Assembly: GCF_040802235.1 (NCBI RefSeq)
Contig: NC_133172.1
Span: 26,307,738-26,371,737, forward strand
Source: Manis javanica
Taxonomy: Eukaryota > Chordata > Mammalia > Pholidota > Manidae
Direction of reading: 5' to 3'
DNA length: 64,000 nt
The notes under the pieces are model-generated. The model saw only the letters and a list, made by a program, of their open reading frames with translations, did no database searches and had not been told where the DNA came from. Within the stretch, counting starts at the first letter, position 1, and each line of letters opens with the position of its first letter. Below are positions 1 to 64,000 of this stretch, in pieces. The translations under genes and the position numbers were made by a program.

Positions 1-734
1 ATTTACTCTTTTTTTTTGTAATGGGAACAATTAGCATTTATTCACATTCTTTAGCCAAAAACTTACACTATATTTGAGTATTCTTCATATTTGATGAAGA
101 CTATGCAACTACATTTGTTTTTGCCTCGACATTGAATTTCTTCCAATGAAATTATCTAGCCAATCAAAAAAGTTTCTTGATACTGTTCCTGTCTAGAAAT
201 GGCTTACTTACTCCAGTTAGAAGGTAAATCCACTGGCCAATTTCTTTCATTTTCACCAAGCAAACTAAATTCTTCCTCTTTACTTCTGCTGCGCAAAGTT
301 CTATCCTTTGAGTTCAGAAAAAGAACCATTTCCATTGTTTATTTCTTGGGTTCTCAATATCATAGCCACCAGTGGATTCTATGATAATATGGTGTTGTTC
401 AAGTAAAGGACCTCTTGTGACTTCATGTTTTTGTTTGAATAAAGAATTCTCATGGATGTAAGAAACTGGAGTGCTTGCTTAAAATAGCCCCTCATTCTAC
501 CTTAATTCTCTAAATATTTTCTATCTTTAGGCAATATCCAGGTATTGTTCCCTTTAAGAGGGAAACACACTTATGCAGTATCAAATAACTTCACATCATG
601 CAATAAATATTAAGTAATGAATGATTTTTGACAGTTTAAAAAAGTTATCAATCATGCATTCATTCTAATAATATTTCTTGAATGTCTTCCATGCTATCCC
701 AGTTTGATGATTCTAAGTATTTCTGTGATTGTTA
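1..734. other. Unassigned flank, no gene seen
   Basis: AT-rich sequence next to the poly(A) end of the first L1. It contains no reading frame with a recognisable domain, no splice-bracketed exon I would defend, and no repeat family that I can name. It is not L1 ORF2. This matters because it excludes a simple reading in which L1-A is nested inside L1-B, since the rest of L1-B would then have to lie here. Confidence 0.5.
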
Positions 735-742
735 TTTTTTTT

Positions 743-2568
743 GAGAGGGCATCTCTCATATTTATTGATCAAATGGTTGTTAACAACAATGAAATTCAGT
801 ATGGGGGGTCAATGCTCAATGTACAATCATTAATCCATCTCAAGCCTAATTCTCGTCAGTCTCCAATCTTCTGAAGCATAATGAACAAGTTCTTACATGG
901 TGAACAAATTCTTACATAGTGAATAAATTCTTACATGGTGAAGAGTACAAGGGTATTAATCACAGAAACATTCGGTTTTCATCACGCATTATGAACTATA
1001 AACAATCAGGTCAAATATGAATATTCATTTGATTTTTATAATTGATTTATATGTTGATCCCACATTTCTCCCTTTATTATTATTATTATTATTTTTATTT
1101 TTAATAAAATGCTGAAGTGGTAGGTAGATGCAAGATAAAGGTAGAAAACATAGTTTAGTGCTGTAAGAGGGCAAATGTAGATGATCAGGTGTGTGCCTAT
1201 GGACTAAGTATTAATCCAAGCTAGACAAGGGCAGCAAAACATCCACAGATGCAGAAGATTTCTCTCAAAGCAGGGGAGATGAGGTTCTGAGCCTCACCTC
1301 TGTTGATCCCCAATTTCTCACCTGATGGCCCCCCTGCGACTGTGCCTGTCTTAGGTTGTTCCTCCCTTGAGGAATCTTACCCGTCTCTGGCTAACCAGTC
1401 ATCTTCTGGGGCCATACAGGGAAATGTAAAGTTGGTAAGTGAGAGAGAAGCCATATTGTTTGAAAAGGTTAGCTTTTTACTTCTTTGCAGATTTATGCCC
1501 TGTGGCTTCTATGCCCAGCACTTGTCTCGAGGTATCTTTACCACCTGGAGGAATTATGATACTCGGTAAATTCAATATGAGGCACGAATTCTATTTAAGG
1601 GTTGTAATTAGGAAGGAAGAAGAAAAGCTATAGAGGTAGCATATGGAAGAAAACATGGGAGGATTGATTATTTCTTTGACATATCTCCTTGTAGAGTACC
1701 TTAAGTATGTATAGGTTTTAAACTACTAACTAATTTGCACACACATATTAACATAATAGGAATACAGTGACATAAACAAAGCAAATCTATAATTACCATC
1801 CATCTCCAGTGAAGCCAAGAAAACCATTTAGGCACCCTAGGCATTTGTGAAAATTTGTCTATGATATGTTGGATATTGTCCTACTGTACTTGAACAGTCT
1901 CAGAAAAATGAGACAAATTAAAGCAGCCCATTTCTGGGATCTGTTCACATCCCGTATCTTCTTTTAACCGTAGATAGTCTATAGTCATAAGATTTTGGAG
2001 TGCTACAACTTGCACCCCTCCCAACTCCTGGTTGAGTTCCAACAGTACAGATCTGGTCAAATTCGTTGTCTCACTGTATGCACATGCCAGCCCAGACATC
2101 TCCCTCCTCATTCCAATGGCAAGTTCAGGAAACGGTGGGGTGGACGCAGCCACAGCCGCAGCATCGCCCAGATCCCTGTGGAGGCTTTTTGATGATCATC
2201 CCCCGGCACGAGTCCTCCAGAGATTGCTGCTGATGCCGGAAGCTCCTCCTCATATCGTATCTTAGTTCATTTACTGGGTATCCAAGCTAGGCCTTGATCT
2301 TCTCCATGGAAACAAACAGACCCTTTGCCCACACTTTGACATGCCCTCTATACCACTGTGCAGAACTCATTGGAGGTCAGCACACAGGGACTGCCTTTTT
2401 TTCTCTTTTTATTAAGAGAAAGGAATATTATCAGAAAAGAGTACCTCCATAGCTAATCATCTGACACCCTTTAAGTGATCAACATTAAGGACATTTAAAG
2501 CATGCATTGATCTTTGATTTACCAATAGTTTTATTCTATCAAGGAGTAATCCCCCTTTTCTGTCTTCC
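743..2568 (-). mobile_element. 3' module of L1-A with env remnant and its own poly(A) signal
   Basis: This segment lies between the A-run that ends the ordinary L1 3' UTR (2569-2576) and the terminal A-run of the element. The same segment, in the same order and position, follows the L1 part of L1-D (22304-24220). Seen directly: an env TM-like coding stretch near its middle, a long noncoding tail resembling an LTR/U3-R, and AATAAA about 17 bp before the poly(A). Inference: a retroviral env-to-polyadenylation-site transcript joined the L1 3' end once and was then copied with it. Alternative: an independent processed ERV transcript that landed there once, in a common L1 ancestor. Confidence 0.75.
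1740..2200 (-). pseudogene. env-like: Retroviral envelope TM-subunit remnant inside the L1-A 3' module
   Basis: The minus-strand frame is open from about 2195 to a stop at 1881 (about 105 codons), and homology continues past the stop to about 1740. Seen in order: an Ala/Val-rich stretch (AAAVAAS) like a fusion peptide, a leucine-rich heptad region, LQNLMTIDYL like the immunosuppressive/CKS17-type region, a CX6-GC where gamma-type Env has CX6CC, an NLS glycosylation site, then a Trp-rich membrane-proximal stretch and a hydrophobic span with Cys residues. The order matches a gamma-type Env TM. Breaks: one stop codon after the Cys motif, the first Cys of the CC pair replaced by Gly, and no recognisable SU. 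It is a remnant and I infer no activity. Confidence 0.72.
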
Positions 2569-2576
2569 CTTTTTTT

Positions 2577-2914
2577 AAAATCTTTAATCTACACTTACAT
2601 GAAGAATACTATGTTTACTATGCTCTCCCCTATATCAGGTCCCCCCTAACAAACACATTATGGTTACTGTCCATCAGCTTAACAAAATGTTGTAGAATCC
2701 CTACTTGTCCTCTCTGTGTTGTGCAGCCCACCCTCCCCTTTCTCCCCCCCATGTATGCTAATCTTAATACCCCCTTCTTCTTCCCCCCACTTATCCCTCC
2801 CTGCCCACCCATCCTCCCCAGTTCCTTTCCCTTTGGTACCTGTTAGTCCATTTTTGGGTTCTGTAATTCCACTGCTGTTTTGTTCCTTCAGTTTTTCCTT
2901 TGTTCCTATACTCC
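2577..2914 (-). other. L1-A 3' UTR proper
   Basis: Read on the minus strand it follows the ORF2 stop and contains the purine-rich (plus strand C/T-rich) tract typical of L1 3' UTRs (roughly 2720-2850), ending in GATTAAAGATTT and an A-run. There is no AATAAA in the last 40 bases before the A-run, so the internal poly(A) signal is weak. This could favour read-through into the env module. Confidence 0.8.
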
Positions 2915-5900
2915 TCAGATGAGTGAAATCATTTGGTATTTCTCTTTCTCCACTTGGCTTATTTCACTGAGCATAATACTCTCCAGCTCCATCCATGTTG
3001 CTGCAAATGGTTGGATTCTTCCACTTCTTATGGCTGAGTAGTATTCCATTGTGTATATGTACCACATCTTCTTTATCCATTCATCTACCGATGGACATTT
3101 AGGTTGCTTCCAATTCTTGGCTGTTGTAAATAGTGCTGCAATAAACATAGGAGTGCATCTGTCTTTCTCAAACTTGATTGCTGCGTTCTTAGGGTAAATT
3201 CCTAGGAGTGGAATTCCTGGGTCAAATGGTAGGTCTGTTTTGAGCATTTTGATGCACCTCCATACTCCTTTCCACAATTGTTGAACTAATTTACATTCCC
3301 ACCAGCAGTGTAGGAGGGTTCCCCTTTCTCCACAGCCTCGCCAACATTTGTTGTTGTTTGTCTTTTGGATGGCAGCTATCCTTACTGGTGTGAGGTGATA
3401 CCTCATTGTAGTTTTAATTTGCATTTCTCTGATAATTAGCGATGTGGAGCATCTTTTCATGTGTCTGTTGGCCATCTGTATTTCTTTTTTGGAGAACTGT
3501 CTGTTCAGTTCCTCTGCCTATTTTTTAATTGGGTTATTTGTTTTTTGTTTGTTGAGGCGTGTGAGCTCTTTATATATTCTGGACGTCAAGCCTTTATCGG
3601 ATCTGTCATTTTCAAATATATTCTCCCATACTGTAGGGTTCCTTTTTGTTCTATTGATGGTGTCTTTCACTGTACAGAAGCTTTTCAGCTTAATGTAGTC
3701 CCACTTGCTCATTTTTGCTGTTGTTTTCCTTGCCCGGGGAGATATGTTCAAGAAGAGATCACTCATGTTTATGTCTAAGAGATTTTTGCCTGTGTTTTTT
3801 TCCAAGAGTTTAATGGTTTCATGACTTACATTGAGGTCTTTGATCCATTTTGAGTTTACCTTTGTATATGGGGTTAGACAATGGTCCAGTTTCATTCTAC
3901 TTCATGTAGCTGTCCAGTTTTGCCAGCACCATCTGTTGAAGAGACTGTCATTTTGCCATTGTATGTCCATGGCTCCTTTATCAAATATTAATTTACCATA
4001 TATGTTTGGGTTAATTTCTGGGGTCTCTAATCTGTTCCACTGGTCTGTGGCTCTGTTCTTGTGCCAGTACCAAATTGTCTTGATTACTATGGCTTTGTAG
4101 TAGAGCTTGAAGTTGGGGAGTGAGATCCCCCCTACTTCATTCTTCTTTTTCAGGATTGCTTTGGCTATTCGGGGTCTTTGGTGTTTCCATATGAATTTTT
4201 GAATTATTTGTTCCAATTCATTGAAGAATGTTGCTGGTAATTTGAGAGGGATTGCATCAAATCTGTATATTGCTTTGGGCAGGATGGCCATTTTGACGAT
4301 ATTAATTCTTCCTAGCCATGAGCATGGGATGAGTTTCCATGTATTAGTGTCCCCTTTAATTTCTCTTAAGAGTGACTTGTAGTTTTCAGAGTATAAGTCT
4401 TTCACTTCTTTGGTTAGGTTTATTCCTAGGTATATTATTCTTTTTGATGCAATGATGAATGGAATTGTTTTCCTGATTTCTCTTTCTATTGATTCCTTGT
4501 TAGTGTATAGGAAAGCTACAGATTTCTGTGTGTTAATTTTGTATCCTGCAACTTTGCTGTATTCCGATATCAGTTCTAGTAGTTTTGGAGTGGAGTCTTT
4601 AGGGTTTTTTATGTACAGTATCATATCATCTGCAAATAGTGACAGTTTAACTTCTTCTTTACTAATCTGGATTCCTTGTATTTCTTTGTTTTGTCTGATT
4701 GCCATGGCTAGGACCTCCAGTACTATGTTAAATAACAGTGGGGAGAGTGGGCATCCCTGTCTGGTTCCCGATCTCAGAGAAAATGCTTTCAGCTTCTCGC
4801 TGTTCAGTATAATGCGGGCTGTGGGTTTATCATATATGGCCTTTATTATGTTGAGGTACTTGCCCTCTATTCCCATTTTGCTGAGAGTTTTTATCATGAA
4901 TGGATGTTGAATTTTGTCAAATGCTTTTTCAGCATCTATGGAGATGATCATGTGGTTTTTGTCTTTCTTTTTGTTGATGTGGTGGATGATGTTGATGGAT
5001 TTTCGAATGTTGTACCATCCTTGCATCCCTGGGATGAACCCCACTTGGTCATGGTGTATGATCCTTTTGATATACTGTTGAATTCTGTTTGCTAATATTT
5101 TATTGAGTATTTTTGCATCTACATTCATCAGGGATATTGGTCTGTAATTTTCTTTTTTGGTGGGGTCTTTGCCTGGTTTTGGTATTAGGGTGATGTTGGC
5201 TTCATAGAATGAGTTTGGGAGTATTTGCACCTCTTCCATTTTTTGGAAAACTTTAAGGAGAATGGGTATTATGTCTTCTCTGTGTGTCTGATAAAATTCC
5301 GAGGTAAATATGTCTGGCCCAGGGGTTTTGTTCTTGGGAAGTTTTTTGATTTCCGTTTCAATATCTTTGCTCATAATTGGTTTGTTTAACTTTTGTGTTT
5401 CTTCCTTGGTCCATCTTGGAAGGTTGTATTTTTCTAGGAAGTTGTCCATTTCTTCTAGGTTTTCCAGCTTGTTGGCATATAGGTTTTCATAGTGGTCTTT
5501 AATAATTCTTTGTATTTCTGTGGAGTCTGTCGTGATTTTTCCATTCTCATTTCTGATTATGTTGATTTGTGTTGATTCTCTTTTTCTCTTAATAAGTTGG
5601 GCTAGAGGCTTATCTATTTTGTTTATTTTCTCAAAGAACCAGCTGTTTTTTTTTGTTGATTTTTGCTATTTTTTTATTCTTCTCAATTTTGTTTATTTCT
5701 TCTCTGATCTTTATTATGTCCCTCCTTCTGCTGACTTTAGGCCTCATTTGTTCTTCTTTTTCCAGTTTTAATAATTGTGATGTTAGACTATTCATTTGGG
5801 ATTGTTCTTCCTTCTTCAAGTGTGCCTGGATTGCTATATACTTTCCTCTTAAGACTGCTTTCGCTGCATCCCACAGAAGTTGGGGCTTAGTGTTGTTGTT

Positions 5901-6731
5901 GTCATTTGTTTCTATATATTCCTTGATCTCTATTTTGATTTGTTCATTGATCCATTGATTATTTAGTAGCATGTTGTTAAGCCTCCATGTGTTTGTGAGC
6001 CTTTTTGTTTTCTTTGTAGAATCTATTTCTAATTTTATACCTTTGTGGTCTGAAAAATTGGTTGGTAGAATTTCAATATTTTGGAATTTACTGAGGCTCT
6101 TTTTGTGAGCTAGTATGTGGTCTATTCTGGAGAATGTTCCATGTGCACTTGAGAAGAATGTATATCCTGTTGCTTTTGGATGTAGAGTTCTATATATGTC
6201 TATTAGGTCCATCTGTTCTAGTGTGTTGTTCAGTGCCTGTGTGTCTTTACTTATTTTCTGCCCAGTGGATCTATCCTTTGGGGTGAGTGGTGTGTTGAAG
6301 TCTCCTACAATGAATGCATTGCAGTCTATATCCCTCTTTAGTTCTGTTTGTATTTGCTTCACATATGCTGGTGCTCCTGTATTGGGTGCATATATATTTA
6401 GAATGGTTATACCCTCTTTTTGGACTGAGCCCTTTATCATTATGTAGTATCCTTCTTTATCTCTTGTTACTTTCTCTGTTTTGAAGTCTATTTTGTCTGA
6501 TATTAGTACTGCAACCCCTGCTTTCTTCTCACTGTTGTTTGCCTGAAATATGTTTTTCCATCCCTTGACTTTTAGTCTATGCTTATCTTTGTGTGTAAGG
6601 TGAGTTTCTTGTAAGCAGCATATACATGGGTCTTGCTTTTTTATCCATTCTATTACTCTATGTCTTTTTATTGGTGCATTAAGTCCATTTACATTTAGGG
6701 TGACTATTGAGAGATATGTACTTATTGCCAT
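2915..6731 (-). pseudogene. L1 ORF2: L1-A ORF2 (endonuclease-reverse transcriptase), three breaks
   Basis: ORF2p nicks target DNA and primes reverse transcription of L1 RNA at the nick. The start is taken at the ATG at 6731 (MAISTYLS, just before LNVNG). Endonuclease residues are all visible: N of LNVNG, E of QETH, D and N of GDFNT, D and H of RIDHI, SDHKGI. The reverse-transcriptase FADD motif lies at about 4640-4650, and the Cys-rich end ([14 protein letters not shown]) near 3300. Breaks: a frameshift in an A-run (plus-strand T-run near 5641-5649), a TGA at 3902-3904 and a TAG at 3518-3520. The C-terminus then reads to the normal stop. Damage is light for an L1 pseudogene. Minus-strand neighbours: ORF1 ends about 195 bp upstream. 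Confidence 0.93.
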
Positions 6732-6926
6732 TGCAGGCTTTAGATTCGTGGTTACCAAAGGTTCAAAGTTAGCTTCTTTAGTATCTTACTGCCTAAATTA
6801 GCTTGCTTATTGAGCTGTTATATACACTGTCTGGAGATTCTTTTCTTCTCTCCCTTCTTATTCCTCCTCCTCCATTCTTCATATGTTGTATGTTTTGTTC
6901 TGTGCTCTTTTTAGGAGTGCTCCCAT

Positions 6927-7817
6927 CTAGAGCAGTCCCTGTAGGATGCCCTGTAGAGGTGGTTTGTGGGAAGCAAATTCCCTCAGCTTTTGCTTGTCTG
7001 GGAATTGTTTAATTCCGCCATCATATTTAAATGATAGTCGTGCTGGATACAGTATCCTTGGTTCAAGGCCCTTCTGTTTCATTGCATTAAGTATATCATG
7101 CCATTCTCTTCTGGCCTGTAGGGTTTCTGTCGAGAAGTCTGATGTTAGCCTGATGGGTTTTCCTTTATAGGTGACCTTTTTCTCTCTAGCTGCCTTTAAA
7201 ACTCTTTCCTTGTCCTTGATTCTTGCCATTTTAATTACTATGTGTCTTGGTGTTGTCCTCCTTGGATCCTTTCTGTTGGGAGTTCTGTGTAATTCCATGG
7301 TCTGTTCGATTATTTCCTCCCACAGTTTGGGGAAGTTTTCAGCAATTATTTCTTCAAAGAGACTTTCTATCCCTTTTCCTCTTTCTTCCTCTTCTGGTAT
7401 CCCTATAATACGAATATTATTCCTTTTGTATTGGTCACATATTTCTCTTAGTGTTGTTTCATTCCTGGAGATCCTTTTATCTCTCTCTGTGCCAGCTTCT
7501 ATACGTTCCTGTTCTCTGGCTTCTATTCCTTCCATGGCCTCTTGCTTCTTATCCATTCTGCTTATAAATCCTTCCAGGGATTGTTTCACTTCTGTGATCT
7601 CCTTCCTGACATCTGTGATCTCCTTCCGGACTTCATCCCACTGCTCTTGCATTTTTCTCTGCATCTCATCCCATTGCTCTTGCATTTTTCTCTGCATCTC
7701 TGTCAGCATGTTCATGATTTTTATTTTGAATTCTTTTTCAGGAGGACTAGTTAGGTCTGTTTCCCTCTCAGGTATTGTCTCTGTGATCTTTGTCTGCCTG
7801 TAGTTTTGCCTTTTCAT
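6927..7817 (-). CDS. L1 ORF1: L1-A ORF1 protein, intact, 296 aa
   Basis: ORF1p is the trimeric RNA-binding chaperone of the L1 ribonucleoprotein. The frame is complete from ATG at 7817 to a stop at 6927. Visible order: a basic N-terminus (MKRQNYRQ), a coiled coil at about residues 35-105, an RRM-like region beginning around NNIRIIGIPEEE (about 135-145), and a C-terminal domain with REWHDILNAMKQKGLEPRI (about 235-255). The coiled coil contains an exact 11-residue repeat (residues 41-51 and 52-62, MQRKMQEQWDE) followed by two heptads VRKEITD/VRKEITE (63-76). It is 13 residues longer than ORF1 of L1-D (283 aa). It differs from L1-B ORF1 at about 15 of 296 positions. It is an L1 protein, not a host gene. 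Confidence 0.95.
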   Translation of the reverse strand: MKRQNYRQTKITETIPERETDLTSPPEKEFKIKIMNMLTEMQRKMQEQWDEMQRKMQEQWDEVRKEITDVRKEITEVKQSLEGFISRMDKKQEAMEGIEAREQERIEAGTERDKRISRNETTLREICDQYKRNNIRIIGIPEEEERGKGIESLFEEIIAENFPKLWEEIIEQTMELHRTPNRKDPRRTTPRHIVIKMARIKDKERVLKAAREKKVTYKGKPIRLTSDFSTETLQARREWHDILNAMKQKGLEPRILYPARLSFKYDGGIKQFPDKQKLREFASHKPPLQGILQGLL

Positions 7818-9421
7818 GGTGATGGAGATAGTTTGCAGAGCTGGTACAAGTGACTGCTGTAAGAGCTTCCCTTCTTGTTGGTTTGTGGCCTTTTCCTGGG
7901 AGAATAGCGACCTCTAGTGGCTTGTGCTGGGCAGCTGTGCGCAGACAGGGCTTCTGCTTCCTGCCCAGTTGCTTTGGGGTTTATCTCTGCTGTTGCTGTG
8001 GGCTTGGCCTGGCTGGGGCTGTTCCTCCAAAATGGTGGAGCCCCATTGGAGGGGGAGCAGCTGGGAGGCTATTTATCTCCATAAGGGGCCTCTGTGCTCC
8101 CTGCTACCCAGGGGGTTAGAGTGCCCAGAGATCCCCAGATTCCCTGCCTCTGGTCTAAGTGCTCTGTCCTGCCCCTTTAAGACTTCCAAAAAGCACTCTC
8201 CAAACCAAAACAACAACAGCAACAATTAGAGAGGGAACAGAAAGGAAAAAAAAAAAGGAAAAAACACGCGATTTTTTTTATTTTTTATTTTTTTTTGTTC
8301 TCAGGTGCCTGTCCCAGGCACCCGCTCACTGGTCCTGCTGCCCTGTCTCCCTAGCACCAGGGTCCCTGTCCTTTCAAGGCTTCCAAAAAGCACCCACCCA
8401 CCAGTCCCGCAGGGAAGGAACCTCGATATTCTTTGTCCTCAGGCGCTAGTCCTAGGCACCCACTCACCAGTCCCGCCACCCTGCCTCCCTAGCACCAGGG
8501 TCCCTGTCCCTTTAGGCCTTCCAAAAAGCACTCACCAAAAAGAGAGAAAAAAAAGGGAAAAACGCGCAATTTCCTCCGTCCTCAGGTGCCGGTCTCAGGC
8601 ACCCGCCCACCGGTCCCACAGGGAAAAACACGCGATATTCTTTGTCCTCCGGCGCCGGTCCCAGGCACTCGCTCACCAGTCCTGCCGCCCTGTCTCCCTA
8701 GCACCGGGGTCCCTGTCCCTTTTAGGCTTCCAAAAAGCACTCGCAAAAAAGAGAAAAAAAAAAAAAGGGAAATACGCGATTTCCTCTGTCCTCAAGTGCC
8801 GGTCTCAGGCACCCGCCCCCCAGTCCTGCAGGGAAAAACGTGGGATATTCTTTGTCCTCAGGCACTGGTCCCAGGCATCCACTCACCAGTCCCGCCACCC
8901 TGCCTCCCTAGCACCGGGGTCCCTGTCCCTTTAAGTCTTCCAAAATGTGCTCGCCAAAAAGAGAAAAAAAAAGGGGGAAAAATGCGCGATTTCCTCCGTC
9001 CTCAGGCGCCGGTCTCAGGCACCCGCCCGCCGGTCCCGCAGGGAGAAACGCGGGATATTCTTTGTCCTCAGGCGCCGGTCCCAGACACCTGCTCACCGGT
9101 CCCGCCACCCTGCCTCCCTAGCAAGGGGGGCCCGTCCCTTTAAGGCTTCCAAAAAGCACTCACCAAAAAAAAAATGCACCGGTTTCTTTCCACCCACCGG
9201 GAGCCAGGTGGAGGGGCGCTCGGGTCCCGCCGGGCCGGGGCTTGTATCTTACCCCCTTTGCAAGGTGCTGGGTTCTTGCAGGTGTGGATGTGGTCTGGAT
9301 GTTGTCCTGTGTCCTGTGGTCTCTATTTTAGGAAGATTTTTCTTTGGTATATTTTCATAGCTCTATGTGTTTTTGGGAGGAGATTTCCACTGCTCTACTC
9401 ACGCCGCCATCCTGGCTCCGC
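7818..9421 (-). promoter_or_regulatory. L1-A 5' UTR with internal promoter region
   Basis: A GC- and CpG-rich leader read on the minus strand. It has three parts: a distal part with the element start (9421-9150), the monomer array (9145-8380), and an ORF1-proximal non-repetitive part (8290-7818). Just inside the element start the minus strand reads CCAGGATGGCGGCGTGAG, whose GATGGCGG core resembles the YY1 site that sets the start of transcription in primate L1. Several long plus-strand frames cross this region; they result from the repeat and the lack of stops in GC-rich DNA. Confidence 0.8.
8380..9145 (-). repeat. L1-A 5' UTR monomer array, one 138-bp and three ~210-bp units
   Basis: Marker CTTCCAAAA occurs at plus-strand 8380, 8518, 8727, 8937 and 9146, giving spacings of 138, 209, 210 and 209 bp. 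Each full unit holds an A-run with GAGAAAAAA, then two related GC-rich halves that each include GTCCTCAGG(C/T)GCCGGTC (about 66 bp apart), then GCCTCCCTAGCACC and CCCTTTAAGG. The 138-bp unit lacks about 72 bp, as if deleted between two GCAC repeats. The same short unit sits at the ORF1-proximal edge in L1-B. Confidence 0.9.
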
Positions 9422-9502
9422 CTTCACTCTGTGTCTTTTGATTGGTGCATTAAGTCCATTTACATTTAGGGTGACTATTGAGAGATATGTACTTATTGCC
9501 AT
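9422..9502 (-). pseudogene. L1 ORF2: L1-B ORF2, first 27 codons
   Basis: The N-terminus of the endonuclease domain from ATG 9502. It matches the start of L1-A ORF2 through the LNVNG and NAPIKR region and stops matching at the fusion with the L1-A 5' end. No catalytic set is left. It marks the fusion point rather than encoding anything useful. Confidence 0.85.
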
Positions 9503-9697
9503 TGCAGGCTTTAGATTCGTGGTTACTAAAGGTTCAAGGTTAGCTTCTTTAGTATCTTACTGCCTAACTTAGCTTGCTTATTGAGCTGTTATGTACACTG
9601 TCTGGAGATTCTTTTCTTCTCTCCCTTCTTATTCCTCCTCCTCCATTCTTCATATGTTGTGTGTTTTGTTCTGTGCTCTTTTTAGGAGTGCTCCCAT

Positions 9698-10588
9698 CTA
9701 GAGCATTCCCTGTAGGATGCCCTGTAGAGGTGGTTTGTGGGAAGCAAAATCCCTCAGCTTTTCCTTGTCTGGGAATTGTTTAGTCCCACCATCATATTTA
9801 AATGATAGTCGTGCTGGATACAGTATCCTTGGTTCAAGGCCCTTCTGTTTCATTGCATTAAGTATATCATGCCATTCTCTTCTGGCCTGTAGGGTTTCTG
9901 TCGAGAAGTCTGATGTTAGCCTGATGGGTTTTCCTTTATAGGTGACCTTTTTCTCTCTAGCTGCCTTTAAAACTCTTTCCTTGTCCTTGATCCTTGCCAT
10001 TTTTATTACTATGTGTCTTGGTGTTGTCCTCCTTGGATCCTTTCTGTTGGGAGTTCTGTGTAATTCCATGGTCTGTTCGATTATTTCCTCCCCCAGTTTA
10101 GGGATGTTTTCAGCAATTATTTCTTCAAAGAGACTTTCTATCTCTTTTCCTCTTTCTTCTTCTTCTGGTACCCCTATAATACGAATATTATTTCTTTTGG
10201 ATTGGTCACATATTTCTCTTAGTGTTGTTTCATTCCTGGAGATCCTTTTATCTCTCTCTGTGCCAGCTTCTATACGTTCCTGTTCTCTGGCTTCTATTCC
10301 TTCCATGGCCTCTTGCATCTTATCCATTCTGCTTATAAATCCTTCCAGGGATTGTTTCACTTCTGTAATCTCCTTCCTGACATCTGTGATCTCCCTCTGG
10401 ACCTCATCCCATTGCTCTTGCATTTTTCTCTGCATCTCATCCCATTGCTCTTGCATTTTTCTCTGCATCTCTGTCAGCATGTTCATGATTTTTATTTTGA
10501 ATTCTTTTTCAGGAGGACTGGTTAGGTCTCTCTCCTTCTCAGGTGTTGTCTCTGTGATCTTTGTCTGCCTGTAGTTTTGCCTTTTCAT
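9698..10588 (-). CDS. L1 ORF1: L1-B ORF1 protein, intact, 296 aa
   Basis: Complete frame from ATG 10588 to a stop at 9698. It has the same layout as L1-A ORF1: basic N-terminus, coiled coil with the duplicated 11-mer (residues 41-62, plus-strand 10403-10468), RRM-like region with NNIRIIGVPEEE, and C-terminal REWHDILNAMKQ. About 15 of 296 residues differ from L1-A, clustered at the N-terminus and around residues 130-165. No ORF2 follows, so this unit could at most supply ORF1p. Whether it is transcribed cannot be seen here. Confidence 0.93.
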   Translation of the reverse strand: MKRQNYRQTKITETTPEKERDLTSPPEKEFKIKIMNMLTEMQRKMQEQWDEMQRKMQEQWDEVQREITDVRKEITEVKQSLEGFISRMDKMQEAMEGIEAREQERIEAGTERDKRISRNETTLREICDQSKRNNIRIIGVPEEEERGKEIESLFEEIIAENIPKLGEEIIEQTMELHRTPNRKDPRRTTPRHIVIKMARIKDKERVLKAAREKKVTYKGKPIRLTSDFSTETLQARREWHDILNAMKQKGLEPRILYPARLSFKYDGGTKQFPDKEKLRDFASHKPPLQGILQGML

Positions 10589-12617
10589 GGTGATAGAGAT
10601 AGTTTGCAGAGCTGGTACAAGTGACCGCTGGAAGAGCTTCTCTTCTTGTTGGTTTGTGGCCTTCCTCTCCTGGGAGAATAGCGACCTCTAGTGGCTTATG
10701 CTTGTCATCTGTGCACAGGCAGGGCTTCTGCTACCTGCCCGTTTGCTATGTGGTTTATCTCCACTGTTGCTGTGTGCGTGGCCTGGCTGGGGTTCCTCCT
10801 CCAAAGTGGGGGAGCTCCGTTGGAGGGGGAGTGGCCGGGAGGCTATTTATCTCTCTAAGGGACCTCTGTGCCCTTTGTTGCCCAGGGGGTTAGAGTGCCC
10901 AAAGATCCCCAGATTCACTGCCTCTGGTCTAAGTTTCCTGACCTGCCCCTTTAAGACTTGCAAAAAGCACACTCCAAACCAAAACAACAACAGCAACAAT
11001 GAGAGAGGGCACAGAAAAGAAAAAGAAGAAAAAAAGGAAAAAACATGCTTTTTTTTTTTGTCCTCATGCGCCGGTCCCTGGCACCCACTCACTGGTCCTG
11101 CTGCCCTGCCTCCCTAGCACCGGGGTCCCTGTTCCTTCAAGGCTTCCAAAAAGCACCCGCCCACCGGTCCCGCAGGGAAAAATGCCCGATATTCCTTGTC
11201 TTCAGGTGCCGGTCCCTGGCACCCGCTCACCGGTCCTGCTGCTCTGCTTCCCTAGCACCAGGGTCCCTGTCCCTTTAAGGCTTCCAAAAAGCACTTGCCA
11301 AAAAGAGAAAAAAAAAGGGGGGGGGGGAATGCACGATTTCCTCCATCCTCAGGCGCCAGTCTCAGGCAGCTGTGCACTGGTCCCACAGGGAAATACGCGC
11401 GATATTCTTTGTCCTCAGGTGCCTTTCCCAGGCACCCGCTCACCGGTCCTGCTGCTCTGCTTCCCTAGCACCAGGGTCCCTGTCCCTTTAAAGCTTCCAA
11501 AAAGCACTTGCCAAAAAGAGGAAAAAAAAGGGAAAAACGCGCTATTTCCTCTGTCCTCAGGTGCCAGTCTCAGGCACCCGCCCACTGGTCCCTTAGGGAA
11601 AAATGTGCGATAATCTTTGTCCTCAGGCTCCGGTCCCAGGCACCCGCTCACTGGTCCCGCCACCCTGCCTCCCTAGCAACGGGGTCCCTGTCCCTTTAAG
11701 GCTTCCAAAAAGCACTTGCCAAAAAGAGAAAAAAAAAGGGGGGGGGGGAAATGCACGATTTCCTCCATCCTCAGGCGCCAGTCTCAGGCAGCCGTGCACT
11801 GGTCCCACAGGGAAATACGCGCGATATTCTTTGTCCTCAGGTGCCTTTCCCAGGCACCCGCTCACGAGTTCTGCTGCTCTGCCTCCCTAGCACCAGGGTC
11901 CCTGTCCCTTTAAGGCTTCCACAAAGCACTCACCAAAAAGAGAAAAAAAAAGGGAAAAACGCGCTATTTCCTCCGTCCTCAGGTGCCAGTCTCAGGCACC
12001 CGCCCACAGGTCCCTTAGGGAAAAATGTGCGATAATCTTTGTCCTCAGGCTCCGGTCCCAGGCACCCGCTCACTGGTCCCGCCACCCTGCCTCCCTAGCA
12101 ACAGGGTCCCTGTCCCTTTAAGGCTTCCAAAAAGCACTCACCAAAAAGAGAAAAAAAAAGGGGGGAAAATGCGCGATTTCCTCCATCTTCAGGCGCCGGT
12201 CTCAGGCACCTGCCTACCGGTCCCATAGGGAAAAATGCCTGATAATCTTTGTCCTCAGGCGCTGGTCCCAGGCACCCACTCACTCGTCCTGCCGCCCTGC
12301 CTCCATAGCAATGGGATCCCTGTCTCTTTAAGGCTTCCAAAAAGCACTCGCCAAAAAAAAAAACACCGCTCCAGTTTCTTTCCACTCGCCGGGAGCCGGG
12401 GGGAGGGGCGCTCGGGTCCTAACGGGCCGGGACTTGTATCTTACCCCTTTCACAAGGCGCTGGGTTCTTGCAGGTGTGGATGTGGTCTGGGTGTTGTCCT
12501 GTGTCCTCTGGTCTCTATTTTAGGAAGAGTTTTCTTTGTTATATTTTCATAGCTCTATGTGTTTTTGGGAGGAGATTTCCACTGCTCTACTCATGGCGCC
12601 ATCCTGGCTCTGCCTCA
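10589..12617 (-). promoter_or_regulatory. L1-B 5' UTR
   Basis: Same three-part design as in L1-A but about 425 bp longer, because the monomer array holds two more units. The element start reads CCAGGATGGCGCCATGAG on the minus strand, so the YY1-like GATGGCGG core of L1-A is changed to GATGGCGC. Confidence 0.8.
11143..12333 (-). repeat. L1-B 5' UTR monomer array, one 138-bp and five ~210-bp units, higher order
   Basis: Marker CTTCCA(A/C)AA occurs at 11143, 11281, 11494, 11702, 11916, 12124 and 12334; spacings are 138, 213, 208, 214, 208 and 210 bp. Units from 11281 and 11702 share a run of nine or ten G, GCAGC(T/C)GTGCACTGG and ATACGCGCGATATTC. Units from 11494 and 11916 share CGCGCTATTTCCT, CCCTTAGGG and ATGTGCGATAATC. 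The order is therefore A-B-A-B followed by a distinct unit at 12124. Confidence 0.88.
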
Positions 12618-13884
12618 CAAACATTTACTCTTTTTCATTTTTCTGTGAATTGTCATTTTTCCCTTTGAAGTGCTAATCCCCTGCCCCCTTCTCCTTAGCT
12701 CTGAATGGCATACAAACCACAACTGCCTAACTGCCTGTAGGCCTCATATTATTATGGAGCCCCCACATGTGCATACATCATTAAACTTAGTTTTTTCCTA
12801 TTAATGTTTCTCATATCAATTTAATTCTTACAAGCAGTCAAAAGAACCTTGGAGGGTAGGGGAAAATTTTTCCCCCAACACTGTCAGCCATGTCAACCTT
12901 TTGAAGAACTCTCAGGGTATAATTCCTCCCTTTAGTTCTCTTTGTCTTTCTCTCACTCTTGCTCTCACTCTCTTTTCTGTTCCTTTGATAATGGTGTTCT
13001 ATATTGTTTGTCTCTGTATATTAATTGTCCCTGACAATTAATCTAGTACTGGCACATAAGGACCATCTAATAAAATTTGCTTTCTAGTGAATGGGTATTT
13101 AAGAACACCTATTATTTACCAGACACTCAGTGAGCATAGTATAAGATACAGAAATGAATGCTTGTGATTCCTTTCCTTATAGTCCAAGGAAGGAAGTATA
13201 AGGCATCTGGAAAAGGGAATTTTCTATGGCTGCATGTCTAGATTCCAATTTCTAGTGAAACTCAAAAGAGAAGGTATGGCTGCTCCTATGCCCCCCAGTT
13301 CTTGAACCGATAAGCCTCCAGATCAAATGGGATGAATGACTGAGGCAAACAGGCTCCCCAACAGCTTTTGCAACACGTCTCCCTTTCCCAGTGTGTGTGT
13401 CCAGCTCTGGGTCTGAGTGGACTAAGTTCCCTTTCCAGTGGCAGGTCAGATAGAACACAATGGCAGCTGTCTTTCTCTTCCAGGAGCTCCAATAGCCAAG
13501 CAGCCACCAGCTGTTCCTGATGGAAATTGCTCTTTAAAATGCATTAAACTGCCTGTGATAATTTATTTCTAACAGTTTGAAACAGTACAACACATTTTAA
13601 AATAATTTTCCTTAACAGTTCCTGTTCTGTATCATCTTAAAAGAATGAATTTACTTACCTATATTCAAAAAAAAATGGGTGCTTGCTACTGAGAGAAAAT
13701 GGAGAAAATTATACAGCATGGGATTTGTTGATAAGCCTCATGAGGTAGGAGGTGAGACACTAGGGCATGTTTATTGCTAATGCATAAAACCAGGAAAGGA
13801 ATTATATTCCTCCTTATTCTCCGCTCACTTTCTCTCAAGAGAAACATCAAGAAGATAGAAAGGAAGAGGGAGAGTCATTCCTGG

Positions 13885-14030
13885 GCTTAAAATCCTCTAA
13901 ATCGCTTCCAATTATAATTAGAATACAACCTAACTACTTTCAAGATCTCCTCCAAAGATCTGCCCCATGCCCCCTTTGACCTCATGTCCTAAAACTCTCT
14001 AATTTGTGTTCCCTTCTGTCTTTCCTGAGG
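13885..14030 (+). mobile_element. L2 fragment
   Basis: Resembles the internal 3' part of L2 (..GATCTGCCCCATGCCCCCT.., ..CTTTCCTGAGG..). The neighbouring stretch 14640-14700 (GTTTCTTCCATTTGGAATGAC) fits the next part of the same L2 in the same direction. Confidence 0.6.
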
Positions 14031-15149
14031 CTTTCAACCCTGGGAAAATTCACTATGGATTCAGTGAGACCTAAAAATGACAACAGAACCTTCTTGGGCT
14101 GAAAGGGTTTATACCTGGTTTTATTCTCCCTGCAGTAGGTTGAACACTAGAATCACATCTGCATCCAGCAGTCTGCAGGGCTGCAATCCACTTCCGTCTT
14201 TGCCTTCACTGACAGCACTGGACAGAGCACTTTACATAGTGACTCAGTCAATGATAGCTTATTGCCTGTGGGTGTGGAAGCAGTAGCCTAGCAGTAGCAG
14301 TAGGTCAATTATATCATCAAGTAGTTTAGGGTCAGGTGAGGATCCTGGCCATAGGAACTTCCATTTTCTCCTCACCTGCTCTTCTGGCCTTGGTTCTTTT
14401 TCTGGATTTGCCTAGTGGTGTTCTGGAACCAGCTTATCTGGCTCCTCTTGTGTGTTGGCTCTCAATTATGTGTTCAGTGACCCTGTGTTAGTAGCTCAAA
14501 ATGGTGGGAGTGTTCACTCTGTGGCAAGTGGCAAGAGCTGCAAATCAGGAATATCTCCCTCATGCTCCCCCAACTCCCAGCCAGCCAGCAATTATACATT
14601 TACCAGTACACCGCTCTATAAGTCAACTCCTTTTCCTCTTTAGGTCCTTTGCTCAGCTGTTTCTTCCATTTGGAATGACTCCCTGTCATTTTTGCATACC
14701 GGCTCTATATGAGAATGAGAGGAGCCCTCATTCACTCATGATCACATATGCCATTTTAATTTTATGAATATAATTGTCATAGTATAGTCCTAAAACTGTT
14801 GAAAACATAATTATTGTATAGTTATTTATTATGCATGTGTCATCATTTTATTTACCTTATTAATGACAAGGGTAGTTCAAAAGAGGAATATAAGAAAGGG
14901 GGCTTTTATAGTCAGTTCCGTTGAGAAAAAAGAAATGCTAAGATAAGATTGCTAAATTAGATTAAAACTGGTTAATGTCCTGTAGGGCAATAAAATTCTA
15001 ACATTTGGGTCATTGTCTCTATTGGACAGAAAATAACTTACTGAACATCAACCATTTTATGGAATTATAAAATGATCTGGGTCCTAATCAATTGTGGAAA
15101 GAGTCAGATGCCCCTTTTTAAATTCTGTATAATTTTCTTAAGCAGAGAG

Positions 15150-15290
15150 GAAGCTGGTAATGTGTTTCTATGTACTTTTATACCTATTGCCATGTCTACC
15201 TTCCAATAGGAGGTAAGCTTCCTAGCATCTGAAACAGTCTCTGGAATGTAGTGAGCACTCAATACATATCTGTTTTGTGAAGGTTGAGGC
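15150..15290 (+). mobile_element. L2 3' end fragment
   Basis: Matches the usual end of L2: GTAAGCTTCCTAGC.., then GTAGTGAGCACTCAATACAT, then a TTTTGTGAA tail in place of the usual TTGTTGAATGAA. Confidence 0.65.
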
Positions 15291-15869
15291 TGGGTGCCAC
15301 AGGAAGAAGATACAGGGGCAAAGTCTCAGTGCTACATGGTTATTGAGGAACTCTGGAGAAGAGGGCTGATCTGAAAGCCTCCTGGGCCCATTACCCTTGA
15401 TCCACTGAACTGGCATCCTTGGTCACTTTGGAAACTACTTTATCTAGCCTGGAGTTGTAGGAGTGAGAGAGTGGCCCCATCATAGTTTTCCTTTCTATAC
15501 TTTGCTTTTCTCAGCTATGAAATAGGGGAAATAATAGTAAGTTGAGATAGAGATATAGAGATAATGTATGTAAAATGTCTAGTGAAAGGGCCTGGGGCAT
15601 AGTAAGCACTTTACAGAGATATATGAAAAGTGTGGAAATGCAGTGGAAGGTGCAATGCCATCCAGCAGGTAGCTTAGAAAGGCTTTAGCAGGTGAGGTAT
15701 GGTCTAGGCCTAGAAGAACTGGCAGGATTTCTGTAGGTGGAGCTGGAGGTGGTGGGTGGGAAGGGAATTCCTGGCAGAGGATGGGACCTGAGAAATGAAA
15801 CAGGTTGAAAATGCAGGAAGGGTGGTGGAAGGGCACCATAAAGAGTGATGTGAGGCTGTCTGATCTCTG

Positions 15870-16080
15870 CCTCTCTAGAGTTCTAGGAATAAGACTTTGG
15901 AACTGGGCTGCCTGGGTTTGAACCTCAGCTCTGCAAATTGCTGGTGGTGTGATCTTGGTCAAGTGACTTAATCTTTCTGAGCCTCTATTTCTCCAATCAT
16001 AAAATGGGCAACTCTTTAGGCTGTTCTAAGGAATTAAGCAGGATGAGATATGTGAAGTGCTGCAGAAACTATAACAATTG
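15870..16080 (-). mobile_element. MIR
   Basis: Antisense MIR core: GCCTGGGTTTGAACCTCAGC, TGTGATCTTGGTCAAGTGAC, then TTAATCTTTCTGAGCCTC and AAAATGGG. A second antisense MIR tail lies at 15500-15605 (GGGCATAGTAAGCACTTTACA region). Confidence 0.85.
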
Positions 16081-17454
16081 ATCATTGAGAAATACTCAAT
16101 TACCTTGTTTTCTTGTTAGCTTGATTTGATTCAGAGTATGTATAAGAATTCAGTGAGTTTCTCTTATTTTTCTATTGCTAATTTTTTTTCTTAATTTTTT
16201 TTAACTGAGGAATGCAAGTCAGGTTATTCTCAGGGCTCAGTTCTTTCACCCATATCTACTTGAATTCAGATGGGAGAGATATTGTCAGGAAATAAAATGC
16301 CTGCTATGTCACCACAGGAGGTGTTTTGATTTGATTTTGATCAGAGATAAGATCCCCTGTGTGGTTCTCAGACACAACACCCAAATCCTATCTTTTGAGG
16401 AAATGAACCAACAACTAGAAAAGTGATTTGCCACAGTCACCTGGCTGAGTCAGTGTGCAAAGAAGAATACTAAGAAGCTGTAGAGAAATCAAGAACATTT
16501 TTGGTGATCTCTACCCCAGTAGAATGCGATTTGGATCTTAGAACCAGAAGTCCAGTAACTAAAGAGGGTAACTCTGACGTTTTCATTAGCCAAAATTCCT
16601 AGGTACCTGCTGGAGCCTGCAGTCACTTCCCAAAGTAGAGCCTGAGATGAGGGCTCTTGTGCATTGGTTGTTTATTGTGGGAAGTGATCCCATGAAACAA
16701 GAGTGTGGAGATTAAGAAGAGCAAGACAGGGAAGAAAAAAAGCCTTCTCAAATTAAGGGATTCTCAAATTAATCATCACTGTAGGCAACTGGGGTTTAAG
16801 CCTCCCGCTACATTTTGAGTAACTGTGCATGTGGCGTGCACCCTGGAAGGTCTGTCAAGGGCCACAGAAGGGGAGCATCAACCACCTGTTCCTTGAGTCC
16901 CACAATGTTGAGGGTTGCTCTTGGGTATTAAGTCCCTCCTAAGTTCAGGATAAGGTAATCAACTTGTCCTAATTTGCCTGGAAATGTCCCAATTTTTAAA
17001 AAATGTTGCATCTTGGGAAATCAGTCAATCCTAGAAAAACACTGATGGTTAATCACCCTCTCCAGAGAACCTGTAGAAGCTCCTGTAGGACCCATAATGG
17101 GATGTCAGAGGTGAACTACTTCTGGCAGAACATGGGAGGGATACAGTGCAGCTGGGCTAAGAAGCAGCCAGGCTGTACCTTCGGAAAGCCGGTTGTAGCA
17201 ATAGTTGGATTAAAAGCTGGGGCATGTGGATGTGAAGTGGGCACAAGAGGTAACCAGGACAGACCCCTTCACAGACAGGGAGAGTCTAGTCCAGGGAAGA
17301 AGGTGAAGCTATCCACTATCTGGCATGAAAATGAAACTGTAACCCCAGAGGGCAGATCTTGGACCAGGGGTCGTCACTGTAGGGAAGGAGATTTTTGGCT
17401 CAAAGTAAGAAAGAATATTTGAACATTTATGAATGATCAAAATGTCTTGATTGG

Positions 17455-17580
17455 AAGGATCATTTCCTCCAATTTCATCATGAGAAACATGAGGCCCAGG
17501 ACTGGAACTGATGTGTCCAAGTCACCCAGTGGGTAGGAGCAGGGCCAAGACTAGAACATTACCTACCAGGCTAGCTTGAG
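17455..17580 (+). mobile_element. MIR fragment
   Basis: Sense-oriented degenerate MIR core: GAGAAACATGAGGCCCAGGA, TGTCCAAGTCACCCAGTGGG, then GGGCCAAGACTAGAAC. Confidence 0.65.
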
Positions 17581-18572
17581 TGAGAAAATGTGAGAAAAAA
17601 AATGAATCAGATGACTTTAGGAGGGTGAGTTCCCTGCTACTGGAGCATTAAAGAGAGTCTGAACTTTTTGGCCTGGCTATTGTGGGAGATATTTCATGTT
17701 TTGGGTTACCTTAAGCTGCCTTTTATCCCAGAAGTTTGTGTATACATCAAAGTGGAGTCTCCAAAAGTACAATGTCAGAAGAATAGTAAGGGAGGTAGAT
17801 GAAGAGTTAGAGTTAAATAGTGAAGATACAAATATGGTGGTGGCATAGCTGGATGCTTATTCCTTCCACTCCCTTTGCATTGATTGGATCAGCTTGTGCA
17901 GGAAGAGTCTGAAGTGTGACTACATGTTTATGTGTTTGCCTGTGTGTATGTATATATGTGTGAAATCATATGAATGGCTTTGTGTGCATACATGTGCAGC
18001 ACAAGCACTCGTGTATGCATGTTTCTATATGTATTTATGTGCATGCATGTGTTTGTGTGTTGAAGAAACAAAATGGAAGTGCTGAATTAGGTTCAGATAG
18101 CTGAAATAATTCTGGTTCCATCACATCTTGTAATGTTGTAAATATTAAAGTTAAAGGCTTTTTCAGTATAAACCTAGGCCAAAAACATGTTCACAGATCT
18201 TTTCAAAAGATGCAAATGAAACAACTTTTTTTCTTTTGGTATCATTAATCTACAATTGCATGAGGAACATTATGTTTACTAGACTCCCCCCATCACCAAC
18301 TTCCCCCCACATACCCCATTACAGTCACTATCTATCAGTGTAGTATGATGCTGTGGAATCACTCCTTGTCTTCTCTGTGTTGTACAGCCCTCCTTGTGGC
18401 CCCCCACCCCCATTATACATGCTAATCATGGTGCCCACTTTCTCCCCTGCTTCCTCTTATCCCTCCCTTCCCACCCATCCTCCCCAGTCCCTTTCCCTTT
18501 GGTAACTGCTAGTTCATTCTTGGGTTCTGTGAGTCTGCTGCTGTTTTGCTCCTTCAGTTTTTTTCATTGTTC

Positions 18573-21500
18573 TTATACTCCACAGATGAGTGAAATCATT
18601 TGATACTTGTTTTTCTCTTCCTGGCTTATTTCCCTGAGCATAATACCCTCTAGCTCCATCCATGTTGTTGCAAATGGTAGGATTTGTTTTCTTCTTATGG
18701 CTGAATAATATTCCACTGTGTATTTGTACCAAATCACCAAATCTTCTTTATCCATTCATCTACTGATGGAGCATTTAGGTTGCTTCCATTTCTTGGCTAT
18801 TGTAAATAGTGCTGTGATAGACATAGGGGTGCATATGTCATATGTCTTTTTCAAACTGGGTGGTTGCATTCTTAGGGTAAATTCTAGAAGTGGAATTCCT
18901 GGTATTTCTATTTTGAGATTTTTTAAGAACCTCCATACAGCTTTCCACAATGGTTAAACTAATTTACATTTTTCCACCTGCAGTGCAGGAGGGTTTCCCT
19001 TTCTCCAAAACCTCACCAACATTTGTTGTTGTTTGTCTTTTGTATGGTGGTGACCCTTACTGGTATGAGGTGATATCTCATTTTGGTTTTAATTTGCATT
19101 TCTATGATGACTAGCGATATGGAGCATCTTCTCATGTGTCTGCTGGCCATCTGAATTTCTTCTTTGTAGAAGTGCCTGTTCAGATCCTGTGCCCATTTTT
19201 TAATTGGATTATTTGCTTTTTGTTTGTTGAGGTGGATGAGCTCTTTATATATTTTGGATGTCAACACTTGATTGAATCTGTTATTTATGAATATATTCTC
19301 CCATACTGTAGGATGCCTTTTTGTTCTATTGGTGGTGTTCTTTGCTGTACAGATGCTTTTCAGCTTGATATAGTCCCACTTGTTCATTTTTGCTTTTGTT
19401 TTCCTTGCCCTTCTTTCCTTGAAGAAGTTGCTCATGTTTATGTCCAATAGATTTTTGCCTATGTTTTTTCCTAAGAGTTTTATGATTTTATGACTTACAT
19501 TCAGGTCTTTGATGCATTTTGAAATTACATTTGTTTATGGGGTTAGACAGTGATCCAGTTTCATTCTCTTACATGTAGCTGTCCAGTTTTGCAACATCAG
19601 CTGTTGAAGAAGCTCTCATTTCCCCATGGCTCTCATTACCGATCCATGGCTCCTTTATGGTATATTAATTGACCATATATGTTTGGGTTAATATCTGGAC
19701 TGTCTATTCTGTTCCACTGTTCTGTGGGTCTGTTCTTGTGCCAGTACCAAATTGTCTTGATTACTGTGGATTTGTAGTAGAGCTTGAAGTTGGAAAGCAA
19801 GATGCCCCCCACTTTGTTCTTCCTTCTCAGGATTGCTTTGGCTATATGGAGCCTTTTGTGGTTCCATATGAATTTTAGAACTATTTGTTCCAGTTCATTG
19901 AATAATGCTGTTGGTACTTTGATAGGAATTGCATTGAATATGTATATTGCTTTAGCAAGGATGGCCATTTTCAAAATATTAATTCTTCCTAGCAAAGAGC
20001 ATGGGATGAATTTCCATTTGTTAGTGTCCTCTTTAATTCATGTTGAGTGTCTTGTAGTTTTCAGGGTATAGGTCTTTTACTTCCTTGGTTAGGTTTATTC
20101 CTCGGTATTTTATTCTTTTCGATGCAATTGTGAATGGAATTGTTTTCTTGATTTCTCTTTCTGTTAGTTCATCGTTACTGTATAGGAAAGTAACAGATTT
20201 CTGTGTATTACTTTTGTATCCTGCAACTTTGCTGTATTCCGATATCAGTTCTAGTAGTTTTGGAGTGGAGTCTTTAGGGTTTTTTATGTACAGTATCATA
20301 TCATCTGCAAATAGTGACAGTTTAACTTCTTCTTTACTAATCTGGATTCCTTGTATTTCTTTGTTTTGTCTGATTGCCGTGGCTAGGACCTCCAGTACTA
20401 TGTTAAATAACAGTGGGGAGAGTGGGCATCCCTGTCTGGTTCCCGATCTCAGAGGAAATGCTTTCAGCTTCTCGCTGTTCAGTATAATGCGGGCTGTGGG
20501 TTTATCATATATGGCCTTTATTATGTTGAGGTACTTGCCCTCTATTCCCATTTTGCTGAGAGTTTTTATCATGAATGGATGTTGAATTTTGTCAAATGCT
20601 TTTTCAGCATCTATGGAGATGATCATGTGGTTTTGTCCTTCTTTTTGTTGTTGTGGTGTATGATGTCGATGGATTTTTGAATGTTGTACCATCCTTGCAC
20701 CCCTGAGATGAATCCCATTTGACCATGATGGATAATCTTTTTGATGTATTTTTGAATTTGGTTTGCTAATATTTTGTTAGTATTTTTGCATCTACGTTCA
20801 TCAGGGATATTTGTCTGTAATTTTCTTTTTTGGTGGTGCCTTTGCCTGGTTTTGGTATTAGAGTGATGCTGACTTCATAGAATGAGTTTGGTAGTATACC
20901 CTCCTCTTCTATTTTTTGGAAAACTTTAAGGAGAATGGGTATTATGTCTTCTTCAAATGTCTGATAACATTTAGCAGTAAATCCATCTGGTCTGGAGGTT
21001 TTGTTCTTGGGTAGTTTTGATTACCAAATCAATTTCATTGCTGGTAATTGGTCTGTTTAAATTTTCTATTTCTTCTTTGTTCAGTCTTTCAAAGTTGTAT
21101 TTTTCTAGAAAGTTGTCCATTTACTCTAGGTTAATCAGTTAGCAATATTCTGTAATAATTCTTTGTATTTCTGTGGTGTCCATCATGATTTGTCCTTCCT
21201 CACTTTCTGATTCTGTTTAATTGCATAGATTCTCTTTTTCTCTTAATAAGTCTGGCCAGAGGTTTATCTGTTTTGTTTATTTTCTCAAAGAACTAGCTCT
21301 TGGTTTCATTGATTTTTTCTATTGTTTTATTCTTCCCAATTTTATTTATTTCTTCTCCGATCTTTATTATGTCCCTCCTTCTGCTCACTTTGGGCTTCAT
21401 TTGTTCTTCTTTTTCCAGTTTCGATAATTGTGACTTTAGACTATTCACTTGGGATTGTTTTTCCTTCTTTAAATAGGCCTGGATTGCTATATACTTTCCT

Positions 21501-22292
21501 CTTTGAACGGCCTTTGCTGCATCCCACAGAAGTTGGGGCTTTGTACTGCTGTTTTCATTTGTCTTGAGATATTGCTTAATCTCTGTTTTAATTTGGTCAC
21601 TGATCCATTGGTTATTTAGGAGCATGTTGTTAAGCCTCCATGTGTTTGTGAGCCTTTTTGTTTTCTTTATACAATTTATTTCTAGTTTTATACCCTTGTG
21701 ATCTGAGAAGTTGTTTGGTAGAATTTCAATCTTTTTGAATTTACTGAGGCCTTTTTGGCCTAGTATGTGGTCCATTCTGGAAATATTCCATGTTCACTTC
21801 AGAAGAATCTGTGTCCTGCTGCTTTTGGGCGGAGAGTTATTTAGATGTCTGTTAGGTCCATCTGTTCTAGTGTGTTGTTCATTGTATCTGTGTCCTTACT
21901 TATTTTCTGTCTGGTTGATCTGTCCTTTGGAGTGAGTGGTTTGTTGAGGTCTCCTAAAATGAATGCATTGAATTCTATTTACTCCTTTAATTCTTTTAGC
22001 ATTTGTTTCACATATGTCAGTGCTCTTGTGTTGGGTGCACAGATATTTATAATGGTTATATCCTCTTCTTGGACTGACCCCTTTATCATTTTGTAATGTC
22101 CTTCTTTATCTCTTGTTGCTTTCTTTGTTTTGAAGTCTATTTTGTCTGATACAAGTAGTGCAACACCTGCTTTTTTCTCCCTATTGTTTGCATGAAATGT
22201 CTTTTTACATCAATTGACTTTTAGTCTGTGTATGCCTTTACACTTTACATTTGCGGTAAGTCTCTTGTAGGCAGTATATAGATGGGTCTTGC
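18573..22292 (-). pseudogene. L1 ORF2: L1-C ORF2, heavily broken
   Basis: Pieces of the endonuclease-RT frame occur in order on the minus strand: endonuclease C-terminal part (21775-21293), RT core with FADD (20692-20033), thumb region (19995-19636), the region before the Cys motif (19447-19013), and the normal C-terminus ending [10 protein letters not shown] (18755-18573). Stops and frameshifts separate them. The RT core between 20212 and 20634 is unusually intact and matches L1-A at 421 of 423 bases by eye. Confidence 0.9.
20212..20634 (-). repeat. 423-bp tract shared almost perfectly with L1-A
   Basis: Aligned by eye with 4537-4959: equal length, no gaps, two mismatches (A/G at GCC(A/G)TGG and at GAG(A/G)AAATG). 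In contrast the 130 bp just outside (20085-20211 against 4410-4536) differ at roughly 16 positions, and the far side changes abruptly at the TTTTGTC(T/C)TTC junction. The tract covers the RT catalytic core. Confidence 0.85.
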
Positions 22293-23262
22293 TTTTTTTT
22301 TTTGAGAGGGCTTCTCTCATATTTATTGATCAAATGGTTGTTAACAACAATAAAATTCTGTATAGGGGACTCAATGCTCAATGCACAATCATTAATCCAC
22401 CCCAAGCCTAATTCTCATCAGCCTCCAAACTTCTGAAGCATAACGAAAAAGTTCTTACATGGTGAACAAATTCTTACATAGTGAATAAGTTCTTACATGG
22501 TGAACAGTACAAGGGCAGTCATCACAGAAACTTTTGGTTTTGATCACGCATTATGAACTATAAACCATCAGGTCAAATATGAATATTCATTTGATTTTTA
22601 TACTTGATTTATATGTGAATCCCACATTTTTCCCTTATTATTTATTATTATTATTTTTAATAAAATGCTGAAGTGGTAGGTAGATGCAAGATATAGGTAG
22701 AAAACATGGTTTAGTGTTATAGGAGAGCAAATGTAGATGAGCAGGTGTGTGCCTGTAGACTAAGTGTTAATCCAAACTAGACAAGGGCAATAAAACATCC
22801 ACGGATGAAGAAGATTTCTCTCAAAACAGCAGGGGGGTGGGGGGGTGAGGTTCTAAGCCTCTCCTCTGTTTATCCGCAATTTCTCACCTGGTGGCCCCCC
22901 TGTGACTGTGCCTGTCTTAGGTTGTTCCTCCCTTGAGGAATCTTACCCGTCTCTGGCTAACCAGTCATCTTCTGGGGCCATACAGGGAAATGTAAAGTTG
23001 GTAAGTGAGAGAGTAGCCATATTGTTTGAAAAGGTTAGCTTTTTACTGCCTTGCAGATTTATGCCCTGTGGGTTTTATGCCCAGCATTTGTCTTGAGATA
23101 TCTTTACCACTTGGAAGAATTATGATACTTGGTAAATTCGATATGAGGCACGAATTCTATTTAAGGGTTGTAATTAGGAAGGGAAAAGAAAAGCTATAGA
23201 AGTAGCAGATGGAAGAAAACATGGGAAGATTATTTCTTTGACATATCTTATTGTAGAGTAAC

Positions 23263-23870
23263 TTAAGCATGTATAGGTTTTAAACTACTGATTAAATTGC
23301 ATATAGACATTAACATAATAGGAATACAGTTACATAACCAAAGCAGACCTATAATTACCAGCCATCTCCAGTGAAACCAAGAAAACCAGCTAGGCATCCT
23401 AGGCATTTGTGAAAATTTATCTATTATATGATGGATATTGTCCAACTGAACTTGAACAGTCTGAGAGAAATCAGACAAGTTAAAACAACCCATTCCTGGG
23501 AACTGATCACATCCCATATTTTCCTTTAACAGTAGATAGTCTATAGTCAGAAGATTTTGGAGCACTGCAACTTACACTTCTCCTAATCCTTGGTTGAGTT
23601 CCGACAGTATAGATCCAGTCAAATTTGTTGTTTTATTGTAGTCATAAGAGTTTGGAGTGCTACAACTTGCACTTCTCCTAATTCTTCGTTGAGTTCCAAC
23701 AGTATAGATCCAGTCAAATTTGTTGTTTTACTGTATGCACAGGCCAGCTTAGATATCTCCTTCTTCATTCCCATGGCAAGTCCAGGAACTGGTGGGATGA
23801 ATGCAGCTACAACTGTAGCAGCACCTGGATCTTTGTTGAGGATTTTTGATGGTCATCTTCTCTTATGACT
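23263..23870 (-). pseudogene. env-like: Retroviral envelope TM-subunit remnant in the L1-D 3' module
   Basis: One minus-strand frame of 100 codons (23565-23263) carries, in order, LQNLLTIDYLLLKE, a CX6-GC motif, FNLSD with an N-glycosylation site, a helical stretch, the Trp-rich PSWFSWFHWRW, a hydrophobic span of about 20 residues, and a short tail. The frame upstream (about 23870-23740) adds an Ala/Val-rich stretch and LAMGMKKEI, like a fusion peptide and the region after it. The 95-bp duplication separates the two and shifts the frame. As in L1-A, the first Cys of the expected CC pair is Gly. Gamma-type Env is the best family match; the exact genus is not resolved. Confidence 0.75.
23544..23732. 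repeat. 95-bp tandem duplication in the env module
   Basis: Copy one begins TAGTCAGAAGATTTTGGAG (23544) and copy two TAGTCATAAGAGTTTGGAG (23639); both run to TTGTTGTTTTA(T/C)TG. L1-A has a single copy of this part (around 1985-2075). The two copies differ at several positions, so the duplication is not brand new. Confidence 0.85.
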
Positions 23871-24229
23871 CTTCCAGAGAGTGCTGATGTTGGAAGTTCT
23901 TCTTCATATTGTATCTTAGTTCATTTTCTGAGTAGCCCAATTAGGCTTTGATCCTCTGTATAAATACAAACAGACCCTTTGCCCACACTTTGATATGCTA
24001 TTTATACCATTGTGTAGAACTCATTGGAGGTCACCACACAGGAACTGCTTTTCTTTTTCTTTTTTAAGAGAAAGAAATATTATCAGAAAAATGTACCTCC
24101 ATAGCTGATCATCTAAAACCCTTTAAGTGATCAAAATTAAGGATATTTAAAGCATGCATTTATCATTGATTTACAGTTAGTTTTATCCTATCAGGGAGTA
24201 ATCCCCCTTTTCATTCTTTCTTTTTTTTT

Positions 24230-24558
24230 GTTATCATTAATCTACACTTACATGAAGAATATTATGTTTACTAGGCTCTCCCCTACACCAGGTTCCCCCT
24301 ATAAACCCCTTTACAGTCACTGCCCATCAGCATAGCAAAATGTTGTAGAATCACAACTTGTCTTCTCTGTGTTGTACAGCCCTCCCCTTTCTCCCACCTC
24401 CCCATGTATGCTGATCTTAATGCCCCCCTTTTTCTTCCCCCCCTTATCCCTCCCTACCCACCTATTATCCCCAGTCCCTTTCCCTTTGGTACCTGTTAGT
24501 CCGTTCTTGGGTTCTGTGATTCCGCTGCTGTTTTGTTCCTTCAGTTTTTCCTTTGTTC
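24230..24558 (-). other. L1-D 3' UTR proper
   Basis: Minus strand: follows the ORF2 stop, has the purine-rich tract, and ends GATTAATGATAAC before an A-run. No AATAAA occurs near that A-run. Copy C stops exactly at the corresponding point (18238). Confidence 0.78.
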
Positions 24559-27500
24559 TTATACTCCACAGATGAGTGAAATCATTTGGTATTTCTCTTT
24601 CTCCGCTTGGCTTATTTTACTGAGCATAATACCCTCTAGCTCCATCCATGTTGCTGTAAATAGTAGGATTTGCCCTCTTCTTATGGCTGAGTAGTATTCC
24701 ATTGTGTATATGTACCACATTTTCTTTATCCATTCATCTACTGATGGACACTTAGGTTGCTTCCATTCCTTGGCTATTGTAAATAGTGCTGTGATAGACA
24801 TAGGGGTGCATCTGTCTTTTTCAAACTGGAGTGCTGCATCCTTAGGGTAAATTCCTATGAGTGGAATTCCTGGGTCAAATGATAAGTCTGTTTTGAGCAT
24901 TTTGAGGAACCTCCATACTGCTTTCCACAATGGTTGAACTAATTTACATTCCCACCAGCAGTGTAGGAGGGTTCCCCTTTCTCCGCAACCTTGTTCAATG
25001 ATGGCAATCCTTACTGGTGTGAGGTGATATCTCATTGTGGTTTTAATTTGCCTTTCTCTGATAACTAGTGATATGGAGCATCTTTTCATGTGTCTCTTGA
25101 CCATCTGAATTTCTTCTTTGGAGAACTGTCTGTTCAGCTTCTCTGCCCATTTTCTAATTGGATTATTTGCTTTTTGTTTGTGGAGGTGCATGAGCTCTTT
25201 ATATATTTTGGATGTCAAGCCTTTATCAGATCTATCATTTACTAATATATTCTCCCATACTGTAGGGTACCTTTTTGTTCTATTGATGGTATCCTTTGCT
25301 GTACAGAAGCTTTCGTCTTGATACAGTTCCACTTGTTCATTTTTGCTGTTGTTTTCCTTGCCCAGGGAGATATATTCATGAAGAAGTCACTAATGTTCAC
25401 ATCCAAGAGATTTTTGCCTATGTTTTTTTCTAAGAGTTTTATGGTTTCATGACTTACATTCAGGTCTTTGATCCATTTTGAATTTACTTTTGTGTATGGG
25501 GTTAGACAGTGATCCAGTTTCATTCTCTTACGTCTAGCTGTCCAGTTCTGCCAGCAGCATCTGTTGAAGAGACTGTCATTTCCCCATTGTAAGTCCATGG
25601 CTCCTTTATTGAATATTAATTGACCACATATGTTTGGGTTAATGTCTGGAGTCTCTAATCTGTTCCACTGGTCTGTGGCTCTGTTCTTGTGCCAGTACCA
25701 AATTGTCTTGATTACTATGGCTTTGTAGTAGAGCTTGAAGTTGGGAAGTGAGATCCTCGCCACTTAATTCTTCTTTCTGAGGATTGCTTTGGCTATTCGG
25801 AGTCTTTGGTGTTTCCATATGAATTTTTGAACTATTTGTTCCAGTTTGTTGAAGAATGTTGCTGGTAATTTGATCGGGATTGTATCAAATCTATATATTG
25901 TTTTGGGCAGGATGGCCATTTTGAAGATATTAATTCTTCCTAGCCAAGAGCATGGGATGAGTTTCCATTTGTTAGTGTCCTCTTTAACTTCTCTTAAGAG
26001 TGTCTTATAGTTTTCAGGGTATAGGTCTTTCACTTCTTTGGTTTGGTTTATTCCTAGGTGTTTTTTTTTTTCTTTTTTGATGCTATTGTGAATGGAATTG
26101 TTTTCCTAATTTAACTTTCTATTGGCTCATTGTTAGCATATAGGAAAGCCACAGATTTCTGTGTGTTAATTTTGTATCCTCCAACTTTGCTGTATTCCGA
26201 TATCAGTTATAGTAGTTTTGGAGTGGAATCTTTAGGATTTTTTATGTACAATATCATGTCATCAGCAAATAGTGACAGTTTAATTTCTTCTTTACCAATC
26301 TGGATTCCTTGTATTTCTTTGTTTTGTCTAATTTCCATGGCTAGGACCTCCAGTACTATGTTTAATAACAGTGGGGAGAGTGGGCACCCCTGTCTTGTTC
26401 CCAATCTCAGAGGAAAACTTTCAGCTTCTCGCTGTTCAGTATGAGTTGGCTGTGGGTTTATTGTATATGGCCTTTATTATGTTGAGGAACTTGCCTTCTA
26501 TACCCATTTTGCTGAGAGTTTTTATCATGAATGGATGTTAAACTTTATTGAATGCTTTTTCAGCATCTATGGAGATGATCATATGGTTTTTGTCTTTCTT
26601 TTTGTTGATGTGGTGGATGACGTTGATGGATTTTCGAATGTTGTATCATCCTTGCATCCCTGGAATTAATACCACTTGGTCGTGGTGTATGATCCTTTTG
26701 GTACATTTTTGAATTCGATTTACAAATATTTTATTGAGTATTTTTGAATCTACGTTCATCAGGGATATTGGTCTGTAGTTTTCTTTTTTGGTGGGGTCTT
26801 TGCCTGGTTTTGGTATTAGGGTGATGTTGGCTTCATAGAATGAGTTTGGGAGTATTCTCTCCTCTTCTATTTTTTGGAAAACTTTAAGGAGAATGGGTAT
26901 TAGATCTTCTCTGTATGTCTGATAAAATTCCGAGGTAAATCCATCTGGCCCAGGGGTTTTCTTCTTGGATAGTTTTTTGATTACTGCTTCAATTTCTTTG
27001 CTGGTAATTGGTTTGTTTCGATATTCTGTTTCTTCCTTGGTCAGTCTTGGGAGGTTGTATTTTTCTAGGAAGTTGTCTATTTCTTCTAGGTTTTCCAGCT
27101 TGTTGGCATATAGGTTTTCTAAGTAGTCTTTAATAATTCTTTGTATTTCTGTGGAGGCTGTAGTGATTTTTCCGTTCTCATTTCTGATTCTGATGATTTT
27201 TGTTGATTCTCTTTTTCTCTTAATAAGTTTGGCTAGTGGCTTATCTGTTTTGTTTATTTTCTCAAAGAACCAACTCTTGGTTTCATTGATTTTTGCTATT
27301 GTTTTATTCTTCTCAATTTTGTTTATTTCTTCTCTGATCTTTGTTATGTCCCTCCTTCTGCTGACTTTAGGCCTAATTTGTTCTTCTTTTTCCAATTTTG
27401 ATAACTGTGACATTAGACTATTCATTTGGGTTTGTTCTTCCTTGTTTAAATATGCCTGGATTGCTATATACTTTCCTCTTAAGACTGCTTTCACTGTGTC

Positions 27501-28368
27501 CCACAGAAGTTGGGGCTTTGTTTTCTTGTTCTCATTTATTTCCATATATTGCTGGATCTCCGTTTTAATTTGGTCATTGATCCATTGACTATTTAGAAGC
27601 ATGTTGTTAAGCCTCCATGTGTTTGTGAGCCTTTTTGCTTTCTTGGTACAATTTATTTCTAGTTTTATACCTTTGTGGTCTGAAAAGTTGGTTGGTAGGA
27701 TTTCAATCTTTTGGAATTTACTGAGGCTCTTTTTGTGGCCTAGTATGTGGTCTATTTTGGAGAATGTTCTATGTGCGCTTGAGAAGAATGTGTATCTTGT
27801 TGCTTTTGGGTGTAGAGTTCTATAGATGTCTATTAGGTCCATCTTTTCTAGTGTGTTGTTCAGTGCCTCTGTGTCCTTACTTATTTTCTGCCTGGCGGAT
27901 CTGTCCTTTGTAGTGAATGGTGTATTGAAGTCTCCCAAAATTATTGCATTGCATTCTATTTCCTCCTTTAGTTCTGTTCATATTTGTTTAACATATGCTG
28001 GTGCTTCTGTGTTGGGTGCATATATATTTAGAATGGGTGCAAATATATTTAGTCTTGTTGGACTGAGCCCTTTATTATTATGTAATGTCCTTCTTTATCT
28101 CTTGTTACTTTCTTTGTTTTGAAGTCTATTTTTTCTGACAGTAGTACTGCAACACCTGCTTTTTTCTCCCTTTTGTTTGTATGGAATATCTTTTTCCATC
28201 CCTTGACTTTTAGTCTGTGCAGTCTTTGGGTTTGAGGTGAGTCTCTTGTAAGCAGCATATAGATGGGTCTAGTTTTTTTATCCATTCGGTGACTCTATGT
28301 CTTTTGACTCGTGCATTCAGTCCATTTACATTTAGGATGATTATCGATAGGTATGTACTTATTGCCAT
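24559..28368 (-). pseudogene. L1 ORF2: L1-D ORF2, broken in several places
   Basis: Start at ATG 28368. Ordered pieces are readable: endonuclease (28285-28049, then 27938-27500 with GDFNTPF and KIDHI, SDHKGI), the linker and RT (27500-26646, 26404-26207 with FADD), thumb (26033-25764), the next region (25763-25242), and the C-terminus (25332-24559) with [14 protein letters not shown] and the normal end. Frameshifts fall near 28040, 26640, 26430, 26060 and 25330, and there is a stop near 25764. More damaged than L1-A, although its ORF1 is intact. Confidence 0.9.
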
Positions 28369-28675
28369 TTCAGGCTTTAGATTTGTGGTTATGAAAGGTT
28401 CCAGGTTACTTTCCTTACTATCTAAGTCTAACTTAACTCACTTAGTGTGCTGTTACAAACACAATCTAAAGGTTCCTTTCTATTTCTCCTCCTTTTTCTT
28501 CCTCCTTCGTTCTTTATATATTAGGTATTAGATTCTATACTTTTTCTCTATCCCTTGATTGGCTTTGGGGATAGTCAATTTAATTTGCATTTGCCTCCCA
28601 ATCAGCTGCTCCACCCTCCCTACTATAATTTTCCTACCTCTGGTGACAGCTATCCACCCCTAGGAATACTTCCAT

Positions 28676-29527
28676 CTATAGCAGTCCCTCCAAAATAGAC
28701 TGCAGAGATGGTTTGTGGGAGGTAAAGTCTCTCAGCTTTTGCTTATTTGGAAATTGTTTAATCCCTCCTTCAAGTTTAAATGATAATCTTGCCAGATAAA
28801 GTAATCTTGGTTCCAGGCCCTTCTGCTTCATGGCATTAAATACATCATGCCACTCCCTTCTGGCCTGTAAGGTTTCTGCTGAGAAGTCTGTTGTTAGTCT
28901 GATGGGCTTTCCTTTGTATGTGATCTTATTTCTGTCTCTGGCTGCTTTTAACAGTCTGTCCTTACCCTTGATCTTTCCCATTTTAATTACTCTGTGTCTT
29001 GGTGTTGTCTTCCTTGGGTCCCTTATGTAGGGGGATCTGTGGATCTCCATGGCCTGAGAGACTATCTCCTTCCCCATATTAGGGAAGTTTTCAGCAACTA
29101 CCTCCTCAAAGACACTTTCTATCCCTTTTTCTCTCGCTTCTTCTTCTGGTATTCCTATAATGCGAATATTGTTCTGCTTGGATTGGTCACACAGTTCTCT
29201 CAATATTCTTTCATTTTTAGAGATCCTTTTTTCTCTCTGTGCCTCAGCTTCTTTGTATTCCTCTTCTCTAGTTTCTGTTTCATTTATTGTCTCCTCCACC
29301 GTATCCGACTTGCTGTTAATACCCTCCATCGTGTTCTTTAAAGATTGGATCTCTGACCGGAATTCATTCCTGAGTTCTTGGATGTCTTTCCGTACCTCCA
29401 TTAGGTTGTTGATTATTTTTATTTTGAACTCCCTTTCAGGAAGAGTCATGAGGTCCATATCATTTAAATCTTTCTCAGGAGTTGTATTAACAATTTCAGT
29501 CTGGACAAGGTTCCTTTGGCGTTTCAT
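28676..29527 (-). CDS. L1 ORF1: L1-D ORF1 protein, intact, 283 aa
   Basis: Complete frame from ATG 29527 to a stop at 28676. N-terminus MKRQRNLVQTEI, coiled coil from about 35 to 105 without the duplicated 11-mer of L1-A/B, RRM-like region at NNIRIIGIPEEEAREKG (about 125-145), and C-terminal domain with REWHDVFNAMKQKGLEPRL. An intact ORF1 beside a badly broken ORF2 may be chance or may reflect a younger 5' half. An L1 protein, not a host gene. Confidence 0.93.
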   Translation of the reverse strand: MKRQRNLVQTEIVNTTPEKDLNDMDLMTLPEREFKIKIINNLMEVRKDIQELRNEFRSEIQSLKNTMEGINSKSDTVEETINETETREEEYKEAEAQREKRISKNERILRELCDQSKQNNIRIIGIPEEEAREKGIESVFEEVVAENFPNMGKEIVSQAMEIHRSPYIRDPRKTTPRHRVIKMGKIKGKDRLLKAARDRNKITYKGKPIRLTTDFSAETLQARREWHDVFNAMKQKGLEPRLLYLARLSFKLEGGIKQFPNKQKLRDFTSHKPSLQSILEGLL

Positions 29528-30159
29528 GTTTGTATATGGCGCCCTCTAGTGTCCAGAAGCTCTATACTGGAGCTGCTGAGCCCCTGAAGCAATGTCGGGG
29601 GTCACAGGGGCGGGTACTGGTGCCTGAAGGTAGGAAAGAGCTATTCCCCGCCTCCTGGCTGCTGTGCCTGTCTCCACTGCCTGAGCCAGTCAGCCGGGCA
29701 CACAGGTATAAGTTTTGTCCCAGAGAAGCCAGATATGGATCCCTGTTTTCCACAAGCAGCCAGAATCCCAGTGTCCCCAGGAACTCTGCCTGTATTAACT
29801 TTCCAACCCAGTAGTCATGCGAGTCTCATGAAAGCACCATGAAATGCAGGTTTGTGCTCCCAGAGCAGATCTCCAGAGCTAGGTATTCAGCAGTCCCAGG
29901 CCTTCCACTCCCTCCCTGCTCCATTTCTCTTCCTCCCGCCAGTGAGCGGAGGTGGGGTGGGGGTGGGGCTCCGGTCCCACGGAGCCACAGCTCTGGTAAG
30001 TTACCCCATTCGCTGAGGTCTGCTCTTTTCTCCAGGTGTATGCAATCTGATGCCATCCTCTTTCCTGTTGCACTCTCAGGATTAGTTGCACCAATAAAAA
30101 ATTTTATTGTATCCACTTTTAGGAGGAAGCCTCTGTCTCTCCTCTCACGCTGCCATCTT
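29528..30159 (-). promoter_or_regulatory. L1-D 5' UTR, no monomers
   Basis: 632 bp between the element start and the ORF1 ATG. GC-rich but without the 210-bp monomers of L1-A/B and without clear similarity to them outside the first bases. The start carries AAGATGGC, which fits a YY1-type site. Confidence 0.7.
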
Positions 30160-30593
30160 TCAGCAATTATTTCTTCAAAGACACTTTCTATCCCTTTTTC
30201 TCTCTTCTTCTTCTGGTTCCCCTATAATGTGAATATTGTTCCATTTGGATTGATCACATAGTTCTCTTAATATTCTTTAATTCCTAGAGATCCTTTTATC
30301 TCTCTCTGCCTCAGCATCTCTGTATTCCTATTCTCTGATTTCTATTCCATTAACAGTCTCCTGCACCACATCCAGTCCACTCTTAAGTCCTGCCATTGAT
30401 TGTTTCATTTCTGTAATCTCCTGGTGGACTTCATCCTTAACTCTTGCTTATTTCTCTTTAGCTCCATCACCCTGGTTATGACTTTTATTTTGAATTCTTT
30501 TTCAGGAAGATTGTTTATATCTATCTTGCCAGGCCCTCTCTCTGGCATTGTTTGAGTGATTCTGAACTGGACCAGGTTCTTCTGCCTTTTCCT
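30160..30593 (-). pseudogene. L1 ORF1: L1-E ORF1, N-terminal part
   Basis: The reading frame aligns with L1 ORF1 from its start (KRQKNLVQ) through the coiled coil to the NNI..GEPEEE-like region, ending at ATTGCTGA next to L1-D. The ATG is AGG here (plus-strand CCT at 30591-30593), and stops and frameshifts follow in the coiled coil. Not functional. Confidence 0.8.
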
Positions 30594-31612
30594 GGTGATG
30601 GAAGTGATCACCAGCAAGTGATGCGTGTGTCAGTTGGGAGAGCAAAGTCCCTTCCTGCTTTCTGGTTGCCTTGCCCTTCTTAGCTGCCTGTGGCAGTTTC
30701 CTGCACACAGGAAGCAGTCTCTGGGTTAATTCCCTGAGCTACCATGGGTGGGGCGGCCCTCTGGATATCCTAGGACACTGCCAGGGTTGCAGGCACGTGG
30801 CGTGTGTTCTTCCGTGAGAATGGCACCCCATCATGCCCTCTGTGCTTTGCACCAGGTTCCTCTGCCTGTGCTGGGCAGCTGTGTGCTGGCATCAGCCTCT
30901 GGGTCTGGCTTGGTTAGCTGCGCCCTGGGAGAAGACTCTGTGTGGTTGCTGTGGGAAGGGCTACTCCCCAGCTTGTCTGCAGCAGTGGTGGGTCAGCCTG
31001 TTTGCTGGCAGTGCCAGGGGGGGGAATGATTGGCCACCTGCTTATCACCATGAGGTTCTTCAGAGCTGTGTTGACACCCAGGGGGTTAGGGCTCCTGAAG
31101 TTCCTTAAGATTCCCAGCCTGCTGGGCATAGTATGCTGGGACAATTTTGTTCACCTATTAAACCCTTGTCCCCTTAAGACATTTAAAGCAGCCACTTTTC
31201 TTTTTCCCAGGGGAGCCAGCTGTGGGGACCTGCTTGCATTCTCCATCTCTGGTTTTACTTTTCCATTTCTCTATTATCTTACACATCATGCAATGTGTGT
31301 CTGTGCTCCAGGTGCAGATTACTAGGGCTGGTTATTTAGCAGTCCTGTGCTTCCACTCCCTCCCTACTCTGATTTGTTTACTCTCACTGGTGAGCTGTGG
31401 TTGGGGGAGTGCTCGGATCCCGTCAGGTCACAACTTTGTGTCTTACCCTTTTTGTGAGATGCTGAGTTCTCACAGATGTAGATGTAGCCTGGCTGTTGGT
31501 ACTATATCTTCTGGTCTCTCTTTTAGGAAGAGTTGTATTTATTGTATTTTCAATATATGTATGGTTTTGGGAGATTTCAGCTGCTCTACTCACACCGTCA
31601 TCTTGAGCGCCT
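30160..31612 (-). mobile_element. LINE-1 copy E, ORF1 N-terminal part plus 5' UTR
   Basis: Minus strand: a 5' end at about 31612 (..CAAGATGACGGTGTGAGTAG), a 5' UTR of about 1.0 kb without monomers, then about 145 codons of ORF1 that stop where L1-D begins. Older than L1-D: stops in the coding part and a changed start codon. It may be the 5' part of L1-C, separated by the L1-D insertion with loss of about 0.8 kb. Confidence 0.82.
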
Positions 31613-31617
31613 CTCTG

Positions 31618-31850
31618 GAAGTTTGTATCTTTTAACCCCATACCCCTGCCTTGCCCATCCCCCACCCCTACCCCCCTGGAAACCACCAGATTGTTCTCTG
31701 TATCTATGAGTTTGCTTCTACTTTGTTTTTTAGATTCTACATATAAGTGAAATCATTTGTAGTTATTTGACTTATTTCACTTAGCATAACACCTCTCTGT
31801 CCGACCATGTCATCACAAAGACAAGGTTCGATTCTTTTAGGGTGCATTTT
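31618..31850 (-). mobile_element. Old L1 3' fragment
   Basis: Antisense of an L1 3' region: GGAAACCACCAGATTGTTCT, then GATTCTACATATAAGTGAAA, then ATTTCACTTAGCATAA.., a phrase common to the ORF2 end/3' UTR of older L1s. Confidence 0.75.
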
Positions 31851-31899
31851 TTTATCACTCTAATGCACATCATTTCATGCTGTATTATCTATTTGTGTG

Positions 31900-32010
31900 T
31901 CTGCTCCTACATGTTATTGCAAGGGCAGCGACTATGTTTACTCTGTGTCCCCAACCAAAGCACAGGGCTAGATATAATGGAGAGTCAATGAATGTTCTGT
32001 TAATTGATGA
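31900..32010 (+). mobile_element. L2 3' end fragment
   Basis: GGGCAGCGACTATGTTTACT, then CCCCAACCAAAGCACAGGGC and GAGTCAATGAATGTTCTGTT follow the L2 end pattern. Confidence 0.55.
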
Positions 32011-34287
32011 TTCTCAAATAGAAAATGATTAATTCAAATTCACAAAATAAGAATGCTATTTATCTTCTTACAAGGAGAAATATGGACACTGAATGTACTG
32101 GGGAGGCCTCTCCCAGTCGCTGGTGTACCTGTTACCATCAAAGATGCAAGTTTCCTTTGTTCTCATACATGGGGCCCATGGGAGCTTTATGATTCCATCA
32201 CAGCTCACAACTCTGTGATTTCAAGATCTTGTCTCCTGATTTTCTCTTTAAGCCAACAGAGGATGACAAGAGGAACAGCAGCCAGAGGAAGCTGCTTGTA
32301 GAAAGAGACAAACAGCCAGAAAACATGCTACTCTTCCCCCCTCCACTCATACTGTTCATACTGTGCCCCTTGCAGCAAACTCCCGTAAACTGGATGGGGT
32401 GACTACAGTTTTGTGGTGTGAAGGCATCATCTAATTTTTGATTGCATGTCTAAGATGAGATTATAGACATTCATAATGACAACAGCTGGACCATAGCCTC
32501 TGGGAAAGCAGATGACATTGGAGGGTTCTCTCACCAGCCTGGGAGATGTGCACTGCATCTGAAGCCTCAGTAAGGATGGAGGTGCCTTAGTCCGAGTTTC
32601 CCCAGAAGAGAACCCCAAGGCAAGGATTTGAGTGCAAGCAGTTTATTTGGGAGAGGAACCCAGGAAGTGTGATAGGGCAGTGTGGAAGGGTGTCAGGGAT
32701 GGGAAGACAGACAACAAAGGTGGATGGTTATGTTTCCACTGTGGGTAACTGGAATTTAGTCTTGTTGGGTACTCTAGGAGACAGTGTGGGACTTGCAGCT
32801 CATCCATCCTGCAGGGTGGGTGAGGGAGCTGGGTGTATGTCCATCAGTTATGTCAGTTGGTTGAAAGTTGCTCCTGGAACTTAATTTGCCAGTCTTTCTG
32901 GCCTACCACATATATGGGCAGAACACACTCTAGCAGCAAGAGGGAACCCTCAGAAAAGGAACACAGTGTGACCCTTGTTATTTGGGCCAGTGGGCATGGA
33001 AATTCTAGATGCCATGGGGCCATTAGTGGGCCCTCAGAGACGTCTGCTTCAGGCAGTGTACAGTGTCCTGTGCCAACTGTGAATCCCGGTTGGAGGGCTG
33101 GGAGAATTGCTTGCTGGGTTATTTTAATCTTAATTGTCAGACTGTCAGAGTTTATAAGAGGAAGGCATTAAAGTGTTCTTGAAAAGTACTTGATAATCTA
33201 GCTTATATTTGGGCAGTGCTGACATTGGGGCTTAAAAATGTCATGGAGGTCCTCAGTGGGTTAGATCTACCCCACTCCAATTTTCTAAAGGATAATTTGA
33301 TAAGTGGGCTATTATGAAAGTTCCTCAATGAAATGCAGCAGGATTATGCACAAGCACAACAGGCATCTCTGCACAGTGGTGCAGTGTCAAAGTGGAGACA
33401 TTGGCAAGGCTGCTGGGAACCAGGACTATCAGAAAGATGACCAATCTGCTCACAGTTGAAAGCATTTGCTCTACACCTGGGCATTATTTACTAGAATTTA
33501 TCAGGAATACTAACAGAAGTGTTTGTGCTCTGCTTTCTTTGCATATTACCCCTTCTTATTGATGAGTTTTTTTGGAATATAATACACATGTTTGTAAAGG
33601 CTGCTGAAGGGGACTGTTATGCTGATAATAGTTGAGCATTTACTAATATTTGGGGACCAGAATGAACACTCAGTGCTAATTAAAAACTTCACATTTATAT
33701 TTCACTTCATCAATCTGGACAATATCTGTCAAAAACACTTTGTCATCTGTGAAGTGCCCTCATTCCTTGGACTTTAAAGTCTTAGGTCACAGTTCAGCTC
33801 AAGATAGGAGTCATTCTCAGGGAGGTGGGAGATCTGTCTGTGAAGCTATGGCAGGGGCTCCAGAGGAGAAATGGTCCAAACTTTTGGCTTCATGTATCCT
33901 GGAGGGAAGCCTGCTAATTGCAGAGCCAAGGGAGCCAACTGTCTGTTGGAGGAATAGGCAGCTAAGAATAAAGTAAGGTATTTTTAATCATGAGCACGTT
34001 TCCACAGATCCTTGAGAGAGTGGCTGAATTTGAAATTAAAAACAAAACCCCAATAAATAGATCCAATCAGTTTTTCTTAAACACATTGTTATGCTGTGGT
34101 AGAGTGCTGGGCAAATTGTTTTATTTCCCCTCTCCACAAACTTGCTAATTAAATTCCCTTCACTCTCATTATGTTTTACTTTGTCAGTGATCATTTTCTT
34201 ATAGTTTTCCCTGACAACATTGACAACCCCCCCGCACCCCGCACCCCAGAATTACTTTTTGGCCTTTGTAGTTAGAGGTAACTGCAA
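32011..34287. other. Unique DNA, no gene seen
   Basis: No frame here carries a recognisable domain. 32590-32680 resembles an old interspersed repeat also seen near 16640 (family not identified). The rest is low-complexity-free AT-balanced DNA with short frames only. Confidence 0.5.
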
Positions 34288-34578
34288 CGAATTGTGGGTA
34301 AAATTGCAATATTTGCAGAATCTCTCTCCTGGGCTTAGTGCATCTCCCTATCAATAGGTGATTACATGGGAGAGCAAGGGCATATATGGACCGGAGAGGT
34401 TGAATGGGGCCCCTTTTTGTAGCCAGGTCATGAGAGACACGGGGAGCAGGAGCAGACGACTGCTTATAAGCAATAAACGGGGTTTCCCCACTTTATTTGT
34501 CCCTTTGACTGATTTTATTTTCAAAGGTAACTTTCCTCAGGCTGAGAAATCCCCGCCCCCCTCCAGAGTTGCACAAAT
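34288..34578 (+). mobile_element. Solo LTR, ERVL-like family (copy 1)
   Basis: LTR body 34293-34573 begins TGTGGGTAAAATTGC and ends AGAGTTGCA. It includes CTTATAAGCAATAAACG (TATA-like and AATAAA). The flanks CGAAT (34288-34292) and CAAAT (34574-34578) form a 5-bp target duplication with one mismatch of the CpG-decay type. The same LTR family appears at 45996-46305 and, reversed, at 61106-61409. The 5-bp duplication fits ERVL-type integration; the exact family name is not known to me. Confidence 0.75.
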
Positions 34579-34949
34579 GTACAGTCCAACGCAGCTCAGG
34601 CCTTGCTTTCTATCAGCTTGAGTCTTCCAAGAAGACCAACCACACTCCTTGCCCTGGGCTAGGCAAGCTGGGATCTCATGGGGCTCCATAGGACAAGAAG
34701 GTGTATCCTCTGTCCTCAGGAAGGCTCACATCTAGAGAGAACCTTTCCTTTATCAAGAAGGCAATAGCTTTCCCATAAACCCACGGCTGACTATCTCTCA
34801 GGCCACACCTAGCCTCTAAAGGGCAAGGAGGCTAGGGAATGGAGTATTGAGTTTTTACTCTTCAAGTTGAGAAAGACAAGGGAGAAGGAAGTTAGGAATG
34901 TCTATTGAGTAAAGTACTAGAATCATCCAAAATGGGGATAACCCTTGTT

Positions 34950-35080
34950 TTTTACTTGGGGAAACTGAGGCTCGGAGAGATGAAGTATTTTGCCTGTTGT
35001 CACACATGGTAAGGAAAGGAGCGAGATTCAGCCTGATTCTGTCTGACTGAAAAGCCTGGCCTCTGAACTGATTCTCCTCA
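34950..35080 (+). mobile_element. MIR fragment
   Basis: GGGGAAACTGAGGCTCGGAG, then TTTTGCCTGTTGTCACAC.., then CCTGGCCTCTGAACTGATTC: the MIR core in sense. Confidence 0.8.
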
Positions 35081-36896
35081 TTCTAGACATCTGCTCATCT
35101 GCTACCTCTGTCTCTGTTCTCCAGGGTGGTTGCCTTTGCCCCCAGTGCATCCAGGGAAAACTTTTACTAAAATACTTTGTGTTGTTAGGTGTGCTGGTGT
35201 TTGGAAAAGACCATCTTCAAAGTCTTGGAATTTATGCCTTAGAGTTTTTGTTCAGCCATCCCTTTTCTCCCTCACCACTCCCTCCTTCTCTCTACCACTC
35301 TGCCTAAACATTCAAGAGCTTGCTAAATAAATAAATATTTGTTGTCTGGCATAATTCTTCTGCCTCTCTGTAGAGAACAATGGATTTGTTTGTCTAAAAT
35401 ACAGGCCATTATTCTCATTTCTAAGCCTCTGTTCTTGAGAGCATGAATATGGCAGTTTTTAGAATGAAAAAAAAGAAGCAGGCCCTTTCAGTGATATTAA
35501 ACCTCTAAAATGACAAACCTGTAATTTATAGAGGGAAAATAATTCCCTGAATACATCTTATATCCTTGGGGTACAAATTGCAAAGTTCTTGCAGAAATTG
35601 GTTTCTGTCCAGGAGGAGATACTGTCAGTCAAGAAGCTTGCTTCTGATCAACACTGCACTCCTACTGGCAGTGCTCGGCTGGCCCCAGCCCTGCCTGAGC
35701 CAGTGAGAGAGCATTAGAGGCAATTTCCATTTCTTGCTGGGGCTTTCAGTGAACATGCCAAAGAGAGGACACAATGTGGGCTGTGGAGGTTATTAAAATA
35801 CTATTTTATTTTCAGCAGGAGTTACAAGGAAACCTTTGAGGGAACTTGCAGGTGCGTGCAGTGGTAATGACTGAGGGGCCCAGCACCCTTTGCTGAGGCA
35901 GTCAGTGAGACCCAGGCATGCCAGTCACCTGAGCAAAGGCACTATCTCATGACATGAGAGGATGGCTGTTGACTCAAGCTAAAACAACCGGGACTGCTGC
36001 CGAACCTTGGCTGATACTGGAACTCTTAGTACTCTTCCTAATTATTACTCACAGAAAGCATCTTGTTTAGGTTGGAGGATGGAGGATTTCCATAAAGGAG
36101 ATGGATAGACTGAGACATTACTACATCTCTTGTTAGCACTGGGGAAGAAACCGTCTCTCCCAGAACAGGCCCCTCTTCTTTTCAGTCTCTCTACCCTATT
36201 TTAACACAGCCCCTGACATCAGTGCAGCTTTCCACATATTCAAGACCCCTTCATGCCATGAATTCCTTTGTGCCCCTGGGAGGAAACAGTGGCAGCTTCA
36301 TCTCAATTCAATGAACATGGAAACAGATTTCAGAGAGATTCAGTGTCTCTGTTAAGCTCCCATTTTAGTTTCTAGGGGACACAGAGGGCCCAGGAGTCCT
36401 GGCTGTCTCCACAGTTATTACCCTCCCTGCTCCACACTCAGGGGACTGCCCAGGGAGCACCTTTCCAATTTTTATTGCAGAGCACATGAGACCTCCCCAA
36501 AGACGCAAGAGCCTCTAAACTGCTCTATCACCTGGCTTCTTTGCTGTTTATTTAATACATTCTATCCCCTGAGAAGCCCAAGCTGAAAGTTAAGAGACAG
36601 ATGGCGTGATGCTCTCCTTTGAGGCTGCTCCCTAACTTTAAAGCTATGAAATATTCAAGGCTATTTTGAAGAACGACCTTTAATTTTTTTTTAACTTTTA
36701 AAAACCATACACTCTCTCTTCTTGATGCTTTTCAGATGAAGGGAAAACACTTAGGAATGCAGGCATGAGCTTTAACTTTGCTGCTTAGGAATGCTCTCAG
36801 AGAATAAAGACTTTTAATTTTAATGTTCTTTCTGTTCTTTGAGAATTATGAATTCTCCCTTGCCATCTTTGGCTTAGCAAAATCATCAACTGTTTA

Positions 36897-36935
36897 CTCA
36901 CACACATACACACACACACACACACGCACACACAG
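36897..36935. repeat. CA dinucleotide repeat
   Basis: An interrupted (CA)n tract of about 19 units with single-base changes (ATA, ACG). Confidence 0.9.
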
Positions 36936-37289
36936 CCCACCCCCATCCTGCCATACCTCTCTCCTTGCTTGTTCTTTTTTAAATTTTGCTCCCTGAGGTC
37001 TGGAGGTCTGTCTATCTGCCTGTTGTTGGTTTAAAAACTGGAGCATCATACCACTGGAGTACACTGACAGTCAAATAGTATCAAAGCTGGGAATCTGCCT
37101 TGTAACTTCATGGCATTGCTCTTCCCAAGAAAAGGAGTATTTTTGAGACTTTCTTCACTTTCTTTTATGTCAGCTAGCATGCACTACAATAAAGTTGGTG
37201 GATTTCCTTGAGCTTCCTTTAATCTTTCAATGTGCCAAATATTTCCCTGTTCAGAATCAACTTCTGTTATGTGATGGACCAGCTCTTCA

Positions 37290-37450
37290 TGAAATTGCTC
37301 ACTGTGGCCTTTTTTTCCGGTTCTTTGACCACATCAAGCCTATTCCTGTATAACTGTGTTTGTGCATGCTGTTCCCTGTTCTCAAATCCCTTCTATCAGA
37401 TTTTCACAGGGCTGAATCCTTTGCATTATTTGTTCCTTTGCATCAGTTGG
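37290..37450 (+). mobile_element. L2 fragment
   Basis: GTTCTTTGACCACATCAAGC, then TTGTGCATGCTGTTCCCTGT, in the order seen in L2. Confidence 0.6.
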
Positions 37451-37984
37451 TTCTAATATTTCCCTCCTTCAGAGATACCATCAATGACTGACTAGTTAGT
37501 TTAGGGCAGTAAGGGAAAACTTAACTCAAACTGGCTGAAGAAAGAAAGAAATCTATTGGCTCACAGACCAGGAAGCCCAGAGGCAGTGAGGGTTTCAGGG
37601 TTGGCTGACCCAGAAGTTTGATCATGGCATCAAAGACCCAGATTTCCTCCAACTTTCCAAATACACAGTGTCAGCTTCATCCCAAGACTGGTTCTTCCAT
37701 CAGTGACAACTGTGCTACATGCTCTTTCAGTCACATTTAACAGGAGACAGAAGCCAGCTTCTCCTTCTGTCTTACAAGCAAGAAAAAAACTTTCCCCAAA
37801 GTCTTTGGCAATACTCTTCTAGGATGTCACATGTCCACCCTTGATCCAATCATTGTTCAGAGAATGGGATGACCTTTAAAACAATCAGGCCCCCCTTACG
37901 CTGAACTTAGTTCCCACATTGCATGGATGCTCTCTGAGGGGAAGTGGTGGAACGGGTACAGTAGTGTCAGCCTCAACATCCCTT

Positions 37985-38225
37985 CATCAGTGTTTCTCAG
38001 GCACTGCTCATCAGAATCACCTGGGAGCCTTATGATGACCAGCTCCCAAACTCCTCTATAACCCACTGGTTAGAATCTTTGTGGGTGTGGGCCTGGGACA
38101 CTGGCTGCACCTTACAAATAGCTGGGACTCCTGCCCCTGACAGACATTTTGATTTCACCAATCTGGTATGTGATGTGGAATTCCCAGGTGATTCCAACGT
38201 GCAGCCAAGTTTGGGAACCATTGGC
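37985..38225. mobile_element. MER5-type hAT element
   Basis: Imperfect terminal inverted ends: CAGTGTTTCTCA at the left and TTTGGGAACCATTG at the right. Internal phrases AGAATCACCTGGGAGCC and CCCAGGTGATTCCAACGTGC are typical of MER5/Charlie-type non-autonomous hAT transposons. Confidence 0.75.
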
Positions 38226-38284
38226 CTAGGCACTAATACACACATATATGCATATACATAGTTCAACTTATACACATTTTTATT

Positions 38285-39275
38285 TTTTAATTATTTAACA
38301 GCTTTATTGTGATATAATTTACATGCCATAGAATTGACTCATTTAAAGTGTATAATTCACTGATTTTTGTTGGTTGCAGAATTGTATAAGCATCACCATA
38401 TCTAGTTTTAGAACATTTTTATCATCTCAATAAATTTCTTAACTATTAACTCCCCATAACCACCCACACCCATTCAAGCCCTAGGCAAATACTGATCTAC
38501 TTTCTCTGTTTACAGATCAATTTTTGACATTTCATATAAATATAGTCATACAGTATGTGGTCCTTAGTGACTGACTTCTTTCACTTAGCATGTTCTCTAG
38601 GTTCATCTGTGTTGTAGCATGTATCGATACTTTGTTCCTTTATATTCTATCTAACATATGGATATACCATGTTATGTTTATCTGTTCATCATTCATTGTA
38701 TAAGTCTTTGTGTGGATATATCATTTTATTTCTCTTGGATATACACCTAGAAATGGAATTTGTGGGTCATTTGGTAACTTTATATTTAACATATTGAGGA
38801 ATTGCCAAACTGTTTTCCAAAGCAGCTAGGCCATTTTACAGTCTTACCAGCAATTCATGAGACTTCCAATTTCTGCACACCATTGTCAACACTTGTTATT
38901 GTCTATCTTTTTGATTATAGCAATTTGAGTGAGTATGAAGTGGCTTCTTATTTTGGTATGCATTTCTCTAATGACTAATGATGTTGATCACTTTTTCTTG
39001 TGCTTATTGGTTATTTTTATATCTTCTTTGGAGAAATGTCTACTCTGATACTTTGCTTTTTAAAAAATTTGTCTTCATATTACTGAGATGTAAGAGTTCT
39101 TCATATATTCTGGATAAAGTCCCTTATTAGATATATGACTTGCAAATGTTTTCTTCCTTTTTGTGAGTTGTCTCTACTTTCTTAATGGGGTCTTTCAAAG
39201 TGAAAAAATTTTGATGAAGTCCAATCTATCAAGTTTTCATTTATTGTTTGTGTTTTTGGTATTGCATTTAATAAA
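38285..39275 (-). mobile_element. Old L1M fragment (3' UTR and ORF2 end)
   Basis: Antisense L1. It starts with the 3' end phrase AACAGCTTTATTGTGATATA, continues through the ORF2 C-terminal region (GGAATTTGTGGGTCATTTGG, TTGCCAAACTGTTTTCC) and on into the RT tail. About 1 kb, many stops. Clearly older than L1-A to L1-F. Confidence 0.88.
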
Positions 39276-41983
39276 TTACTAGACATTAGTATACTTTCAA
39301 AAACCTTCTCAGATGATTCTAGTGTAAAGCCAGGATTGAGAACTCCCATCATATACCACTGTATCATTTGCTTCCCCAACTCATTATTTTGCCACAAAGA
39401 CAACCAAACCAAGGTTATTTCAGAGTTGGTGAGAACAATTTATTTATTAGTGTCCTTGTCTATTTCCTGTCTTTTTCTAATGGAGTGCAGCTCCATAAAG
39501 ACAAGTACTTCATGTGGTTTCCTCTTGTAGTGCCAGCACATGGAGGGCATCGGCTGAGTGTGAAAATGAATGGGCCTATTAAGCTGATCTTCCTCCCCAC
39601 CACCCTCCCACACCATCCCCCCCACAAAAGTCTCCTTGTTTTTTATTTCCCATTTCTGTTGATCTACCATCCTACTCTTCTTTCAAACCAGACGTCTAGG
39701 AGTCTTCCTCACCCTCCACATCTAATTGGTAACCAAATCCTATTGTGTCCTCCTGGAGAACGTTGTTATTCACACACACATTGCACTAAATGGCAATCAT
39801 TCCTTTGCTTTTCCGTCTTCTCACCTTTCTGTGAGTTTCTTGTGAGCACAGATAGAGCTTTCCTGTCTTCCTGTCCTTAGCACTTTGCCCAGCACTGGGC
39901 GTAAGAAGGAGCTTAACATAGCTGCTGAACTGAATAGAATACCAGGGATTTGGAATCTGTATCTGTGAGCTAGGCCCAGTAATCAAGAACCCATTTTATG
40001 GGAGCCACAGGACTGTTCATTTGCTCCCATGAAACTTGAGTGATAGACTTCCTGATGAGATGTCAGTGGCTAGAAGAAGTGGAGACTGTGTTAGGGCTGG
40101 AATTCTGGTATAGAAGCAGACCCTCCAGCGAATTACAGAACTGAGCATCTCTATAAGGAAAATATCAAATTCTTGTCAGAGCATCTGGTGAACTTCTTTG
40201 AAGTGACAGTGAAATGTAAAAAGTAGCACATGAATAAAGAATATTCCGATGATAAATCACCGAAATTAACCACACCGTAAGACTTGCCTTCCTGCCACAA
40301 AAGAAGGGCAGAATGGGTGGGTGAGCTAGAAAGGCCTGCAGTCGGAGTAGGGGGTGTTTGCCTTGGAAACTGCAGGATTTGAACTTGTCATATCCTAAGT
40401 GGATTCTGGCAAAGATCAGAACAGCTGACCCAGAATTAAAAGTCCACTTCTCCCATTTTTAATGTGTTTCCTTCAGGAGAATCAATCCAGCCTGCACCTG
40501 TTTTGGGCCTGAGGAGGCAGCAGGAGGGAAACTTACTCAGTCATGCTTTTCTCTGGTGGTTTCTAAAACACAGAGAAGGAATTAGATTAATTTTGGTCAG
40601 AATTAAGAAAATGATCTTACAGGGCAAGCAAACTGCTCTGCAAATGCTTTATTTCCATGATGTGATATTTAATTGTCACATTTGTCTCCCCAGCATACAA
40701 TTTTTTGTCTTTATTAAGTATAGAACTTTCACTTGTTCATTTAAAGAAGTGTTTAATGGCTTCTAGCTTTACTGCTCTTTCACTTTGGGTCTTTTATTAA
40801 GTAAAATAAAGGTTACTTGAATACAAGCCCTGTGATTCCGCAACAGTTTATCTGATAACCGAGAGGCTACCATGCTTGGTATACAGAGCATGGGTCTGCT
40901 GGGCAGAGGGTGACTCACATCCTGGGCAGGGAAGAGCAGGATGGTGCAAAATTTCATCACACCACTCAGGACAGAGCACAGTTTGAAACTTATGCATTGT
41001 TTATTTCTGAATTTTCTATTTACTATTTTTGAATCACTGGTGACCATGGGTAACTGATACCAGGGAAAAGGGAAAATAGTGCATAGTGGGAAATGTGCTT
41101 CAGTGAAAGGTGACTGCTGCCCTTACCCTGGGCAGGCCAGTGCCATTTTCTTCTGTGTCTAATGGGCCTGGCTGCTTCCCTGGGGGTTGAGGACCAACCT
41201 TCCAGGCATAAACCTGAAGTCTCTGATAGATGCCTGGGTAAGTGAGGGTGGTGTAGCAGAGCACAGTAAAAATTTAATGAGCTTGCTTTTGACAACATTG
41301 TCTTAGCAGATTTCTTGAGTGCGCAAGACCAAGTCTATGCAGATTAGCTTCAGGGGTGACTCCTGTCAGCAGAAGCTGTGGCTGCGACTGTCCAAACTCG
41401 GAGACGTTTCTTGTGGGGCTGCTGCCAGCCCACAGCTGAGCCTCCGTTTTACAACCCTGCGGTGGCTGCCTCTGGAAGGGAGCAGGTTTTTCTTTTTGAG
41501 AGACAAATAATGAGAGAGAGAGAGGAAAAGGCTTTTTGATCTTATTCATTTCCCTTTGGGACTGTTGGATCTTGAATTTTGTTGCCTGCTTCAAATGAAA
41601 GAACAGATTGCTTCTCCCTGGACCATCAGAAATAAGATGTAGTAGAAAGGGCTTTTAGAATTTAGTGCTGTCAAATATTTATATTTTTTCAGAAAAGCTA
41701 GCAATTTGGATTCTTATGTGAAATATCTCCATATTTAAATGTTGGTTCTTAGCCCCTTCCTCATTCCCTCTCTTTTTTCCTTCCTTCTTTGCCAAACTTG
41801 AAAATAGAACTTTTTAGTAGGAGTCAAAGTAGAATTAAAACAAAGCAAAATAAGTCTGTGGGCTGATTCCACAAGTGGGTAATCAGTTCGTGACCTCTGA
41901 CCTGTACAGTTATGTGGGAACATTGTGGAATGGTATAAGTGGAAAATGAAAAGCTGACTTTTGTGCCATGAAGAGACAAACTC

Positions 41984-42110
41984 CATTCATTCACAGATGT
42001 TTGCTGAGAGTCTACTCCAGCCTATCACTATGCCAGGCCCTGGGATTCAGGAATGAGTGGGAACAGCCCCTGTAGGCAGAGGCCTCTCATTTGGTGGAAG
42101 GCCTGGCTTA
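41984..42110 (-). mobile_element. L2 fragment
   Basis: Antisense L2 end: ATTCATTCACAGATGTTTGC, then CACTATGCCAGGCCCTGGGA and GGAATGAGTGGGAACAG... Confidence 0.65.
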
Positions 42111-43094
42111 GTGTAGGTACATATGGTTAAAGTAACAGAGCTTCACTTTAATTTGGCTAAAACAAACAAAGGAATTTACTGGAAGGAGCCCATGAACCTG
42201 TAGCTCTCATGGAACCATGGACAGTCAGGACTCATGAGAACCTGGAGTCAGGGTTCGGAAATAGGATACTTTCTTGAACCCTCATGGACTTCTAGTTTCT
42301 CTCTCTCTCCTGGACAGACTGGCTTTCTCCATTAGGCAGGCACATGGATGCACATGGGCTCTCTGTAACTCCTGTCATAGCTGTTTTCTGCTGAAGCCAT
42401 GGACTGGGCTAACTGGACGGAGCTCAGCCCTTGATCCTGGTCAGTATTATTCGAATGTGGCTTTCAGAGACCCAATCCTGTGGGTAGATGGGGATCGATT
42501 TTCATAGAAAGGGGACACTGTGGACTGACAGGGGCCTCCTACAGGAGGACAGACATTTCATTCATTCAGCAATTCATATGAGTGTCTCTGCTACAGCAAG
42601 TAGTCAATACCATAAACACATCCTTATTTTCCTTCAGGGTACTTCCATTCTCTTGAGGGTAGAGAGAGAAAAACAGAAACAATAAGGAAATTTGACATAG
42701 TGGTCAGTGTCACCAAGGAATCATACTGCTATTGTGCAGTGACTGATCGAGGCGGAGCCATGGAGGGGGTCCACTCCTGCACAGGGAGGTGGTCAGGAAG
42801 GTTTCTCCAGGAATCTGACATTTAATCTGAGATCTGACAGGTGAGAAGGAGCTGGAGTAACATGGCCGGATTTATGTTTTAGACAGATGACTCTGGCAGG
42901 AGGAAAAAAAGGACCTTTCTCTCCACAGTCTCAGGAAACAAAGCTCACTAAATCAACTTGCCTACAAGGAAAGGAGCTTTACAGGGTTGGTAACCTTGTC
43001 ATCTTCAGTCAGCCCTGGCTTATTTGGCTTATTTGCATCTTCAAGCAGCACAAATCAGCTTGTGCCTGTATAGCACTTTAGAGTTTATAATGTA

Positions 43095-43260
43095 CTCTCA
43101 CCCTCAGTATTGTATTTATCTCCAAGCACTTCTTTGAGGTGGGTGGTCTGGAACTCATTTCATTACACAGAGCAGAGACTGGGGCTAGCAGAGGATCTGT
43201 CATTTACCCCAGCTAGTAGGTGCAGAACCAGGACCTTCTCCCCATGAGACAACTGGACCA
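43095..43260 (+). mobile_element. MIR fragment
   Basis: TTTGAGGTGGGTGG, CAGAGACTGGGGCTAGCAGA and AGCTAGTAGGTGCAGAACCA occur in MIR order, although diverged. Confidence 0.6.
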
Positions 43261-44844
43261 AGTGCACTGGGTCACGTTACTAAGTAGCACAGTGCCACAC
43301 TAGTCCAAAATCATGGTTTTTTCCTGCGAATCTTTGTTCGACAGAATCAGTAGGAATACTTTTCTTTTAATGTACATCAGAGATTAGCAATAGGACCCTA
43401 AAACCTAACACTCCCCCTGCCCTACAAAAACTATGTTTGTCTAAACATTAAAAAAAATCTTTTTTTTTAAAGACTTTTTTCTCTCCAGGCTAACAGATTC
43501 TGGAAACTCATTCTGTTACTGCATGTGTCACATGGCTGAAGGCATCCGAATGGCCTCCACACCCTCTCTTTTCATGCACATCCTGCTTTGTGGGCAAAAT
43601 ATCACTGATGAAGTTTTTTCTTAACCAGAGCTGTATGTCAGCATTACCAACGGAGCTTCTTGAAAATTCATTTCCCTGGGCCTCTCTTCAGACTGGTGAG
43701 TTGCGGTCCTTTAGGCAGTAGGGAGGCTGGCACATGCAGACTTTCCACGCAGGCTGGGCATCCAAGGGACTCCATTCAGACTACAGATTGGCATTTTCAT
43801 TTGACCAATTTCCACTAGACGGCAGGGAAGTTCCATCTCACATCTGAAAGGAGCCTTGGTCTAACAAAATCTGCAATATTACCACAATTTTCCAATAGAT
43901 AGAGTCAAAATGTATCTTGAGGAAGGGTGCCTTTCTTCAAGTTTGTACTAGGGTATCTTACAAGTTAGTGGCTAACACAGGCTTGTCTTAGGACAATGGC
44001 TAGTGAAAGAACCCAAACCTGTATTTCCATTTTGTATGTGGTTTGAAGGACACAAGTTCCATGGATGTTAATAGGTATGTGAACAAAAGGTACATGGTCA
44101 AATGTATTAAGCACTGAAAAGTGTTACAGCAAAGACACTGACCAAATTTGTTAAACCTGGCTTGGCCAGTGTGCCTTATAGAACTATTAGAAAGGTGGTG
44201 TCTGCAGCATTTCCGCAGTTACCGGACCATAACCTGTGCCTCTGGGGTGCTAGCACTGCCCAGAATTGTCTTTAGGAAACACTCTGTGAGAATTTGATCC
44301 TATTGAACTACTGAGAGGAAGTCACGGTGGAGGTGTGTTGACAGACATTTTGGCTGTAGTACAACTATTGTCTCCTGCTACCCAAATTTCTTGAGTTCCT
44401 ATATTTAGATAGTGAGAATTTGGATAGCCAGTTCAAAGAGAAAAAGCCAGCACTTTATCTGAAGCTGTTCAGTTTCTGAGATTTGAGAGAGTAAGAGGTG
44501 GGAGTTTGTATAGGGCAGCATTTGCCTGGTGCTTTTGGCTCCTGGGTTCTGATGTCAGAGACTGCCCAGTGAAGGACACTGATATTCAGGAGTGAAAGGG
44601 AGCAATGCCCCTCTGAGAACCTAGTGTTTCAGATGTTTAAAATAGAAGTCTGGACAGACAGAAAAAGCCAATCGTAGGAGAGTTTCCATCCTTCCCATGG
44701 TCAGCAGGATTCATTATATGTAGAAGGGTGGGTGTGTAGAAGAATGAATTATGTAGAAAGACCTGAGAGGAATAACCTGACATTTTGGCAAGTATCCCAC
44801 AGGTGCCTCCTTCTGGGAAGGGGTTTGAGACACAGTGGAGAGAG

Positions 44845-44935
44845 AGGAGGGAGAGAGAGAGAGCGAGATGCAGAGAGAGGAGAGAGGTGGGATGGGGAGG
44901 CAGAGAGAGAGGAGAAGAGAGAGAGAGGGGATCCC
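44845..44935. repeat. GA-rich simple repeat
   Basis: A purine-rich tract of GAGA runs interrupted by single changes. It creates the long frames seen across both strands here. Confidence 0.85.
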
Positions 44936-45995
44936 TATAACTTTTTCTTGCCACCTTGGATGAGAAAGGGATTAAGACTGAAGAGATGTTTGGGAACCCT
45001 GTTGGTGGGGGGCGGGGGTGGCAGCAGCCACCTCTAGATAGGTAATCAGACTTCAGAGCCAGAGGCAGAATAATTCTTACTCTGAAATGCAGAAAACAGA
45101 GAAGTGGGGGCCTGAGTCTTCGGGTGAGGCTTGGAAGTCCAGGGACTAGAGGAGAGTCATTATAAACCCAGCACAACCATGGAGGGGAGATTTCAAGCCC
45201 TGGTCCAAATAGAACACCCTTCAACAGGGATGCCTGTGGGCTGTGTGACTACACATTCTGCATCTGGGCAGAGGGGTATTTCCACACAGGAGCATCCATC
45301 AGTAAATCCTCTTCCATTAAGCTGACTGTGAGTAAATTGTCTGGCTCTCATTCTGGTTTCTTGTTCACAAAAAGCAGAAACCATATATCACAGATTTGAA
45401 CAAACAACAGTACAATTTTATCCACAGGACTATTTGGATGTAGAGGGACCCTGAGCATATGTGTGTTGGAAACAACTACTGATCATTTGTGAGGTGATTT
45501 TTAGGACAATTAATTGTACAAATTTTGTTAACTGAACCAAACAAACTGGATCTACTTGCGTGACATACAGCAAAGCCAAACACTGATATCAGGCTGTGTG
45601 AAAGAAAGTGGCCACTTATTGTAGGGCCTGAGGAAGAAAAAAGGTTGGCTAATGCCCAAGGTCTGGAACTCTCCATTGGCTTATAAGCAAGGCTTTTTAA
45701 AGGCAAAATTATGGGAAAGCATTGTGAAGGTGTGTGCTTATTCTTCTGGTTGTCAGTGGTGAAGTGACAGAAGATTATATCAGGAATTTTAGCTATCAGC
45801 ATTCTGGGTACATCCAGTCTGGGATCTATGAGCTTATTGTCAGGAGGTGACCCATCTGGTTCCTGCAAAGCATCTGAGTGATACATGAGTCAAGAGTTTA
45901 TCTGTGGCCTGGAGGAGGAACTAAATCCTGAGTCTGTTTAATTTGCTTTACCTTGGTTTGCAAAGTCCAATTTTCTTTCATCTTAAGTACCCAGT

Positions 45996-46305
45996 TGTGG
46001 GTAAAATTTTAATATTTCCAGAGTATCTTACCTGGCTTTAGTACATCTGCATATCAACAGGTGTTCTTGAGGGGTGGATAGAGGTAGTTCATCTCCATAT
46101 CAATGGATAATTACCTGGGCTACTGAGGCCTTATCTGAACCTGAGAGGTTGGGGGGAGGTCTTGCTTGCTTCTGCTGGAGCAGGAGAGAGACGCTCTGGA
46201 CCACAGTTTGTAAGCAATAAATGAGTTTTGAACTTTATCTCTCCCTTTGACTGATTTCGGTTTTAGAGGTATTTTGCCCTGGGATTTCCTCTCCCTGGAG
46301 TTACA
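45996..46305 (+). mobile_element. 5' LTR, ERVL-like family (copy 2)
   Basis: Begins TGTGGGTAAAATTTTAA and ends GGAGTTACA. It contains TAAGCAATAAATGAG. Unlike the other two copies it is followed by internal sequence: two bases, then TGGTGGTAGTCGGCAGGA at the place where a primer binding site would be. I cannot match that 18-mer to a tRNA with confidence. No 3' LTR is found; the internal part ends near 46940. Confidence 0.72.
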
Positions 46306-46381
46306 TCTGGTGGTAGTCGGCAGGACCTCTGAACCCAAAATCTGTCATAATGGGAGGGCTGCCCCTAGAGATGATGGGGAG

Positions 46382-46900
46382 ATGCCTGAAACCCATCCTG
46401 TGGATGGTGGGGAGGTCCCAGTGGATGCAGCAGCACAGGGTACAGGTTCACCTGTTATTGTCCCCCCATCTGTGGGACTTCCAATTTGGGAACGCCTAGT
46501 GGAGAACTGGTCTAGGGTAAAGTACCTCCTAGAGGGGTGGGGCCTTCCTCAGAACTGGGGAAGAGTGGACACATCAGAAGCTGCAGAATTAGCCCTCTGT
46601 GAGATAGAAGGCTGCTTAGAGGCCCGGAGTGGCCATGTAGTGGCTGGCATAGTAGGGTCTCTTTTCATCAAGATAGTGGAAAATGTTATCCAGGAGAAAG
46701 AGAGGATTATCGAGAGGGTTAGTGAGGAGAGAGAGGCACTTAGGCAGGAGAGAGATGCACTTCAGCATAACTTGGAGGAGCTGGGCAATAACTTATGGGA
46801 TGCCATTAAGGAAGAGAGACAGTTATTGAAAAGACAGGTCACGCTCCTGGAAGATTCCTTAGCAGTGGCAAGGAGGGAGTGGCAGAAAAATATCAAATAA
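46382..46900 (+). CDS. Open gag-like reading frame of the ERVL-like element, 172 codons
   Basis: The frame is open from inside the LTR to 46900; the first ATG after the LTR is at 46382. Seen: an acidic, Pro/Gly-rich N-terminal part, a WERLVENWSRVKYLLEGWGL stretch near residues 40-60, a small hydrophobic patch (VVAGIVGSLFIKIVE), and a strongly charged coiled coil over the last 70 residues. It lies where retroviral gag begins, so a gag N-terminal piece is the simplest reading. I see no zinc knuckle or capsid motif, and I do not recognise the protein. Being open over 172 codons is unusual if the element is as old as its diverged LTRs suggest. Confidence 0.45.
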   Translation: MPETHPVDGGEVPVDAAAQGTGSPVIVPPSVGLPIWERLVENWSRVKYLLEGWGLPQNWGRVDTSEAAELALCEIEGCLEARSGHVVAGIVGSLFIKIVENVIQEKERIIERVSEEREALRQERDALQHNLEELGNNLWDAIKEERQLLKRQVTLLEDSLAVARREWQKNIK

Positions 46901-46949
46901 GTTTGGAGAAAGAGGATAGCCCTATCAACATTGGCAGGAGGGAAAAGCA

Positions 46950-47560
46950 TGTCCATACACTGCTGTGGGAGAGTAAATTCAGTCACTTTGGAGGGGAATT
47001 TGGTAGTATTTTATCCATTAAAATAATGCAAGTCCTATGACCTGGCAATTTCACTTGTAGACATCCATTCTAGAAAAACACTCACTGGTGCCTTGGGTAG
47101 GAAGTATGAACAAGGCATTGTTTATAATAGTGAAAAATTTGAAACAAGTTAAATGTTAATTATTGTGGAATTACTAAATATCTTATATTAGATAAAGAAT
47201 TGCATAAAATTACTGTGAAATGTTATGCCCAAGTTAATAAAAGTAAGTCATTTATGTGTATTGCTGTGGAAAGACTTTTAAGCTACAGTGCTGAAAAAAA
47301 AGTTGTACAACAGGAATGTACATGTACAACAAAAAAATGAAAGTATAACATGAAATGACATATCAAACAAAACAAAGAAGAAATGAAATAACATATTTGT
47401 GTAAATGTATAGAAAAAGTATGGATAGTATATACAGCACATTGATAACAGTAGTTATTTCTGAAATGGAGAGAAGGGTGGGTGCCGAAAGGGTACCTTAA
47501 CTGAATGTTTACTATTTTTTAAAAGTGAAGGTTTTAAGGATGTAAATGGCCATGAATTAC
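46950..47560 (+). mobile_element. Old L1M fragment, ORF2 end and 3' UTR
   Basis: Sense L1 C-terminal region: ACACTGCTGTGGGAGAGTAA, ATGACCTGGCAATTTCACTT, and AATAGTGAAAAATTTGAAAC correspond to the conserved end of ORF2 (..lligg..p..iyp..klek.. region), followed by an A-rich 3' part. Confidence 0.7.
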
Positions 47561-47737
47561 AGTTTCCTTGAAAAACAAGTGAACTCCCACTCAGTTAAGC
47601 TGTTCTTTTATTCTGTGAAGCTTGTAAGGACTATGTCATTACCTCTTGAGAAATGAAATCCTCATGTGAACTCAGTGGAGCCTATCTCACTTTTCCCCTT
47701 CCCTGATCCTTCCTACATTTAATTTGGTTCTAGGGCC

Positions 47738-48228
47738 TGTTAGGGTGCAGGCTTCCGAGGCTTCCCCAAAGAACAAAATACACAGGCATAGAGATGTAAA
47801 TTCAAGCAAAGTCTTTATTCAGCCAACTAGTTGGGGTCCAAGTCAGCCCGATGCAGTGGGTCTCAACAAGGACCCCGAGCACTCAGAGCCAAGGGTTTAT
47901 ATAGCAATTTCAAAGCACTTAACTCATAGCAATTTTCTATAACTATACATTATTCTTGCAAGACATATATCCTGGGGTTAAGCAAGGGCAGGGTAAGACT
48001 ACTCCTCAATGGTTAGGGAGGTTCTGCACGATAAGCTTGGTATGTAAGATTTACTGACCAAGGTTAGCTGACCAAGGGTCACAGCTGCCCACCACCCGGT
48101 GCTCATGATTAACTTGTTTTTCAAGGCCTTACCCAGTTCCAGTTTTTCTTTCTAAGTCACATACTCAGAAAATGGCTTCTAGGCCTTTAAGATGGCTATG
48201 CTTATGCTAACCTATTTCTATTCTTACA
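47738..48228 (-). repeat. 3' LTR of the provirus
   Basis: 491 bp. Minus strand: TATA box CTATATAAACC (plus 47897-47903) and AATAAA (plus 47814-47819). I found no difference from the 5' LTR when reading both copies base by base. Confidence 0.93.
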
Positions 48229-48244
48229 TTCCCCTCTTCTTCTT
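48229..48244 (-). promoter_or_regulatory. Polypurine tract
   Basis: On the minus strand AAGAAGAAGAGGGGAA lies directly against the TG of the 3' LTR, the place and composition of a plus-strand primer. Confidence 0.9.
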
Positions 48245-48265
48245 GTATCTATTTCAATCATGAAA

Positions 48266-48353
48266 TTAGGGGTCATCTGTTTGGTTAACACTCTGATAGT
48301 TCTGTCTCAACACTATGATTTGCACGGTGCTAATGCGTTCTTTGATAAAGGTA
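48266..48353 (-). pseudogene. env-like: Envelope cytoplasmic-tail remnant
   Basis: A minus-strand run of about 28 codons ends in TAA at 48268-48266, just upstream of the polypurine tract. It contains FIKERISTVQ and VLRQNYQ, the pattern of the gammaretroviral p15E tail and R peptide. Similarity fades upstream of about 48353, where stops occur, so the ectodomain and membrane span are gone or unrecognisable. It supports the gammaretroviral origin and the original env position. Confidence 0.8.
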
Positions 48354-51300
48354 ACACATGGAGTGACTCCGGTTTGGCGGGCCTACTACTTGTTAGAATA
48401 AGCTGGGGTGGTGCTGATTACTTCTGTCTTGTTGTAGAGGGAGGTGTAAGTTTTAGGAACTCTCTCAATGCAGGTTCTTTGCCTACTTGCAGAGGATAAA
48501 GTGAGTCTCGGTCTTTGTCTTCTACAGATAGGGACTCTAGCTGCTGCTAGGGAAAAGGGGCGATGACCGCTCTGGCTGCTTCGTGCTGAGAAGGGGGTGC
48601 AGTAAAGGGTGCAGCTAGGTCTCTATTACTGGTCAGTTGAGAGGGCTTCAGAAGGCTGGCGCTTCTATTACTATTTGCAGTTTTGTGGCTTCTAGGCAAG
48701 ATAAAACAAATTGTGTTATTAGGTTATGTAGCAACATCTGGAGTTGGATTTTCTATTCTGGAGGCTGCAGTTATTGAAACAATACTTTTCTCTAAAATCA
48801 CCCTCATTTTTATTAGAAATAACCAGGTTAAGAAAATAATTAACAGCTGGCTTGATCATTTGCACAAGTGCAGCAAGAAGAGCAATTGATTACACAGGCT
48901 CTTTTAAATATGCTTTGCTGGAACTTTTTATAAGGAATTTCAGATTGAACTTTTAAAGGCCTCTTGAGGCCAGACAGCCAAGCTAGACTTGCCATCAGGC
49001 TTTGCCTGCAGTACCTGTAGATTTGGATGAATTCTTCTCTTCTCGAGGTCTCTGAACCTGCCAGGAAGTGACCTTCTTTACTCACCTGGTAAGGCTGCTG
49101 GGAACTCTGTAAGCAAGGTACTAGGCCAGTTCTTCCAAAGGGCTTTGTTGGCTTTATAAAGTCAATCTTAGTTCCTTAAAGTTGTTCACATCTGAGTCCA
49201 TGCACATGTCTCTCAGGTATGACATTCCAGTCAAAGCCCTGGCAGTATAACCAGTGTTCTTAAGTAGTCTTCTCACAAGGAAAGCAGATTCTTATTGAAC
49301 TCATGCAAATAAACATACTGCCATGGAATACAAAAACAGTCACTGAAAGTTTTTAAACTCTGGAGGGATCAGGTAGAGAGAAGGAAGTTTCAATTCTGCT
49401 CATAAAGATAGTCATTTACTAAACTGTTGTCAGTTTAAGAGAACAAGGTTAAAACACTTTATCAGCAACATTTGAAACAAAAAGACACAAAATCATTTTC
49501 TTTAGTTTATGTAATCTTATGTAACTAATACCTGTTCTGCTGAAATCTAGTTCTTTACCAGTTTAGGGATAATACTATAAATGACAAAAGACTTACAAAT
49601 GACAATGGTTAAAGATCTGATGAGAGCTTACTGTAAGACAGTTGACATAAGGAAATTCTGTTATTTCTGTAATACAAAACATTTAGTAACAAAGTTTAGC
49701 ATCATTCTCTTTGACAGTGCTTTCCTGGTAAATAAATAAATATATATCAGATAAATAAGCCAAATTAGTCAAATACTTTCTCTAATGAGAAAAAAATTCT
49801 TCTGACATGTTCCAGGGGCCCTCTGGAAAATATCAGAGTTAACTAGAGGTAAAAGCACTTTTTTTTTGAACTTAGCATAAGTGTCCAAGACTAGATACAA
49901 AAAAAGCAGAGAAAGTGCTTAAGTCTACAGGTCTTCTCTGAAAGCTTCAAGAATGTTTTACTCTTTAATAGTAGATATAAGCTGCTATGCAAATTCTATT
50001 AAAAGCTCTAAGATCATTTGCATTAAAAAATATGAAGAGTCCTCTGAAGGACTACTACTAGTAAGATGGCAAACTTCCGGCTTCTCTTCGGGGTCCTTGG
50101 TTTCCGCCGGCGCCACCTGAAGCCCAATCACCTCTCGCTCCCCTCCCAATCCCAGCACCTAGCCAACAGCCACCAGCTCCGTAGAAGTGACACCTCAATC
50201 AATTCATGCCCCTTCCTATATAACCTAGCACTTTTCCCTAATAAAGCGGAACTCTCCGGTTAATTGCTGCTATGTGTCGCTCCTTTCCTTTCATCCCCCA
50301 ATTTTTTTTTTTTTTTTAAAACATACAGCATATAAATTAAACAAGAAGACCTGGTGGTTGTCAAAAAAAATCTATTACAACCTTTCTCAAAAGTGGTCAC
50401 ACGTTTGTCCATTTAAACTTTTACAGTGAAACTTGTTTTTCTGGGAGAAACATAATCTTGTCTAGATTCTAGTTTAATTTTTAAGAATAAATTTTGGTTT
50501 GTTAACTAAGTGCATTTAATCAGCTGAAAAAAGCTTTGTTACCATTCTGCTTAGGTGGATAAATTAAGAAAACAAATAATCAGTAACAACTTTAATCATT
50601 TGTTGGTTAGAGATTTTTCCACTTATAAAAATATATGGAATAATTCAATTTCTCAGGCCATGCAATCGTTTTCAATAACAAAATATTTCAAAGGCAAATA
50701 AAGCTTATACAGTTGTTAACAAACTTTAGCTTTTCGTCTTTTTAATATTACGATTTCATTTTTTTTTTTTTTTTTAATATTCTGGCAACTCACTGAGACT
50801 TTAAGCATGAGAAACTGCTTTGATCTTTCAACATTAAGAGCAGACTAACAGTTAAAGAAAACTGTTTAACTAGAAACAAGATTCTAATTTTGCTGTGCAC
50901 TTGATGTCAAGACTCACTTGCTTTAATTTCACTAGGCACGACTATATCTGTAAGAATATAGTAATTTATTCTTCATTTGCCCTATGGTCCCAAGCACATA
51001 AGCCGGTGAGAATTAGCCTGGGCTTGCCTGCGGCTTGACTGGGTTTATCTCACTTAATCTCTAAACATCCTGACCCTCCCCCCCAAAGCAACATGCTGAG
51101 CGGGTCTTCTACAACAAAAGGCACCACGCTGTTTTCTCTCTTTAAACAAATAGCTGTACTTTAGAACAAAGTTACTTTCTTTATCACAAAACACATTCTT
51201 TAGCATGCAGAAGACTTTTCATTCTTTATACTTTTTCTTATTAAAACATACATTTTTTAGCATAGAGAAATGTTTTATTACTTTAAATAGTTTTAATTAA

Positions 51301-51888
51301 AACTTAAAACCATTAGAAACTTTAATTTCCAGTGAACACCGAGAAGCAGGCCATTGTAAACTGTTAAACTAACATTCTTTAGATTGACAAATTTATGAAC
51401 ACATTTTATAATTTCTGTAACCATGAGCTTTACAGCACAATCTCTCATAGAGTATATCTTCTTAACTTAGCAAAACTTTAAGGTTTTAGGTTTCTACAAA
51501 GATTCTCAGGCAGTAGGTAGGTATACACACTGTAACACACAATTAAAAAGAGGTTCACTTGCTTCAGTCATTTAGTTCACTCATTCGTAACAACTATTCT
51601 AGTTTACTTACAAGACCTTTACTGAATATTAGACAAAGCCAAGCCTTTAAGCATTTTATTTTTAAAAGATTTAGCAGATAACATGACTTAAATGACCTCA
51701 GGTAAATTTAGGCAGCTGATAACTACAAGGACATGCCCGCCTCAGGCAAACTCAAATTAGCATTAATGCTTAACACTTTTTATCAGGTTTTCTGGAAGTT
51801 TTAGAATACCCAATTTTCACAAGCGCTTGTCTTTAAATCAATTTCATTAATACCATCCGGAGGTAGAAAGATATATTCATTTACAAAC
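48354..51888. other. AT-rich interior of the provirus, no retroviral genes
   Basis: About 3.5 kb between the gag start and the env tail. No protease, RT, RNase H, integrase or Env SU motif is visible in any frame; frames are short (the longest on the minus strand is 81 codons at 49085-48840, with a Cys-rich end and no assignment). Two T-runs (50299-50316, 50759-50775) and a nested LTR-like piece (50045-50293) are present. It may be a captured or repeatedly decayed sequence carried along as packaging payload. Confidence 0.7.
50045..50293 (+). mobile_element. Nested LTR-like segment, opposite direction
   Basis: GC-richer than its surroundings. Plus strand: TGAAGG.. start, CCTATATAACC (TATA), CCCTAATAAAGCGGAA (poly(A) signal), and an end ..TTTCCTTTCA. 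Flanks TCCTC and TCCCC could be a 5-bp duplication with one mismatch. It looks like a different ERV LTR, partial or solo, within the provirus. The alternative is that it is part of the ancestral payload. Confidence 0.55.
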
Positions 51889-51915
51889 TTAGGGGGTCGT
51901 CTGAGTCTGTCTCAT
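51888..51915 (-). pseudogene. gag-like: gag start remnant
   Basis: Minus-strand ATG at 51915 in a good context (CACC before it) followed by eight codons that resemble the conserved gammaretroviral Gag N-terminus (..QTxTTP), then TAA. The Gly needed for myristoylation after Met is Arg, and the frame is lost at the C-run, so no matrix protein can be made. Similarity ends within a few codons. It fixes the former position of gag about 825 bp after the primer site. Confidence 0.8.
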
Positions 51916-52740
51916 GGTGAGAAAGAAGGAAAAAGAATATGAGGGAGACAAAGGCGAAGGATGAAGATGCCACTTCAAACAAAATGACTGTTGTATGTGC
52001 TTGTGAACGAGTGCCTGTCGTTGCACAGTTTTTCTTCCACGGGGGACGCGAATTTATCTGGGATTCGCGGCTGTGACCCCCTTATCCTGTCACGGGAGTC
52101 TTCTAGCGGCGGGCGCCCTAATGGCTCTTAATTGCCCGACCCGTGCCCGCGGGGAATGATGTAGTGGCAGAAAGGAGGAACGGAGAGAGCAGGAGAACCT
52201 TAGAACAAGGAAACTTAAAATGAGAAGCGCAAAAAAATATAAACTGAAACCAAAACACAGTAAAACAGTCAATGATAACACCAAGCACACACACACCACA
52301 TCTGATCGCACTCGTTCGGACCGGTCCTTCTCTCACTCTGGTGCGCACCACACTCACCACTTTCAGGGTCTTCAAAAACTCTCGTAATTCTCCTGAAGGG
52401 CGTCCACTCGGACTGCCGCAGGGTGACGAGCTCGATCTTTTCCTCCTCGGGCGCCAGTTTTCTGCCGATCGGATTTGCCTTCCTAAGGCCGAGTCACTCG
52501 GACCCTAGGGCCAGGATTGGTTACCTGGGCTTCACCCAGGGTCGCTAACCTGGGGGCCGGGACTACCAGCCCGGACTTCCTCACTCGGGACCACTAACCC
52601 GAGACCATACACGGGATGGCGACTCCCGCTTTATAATGGATTTATGCAGACACGAGGGGGCGACCCTCGAATTACACTGCCCCGTCCGGACAATTAGACC
52701 TTGCCTCCAGCTGTCCTTTGTTCTCAGGGAAGCTGCTCGT
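51916..52740 (-). promoter_or_regulatory. Proviral 5' leader (packaging region expected)
   Basis: A GC- and CpG-rich leader between the primer site and the gag start, contrasting with the AT-rich interior. Packaging and dimerisation signals lie here in gammaretroviruses; I see several short inverted repeats (for example GGGCTGGTAGTCCCGG and CCCGGCC nearby) but cannot fold it. A splice-donor-like AAAGTGGTGAGT occurs on the minus strand near 52350. Its preservation while the genes are lost fits a helper-dependent element. Confidence 0.65.
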
Positions 52741-52758
52741 ATCCCGGACGAGCCCCCA
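52741..52758 (-). promoter_or_regulatory. Primer binding site, tRNA-Pro type
   Basis: On the minus strand TGGGGGCTCGTCCGGGAT follows the 5' LTR after a two-base TT. This is the 18-mer complementary to the tRNA-Pro 3' end used by murine leukaemia-type viruses, complete with no mismatch I can see. Confidence 0.95.
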
Positions 52759-52760
52759 AA

Positions 52761-53251
52761 TGTTAGGGTGCAGGCTTCCGAGGCTTCCCCAAAGAACAAA
52801 ATACACAGGCATAGAGATGTAAATTCAAGCAAAGTCTTTATTCAGCCAACTAGTTGGGGTCCAAGTCAGCCCGATGCAGTGGGTCTCAACAAGGACCCCG
52901 AGCACTCAGAGCCAAGGGTTTATATAGCAATTTCAAAGCACTTAACTCATAGCAATTTTCTATAACTATACATTATTCTTGCAAGACATATATCCTGGGG
53001 TTAAGCAAGGGCAGGGTAAGACTACTCCTCAATGGTTAGGGAGGTTCTGCACGATAAGCTTGGTATGTAAGATTTACTGACCAAGGTTAGCTGACCAAGG
53101 GTCACAGCTGCCCACCACCCGGTGCTCATGATTAACTTGTTTTTCAAGGCCTTACCCAGTTCCAGTTTTTCTTTCTAAGTCACATACTCAGAAAATGGCT
53201 TCTAGGCCTTTAAGATGGCTATGCTTATGCTAACCTATTTCTATTCTTACA
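52761..53251 (-). repeat. 5' LTR of the provirus
   Basis: 491 bp, the same as 47738-48228. Minus strand: TATA at plus 52920-52926 and AATAAA at plus 52837-52842, 22 or so bases before the R/U5 region. Confidence 0.93.
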
Positions 53252-53639
53252 GGGCCATCAAATCATACTTAAGAGGATCCGGAACAATCTTGTAATTGTC
53301 TTGATTTTAGCAAAAAGTCAAGTGTGATTCAGCAGGAGATGGTACTTGACTTTTCCAGAGCGCTATTCACAGGGTTCTTGTTGCACACCTTGTGTTCTGA
53401 GAAGGATGGGTAGGAAGCCATGACACATCATGCACCTCAGGCCAAGTTGTGCCATGAGGGAGTTGAGATACTCTTTGCAGTCTGGTGGACTTCTGGAAAC
53501 CAAAGTTGGGCTCATGACAGGGTCACCAGGAGAGGATCTTGCTAATTCTTGTCTTTCCCCTGGGCGATCAACTTTTCTTCCCTCCACCTTAAAATGCTCT
53601 CCCAGTTCTTTCTGCTTAGCTACTCAACTTCTGAGTCTC

Positions 53640-53800
53640 TGTTCAGTGTACTCTTTCATTGGTTTGAAAAATATTTAAGTTTCTTGAGAGAAGAGAATCT
53701 TGTCTGTTTTGGTCACTGAAGTATTTTAAACACTGATGGTGCCCAGGAAAGTCAAGGCTCAGCAAGCATTTGCTAAATGAGTGAATGAAATATTTATCAA
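53640..53800 (+). mobile_element. L2 3' end fragment
   Basis: GTTTCTTGAGAGAAGAGAAT, GATGGTGCCCAGGAAAGTCA, then GCAAGCATTTGCTAAATGAG: the L2 end pattern. An antisense L2 piece follows up to about 54050. Confidence 0.6.
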
Positions 53801-55733
53801 GTTCCTGCTGTGCATTTGGGCTGTGCAATGGGGATAGGGTGGTGATCATTCTCTGTCCCCAGGGGCTCAGTGCCACATGAGAATAGGATGATGGGAAACC
53901 TGCTTCATTGAGGACAGAAATGGCTTCCCTAAGGAAGTGGCATTTAAAATGAAAATTGAAGGATAATTAGAGTTAACCAAAAGACAAGCTAGGAAGAGAA
54001 TTCCTAGCAGGAAGAAAAGCAAGTGTAAGGGCTCTGAGGTAAGCATAATAAATAATAGAACAGAAATAAACTCAGTGATGAGAAGAGGGGTTAGATGGCA
54101 AGAGATTAAGGTGGACAGGGAAGGGTTATGCAGCTAATGTAAGTCTTGAATTTTGAGTTTCCATAATGTATAATAAAAGGCCTGGTATGTGCTTGTGATA
54201 TAGTAGACCCCAAATGAGATTTATTGTCATTTAATTTTACCACTTTTGGAAGAACTCCTCTTTCACCTAATTTACTTAGACTCACAGCGATGTCCAATTT
54301 TCAGTGTCATTGCAGTCTCAATCACATCATTACTTATTTTTACATCCAGCAGATTTTTCTTTAGTAGCCCTCACACTCTGTTACTCCATGTGATTTTGGT
54401 GGTTCTGTCAATGAGGTAGCTCTCTTTGCCCTTTTTGGGGTGGATACAGCATTCACTAATCAATCAGTGTCCCATAGTCCTGCTTAGTGACTTATTTGGG
54501 GAGAAAGGGCAAGTGATCCTGAGAGAAAAAAATTAGAATTTGCTTGGGGGACTGACATAGATGTGAAGAAAGAAAGGTTCTTTCCTCTTCTCTAGTATTA
54601 CAACATTCCAGAAGTGCAGATCCCAGCTAGGATCTGCCAGTGTTTCTCTTTTCTTCTCCTTCTTTTTCTTGGCCCTGCTTTCTTCTCTGAGAGCTTCATG
54701 CTTAGAAAGTTTATCTCCATGGGGCAGAAGTGTCTTGGTGATAGTGTTTGCATCTCTGATGGAGCAATACCTAAGCATGAAGCAAGAAGTGGATGTATAG
54801 GAATATTCATTGCTTGAATTCATTTTGTGTATGTTGGTCCTATCTCTTTAGATAGTTTGTACCTAATAGACAAATCCCAAAATATGTACAAAAATATGTA
54901 CATTTTTTCCTTCCAGTTGCAGTGTCTGGTATACACATGCTTTCCTACAGTGTACATAAGGATGCAGCAGGTACTCAGTAAGTGCCCATATGGTGATTAA
55001 CACAGAAACCTAGGTTGCTGAGTTTGGTAACAGTATACTGGATCATTTCTCTCCTGAATTAATTGGTGGGTTGTGAGCATTTCAAAATATAGGCTCATGT
55101 TTCAACTTCAAAGAGATGCCATGAGCTGAAAAATTGCTCCTTAGATTGAATGATTTGTTTGAAATGCCATTTTTCCCACTCACCAGATAAGAAGGTGAAA
55201 GTAAAGAAAACACAGGGATGGAATAGAATTTTGGAAGAAAACAGAATATGGGACCCCATTTTGGCATCATGCTACTACTTGTAGGTGATATCATATTTAC
55301 TATTCTTCCTGTATTGGAGACAAATTTGTATTTTGGTCTCTCTAATATATTGGAGAAAATGCGATTTGGGGACAGGAGGAATTGATCACCATGTTACTGT
55401 CCAGCGACATGCTCTGTGGCATTCTGGGACGTGCTGTGGGATTCTCTCCCCTTGCTTTGGCCTGGCTGTAGCTCTGCCACATTACTGGCTTTTGGCCCTC
55501 AGCATTTTCTTTATTAGAAAATCCTAGGGGAAAAGGTTGATATGTTTGCTTATAGCCTCCTTGATTACTGATGTTGACTAGATTTTTTTCATCATTGTGT
55601 ATGAAATCCAATTGTTAGGATAAATCTAAGCAGACAGTGTTCCCATGTCCTGGAGAGACACTGAATGCCATCATCTGGGAGGTGGAGGGGAAGTGGATTT
55701 TAATTATTACCCTCACTAGCCCTCTTCTTATAG

Positions 55734-55932
55734 GTGAAAACTAGGCTGTCATTTCAAGCGGCCCTGAAGAGGTACAGAGCAGAAAGCCTGCGCAGATGCC
55801 CCAGCAAACCTGCCAAGCCACCATGGCTGGCATGCTTCATGGTGAATGGTGAGGCAGACTGCTGGGAGAAGCCATGTTTGGGGTGTCTGTTCAGCCCTTG
55901 GCAAGCTCCCTTCACTGAGACCCCACCCCAAG
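55734..55932 (+). other. Possible exon (weak)
   Basis: A 199-bp segment preceded by a pyrimidine tract and AG (CCCTCTTCTTATAG) and followed by AAG|GTAAGTGG, both close to consensus. One frame is open throughout (..KTRLSFQAALKRYRAESL..) but has no ATG at the start and matches no protein I recognise. It could be a lncRNA exon, an exon of an unseen gene, or chance. Confidence 0.25.
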
Positions 55933-56284
55933 GTAAGTGGCCAAGGGCCTTGTGGCTGCCACTTCCCAACTTCTCTCCCTCTCTTCCTCCTCTCTTCTCC
56001 CCCATCCTCCTCCTACTCCTTCTTTAGACAGCAGGTACAGAGAGTTGGGTTAATCATACTCAGTCCTCGGCGTGCTCTCCCCGTTGGCTGAACAAGGCCC
56101 TTCTCTCATTTGTACATTTCTTTTTCCCTGTTTCTCCTTCTACTTCCACACCCTAGCCTCTCATACTCCCTAGGTGCTCAGCTTGTATGTGATACATATT
56201 CTGGAGAGTGTATATTTCCTTGTGGAAAAGGCAAATTTCTTTTTGCATGTGTTTTCAATTTCACAATTGAGCTTGTGCTTTGGA

Positions 56285-56440
56285 GTCTGGATGCCCAAAG
56301 TATGGTCCTTAGATCAGCAGCATCCCTGGACATTGTTAGAAACACAGAATCTCAGGCCCAGTTCCACCCCTGTTGAAACAGACTCTGCCCTTTGACAAGA
56401 CTCTGGTGATTTCCTGCACATTCAAGTCGGAGAAGATCCA
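56285..56440 (+). mobile_element. MER5A-type hAT fragment
   Basis: CAAAGTATGGTCCTTAGATC, AGCAGCATCCCTGGACATTG, TTAGAAACACAGAATCTCAG, then CTCTGGTGATTTCCTGCACA: MER5A phrases in order. Confidence 0.85.
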
Positions 56441-56924
56441 ATCTAGATTATCATTTTGTTTTTTCCTTTTCTACTCAATAAAATAAGCTGGTATCTGTGT
56501 TACTCTGTGTACATACCATTTGTTGCCTGTAATTGCTTCACTTCTATGATGTTCACCCACACTGTTTCCCTCTCCATCCTTCCGGTGGTGGATGCCTCCT
56601 CTGGTTGCCGTGATTCTATTATGTGACCCTACGTTTTTGGCCAGAGATTATTAATTGAGACAATCAGATCCTTTCTTCAAGGAATTTGCATCTGAGTCTG
56701 AGATATGGCCACTCAGTCTAGAATTGTCTCTTGCCAGAAGAATAAAAACTTGAGAGGTGTGGAAAGGGAACTAAACTGGAAGAACAGAGCAAAGTTGAAG
56801 TCACAAAGTGGAGCAGAGATGAGAGACAAATACCAGGTTCTGGTTCCTTCCTGAGGCCTGGCTTGCAGAGGATTCCTTGATGTACTCTCAGGCCCTTAAA
56901 ATGCACTCTTTCTTTTTTGAATAG

Positions 56925-57115
56925 AAAGTTTTGCCTTTTTTATTGTAATAAAATATACATAACATGAAACTTACCATTTTAACCATTTTTAAGTGTATAA
57001 ATCAGTGACATTACATTCACATTGTTATACAGCCATCACTACTATCCATCTTCAGGACATTTTCATCATCCTATAATGAAATTTTGTGCCTCTTCACCCT
57101 TTCTGAGGCTACCCC
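56925..57115 (-). mobile_element. Old L1 3' end fragment
   Basis: Antisense L1 3' UTR: TTTATTGTAATAAAATATAC, ACATGAAACTTACCATTTTA, AAGTGTATAAATCAGTGACA, GTTATACAGCCATCACT. Confidence 0.85.
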
Positions 57116-60100
57116 ATTGCATTGATTTTTATTTCTTGTAAACCATAAACCAAAAATAAAACTATTAGATTCAGGAGTCATTAGTTTGCCACCAACTCAT
57201 AATGTGATCTGAGATAAGTCTGTGGGATAGAGATCACTAATTTATAAAGAGGAAACAGGTGATTGGCTCAGAGTTTTTAACCTAAGCTCATAGATGAGAT
57301 TCAGGTAGCGTAGGAACTCTAAAATCAGATTGAGTATTTGGTTTAATACATACCTACATTGGGGGGAAGACCAATAGCTTTCATCAGCCTTTCAAAGGGC
57401 TTCAAGAGCGAAGAAAAGTTATTGACTGTTTCTTCCTTTATTGATTGAAATTAGCCCTGGTGATACACTGCCACTTAAAACACATTTCCTCCCTTCAGTG
57501 AGCTCAGTTTTCATAACAGAGGGCGGTGGGTGGTGAGGTGTGTGTCCCCTTTGGGCTCCTCAGAACCCAAGATCTGTTTTTAGTAAAGCCCCAAGGAAAT
57601 CAAAACAGAAGGGCTAAATTGTGTCTAGGGAACATTCTCCAAGGATGGCAGCAGGGTCCATCTCCATCTGGTCTTTCTCCCACATGCAGGACATCTCTGA
57701 AGCTCTCTGAATCAAATAAGGAAATCCACATACACTTCACAGCATCTTGCACATGGAACATGCTCAGTAAGTATGAGCTATTATCATTATGAGGCAATGC
57801 AAAGGTGGGGAAATGAAGCTTTTCTGTTTGACATAGTCTTTATGAACACACACATTGGTGGACCACTAGAAGAATATTTATGGCCCGCTCACATGTTTTG
57901 CAGAGAAGTGTTGACTTTCAACTTGTAAAGTTTTTTGGGAAAAAATCAGCAGGTGTGACAACCCTAGGCTGAGCTAAGCACTCATTACTTCTGGGTGTGT
58001 TTTCTCTGCTTGCCATGCCTGAGCCCTTCACAGCTTCCACTGGATTTGTTTCTTGGCTGATGTTACAAGCCTGACCTCTGTGGACTTTTCCATTTGTGAA
58101 TTTTGTCTTCAGTACAATTTGGATCTGGGATGGGATGATGTTGGAAGTAGCCTTGTGCAGGCAAAGACTAAAAGGATAGAGACTTTTAAATTAAATTGAA
58201 TATTTTAAAAGAAATGTTTCCTGTTATTTTCTTAGATATAGGAAAATTCTATCACCAGGACTTGGCCTCTTATCCCACTTCCCAGTGACAGCAGCCCTAG
58301 AAACAGGTCAGGTTCTTGTGTGTCACAAAGCCCTGGCTGCTACCTCTGTTGCCATCAGCAGTTTTGCAGGCCAGGAGCCCCCACGCATGGCACCAAGTGA
58401 CAGGAAGAAGAGCCACATCTGTGTACTGGCTGGACCAGGTCCTCAGAGGCACTGGCTTTTCCAGTGGCTGCAGGGGGAGCTGGGTAACATGAACTGCAAG
58501 TGTGGGGAGTCAGGATAGTCTGTGACCAGTAGAGGCAGAGAGAATCACCCTTTCCTACCCCCCCTGCCTGTATTGAGATGCAGCTAGCTCCATGTGGTCC
58601 CTCAGAAGAGTCCTTAAGTGACTGAAATCATTGTGTCTTGTTATGGAGCTGTGGCAGCTTGGAATTGCACCACCTAGTATTTGCTTCTCCTTTTTCCCTG
58701 CCTGAGTCTGTCCTCCTCATTCTTCTCTGGAATTGCACCTCCAATAAAGCTTCAGTGTGTGAGCCTTGCTACAGGCTCTGCTTTCTAAGGAAACTAGAAT
58801 AAAGTGTATATACTCATTTTAGGCAACTTGTAAAATCCTGAAAAACACAAAGAAGAGAATAAAATAACTCACCCATAATCCTCCCACCCTGGGATAATCA
58901 CTGTGAATATACTGGATATATATTTGAGGCTAGTTCCTCTTCTCTTCCCTCCCTCCTCTCCTCCCTCTTTTCTTTGTCTCTGTCATTTAAGCAGCTGAGG
59001 CAGGGGAATTGAGGCTGGGAAATAATGACTTGAGAATGTGTGGTTGAGAGAGGGACCTAATTACTTGTCTTACTGTAGAGAAGTTTTAAAATGAAAATGC
59101 TGAATAAAAGAACAATAGCAAAACCAGAAAGACAGTTTAGATGCATAAAATAGCTCCATGATTGCTAGAAGGGTTCTGTATTGGAGGGCCTTCCCAGGAA
59201 GGAAGGCTGTATAATGCCCACTGATTGAAGAAAGCTCGGGACTGCAAGAACAGAAGAAGGCCACAGCATGAAGGTGCTCAGGGCAGCACCTTCTCTGGCA
59301 GAAGAGAAGGTGGCTACAGAAAAACTGGCTAAGAAGACAAGCACTTGGGGGAAAATAAGAGGTAGAAAAGAGAGAAGGGGAAATAATGCAAATTCAGTTT
59401 ATTGCATTTACAAAAATCTCACATATGATTAATTGTACTTTGCATTTTCATAAGAGATTGTTTGACAATAGGGAAAATGAATTGTACATAAATATGTATA
59501 AATGTAAATACATTTATAATAAGATATAGGTCTGAGAGCATCAAGTGCTTTTATAAGGTATAAATAATAGTAATGCAGCCCAGCAGTGGGCTAAATAGTT
59601 CCTCATTAGTATTGTTTGCTAATTATTTCTGGAGGTGGCTCAGGAGGGATGGCAATAAAAGTTTGGGGAATGTATTTTTGATTGACCCCAAAATGATTTT
59701 GCTGAAAAATTCAAATGTGGTATCATCATGTGGAGTTTATACCCCTCAGGAGAACTCTATAGATTTTCACATCCCATTTACATCAGTAACAGGATAATTT
59801 ATCTTGATTACAAGGAGTACTAAAGGAAGTAATTGTCACGTGCTGCTTATTATAGAGGTTCCAAAAAAATTGAAAACTCCAAAGATACAGAGGTTTTAAA
59901 ACCAGCTATAGGGCATGCACAATAGCGTTTGTTTCGATAATCAATAGTAAATGATCCATGAATTGGAAATGCTTTCTTAGAGTGATCGTAATGCTTTTTA
60001 TTCCTTTTTTTTCCAGCTCATTAACAATCAGCTTTAAAAAAACCTATCTGAACCTGGGTGGCACTTTCCCAAGAAGGAGCTGCGTCTGTGTCTGAACCAT

Positions 60101-60495
60101 GAGTATAGGACCCTGGGGCCCCTGCAAAGACTTTTGCAGACTTAGAGCTTGCACAGTGGTGCCAGATCTCCTCCTCAGGTGTAAACATACACTTTGTACA
60201 CTGTTTTAAAGACATTTGAATTCATTGTCCATATTTAAAAATCAGGAGAATTCACATGAGAAAACAGAATTCTGGTTTCTATTTAAAAATCAGAAAAACT
60301 GGCCATAGTTCTTTTATGGCAGCATCTTCTAAGGCTGAGGTGACTCTCTCTCTCTAAATGGGACATGAGCTCTTCAGGGGCATGGTCCCCACCCTGCCTG
60401 CTCATCTCCTTTTTCCTATCTTCCCGTCCTTGGCAGATATTTGAACTTGGTACCATTACTCCATCTTCTATCATCTTTCACCCCTCACATCCTCA

Positions 60496-60845
60496 CTATT
60501 ATAGGCTGAATTGTGTCCCTTCAAAATCCACATGAAGTCTTAAACACAATACCAGAGACTGTGACTGTATTTGGAGACAGGCCCTTTGAAGGGGAGAGTA
60601 GAACAAAATGAGGCCTTAACCCAATATGACTGGTGTCTTTATGAGAAGATGGGATTAGGATGCAGACATGCACAGAGGGAAGGCCATGGGAAGACCCAGG
60701 GAGAAGTCAGCCACCAGCAAACCAAGCAGAGAGGTCTCAGAAGAAGCCAAGTGATAACTTCTTATCTCATACTTTTAGCCTTGGAGCTGTGAGAGAATAC
60801 ATTTCTGTTTTTTAAGCCATTAGCACCCCAAGCAACTAATACACC
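60496..60845 (+). mobile_element. MLT1 LTR
   Basis: Phrases in MLT1 order: GCTGAATTGTGTCCCTTC, CTGTGACTGTATTTGGAGAC, CCAATATGACTGGTGTCTTT, GAGAAGATGGGATTAGGA, AGCTGTGAGAGAATACATTT, TTTTAAGCCATTAGCACC, CAACTAATACA. An ERVL-MaLR solo LTR, old. Confidence 0.9.
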
Positions 60846-61100
60846 CAGTCATCACTGTGCTCAGCAAGACGAAGGTGCCTTCTCATGGCCTATTCTTCTA
60901 AGAAGTGGGAAGTTGTGAGTAACAAGCCATCATCTCTGTCATCCTTGTCATCCTTATCCTACCATCACTTCCTAATCTGTGGTTAGCCTTATGGTCTTTC
61001 CCAAGATCTCTGACAAACATTTTTTCAGAATATCCACTAAACAAGTCTGTAAGACTATTGGCATGTTCATGGCTGTTTCTTCTGGTGCGAAAACTGAGAG

Positions 61101-61414
61101 CCAGGTGTAACTCTTGGGGGGGATATATTTTTCCAGCCCAGAGCAAATTACCTTTGAAACTGAAATCACTCAAAGGGAGAAATAAAGTGGGAGAAACCCA
61201 TTTATTGCTTATAAGTAGTCATCCATTTCTGCTTGCCCTTGACTCTCCTGACATGGCTGCAAAAAGGGACCTCACCCAACCTCTCCTGCCAGATATGCCT
61301 ATTCATATGGAGATGGACTACTTTTCTCCACCCCTTGGAAACACCTATTGATATGGAGATGCATTAAAGTCCTGCAAGAGATTCTGGAAAAACTGCAATT
61401 TTACCCACACCAGG
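61101..61414 (-). mobile_element. Solo LTR, ERVL-like family (copy 3)
   Basis: LTR body 61106-61409, the reverse of the family at 34293 and 45996 (the minus strand begins TGTGGGTAAAATTGC and ends GAGTTACA). Perfect 5-bp duplication CCAGG at 61101-61105 and 61410-61414. Minus strand AATAAATGGG near 61200. No internal sequence. Confidence 0.85.
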
Positions 61415-62596
61415 GAATGTGCAGGGCTCCACTAATGCCTGCTTCTCACAACACAGCAGCTTATGTTGATTCTTCCACAGTGAGAGAAGAGGTTAGAACC
61501 AGCTTCAGAATTTTAGGTGGCTCTACAGGATTGCTGTATGGTGTGGAGCCCCAAGAACTGAGGAAATGGTCAGGAAATCTTGCCCTGTGATATCAAGGGG
61601 TGGTGAGACTCACTTGCAAATGAAACAAGCTATTTGCCAAGTCTGCAGCAAGATGGCTATGGTGCTTTTATCCTTGGAAACTTGTTTCTGAAATGTGGGG
61701 GAGGAGACTGAGTGGCATTGCAGATGTCAGCATCCCCTGGGAGAAATAAGTGGCCAGGTGTCCTGATCCAGCCAACACCCAGTTTGAAGGCAGGTACCTA
61801 GACTTAGATAGCGAGTCAGAGCAGCCTGCTGTGTGCCCCTCAGCCACACCTGGGGGGTCACAGACTCTGGCCTCTCTTGAAGAACTCCGTCTCTTTCAGT
61901 CTGAACAATGGAAAGAGATGCAGAGAGCCAAGGCAATGTTCCAGTCCTTTTAACTTATCATTCATGTATTCTGTGGTTGGTGGTCACCTTTCATGCCCAC
62001 CTCACATCCTCTTGGCCTCACGTGACTCCAGCCATGGCTCAGGCAGATTCTCCTGTGGGCATTCACCTGCTTCACATGGATAGTACCTCACCTCAAACAT
62101 GGACTCTTTTTCTGATGGCTTTGGAGAGACAGGGGTTCTATTGTAAGTGTGCCAGCAGAATTCTGCAGCTGCCCAGTCACCTCACTCAGTTACCCTTCAC
62201 TCCCCTACCACTCCCCAATTCTGTTTTCAGGGCCCCTTCTCCTTGGGTTGCCTTCCCAATCTCTACCTCATTTAGCAGGGCTCTGTGCCTCCCACTCCTC
62301 TCCTTGGCCACAGACTCATTTGTATGGTCATTTCATTACAAATCATTATATTGTCACATCATTTATATGATCTACTAAGGATTGGCCCATCCTTCTCAGC
62401 CCACCTTTTGGTAGCCAACAGTGAGGAAGCATTTCAAATCCTTTGTCCCTCCAGTCTTGGAGAGTGCAAGAAAGCAGTTTAGAGATTTGCTTTCTTATGT
62501 CATATGAATTATGCCACCGTTTTCCTTTATTCTTGAAGCCTATAAATTTTTAAACAAATGTTTGAAGTTATGTTAAAACTCACTCAATTTCTACAA
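61415..62596. other. Unique DNA, no gene seen
   Basis: Frames (for example 61908-62378) have no domain, and their composition matches noncoding sequence. I see no named repeat. Confidence 0.45.
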
Positions 62597-63375
62597 GGGA
62601 GAGGCGGAGCCAACATGACAGCGTGAGTAGGACAGTGGGAATCTCCTCCCAAAAACATATATATTTTTGAAAATACAACAAATACAACTAATCCTAAAAG
62701 AGAGACCAGAAGACACAGGACAACAGCCTGACTACATCGACACGTGTGAGAGCCCAGCGCCTGGTGAAAGGGGTAAGATACAAGCCCTGGCTGGCGGGAC
62801 CCCAGCACACCTCCCCCCAGCTCCCGGAGGGAGGGAGAGGGAGCCCAGGACTGCTAAACACCCAGCCCCAGCCACCCGCACCAGAGCGCAGACACAGTAC
62901 ATGCATGGAGGGCTGGAAACTAGGAAAATAGGGCAGCAAGACCTCCGAGCGGGTGCTGAAGCTGATGTCCCTGTGACAAAGAAAAGCCTGTGCTCTTTGA
63001 AAGTCTTAAAGAGACAGGGATTTAACAGCTAGACGGAAACAACACAGGTCACAGCCCAGTGGCTGGAAATTACAGGAAAAACCGGGCACACTAACCCCCC
63101 CCCCCCCCCCCGGGCAACAGCTCTGAGACCCCTCATGGAGGTAAACAGCCAAACAGACGCCCCCCAGGCACTGCTAAAGCAGAGAAACAGCCTAAGGCAG
63201 CCACACCCACAGAAAGGAAAATTCCTCCATATTGGCCGGTCAAGACACAAAGACCCAGCCTACACGCAATTACCCAACACAAGCCACTAAGGGTCGCAGT
63301 TGTCCCAGTAAAGAAAGGCCAGTAGCAAGTGAAAAGTTTGGCCCTCCCAGCTAACAGTCAATAGCACCTGTCAAC
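62597..63375 (+). promoter_or_regulatory. L1-F 5' UTR
   Basis: GC-rich leader with GTGAGTAGGACAGTGGGAATC near the start (the shared L1 start phrase), no tandem monomers, and a 17-C homopolymer. It is unlike the L1-A/B leader beyond the first 50 or so bases. Confidence 0.7.
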
Positions 63376-64000
63376 ATGAAAAGGCAAAAAAATATGATCC
63401 AGACAAGACTAACCCAGACAGCTTTGGCATCTGCTACATCTTCCCCTGAGAAGGAACCTGGGGAGATAGATTTAGCCAGTCTTCCTGAAAAAGAATTCAA
63501 AACAAAAGTCATAACCATGCTGATGGACTTGCAGAGAAATATGCAAGAACTAAGGAAGGAGAATACAGAAATAAAACAAGCTCTGGAAGGACTTCAAAAC
63601 AGAATGGACGAGATGCAAGAGACCATTAATGGTCTAGAAAACAGAGAACAGGAATTCAGAGACGCTGATGCAGAGAGAGATAAAAGGATCTCCAGGAATG
63701 AAAGAATTCTAAGAGAGCTGAGTGACCAAACTAAAAGGAACAATATATGCATTATAGGAATACCAGAAGAAGAAGAGAGAGAAAAAGGGATAGAAAGTGT
63801 CATTGAAGAAATAATTGCTGAAAACTTCCCCAAACTAGGGGAAGAAATGGCTTCTCAGACCACAGTGGTACACAGAACTCCCATGACAAGGGATCCAAGG
63901 AGGGCAACAACAAGACACATAATAATTAAAATGGCAAAGATCAAAGACAAGAACAAAGTATTGAAGGCAGCCAGAGAGAAAAAAAGATTACCTACAAAGG
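63376..64000 (+). pseudogene. L1 ORF1: L1-F ORF1, partial at window edge, frameshift near end
   Basis: ATG at 63376 (MKRQKNMIQTRL). The frame is open for about 201 codons: N-terminal region, coiled coil (DLQRNMQELRKENTEIKQ..), then the RRM-like region with NNICIIGIPEEEEREK. In the A-run at 63979-63985 there are 7 A where the alignment with other copies asks for 8, so the frame shifts just before the window ends. The rest is outside the window. It was probably a full-length element with at least one lesion; a sequencing or assembly slip in the A-run is possible. Confidence 0.8.

What the first reader, a model, noticed from the sequence alone, without database searches (positions are those of the whole stretch)
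743..2568. L1 lineage carrying a captured retroviral env/LTR module at its 3' end
L1-A (743-2568) and L1-D (22304-24220) both end, after the ordinary L1 3' UTR and its A-run, with the same segment of about 1.8-1.9 kb. It encodes an Env TM-like stretch (fusion-peptide-like part, LQN..DYL region, CX6-GC, NLS glycosylation site, Trp-rich and membrane segments) in the L1 sense direction and ends with AATAAA and poly(A). The junctions are the same, so one capture was inherited by both. An env-bearing L1 lineage is not something I know to be described. It could be a 3' transduction fixed in a family, or a functional 3' extension.
Basis: partly seen in the sequence, partly recalled or inferred. Interest (0 to 1): 0.87.

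Follow-up and report, generated by a model that had tools for sequence, protein, structure and literature searches.

The report
Jumping gene with retroviral tail
In what looks like a pangolin genome, two copies of the common jumping gene LINE-1 end with the same piece of an ancient retrovirus (part of its envelope gene and an end-repeat-like stretch), probably picked up once by accident and then copied as a new tail that supplies the polyadenylation signal.

Summary
Of three L1 elements on the minus strand of a pangolin-like window, two (A, D) carry the same 1.8-1.9 kb segment after the native L1 3' end, with the same junction; the modules agree at 1604 of 1809 aligned columns (88.7%). The third L1 (C) stops with an A-run at the junction point. 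The Env claim is supported: TM pieces match the avian sarcoma/leukosis virus TM (E 1.4e-7 and 8.8e-7; profile 4.9e-16), although Pfam finds nothing in 20 pieces. The Env frame is broken in both copies and shows no clear codon-level constraint; no SU was recognised. Both modules end in AATAAA 24 nt before the A-run; the scanned native L1 ends (3 of 3) have none. Best explanation: a one-time 3' transduction (or template switch) of a defective ERV's env/LTR piece became the 3' end of an L1 lineage. It parallels the HERV-K10-derived SINE-R of SVA, but on an autonomous L1. L1-A probably carries a further ~0.7 kb transduction. Copy number could not be measured: 12 identical genome-search requests did not complete. 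Nine paper searches (listings, open-licence papers only) showed no such element.

The parts
743..2568 (-). module in L1-A: unassigned 5' part, Env TM remnant, polypurine-like tract, LTR-like end with AATAAA
   Evidence: TM match; AATAAA at 766, 24 nt before the A-run
1884..2195 (-). Env TM piece in L1-A (104 aa, open): fusion-loop/HR1/CX6GC part
   Evidence: PDB sequence search: ASLV TM 4jpr/5h9c, best E 1.4e-7; profile 4.9e-16; Pfam none
1704..1880 (-). Trp-rich and membrane-spanning piece after an in-frame stop
   Evidence: Kyte-Doolittle 2.62 over 19 aa; separate stop-to-stop pieces
743..1064 (-). LTR-like (U3-R) part starting TG after a purine tract, with 19-nt tandem repeats at 882-942
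   Evidence: read from sequence; tandem repeat; no paired LTR, so inferred
22304..24218 (-). module in L1-D, same order, with a 95-bp tandem duplication (23544-23735) inside the TM part
   Evidence: TM match
2568..2915 (-). native 3' UTR of L1-A with purine-rich tract, ending in an A-run at the junction
   Evidence: alignment of A, C and D; AGTAAA and ATTAAA but no AATAAA in 2578-2700
2568..9424 (-). L1-A body: ORF2 (pieces within 2918-6785), ORF1 (6930-7913), 5' UTR with ~210-nt repeats
   Evidence: Pfam RVT_1 1.1e-45, Exo_endo_phos 3.5e-22, Transposase_22 9.7e-25; repeats
24218..30159 (-). L1-D body; 5' end placed at about 30159
   Evidence: Pfam; the 5' end rests on a weak similarity (63% over 255)
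18226..22298 (-). L1-C without module; ends with an A-run at the junction point; interrupted by L1-D
30158..31613 (-). probable 5' remainder of L1-C on the other side of L1-D (about 0.7 kb of L1 missing between)
   Evidence: no clear target duplication
18..734 (-). probable further 3'-transduced segment of L1-A, ending AATAAA plus A-run
   Evidence: 13-nt repeat 1-13 / 12623-12635 (1 of 3000 random windows reached 13); AATAAA at 42

Best explanation
A pangolin L1 whose own 3' end had no canonical polyadenylation signal lay upstream of, or inside, a defective ERV in the same direction. Its transcript ran past its own A-run through what was left of env, then the U3 and R of the 3' LTR, and was polyadenylated at the LTR's AATAAA. 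The copy made from that RNA became a source element, so L1 plus ERV tail was inherited as a unit and copied again. The env part is passenger sequence; the piece that may have mattered is the retroviral poly(A) signal. Shown: unit structure, shared junction, Env TM homology, AATAAA placement, broken env. Inferred: the LTR identity, the read-through, the fitness value of the signal, and that the lineage is a family of any size.
For: Same junction in A and D, just after the L1 A-run. Module divergence (205 of 1809 columns, 11.3%) lies within the range of the L1 parts: ORF2 8.6-11.6%, native 3' UTR 14.4%, ORF1 19.6%. L1-C stops with its A-run at that point, then has unrelated flank, and appears interrupted by L1-D, so C would be older than the D insertion. 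AATAAA lies 24 nt before the A-run in 2 of 2 modules and in 0 of 3 scanned native ends; these have AGTAAA at 42-43 nt, plus ATTAAA at 11 nt in A. TM homology. L1-A appears to have carried a further ~0.7 kb, so read-through happens in this lineage. A Manis pentadactyla gamma-type ERV with an almost complete L1 between env and 3' LTR is reported in PMC12584738 (passages): a possible kind of parent arrangement, its orientation not stated in the passages read and no link to this ERV shown.
Against: Only two linked copies were seen; the genome could not be searched. No target duplication of 7 nt or more was found for L1-D at either candidate 5' end; for L1-C only a 7-nt match; and L1-A taken without 1-734 has a 9-nt match (720-728 / 12640-12648) that is not adjacent to the element's ends but is a competing reading. 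L1-C could be a prematurely ended or internally primed copy of a module-bearing L1. Divergence along the module is uneven (16.3%, 8.8%, 9.0% by thirds), which may point to recombination or constraint. No parent locus is known.
Confidence: 0.7

Rival explanations
1. RNA template switch: L1 reverse transcriptase began on the poly(A) of an ERV transcript and jumped to the tail of an L1 RNA, so no L1 insertion next to an ERV was ever needed; the chimera then became a source.
For: The module ends at the LTR-like poly(A) site and begins right after the L1 A-run. L1 forms chimeras with diverse RNAs (PMC13174262: abstract, passages and section 22).
Against: In the passages I read of that paper the added sequence is on the 5' side of L1; none I saw gives a full L1 a new 3' end.
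Confidence: 0.15
2. The segment is an old, ordinary L1 3' UTR of this lineage that L1-C lacks through premature polyadenylation or internal priming; the retroviral origin is true but ancient.
For: An A-run inside a transcript can prime; L1-C has only one 3' end to judge from.
Against: TM still matches ASLV TM at E 1.4e-7 and 8.8e-7 in separately broken copies; C differs more from A and D than they do from each other (ORF2 middle, CpG left out: 0.117 and 0.137 against 0.083), though C may simply be older.
Confidence: 0.1
3. The Env TM frame is kept for a function (an env-bearing L1).
For: Homologous predicted proteins of 58-149 aa number 23; codon position 2 differs least (7 against 13 and 16).
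Against: In-frame stop in A, 95-bp duplication and frame change in D; 24 replacement against 9 silent codons; no SU recognised; the 23 proteins are predicted ORFs and so are open by choice of method.
Confidence: 0.03
4. Two independent insertions of an ERV-derived piece behind two L1s.
For: None beyond the general possibility.
Against: Same junction point in both and module divergence in the range of the L1 parts.
Confidence: 0.02

Closest known systems
SVA retrotransposon, SINE-R domain
   Same: 3' end made of the env 3' part plus 3' LTR of an ERV (HERV-K10), followed by an A-tail (PMC12593883, passages; PMC7353768, passages)
   Different: SVA is non-autonomous and hominoid-specific; here the tail sits on an L1 with ORF1 and ORF2, and the ERV has an ASLV-type TM
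L1 3' transduction (and transduction families)
   Same: Sequence beyond the native L1 end is co-mobilised to the next poly(A) signal
   Different: The carried piece is retroviral, brings its own canonical poly(A) signal, and is shared by copies that differ by about 11%; human transduction families are young (recalled)
L1 chimeras with other RNAs (PMC13174262)
   Same: L1 joined to a foreign RNA sequence in one insertion
   Different: The additions in the passages read are at the L1 5' side; words beginning 'envelope' or 'ERV' do not occur in its text
ERV-Gamma.b9-Mpen with inserted L1 (PMC12584738)
   Same: L1 and ERV env/LTR side by side in a pangolin
   Different: One ERV interrupted by an L1; in the passages read not an L1 carrying the ERV piece onward
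L1-made retrocopy of a co-opted env gene (ARTenvV, PMC9604959, passages)
   Same: Env-derived RNA moved by the L1 machinery
   Different: A retrocopy in trans, not joined to an L1
ASLV-type Env transmembrane subunit
   Same: HR1, LQN, CX6-C region and NLS site align
   Different: First Cys of CC replaced by Gly in A and D, no SU recognised, frame broken

Membership tests
LINE-1 (L1-A, L1-D bodies) | ORF1 with RRM-like and dsRBD-like domains | tested here: met
   Transposase_22 and Tnp_22_dsRBD in both; LINE-1 ORF1p structures E 6.5e-57 for A
LINE-1 (L1-A, L1-D bodies) | ORF2 with endonuclease and reverse transcriptase | tested here: met
   Exo_endo_phos and RVT_1 in pieces of both (A 3.5e-22 and 1.1e-45; D 2.3e-6 and 2.9e-7); frames not intact
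LINE-1 3' transduction | Foreign sequence after the native 3' end, ending with its own poly(A) signal and A-run | tested here: met
LINE-1 3' transduction | Target-site duplication enclosing L1 plus transduced part | tested here: inconclusive
   13-nt repeat for L1-A taken with 1-734, part of it a T-run and cut by the window edge; 9-nt non-adjacent match for A without it; none for D
LINE-1 3' transduction | A source locus where L1 stands before the same flank | not testable with these tools
   genome search unanswered 12 times (call numbers in Tried and rejected)
Retroviral Env TM, ASLV type | Sequence homology to a solved TM | tested here: met
Retroviral Env TM, ASLV type | CX6CC motif | tested here: not met
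   CX6GC in both window copies; CX6CC in homologues P0003, P0008, P0016 (P0021 has the CC but lacks the first Cys)
Retroviral Env TM, ASLV type | Pfam Env profile | tested here: not met
   0 of 20 pieces at E <= 10; pieces are short
Endogenous retrovirus (provirus) | Paired LTRs around the internal part | tested here: not met
   blastn of the whole module finds only the two L1-linked copies in the window
Endogenous retrovirus (provirus) | gag and pol | tested here: inconclusive
   none in 20 short pieces by Pfam; a pol-end reading of two pieces found only chance-level matches
Functional env gene | Open frame and codon-level constraint | tested here: not met
   breaks; codon counts, (two copies only)
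SVA-like composite | Non-autonomous element | tested here: not met
   L1 with ORF1 and ORF2 domains
SVA-like composite | Alu-like and VNTR parts | not tested
   not sought

The most novel reading that the evidence does not exclude
An L1 lineage replaced its weak native 3' end with a retroviral env/U3/R tail, amplified into a pangolin family because of the captured poly(A) signal, and keeps part of the tail (about 1291-1450) under constraint as a new functional 3' UTR.
Probability: 0.3. Interest if true: 0.68.

Novelty: new variant of a known kind. Interest (0 to 1): 0.52.

Why it matters
[quoted passage not shown] how L1s acquire new 3' ends is less clear. An autonomous L1 carrying an ERV-derived 3' end would show the SVA-type solution on the autonomous element itself, and would let one ask whether a captured retroviral poly(A) signal helps an L1 lineage spread. 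It also warns annotators: env/LTR-like pieces in such a genome may be L1 tails, not ERVs.

Tried and rejected
Pfam on 20 stop-to-stop pieces of the two modules: nothing at E <= 10. Integrase C-terminus reading of part of the module's first 0.3 kb, suggested by eye: two short pieces against PDB sequences gave one chance-level hit each, so it is not claimed. RNA structure of 1300-1600: z -1.51, 6 of 100 shuffles as good. Rfam on the whole window, gathering threshold: no match. IMG/VR scan for a 33-base module end: 0; prokaryote contigs for a 25-base piece: 0; IMG/VR for the TM profile: 7 pattern matches, none confirmed. Those tools say that records of the window's own genome may be left out, and the collections are viral and prokaryotic, so this says little. 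Functional Env rejected on breaks and codon counts. Nine paper searches whose listings showed no L1 with an ERV env/LTR tail: (open-licence full texts, lists capped; only titles and abstract starts seen, apart from the papers named). labels its TM segment 1700-2078, but the stretch used was 1700-1999.

Full report
What is there. The window is pangolin-like: the best hits of the L1-A ORF1 protein are Manis javanica LINE-1 ORF1 proteins, up to 92% identical over 90% of the query (best 120 of 4500 listed). The species is inferred, not given. Three L1 elements, here called A, C and D, lie on the minus strand, and L1-like sequence begins at about 62600 on the plus strand. L1-A has ORF1 (327 aa queried, RRM-like and dsRBD-like domains) and an ORF2 split over four open pieces with endonuclease and reverse transcriptase matches.

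The module. A blastn of 743-2568 against the window finds itself and 22304-24218 only (E <= 1e-3). The aligned modules differ at 205 of 1809 columns. For the L1 parts, A and D differ by 8.6-11.6% in three ORF2 stretches (the last with part of the 3' UTR), 14.4% in the native 3' UTR and 19.6% in ORF1. In both copies the module starts directly behind the native L1 3' UTR and its short A-run, at the same place. L1-C, which lacks the module, has its A-run and then unrelated flank at that point.

Env. The 104-aa piece 1884-2195(-) matches the transmembrane subunit of avian sarcoma/leukosis virus at E 1.4e-7, and the separately broken 102-aa piece 23266-23571(-) does so at 8.8e-7. A profile of the window piece with 23 public homologues gives 4.9e-16, and weaker matches to other viral fusion subunits (2.2e-5 for the next molecule). 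A hydrophobic stretch follows. Pfam gives nothing for 20 of 20 pieces. No SU was recognised, and only about 0.4 kb lies between the module start and the TM part. Both window copies read CX6GC; three of the homologues read CX6CC.

LTR-like end. Near 1065-1078 the sense strand shows a purine-rich tract followed by TG; then come 19-nt tandem repeats (882-942) and AATAAA 24 nt before the A-run. There is no paired LTR, so 'U3-R' is inferred. The native L1 ends have no AATAAA in the 122-131 nt scanned, 3 of 3: AGTAAA at 42-43 nt in all, and ATTAAA at 11 nt in A (ten signal variants).

Order of events. L1-D's 3' end abuts L1-C's ORF2, and L1 sequence resumes at 30158-31613 after a 5'-start-like stretch at 29917-30159. 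I read this as D inserted into C, with about 0.7 kb of C missing and no target duplication found for D. C would then be older than the D insertion. It may be a module-less ancestor, or a copy that ended early at the A-run; three elements cannot tell.

A second transduction. Window 1-13 repeats at 12623-12635 (13 of 13 bases, five of them a T-run). A match of that length was reached in 1 of 3000 random windows, which were not barred from overlapping the sites themselves. With AATAAA about 25 nt before an A-run at the low end, the simplest reading is that L1-A, its module and a further ~0.7 kb were inserted together. Against it: a 9-nt match between 720-728 and 12640-12648, not adjacent to the ends, could be offered for an L1-A ending at 743. 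Segment 1-734 matches nothing else in the window. The window edge cuts the repeat, so this is probable, not proven.

Selection. Over 299 aligned bases of the TM frame A and D differ at codon positions 1, 2 and 3 by 13, 7 and 16 (of 99, 100, 100), with 24 replacement and 9 silent codons. The lean to position 3 is what weak past constraint could leave, but it is small. The least diverged part of the module is outside env: the longest identical run is 110 bases (4 of 5000 shuffles reach this) and the quietest 150-column window has 2 differences (3 of 5000). The first third of the module differs at 16.3%, the others at 8.8% and 9.0%. Constraint on a new 3' UTR, or recombination between lineages, could cause this; two copies cannot decide.

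How widespread. 23 homologous proteins (64-94% identical over the aligned part) come from short public contigs without names. By eye they fall into an A-like and a D-like type, so the TM piece is multicopy, but its linkage to L1 in those contigs is unknown. The source genome could not be searched: 12 identical requests did not complete.

Literature. SVA's SINE-R comes from the env 3' end and 3' LTR of HERV-K10 (PMC12593883, passages). L1 chimeras with RNAs are catalogued in PMC13174262 (abstract, passages, section 22). A pangolin ERV survey reports Alpha-, Beta- and Gamma-type lineages and one ERV with an inserted L1 (PMC12584738, passages), but no L1 carrying an ERV tail in the passages read. 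PMC9604959 describes an L1-made retrocopy of an env gene (passages). An older L1 survey of placental mammals names pangolins as an order without a draft sequence then (PMC1764860, passages). The listings of nine paper searches showed no such element; subscription papers and repeat databases were not searched, and it may well sit in a repeat library unremarked.

Verdict. A real and shared chimeric 3' end; a passenger, broken env; a possible role for the captured poly(A) signal; family size unmeasured.

Noticed in passing
47738-48228 and 52761-53251: 491-bp direct repeats, 100% identical, beginning TG and ending CA, with GGGCC directly outside on both sides: looks like a very young LTR element of about 5.5 kb.
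   Followed up: partly
1-742: Probable further ~0.7 kb 3' transduction by L1-A, with a 13-nt repeat at 12623-12635.
   Followed up: partly
6655-8290 and 9426-11060: The 5' part of L1-A (5' UTR, ORF1, start of ORF2) is present twice in tandem, 94% identical over 1633 columns; a true double or an assembly artefact.
   Followed up: partly
8390-9170 and 11153-12357: Tandem ~210-nt units in the L1-A 5' UTR, like the monomers of mouse L1 (recalled); no such array was listed in L1-D.
   Followed up: no
1291-1450: Least diverged part of the module between A and D (5 of 150 columns differ at 1291-1440), with a 110-base identical run, outside the env remnant.
   Followed up: partly
23544-23735: 95-bp tandem duplication inside the TM remnant of L1-D.
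   Followed up: no
62599-64000: L1-like 5' UTR and ORF1 sequence on the plus strand running off the window end.
   Followed up: no
protein P0019: TM homologue whose N-terminal part is unrelated up to TTNLT: a 5'-truncated module copy or an exon made from it.
   Followed up: no
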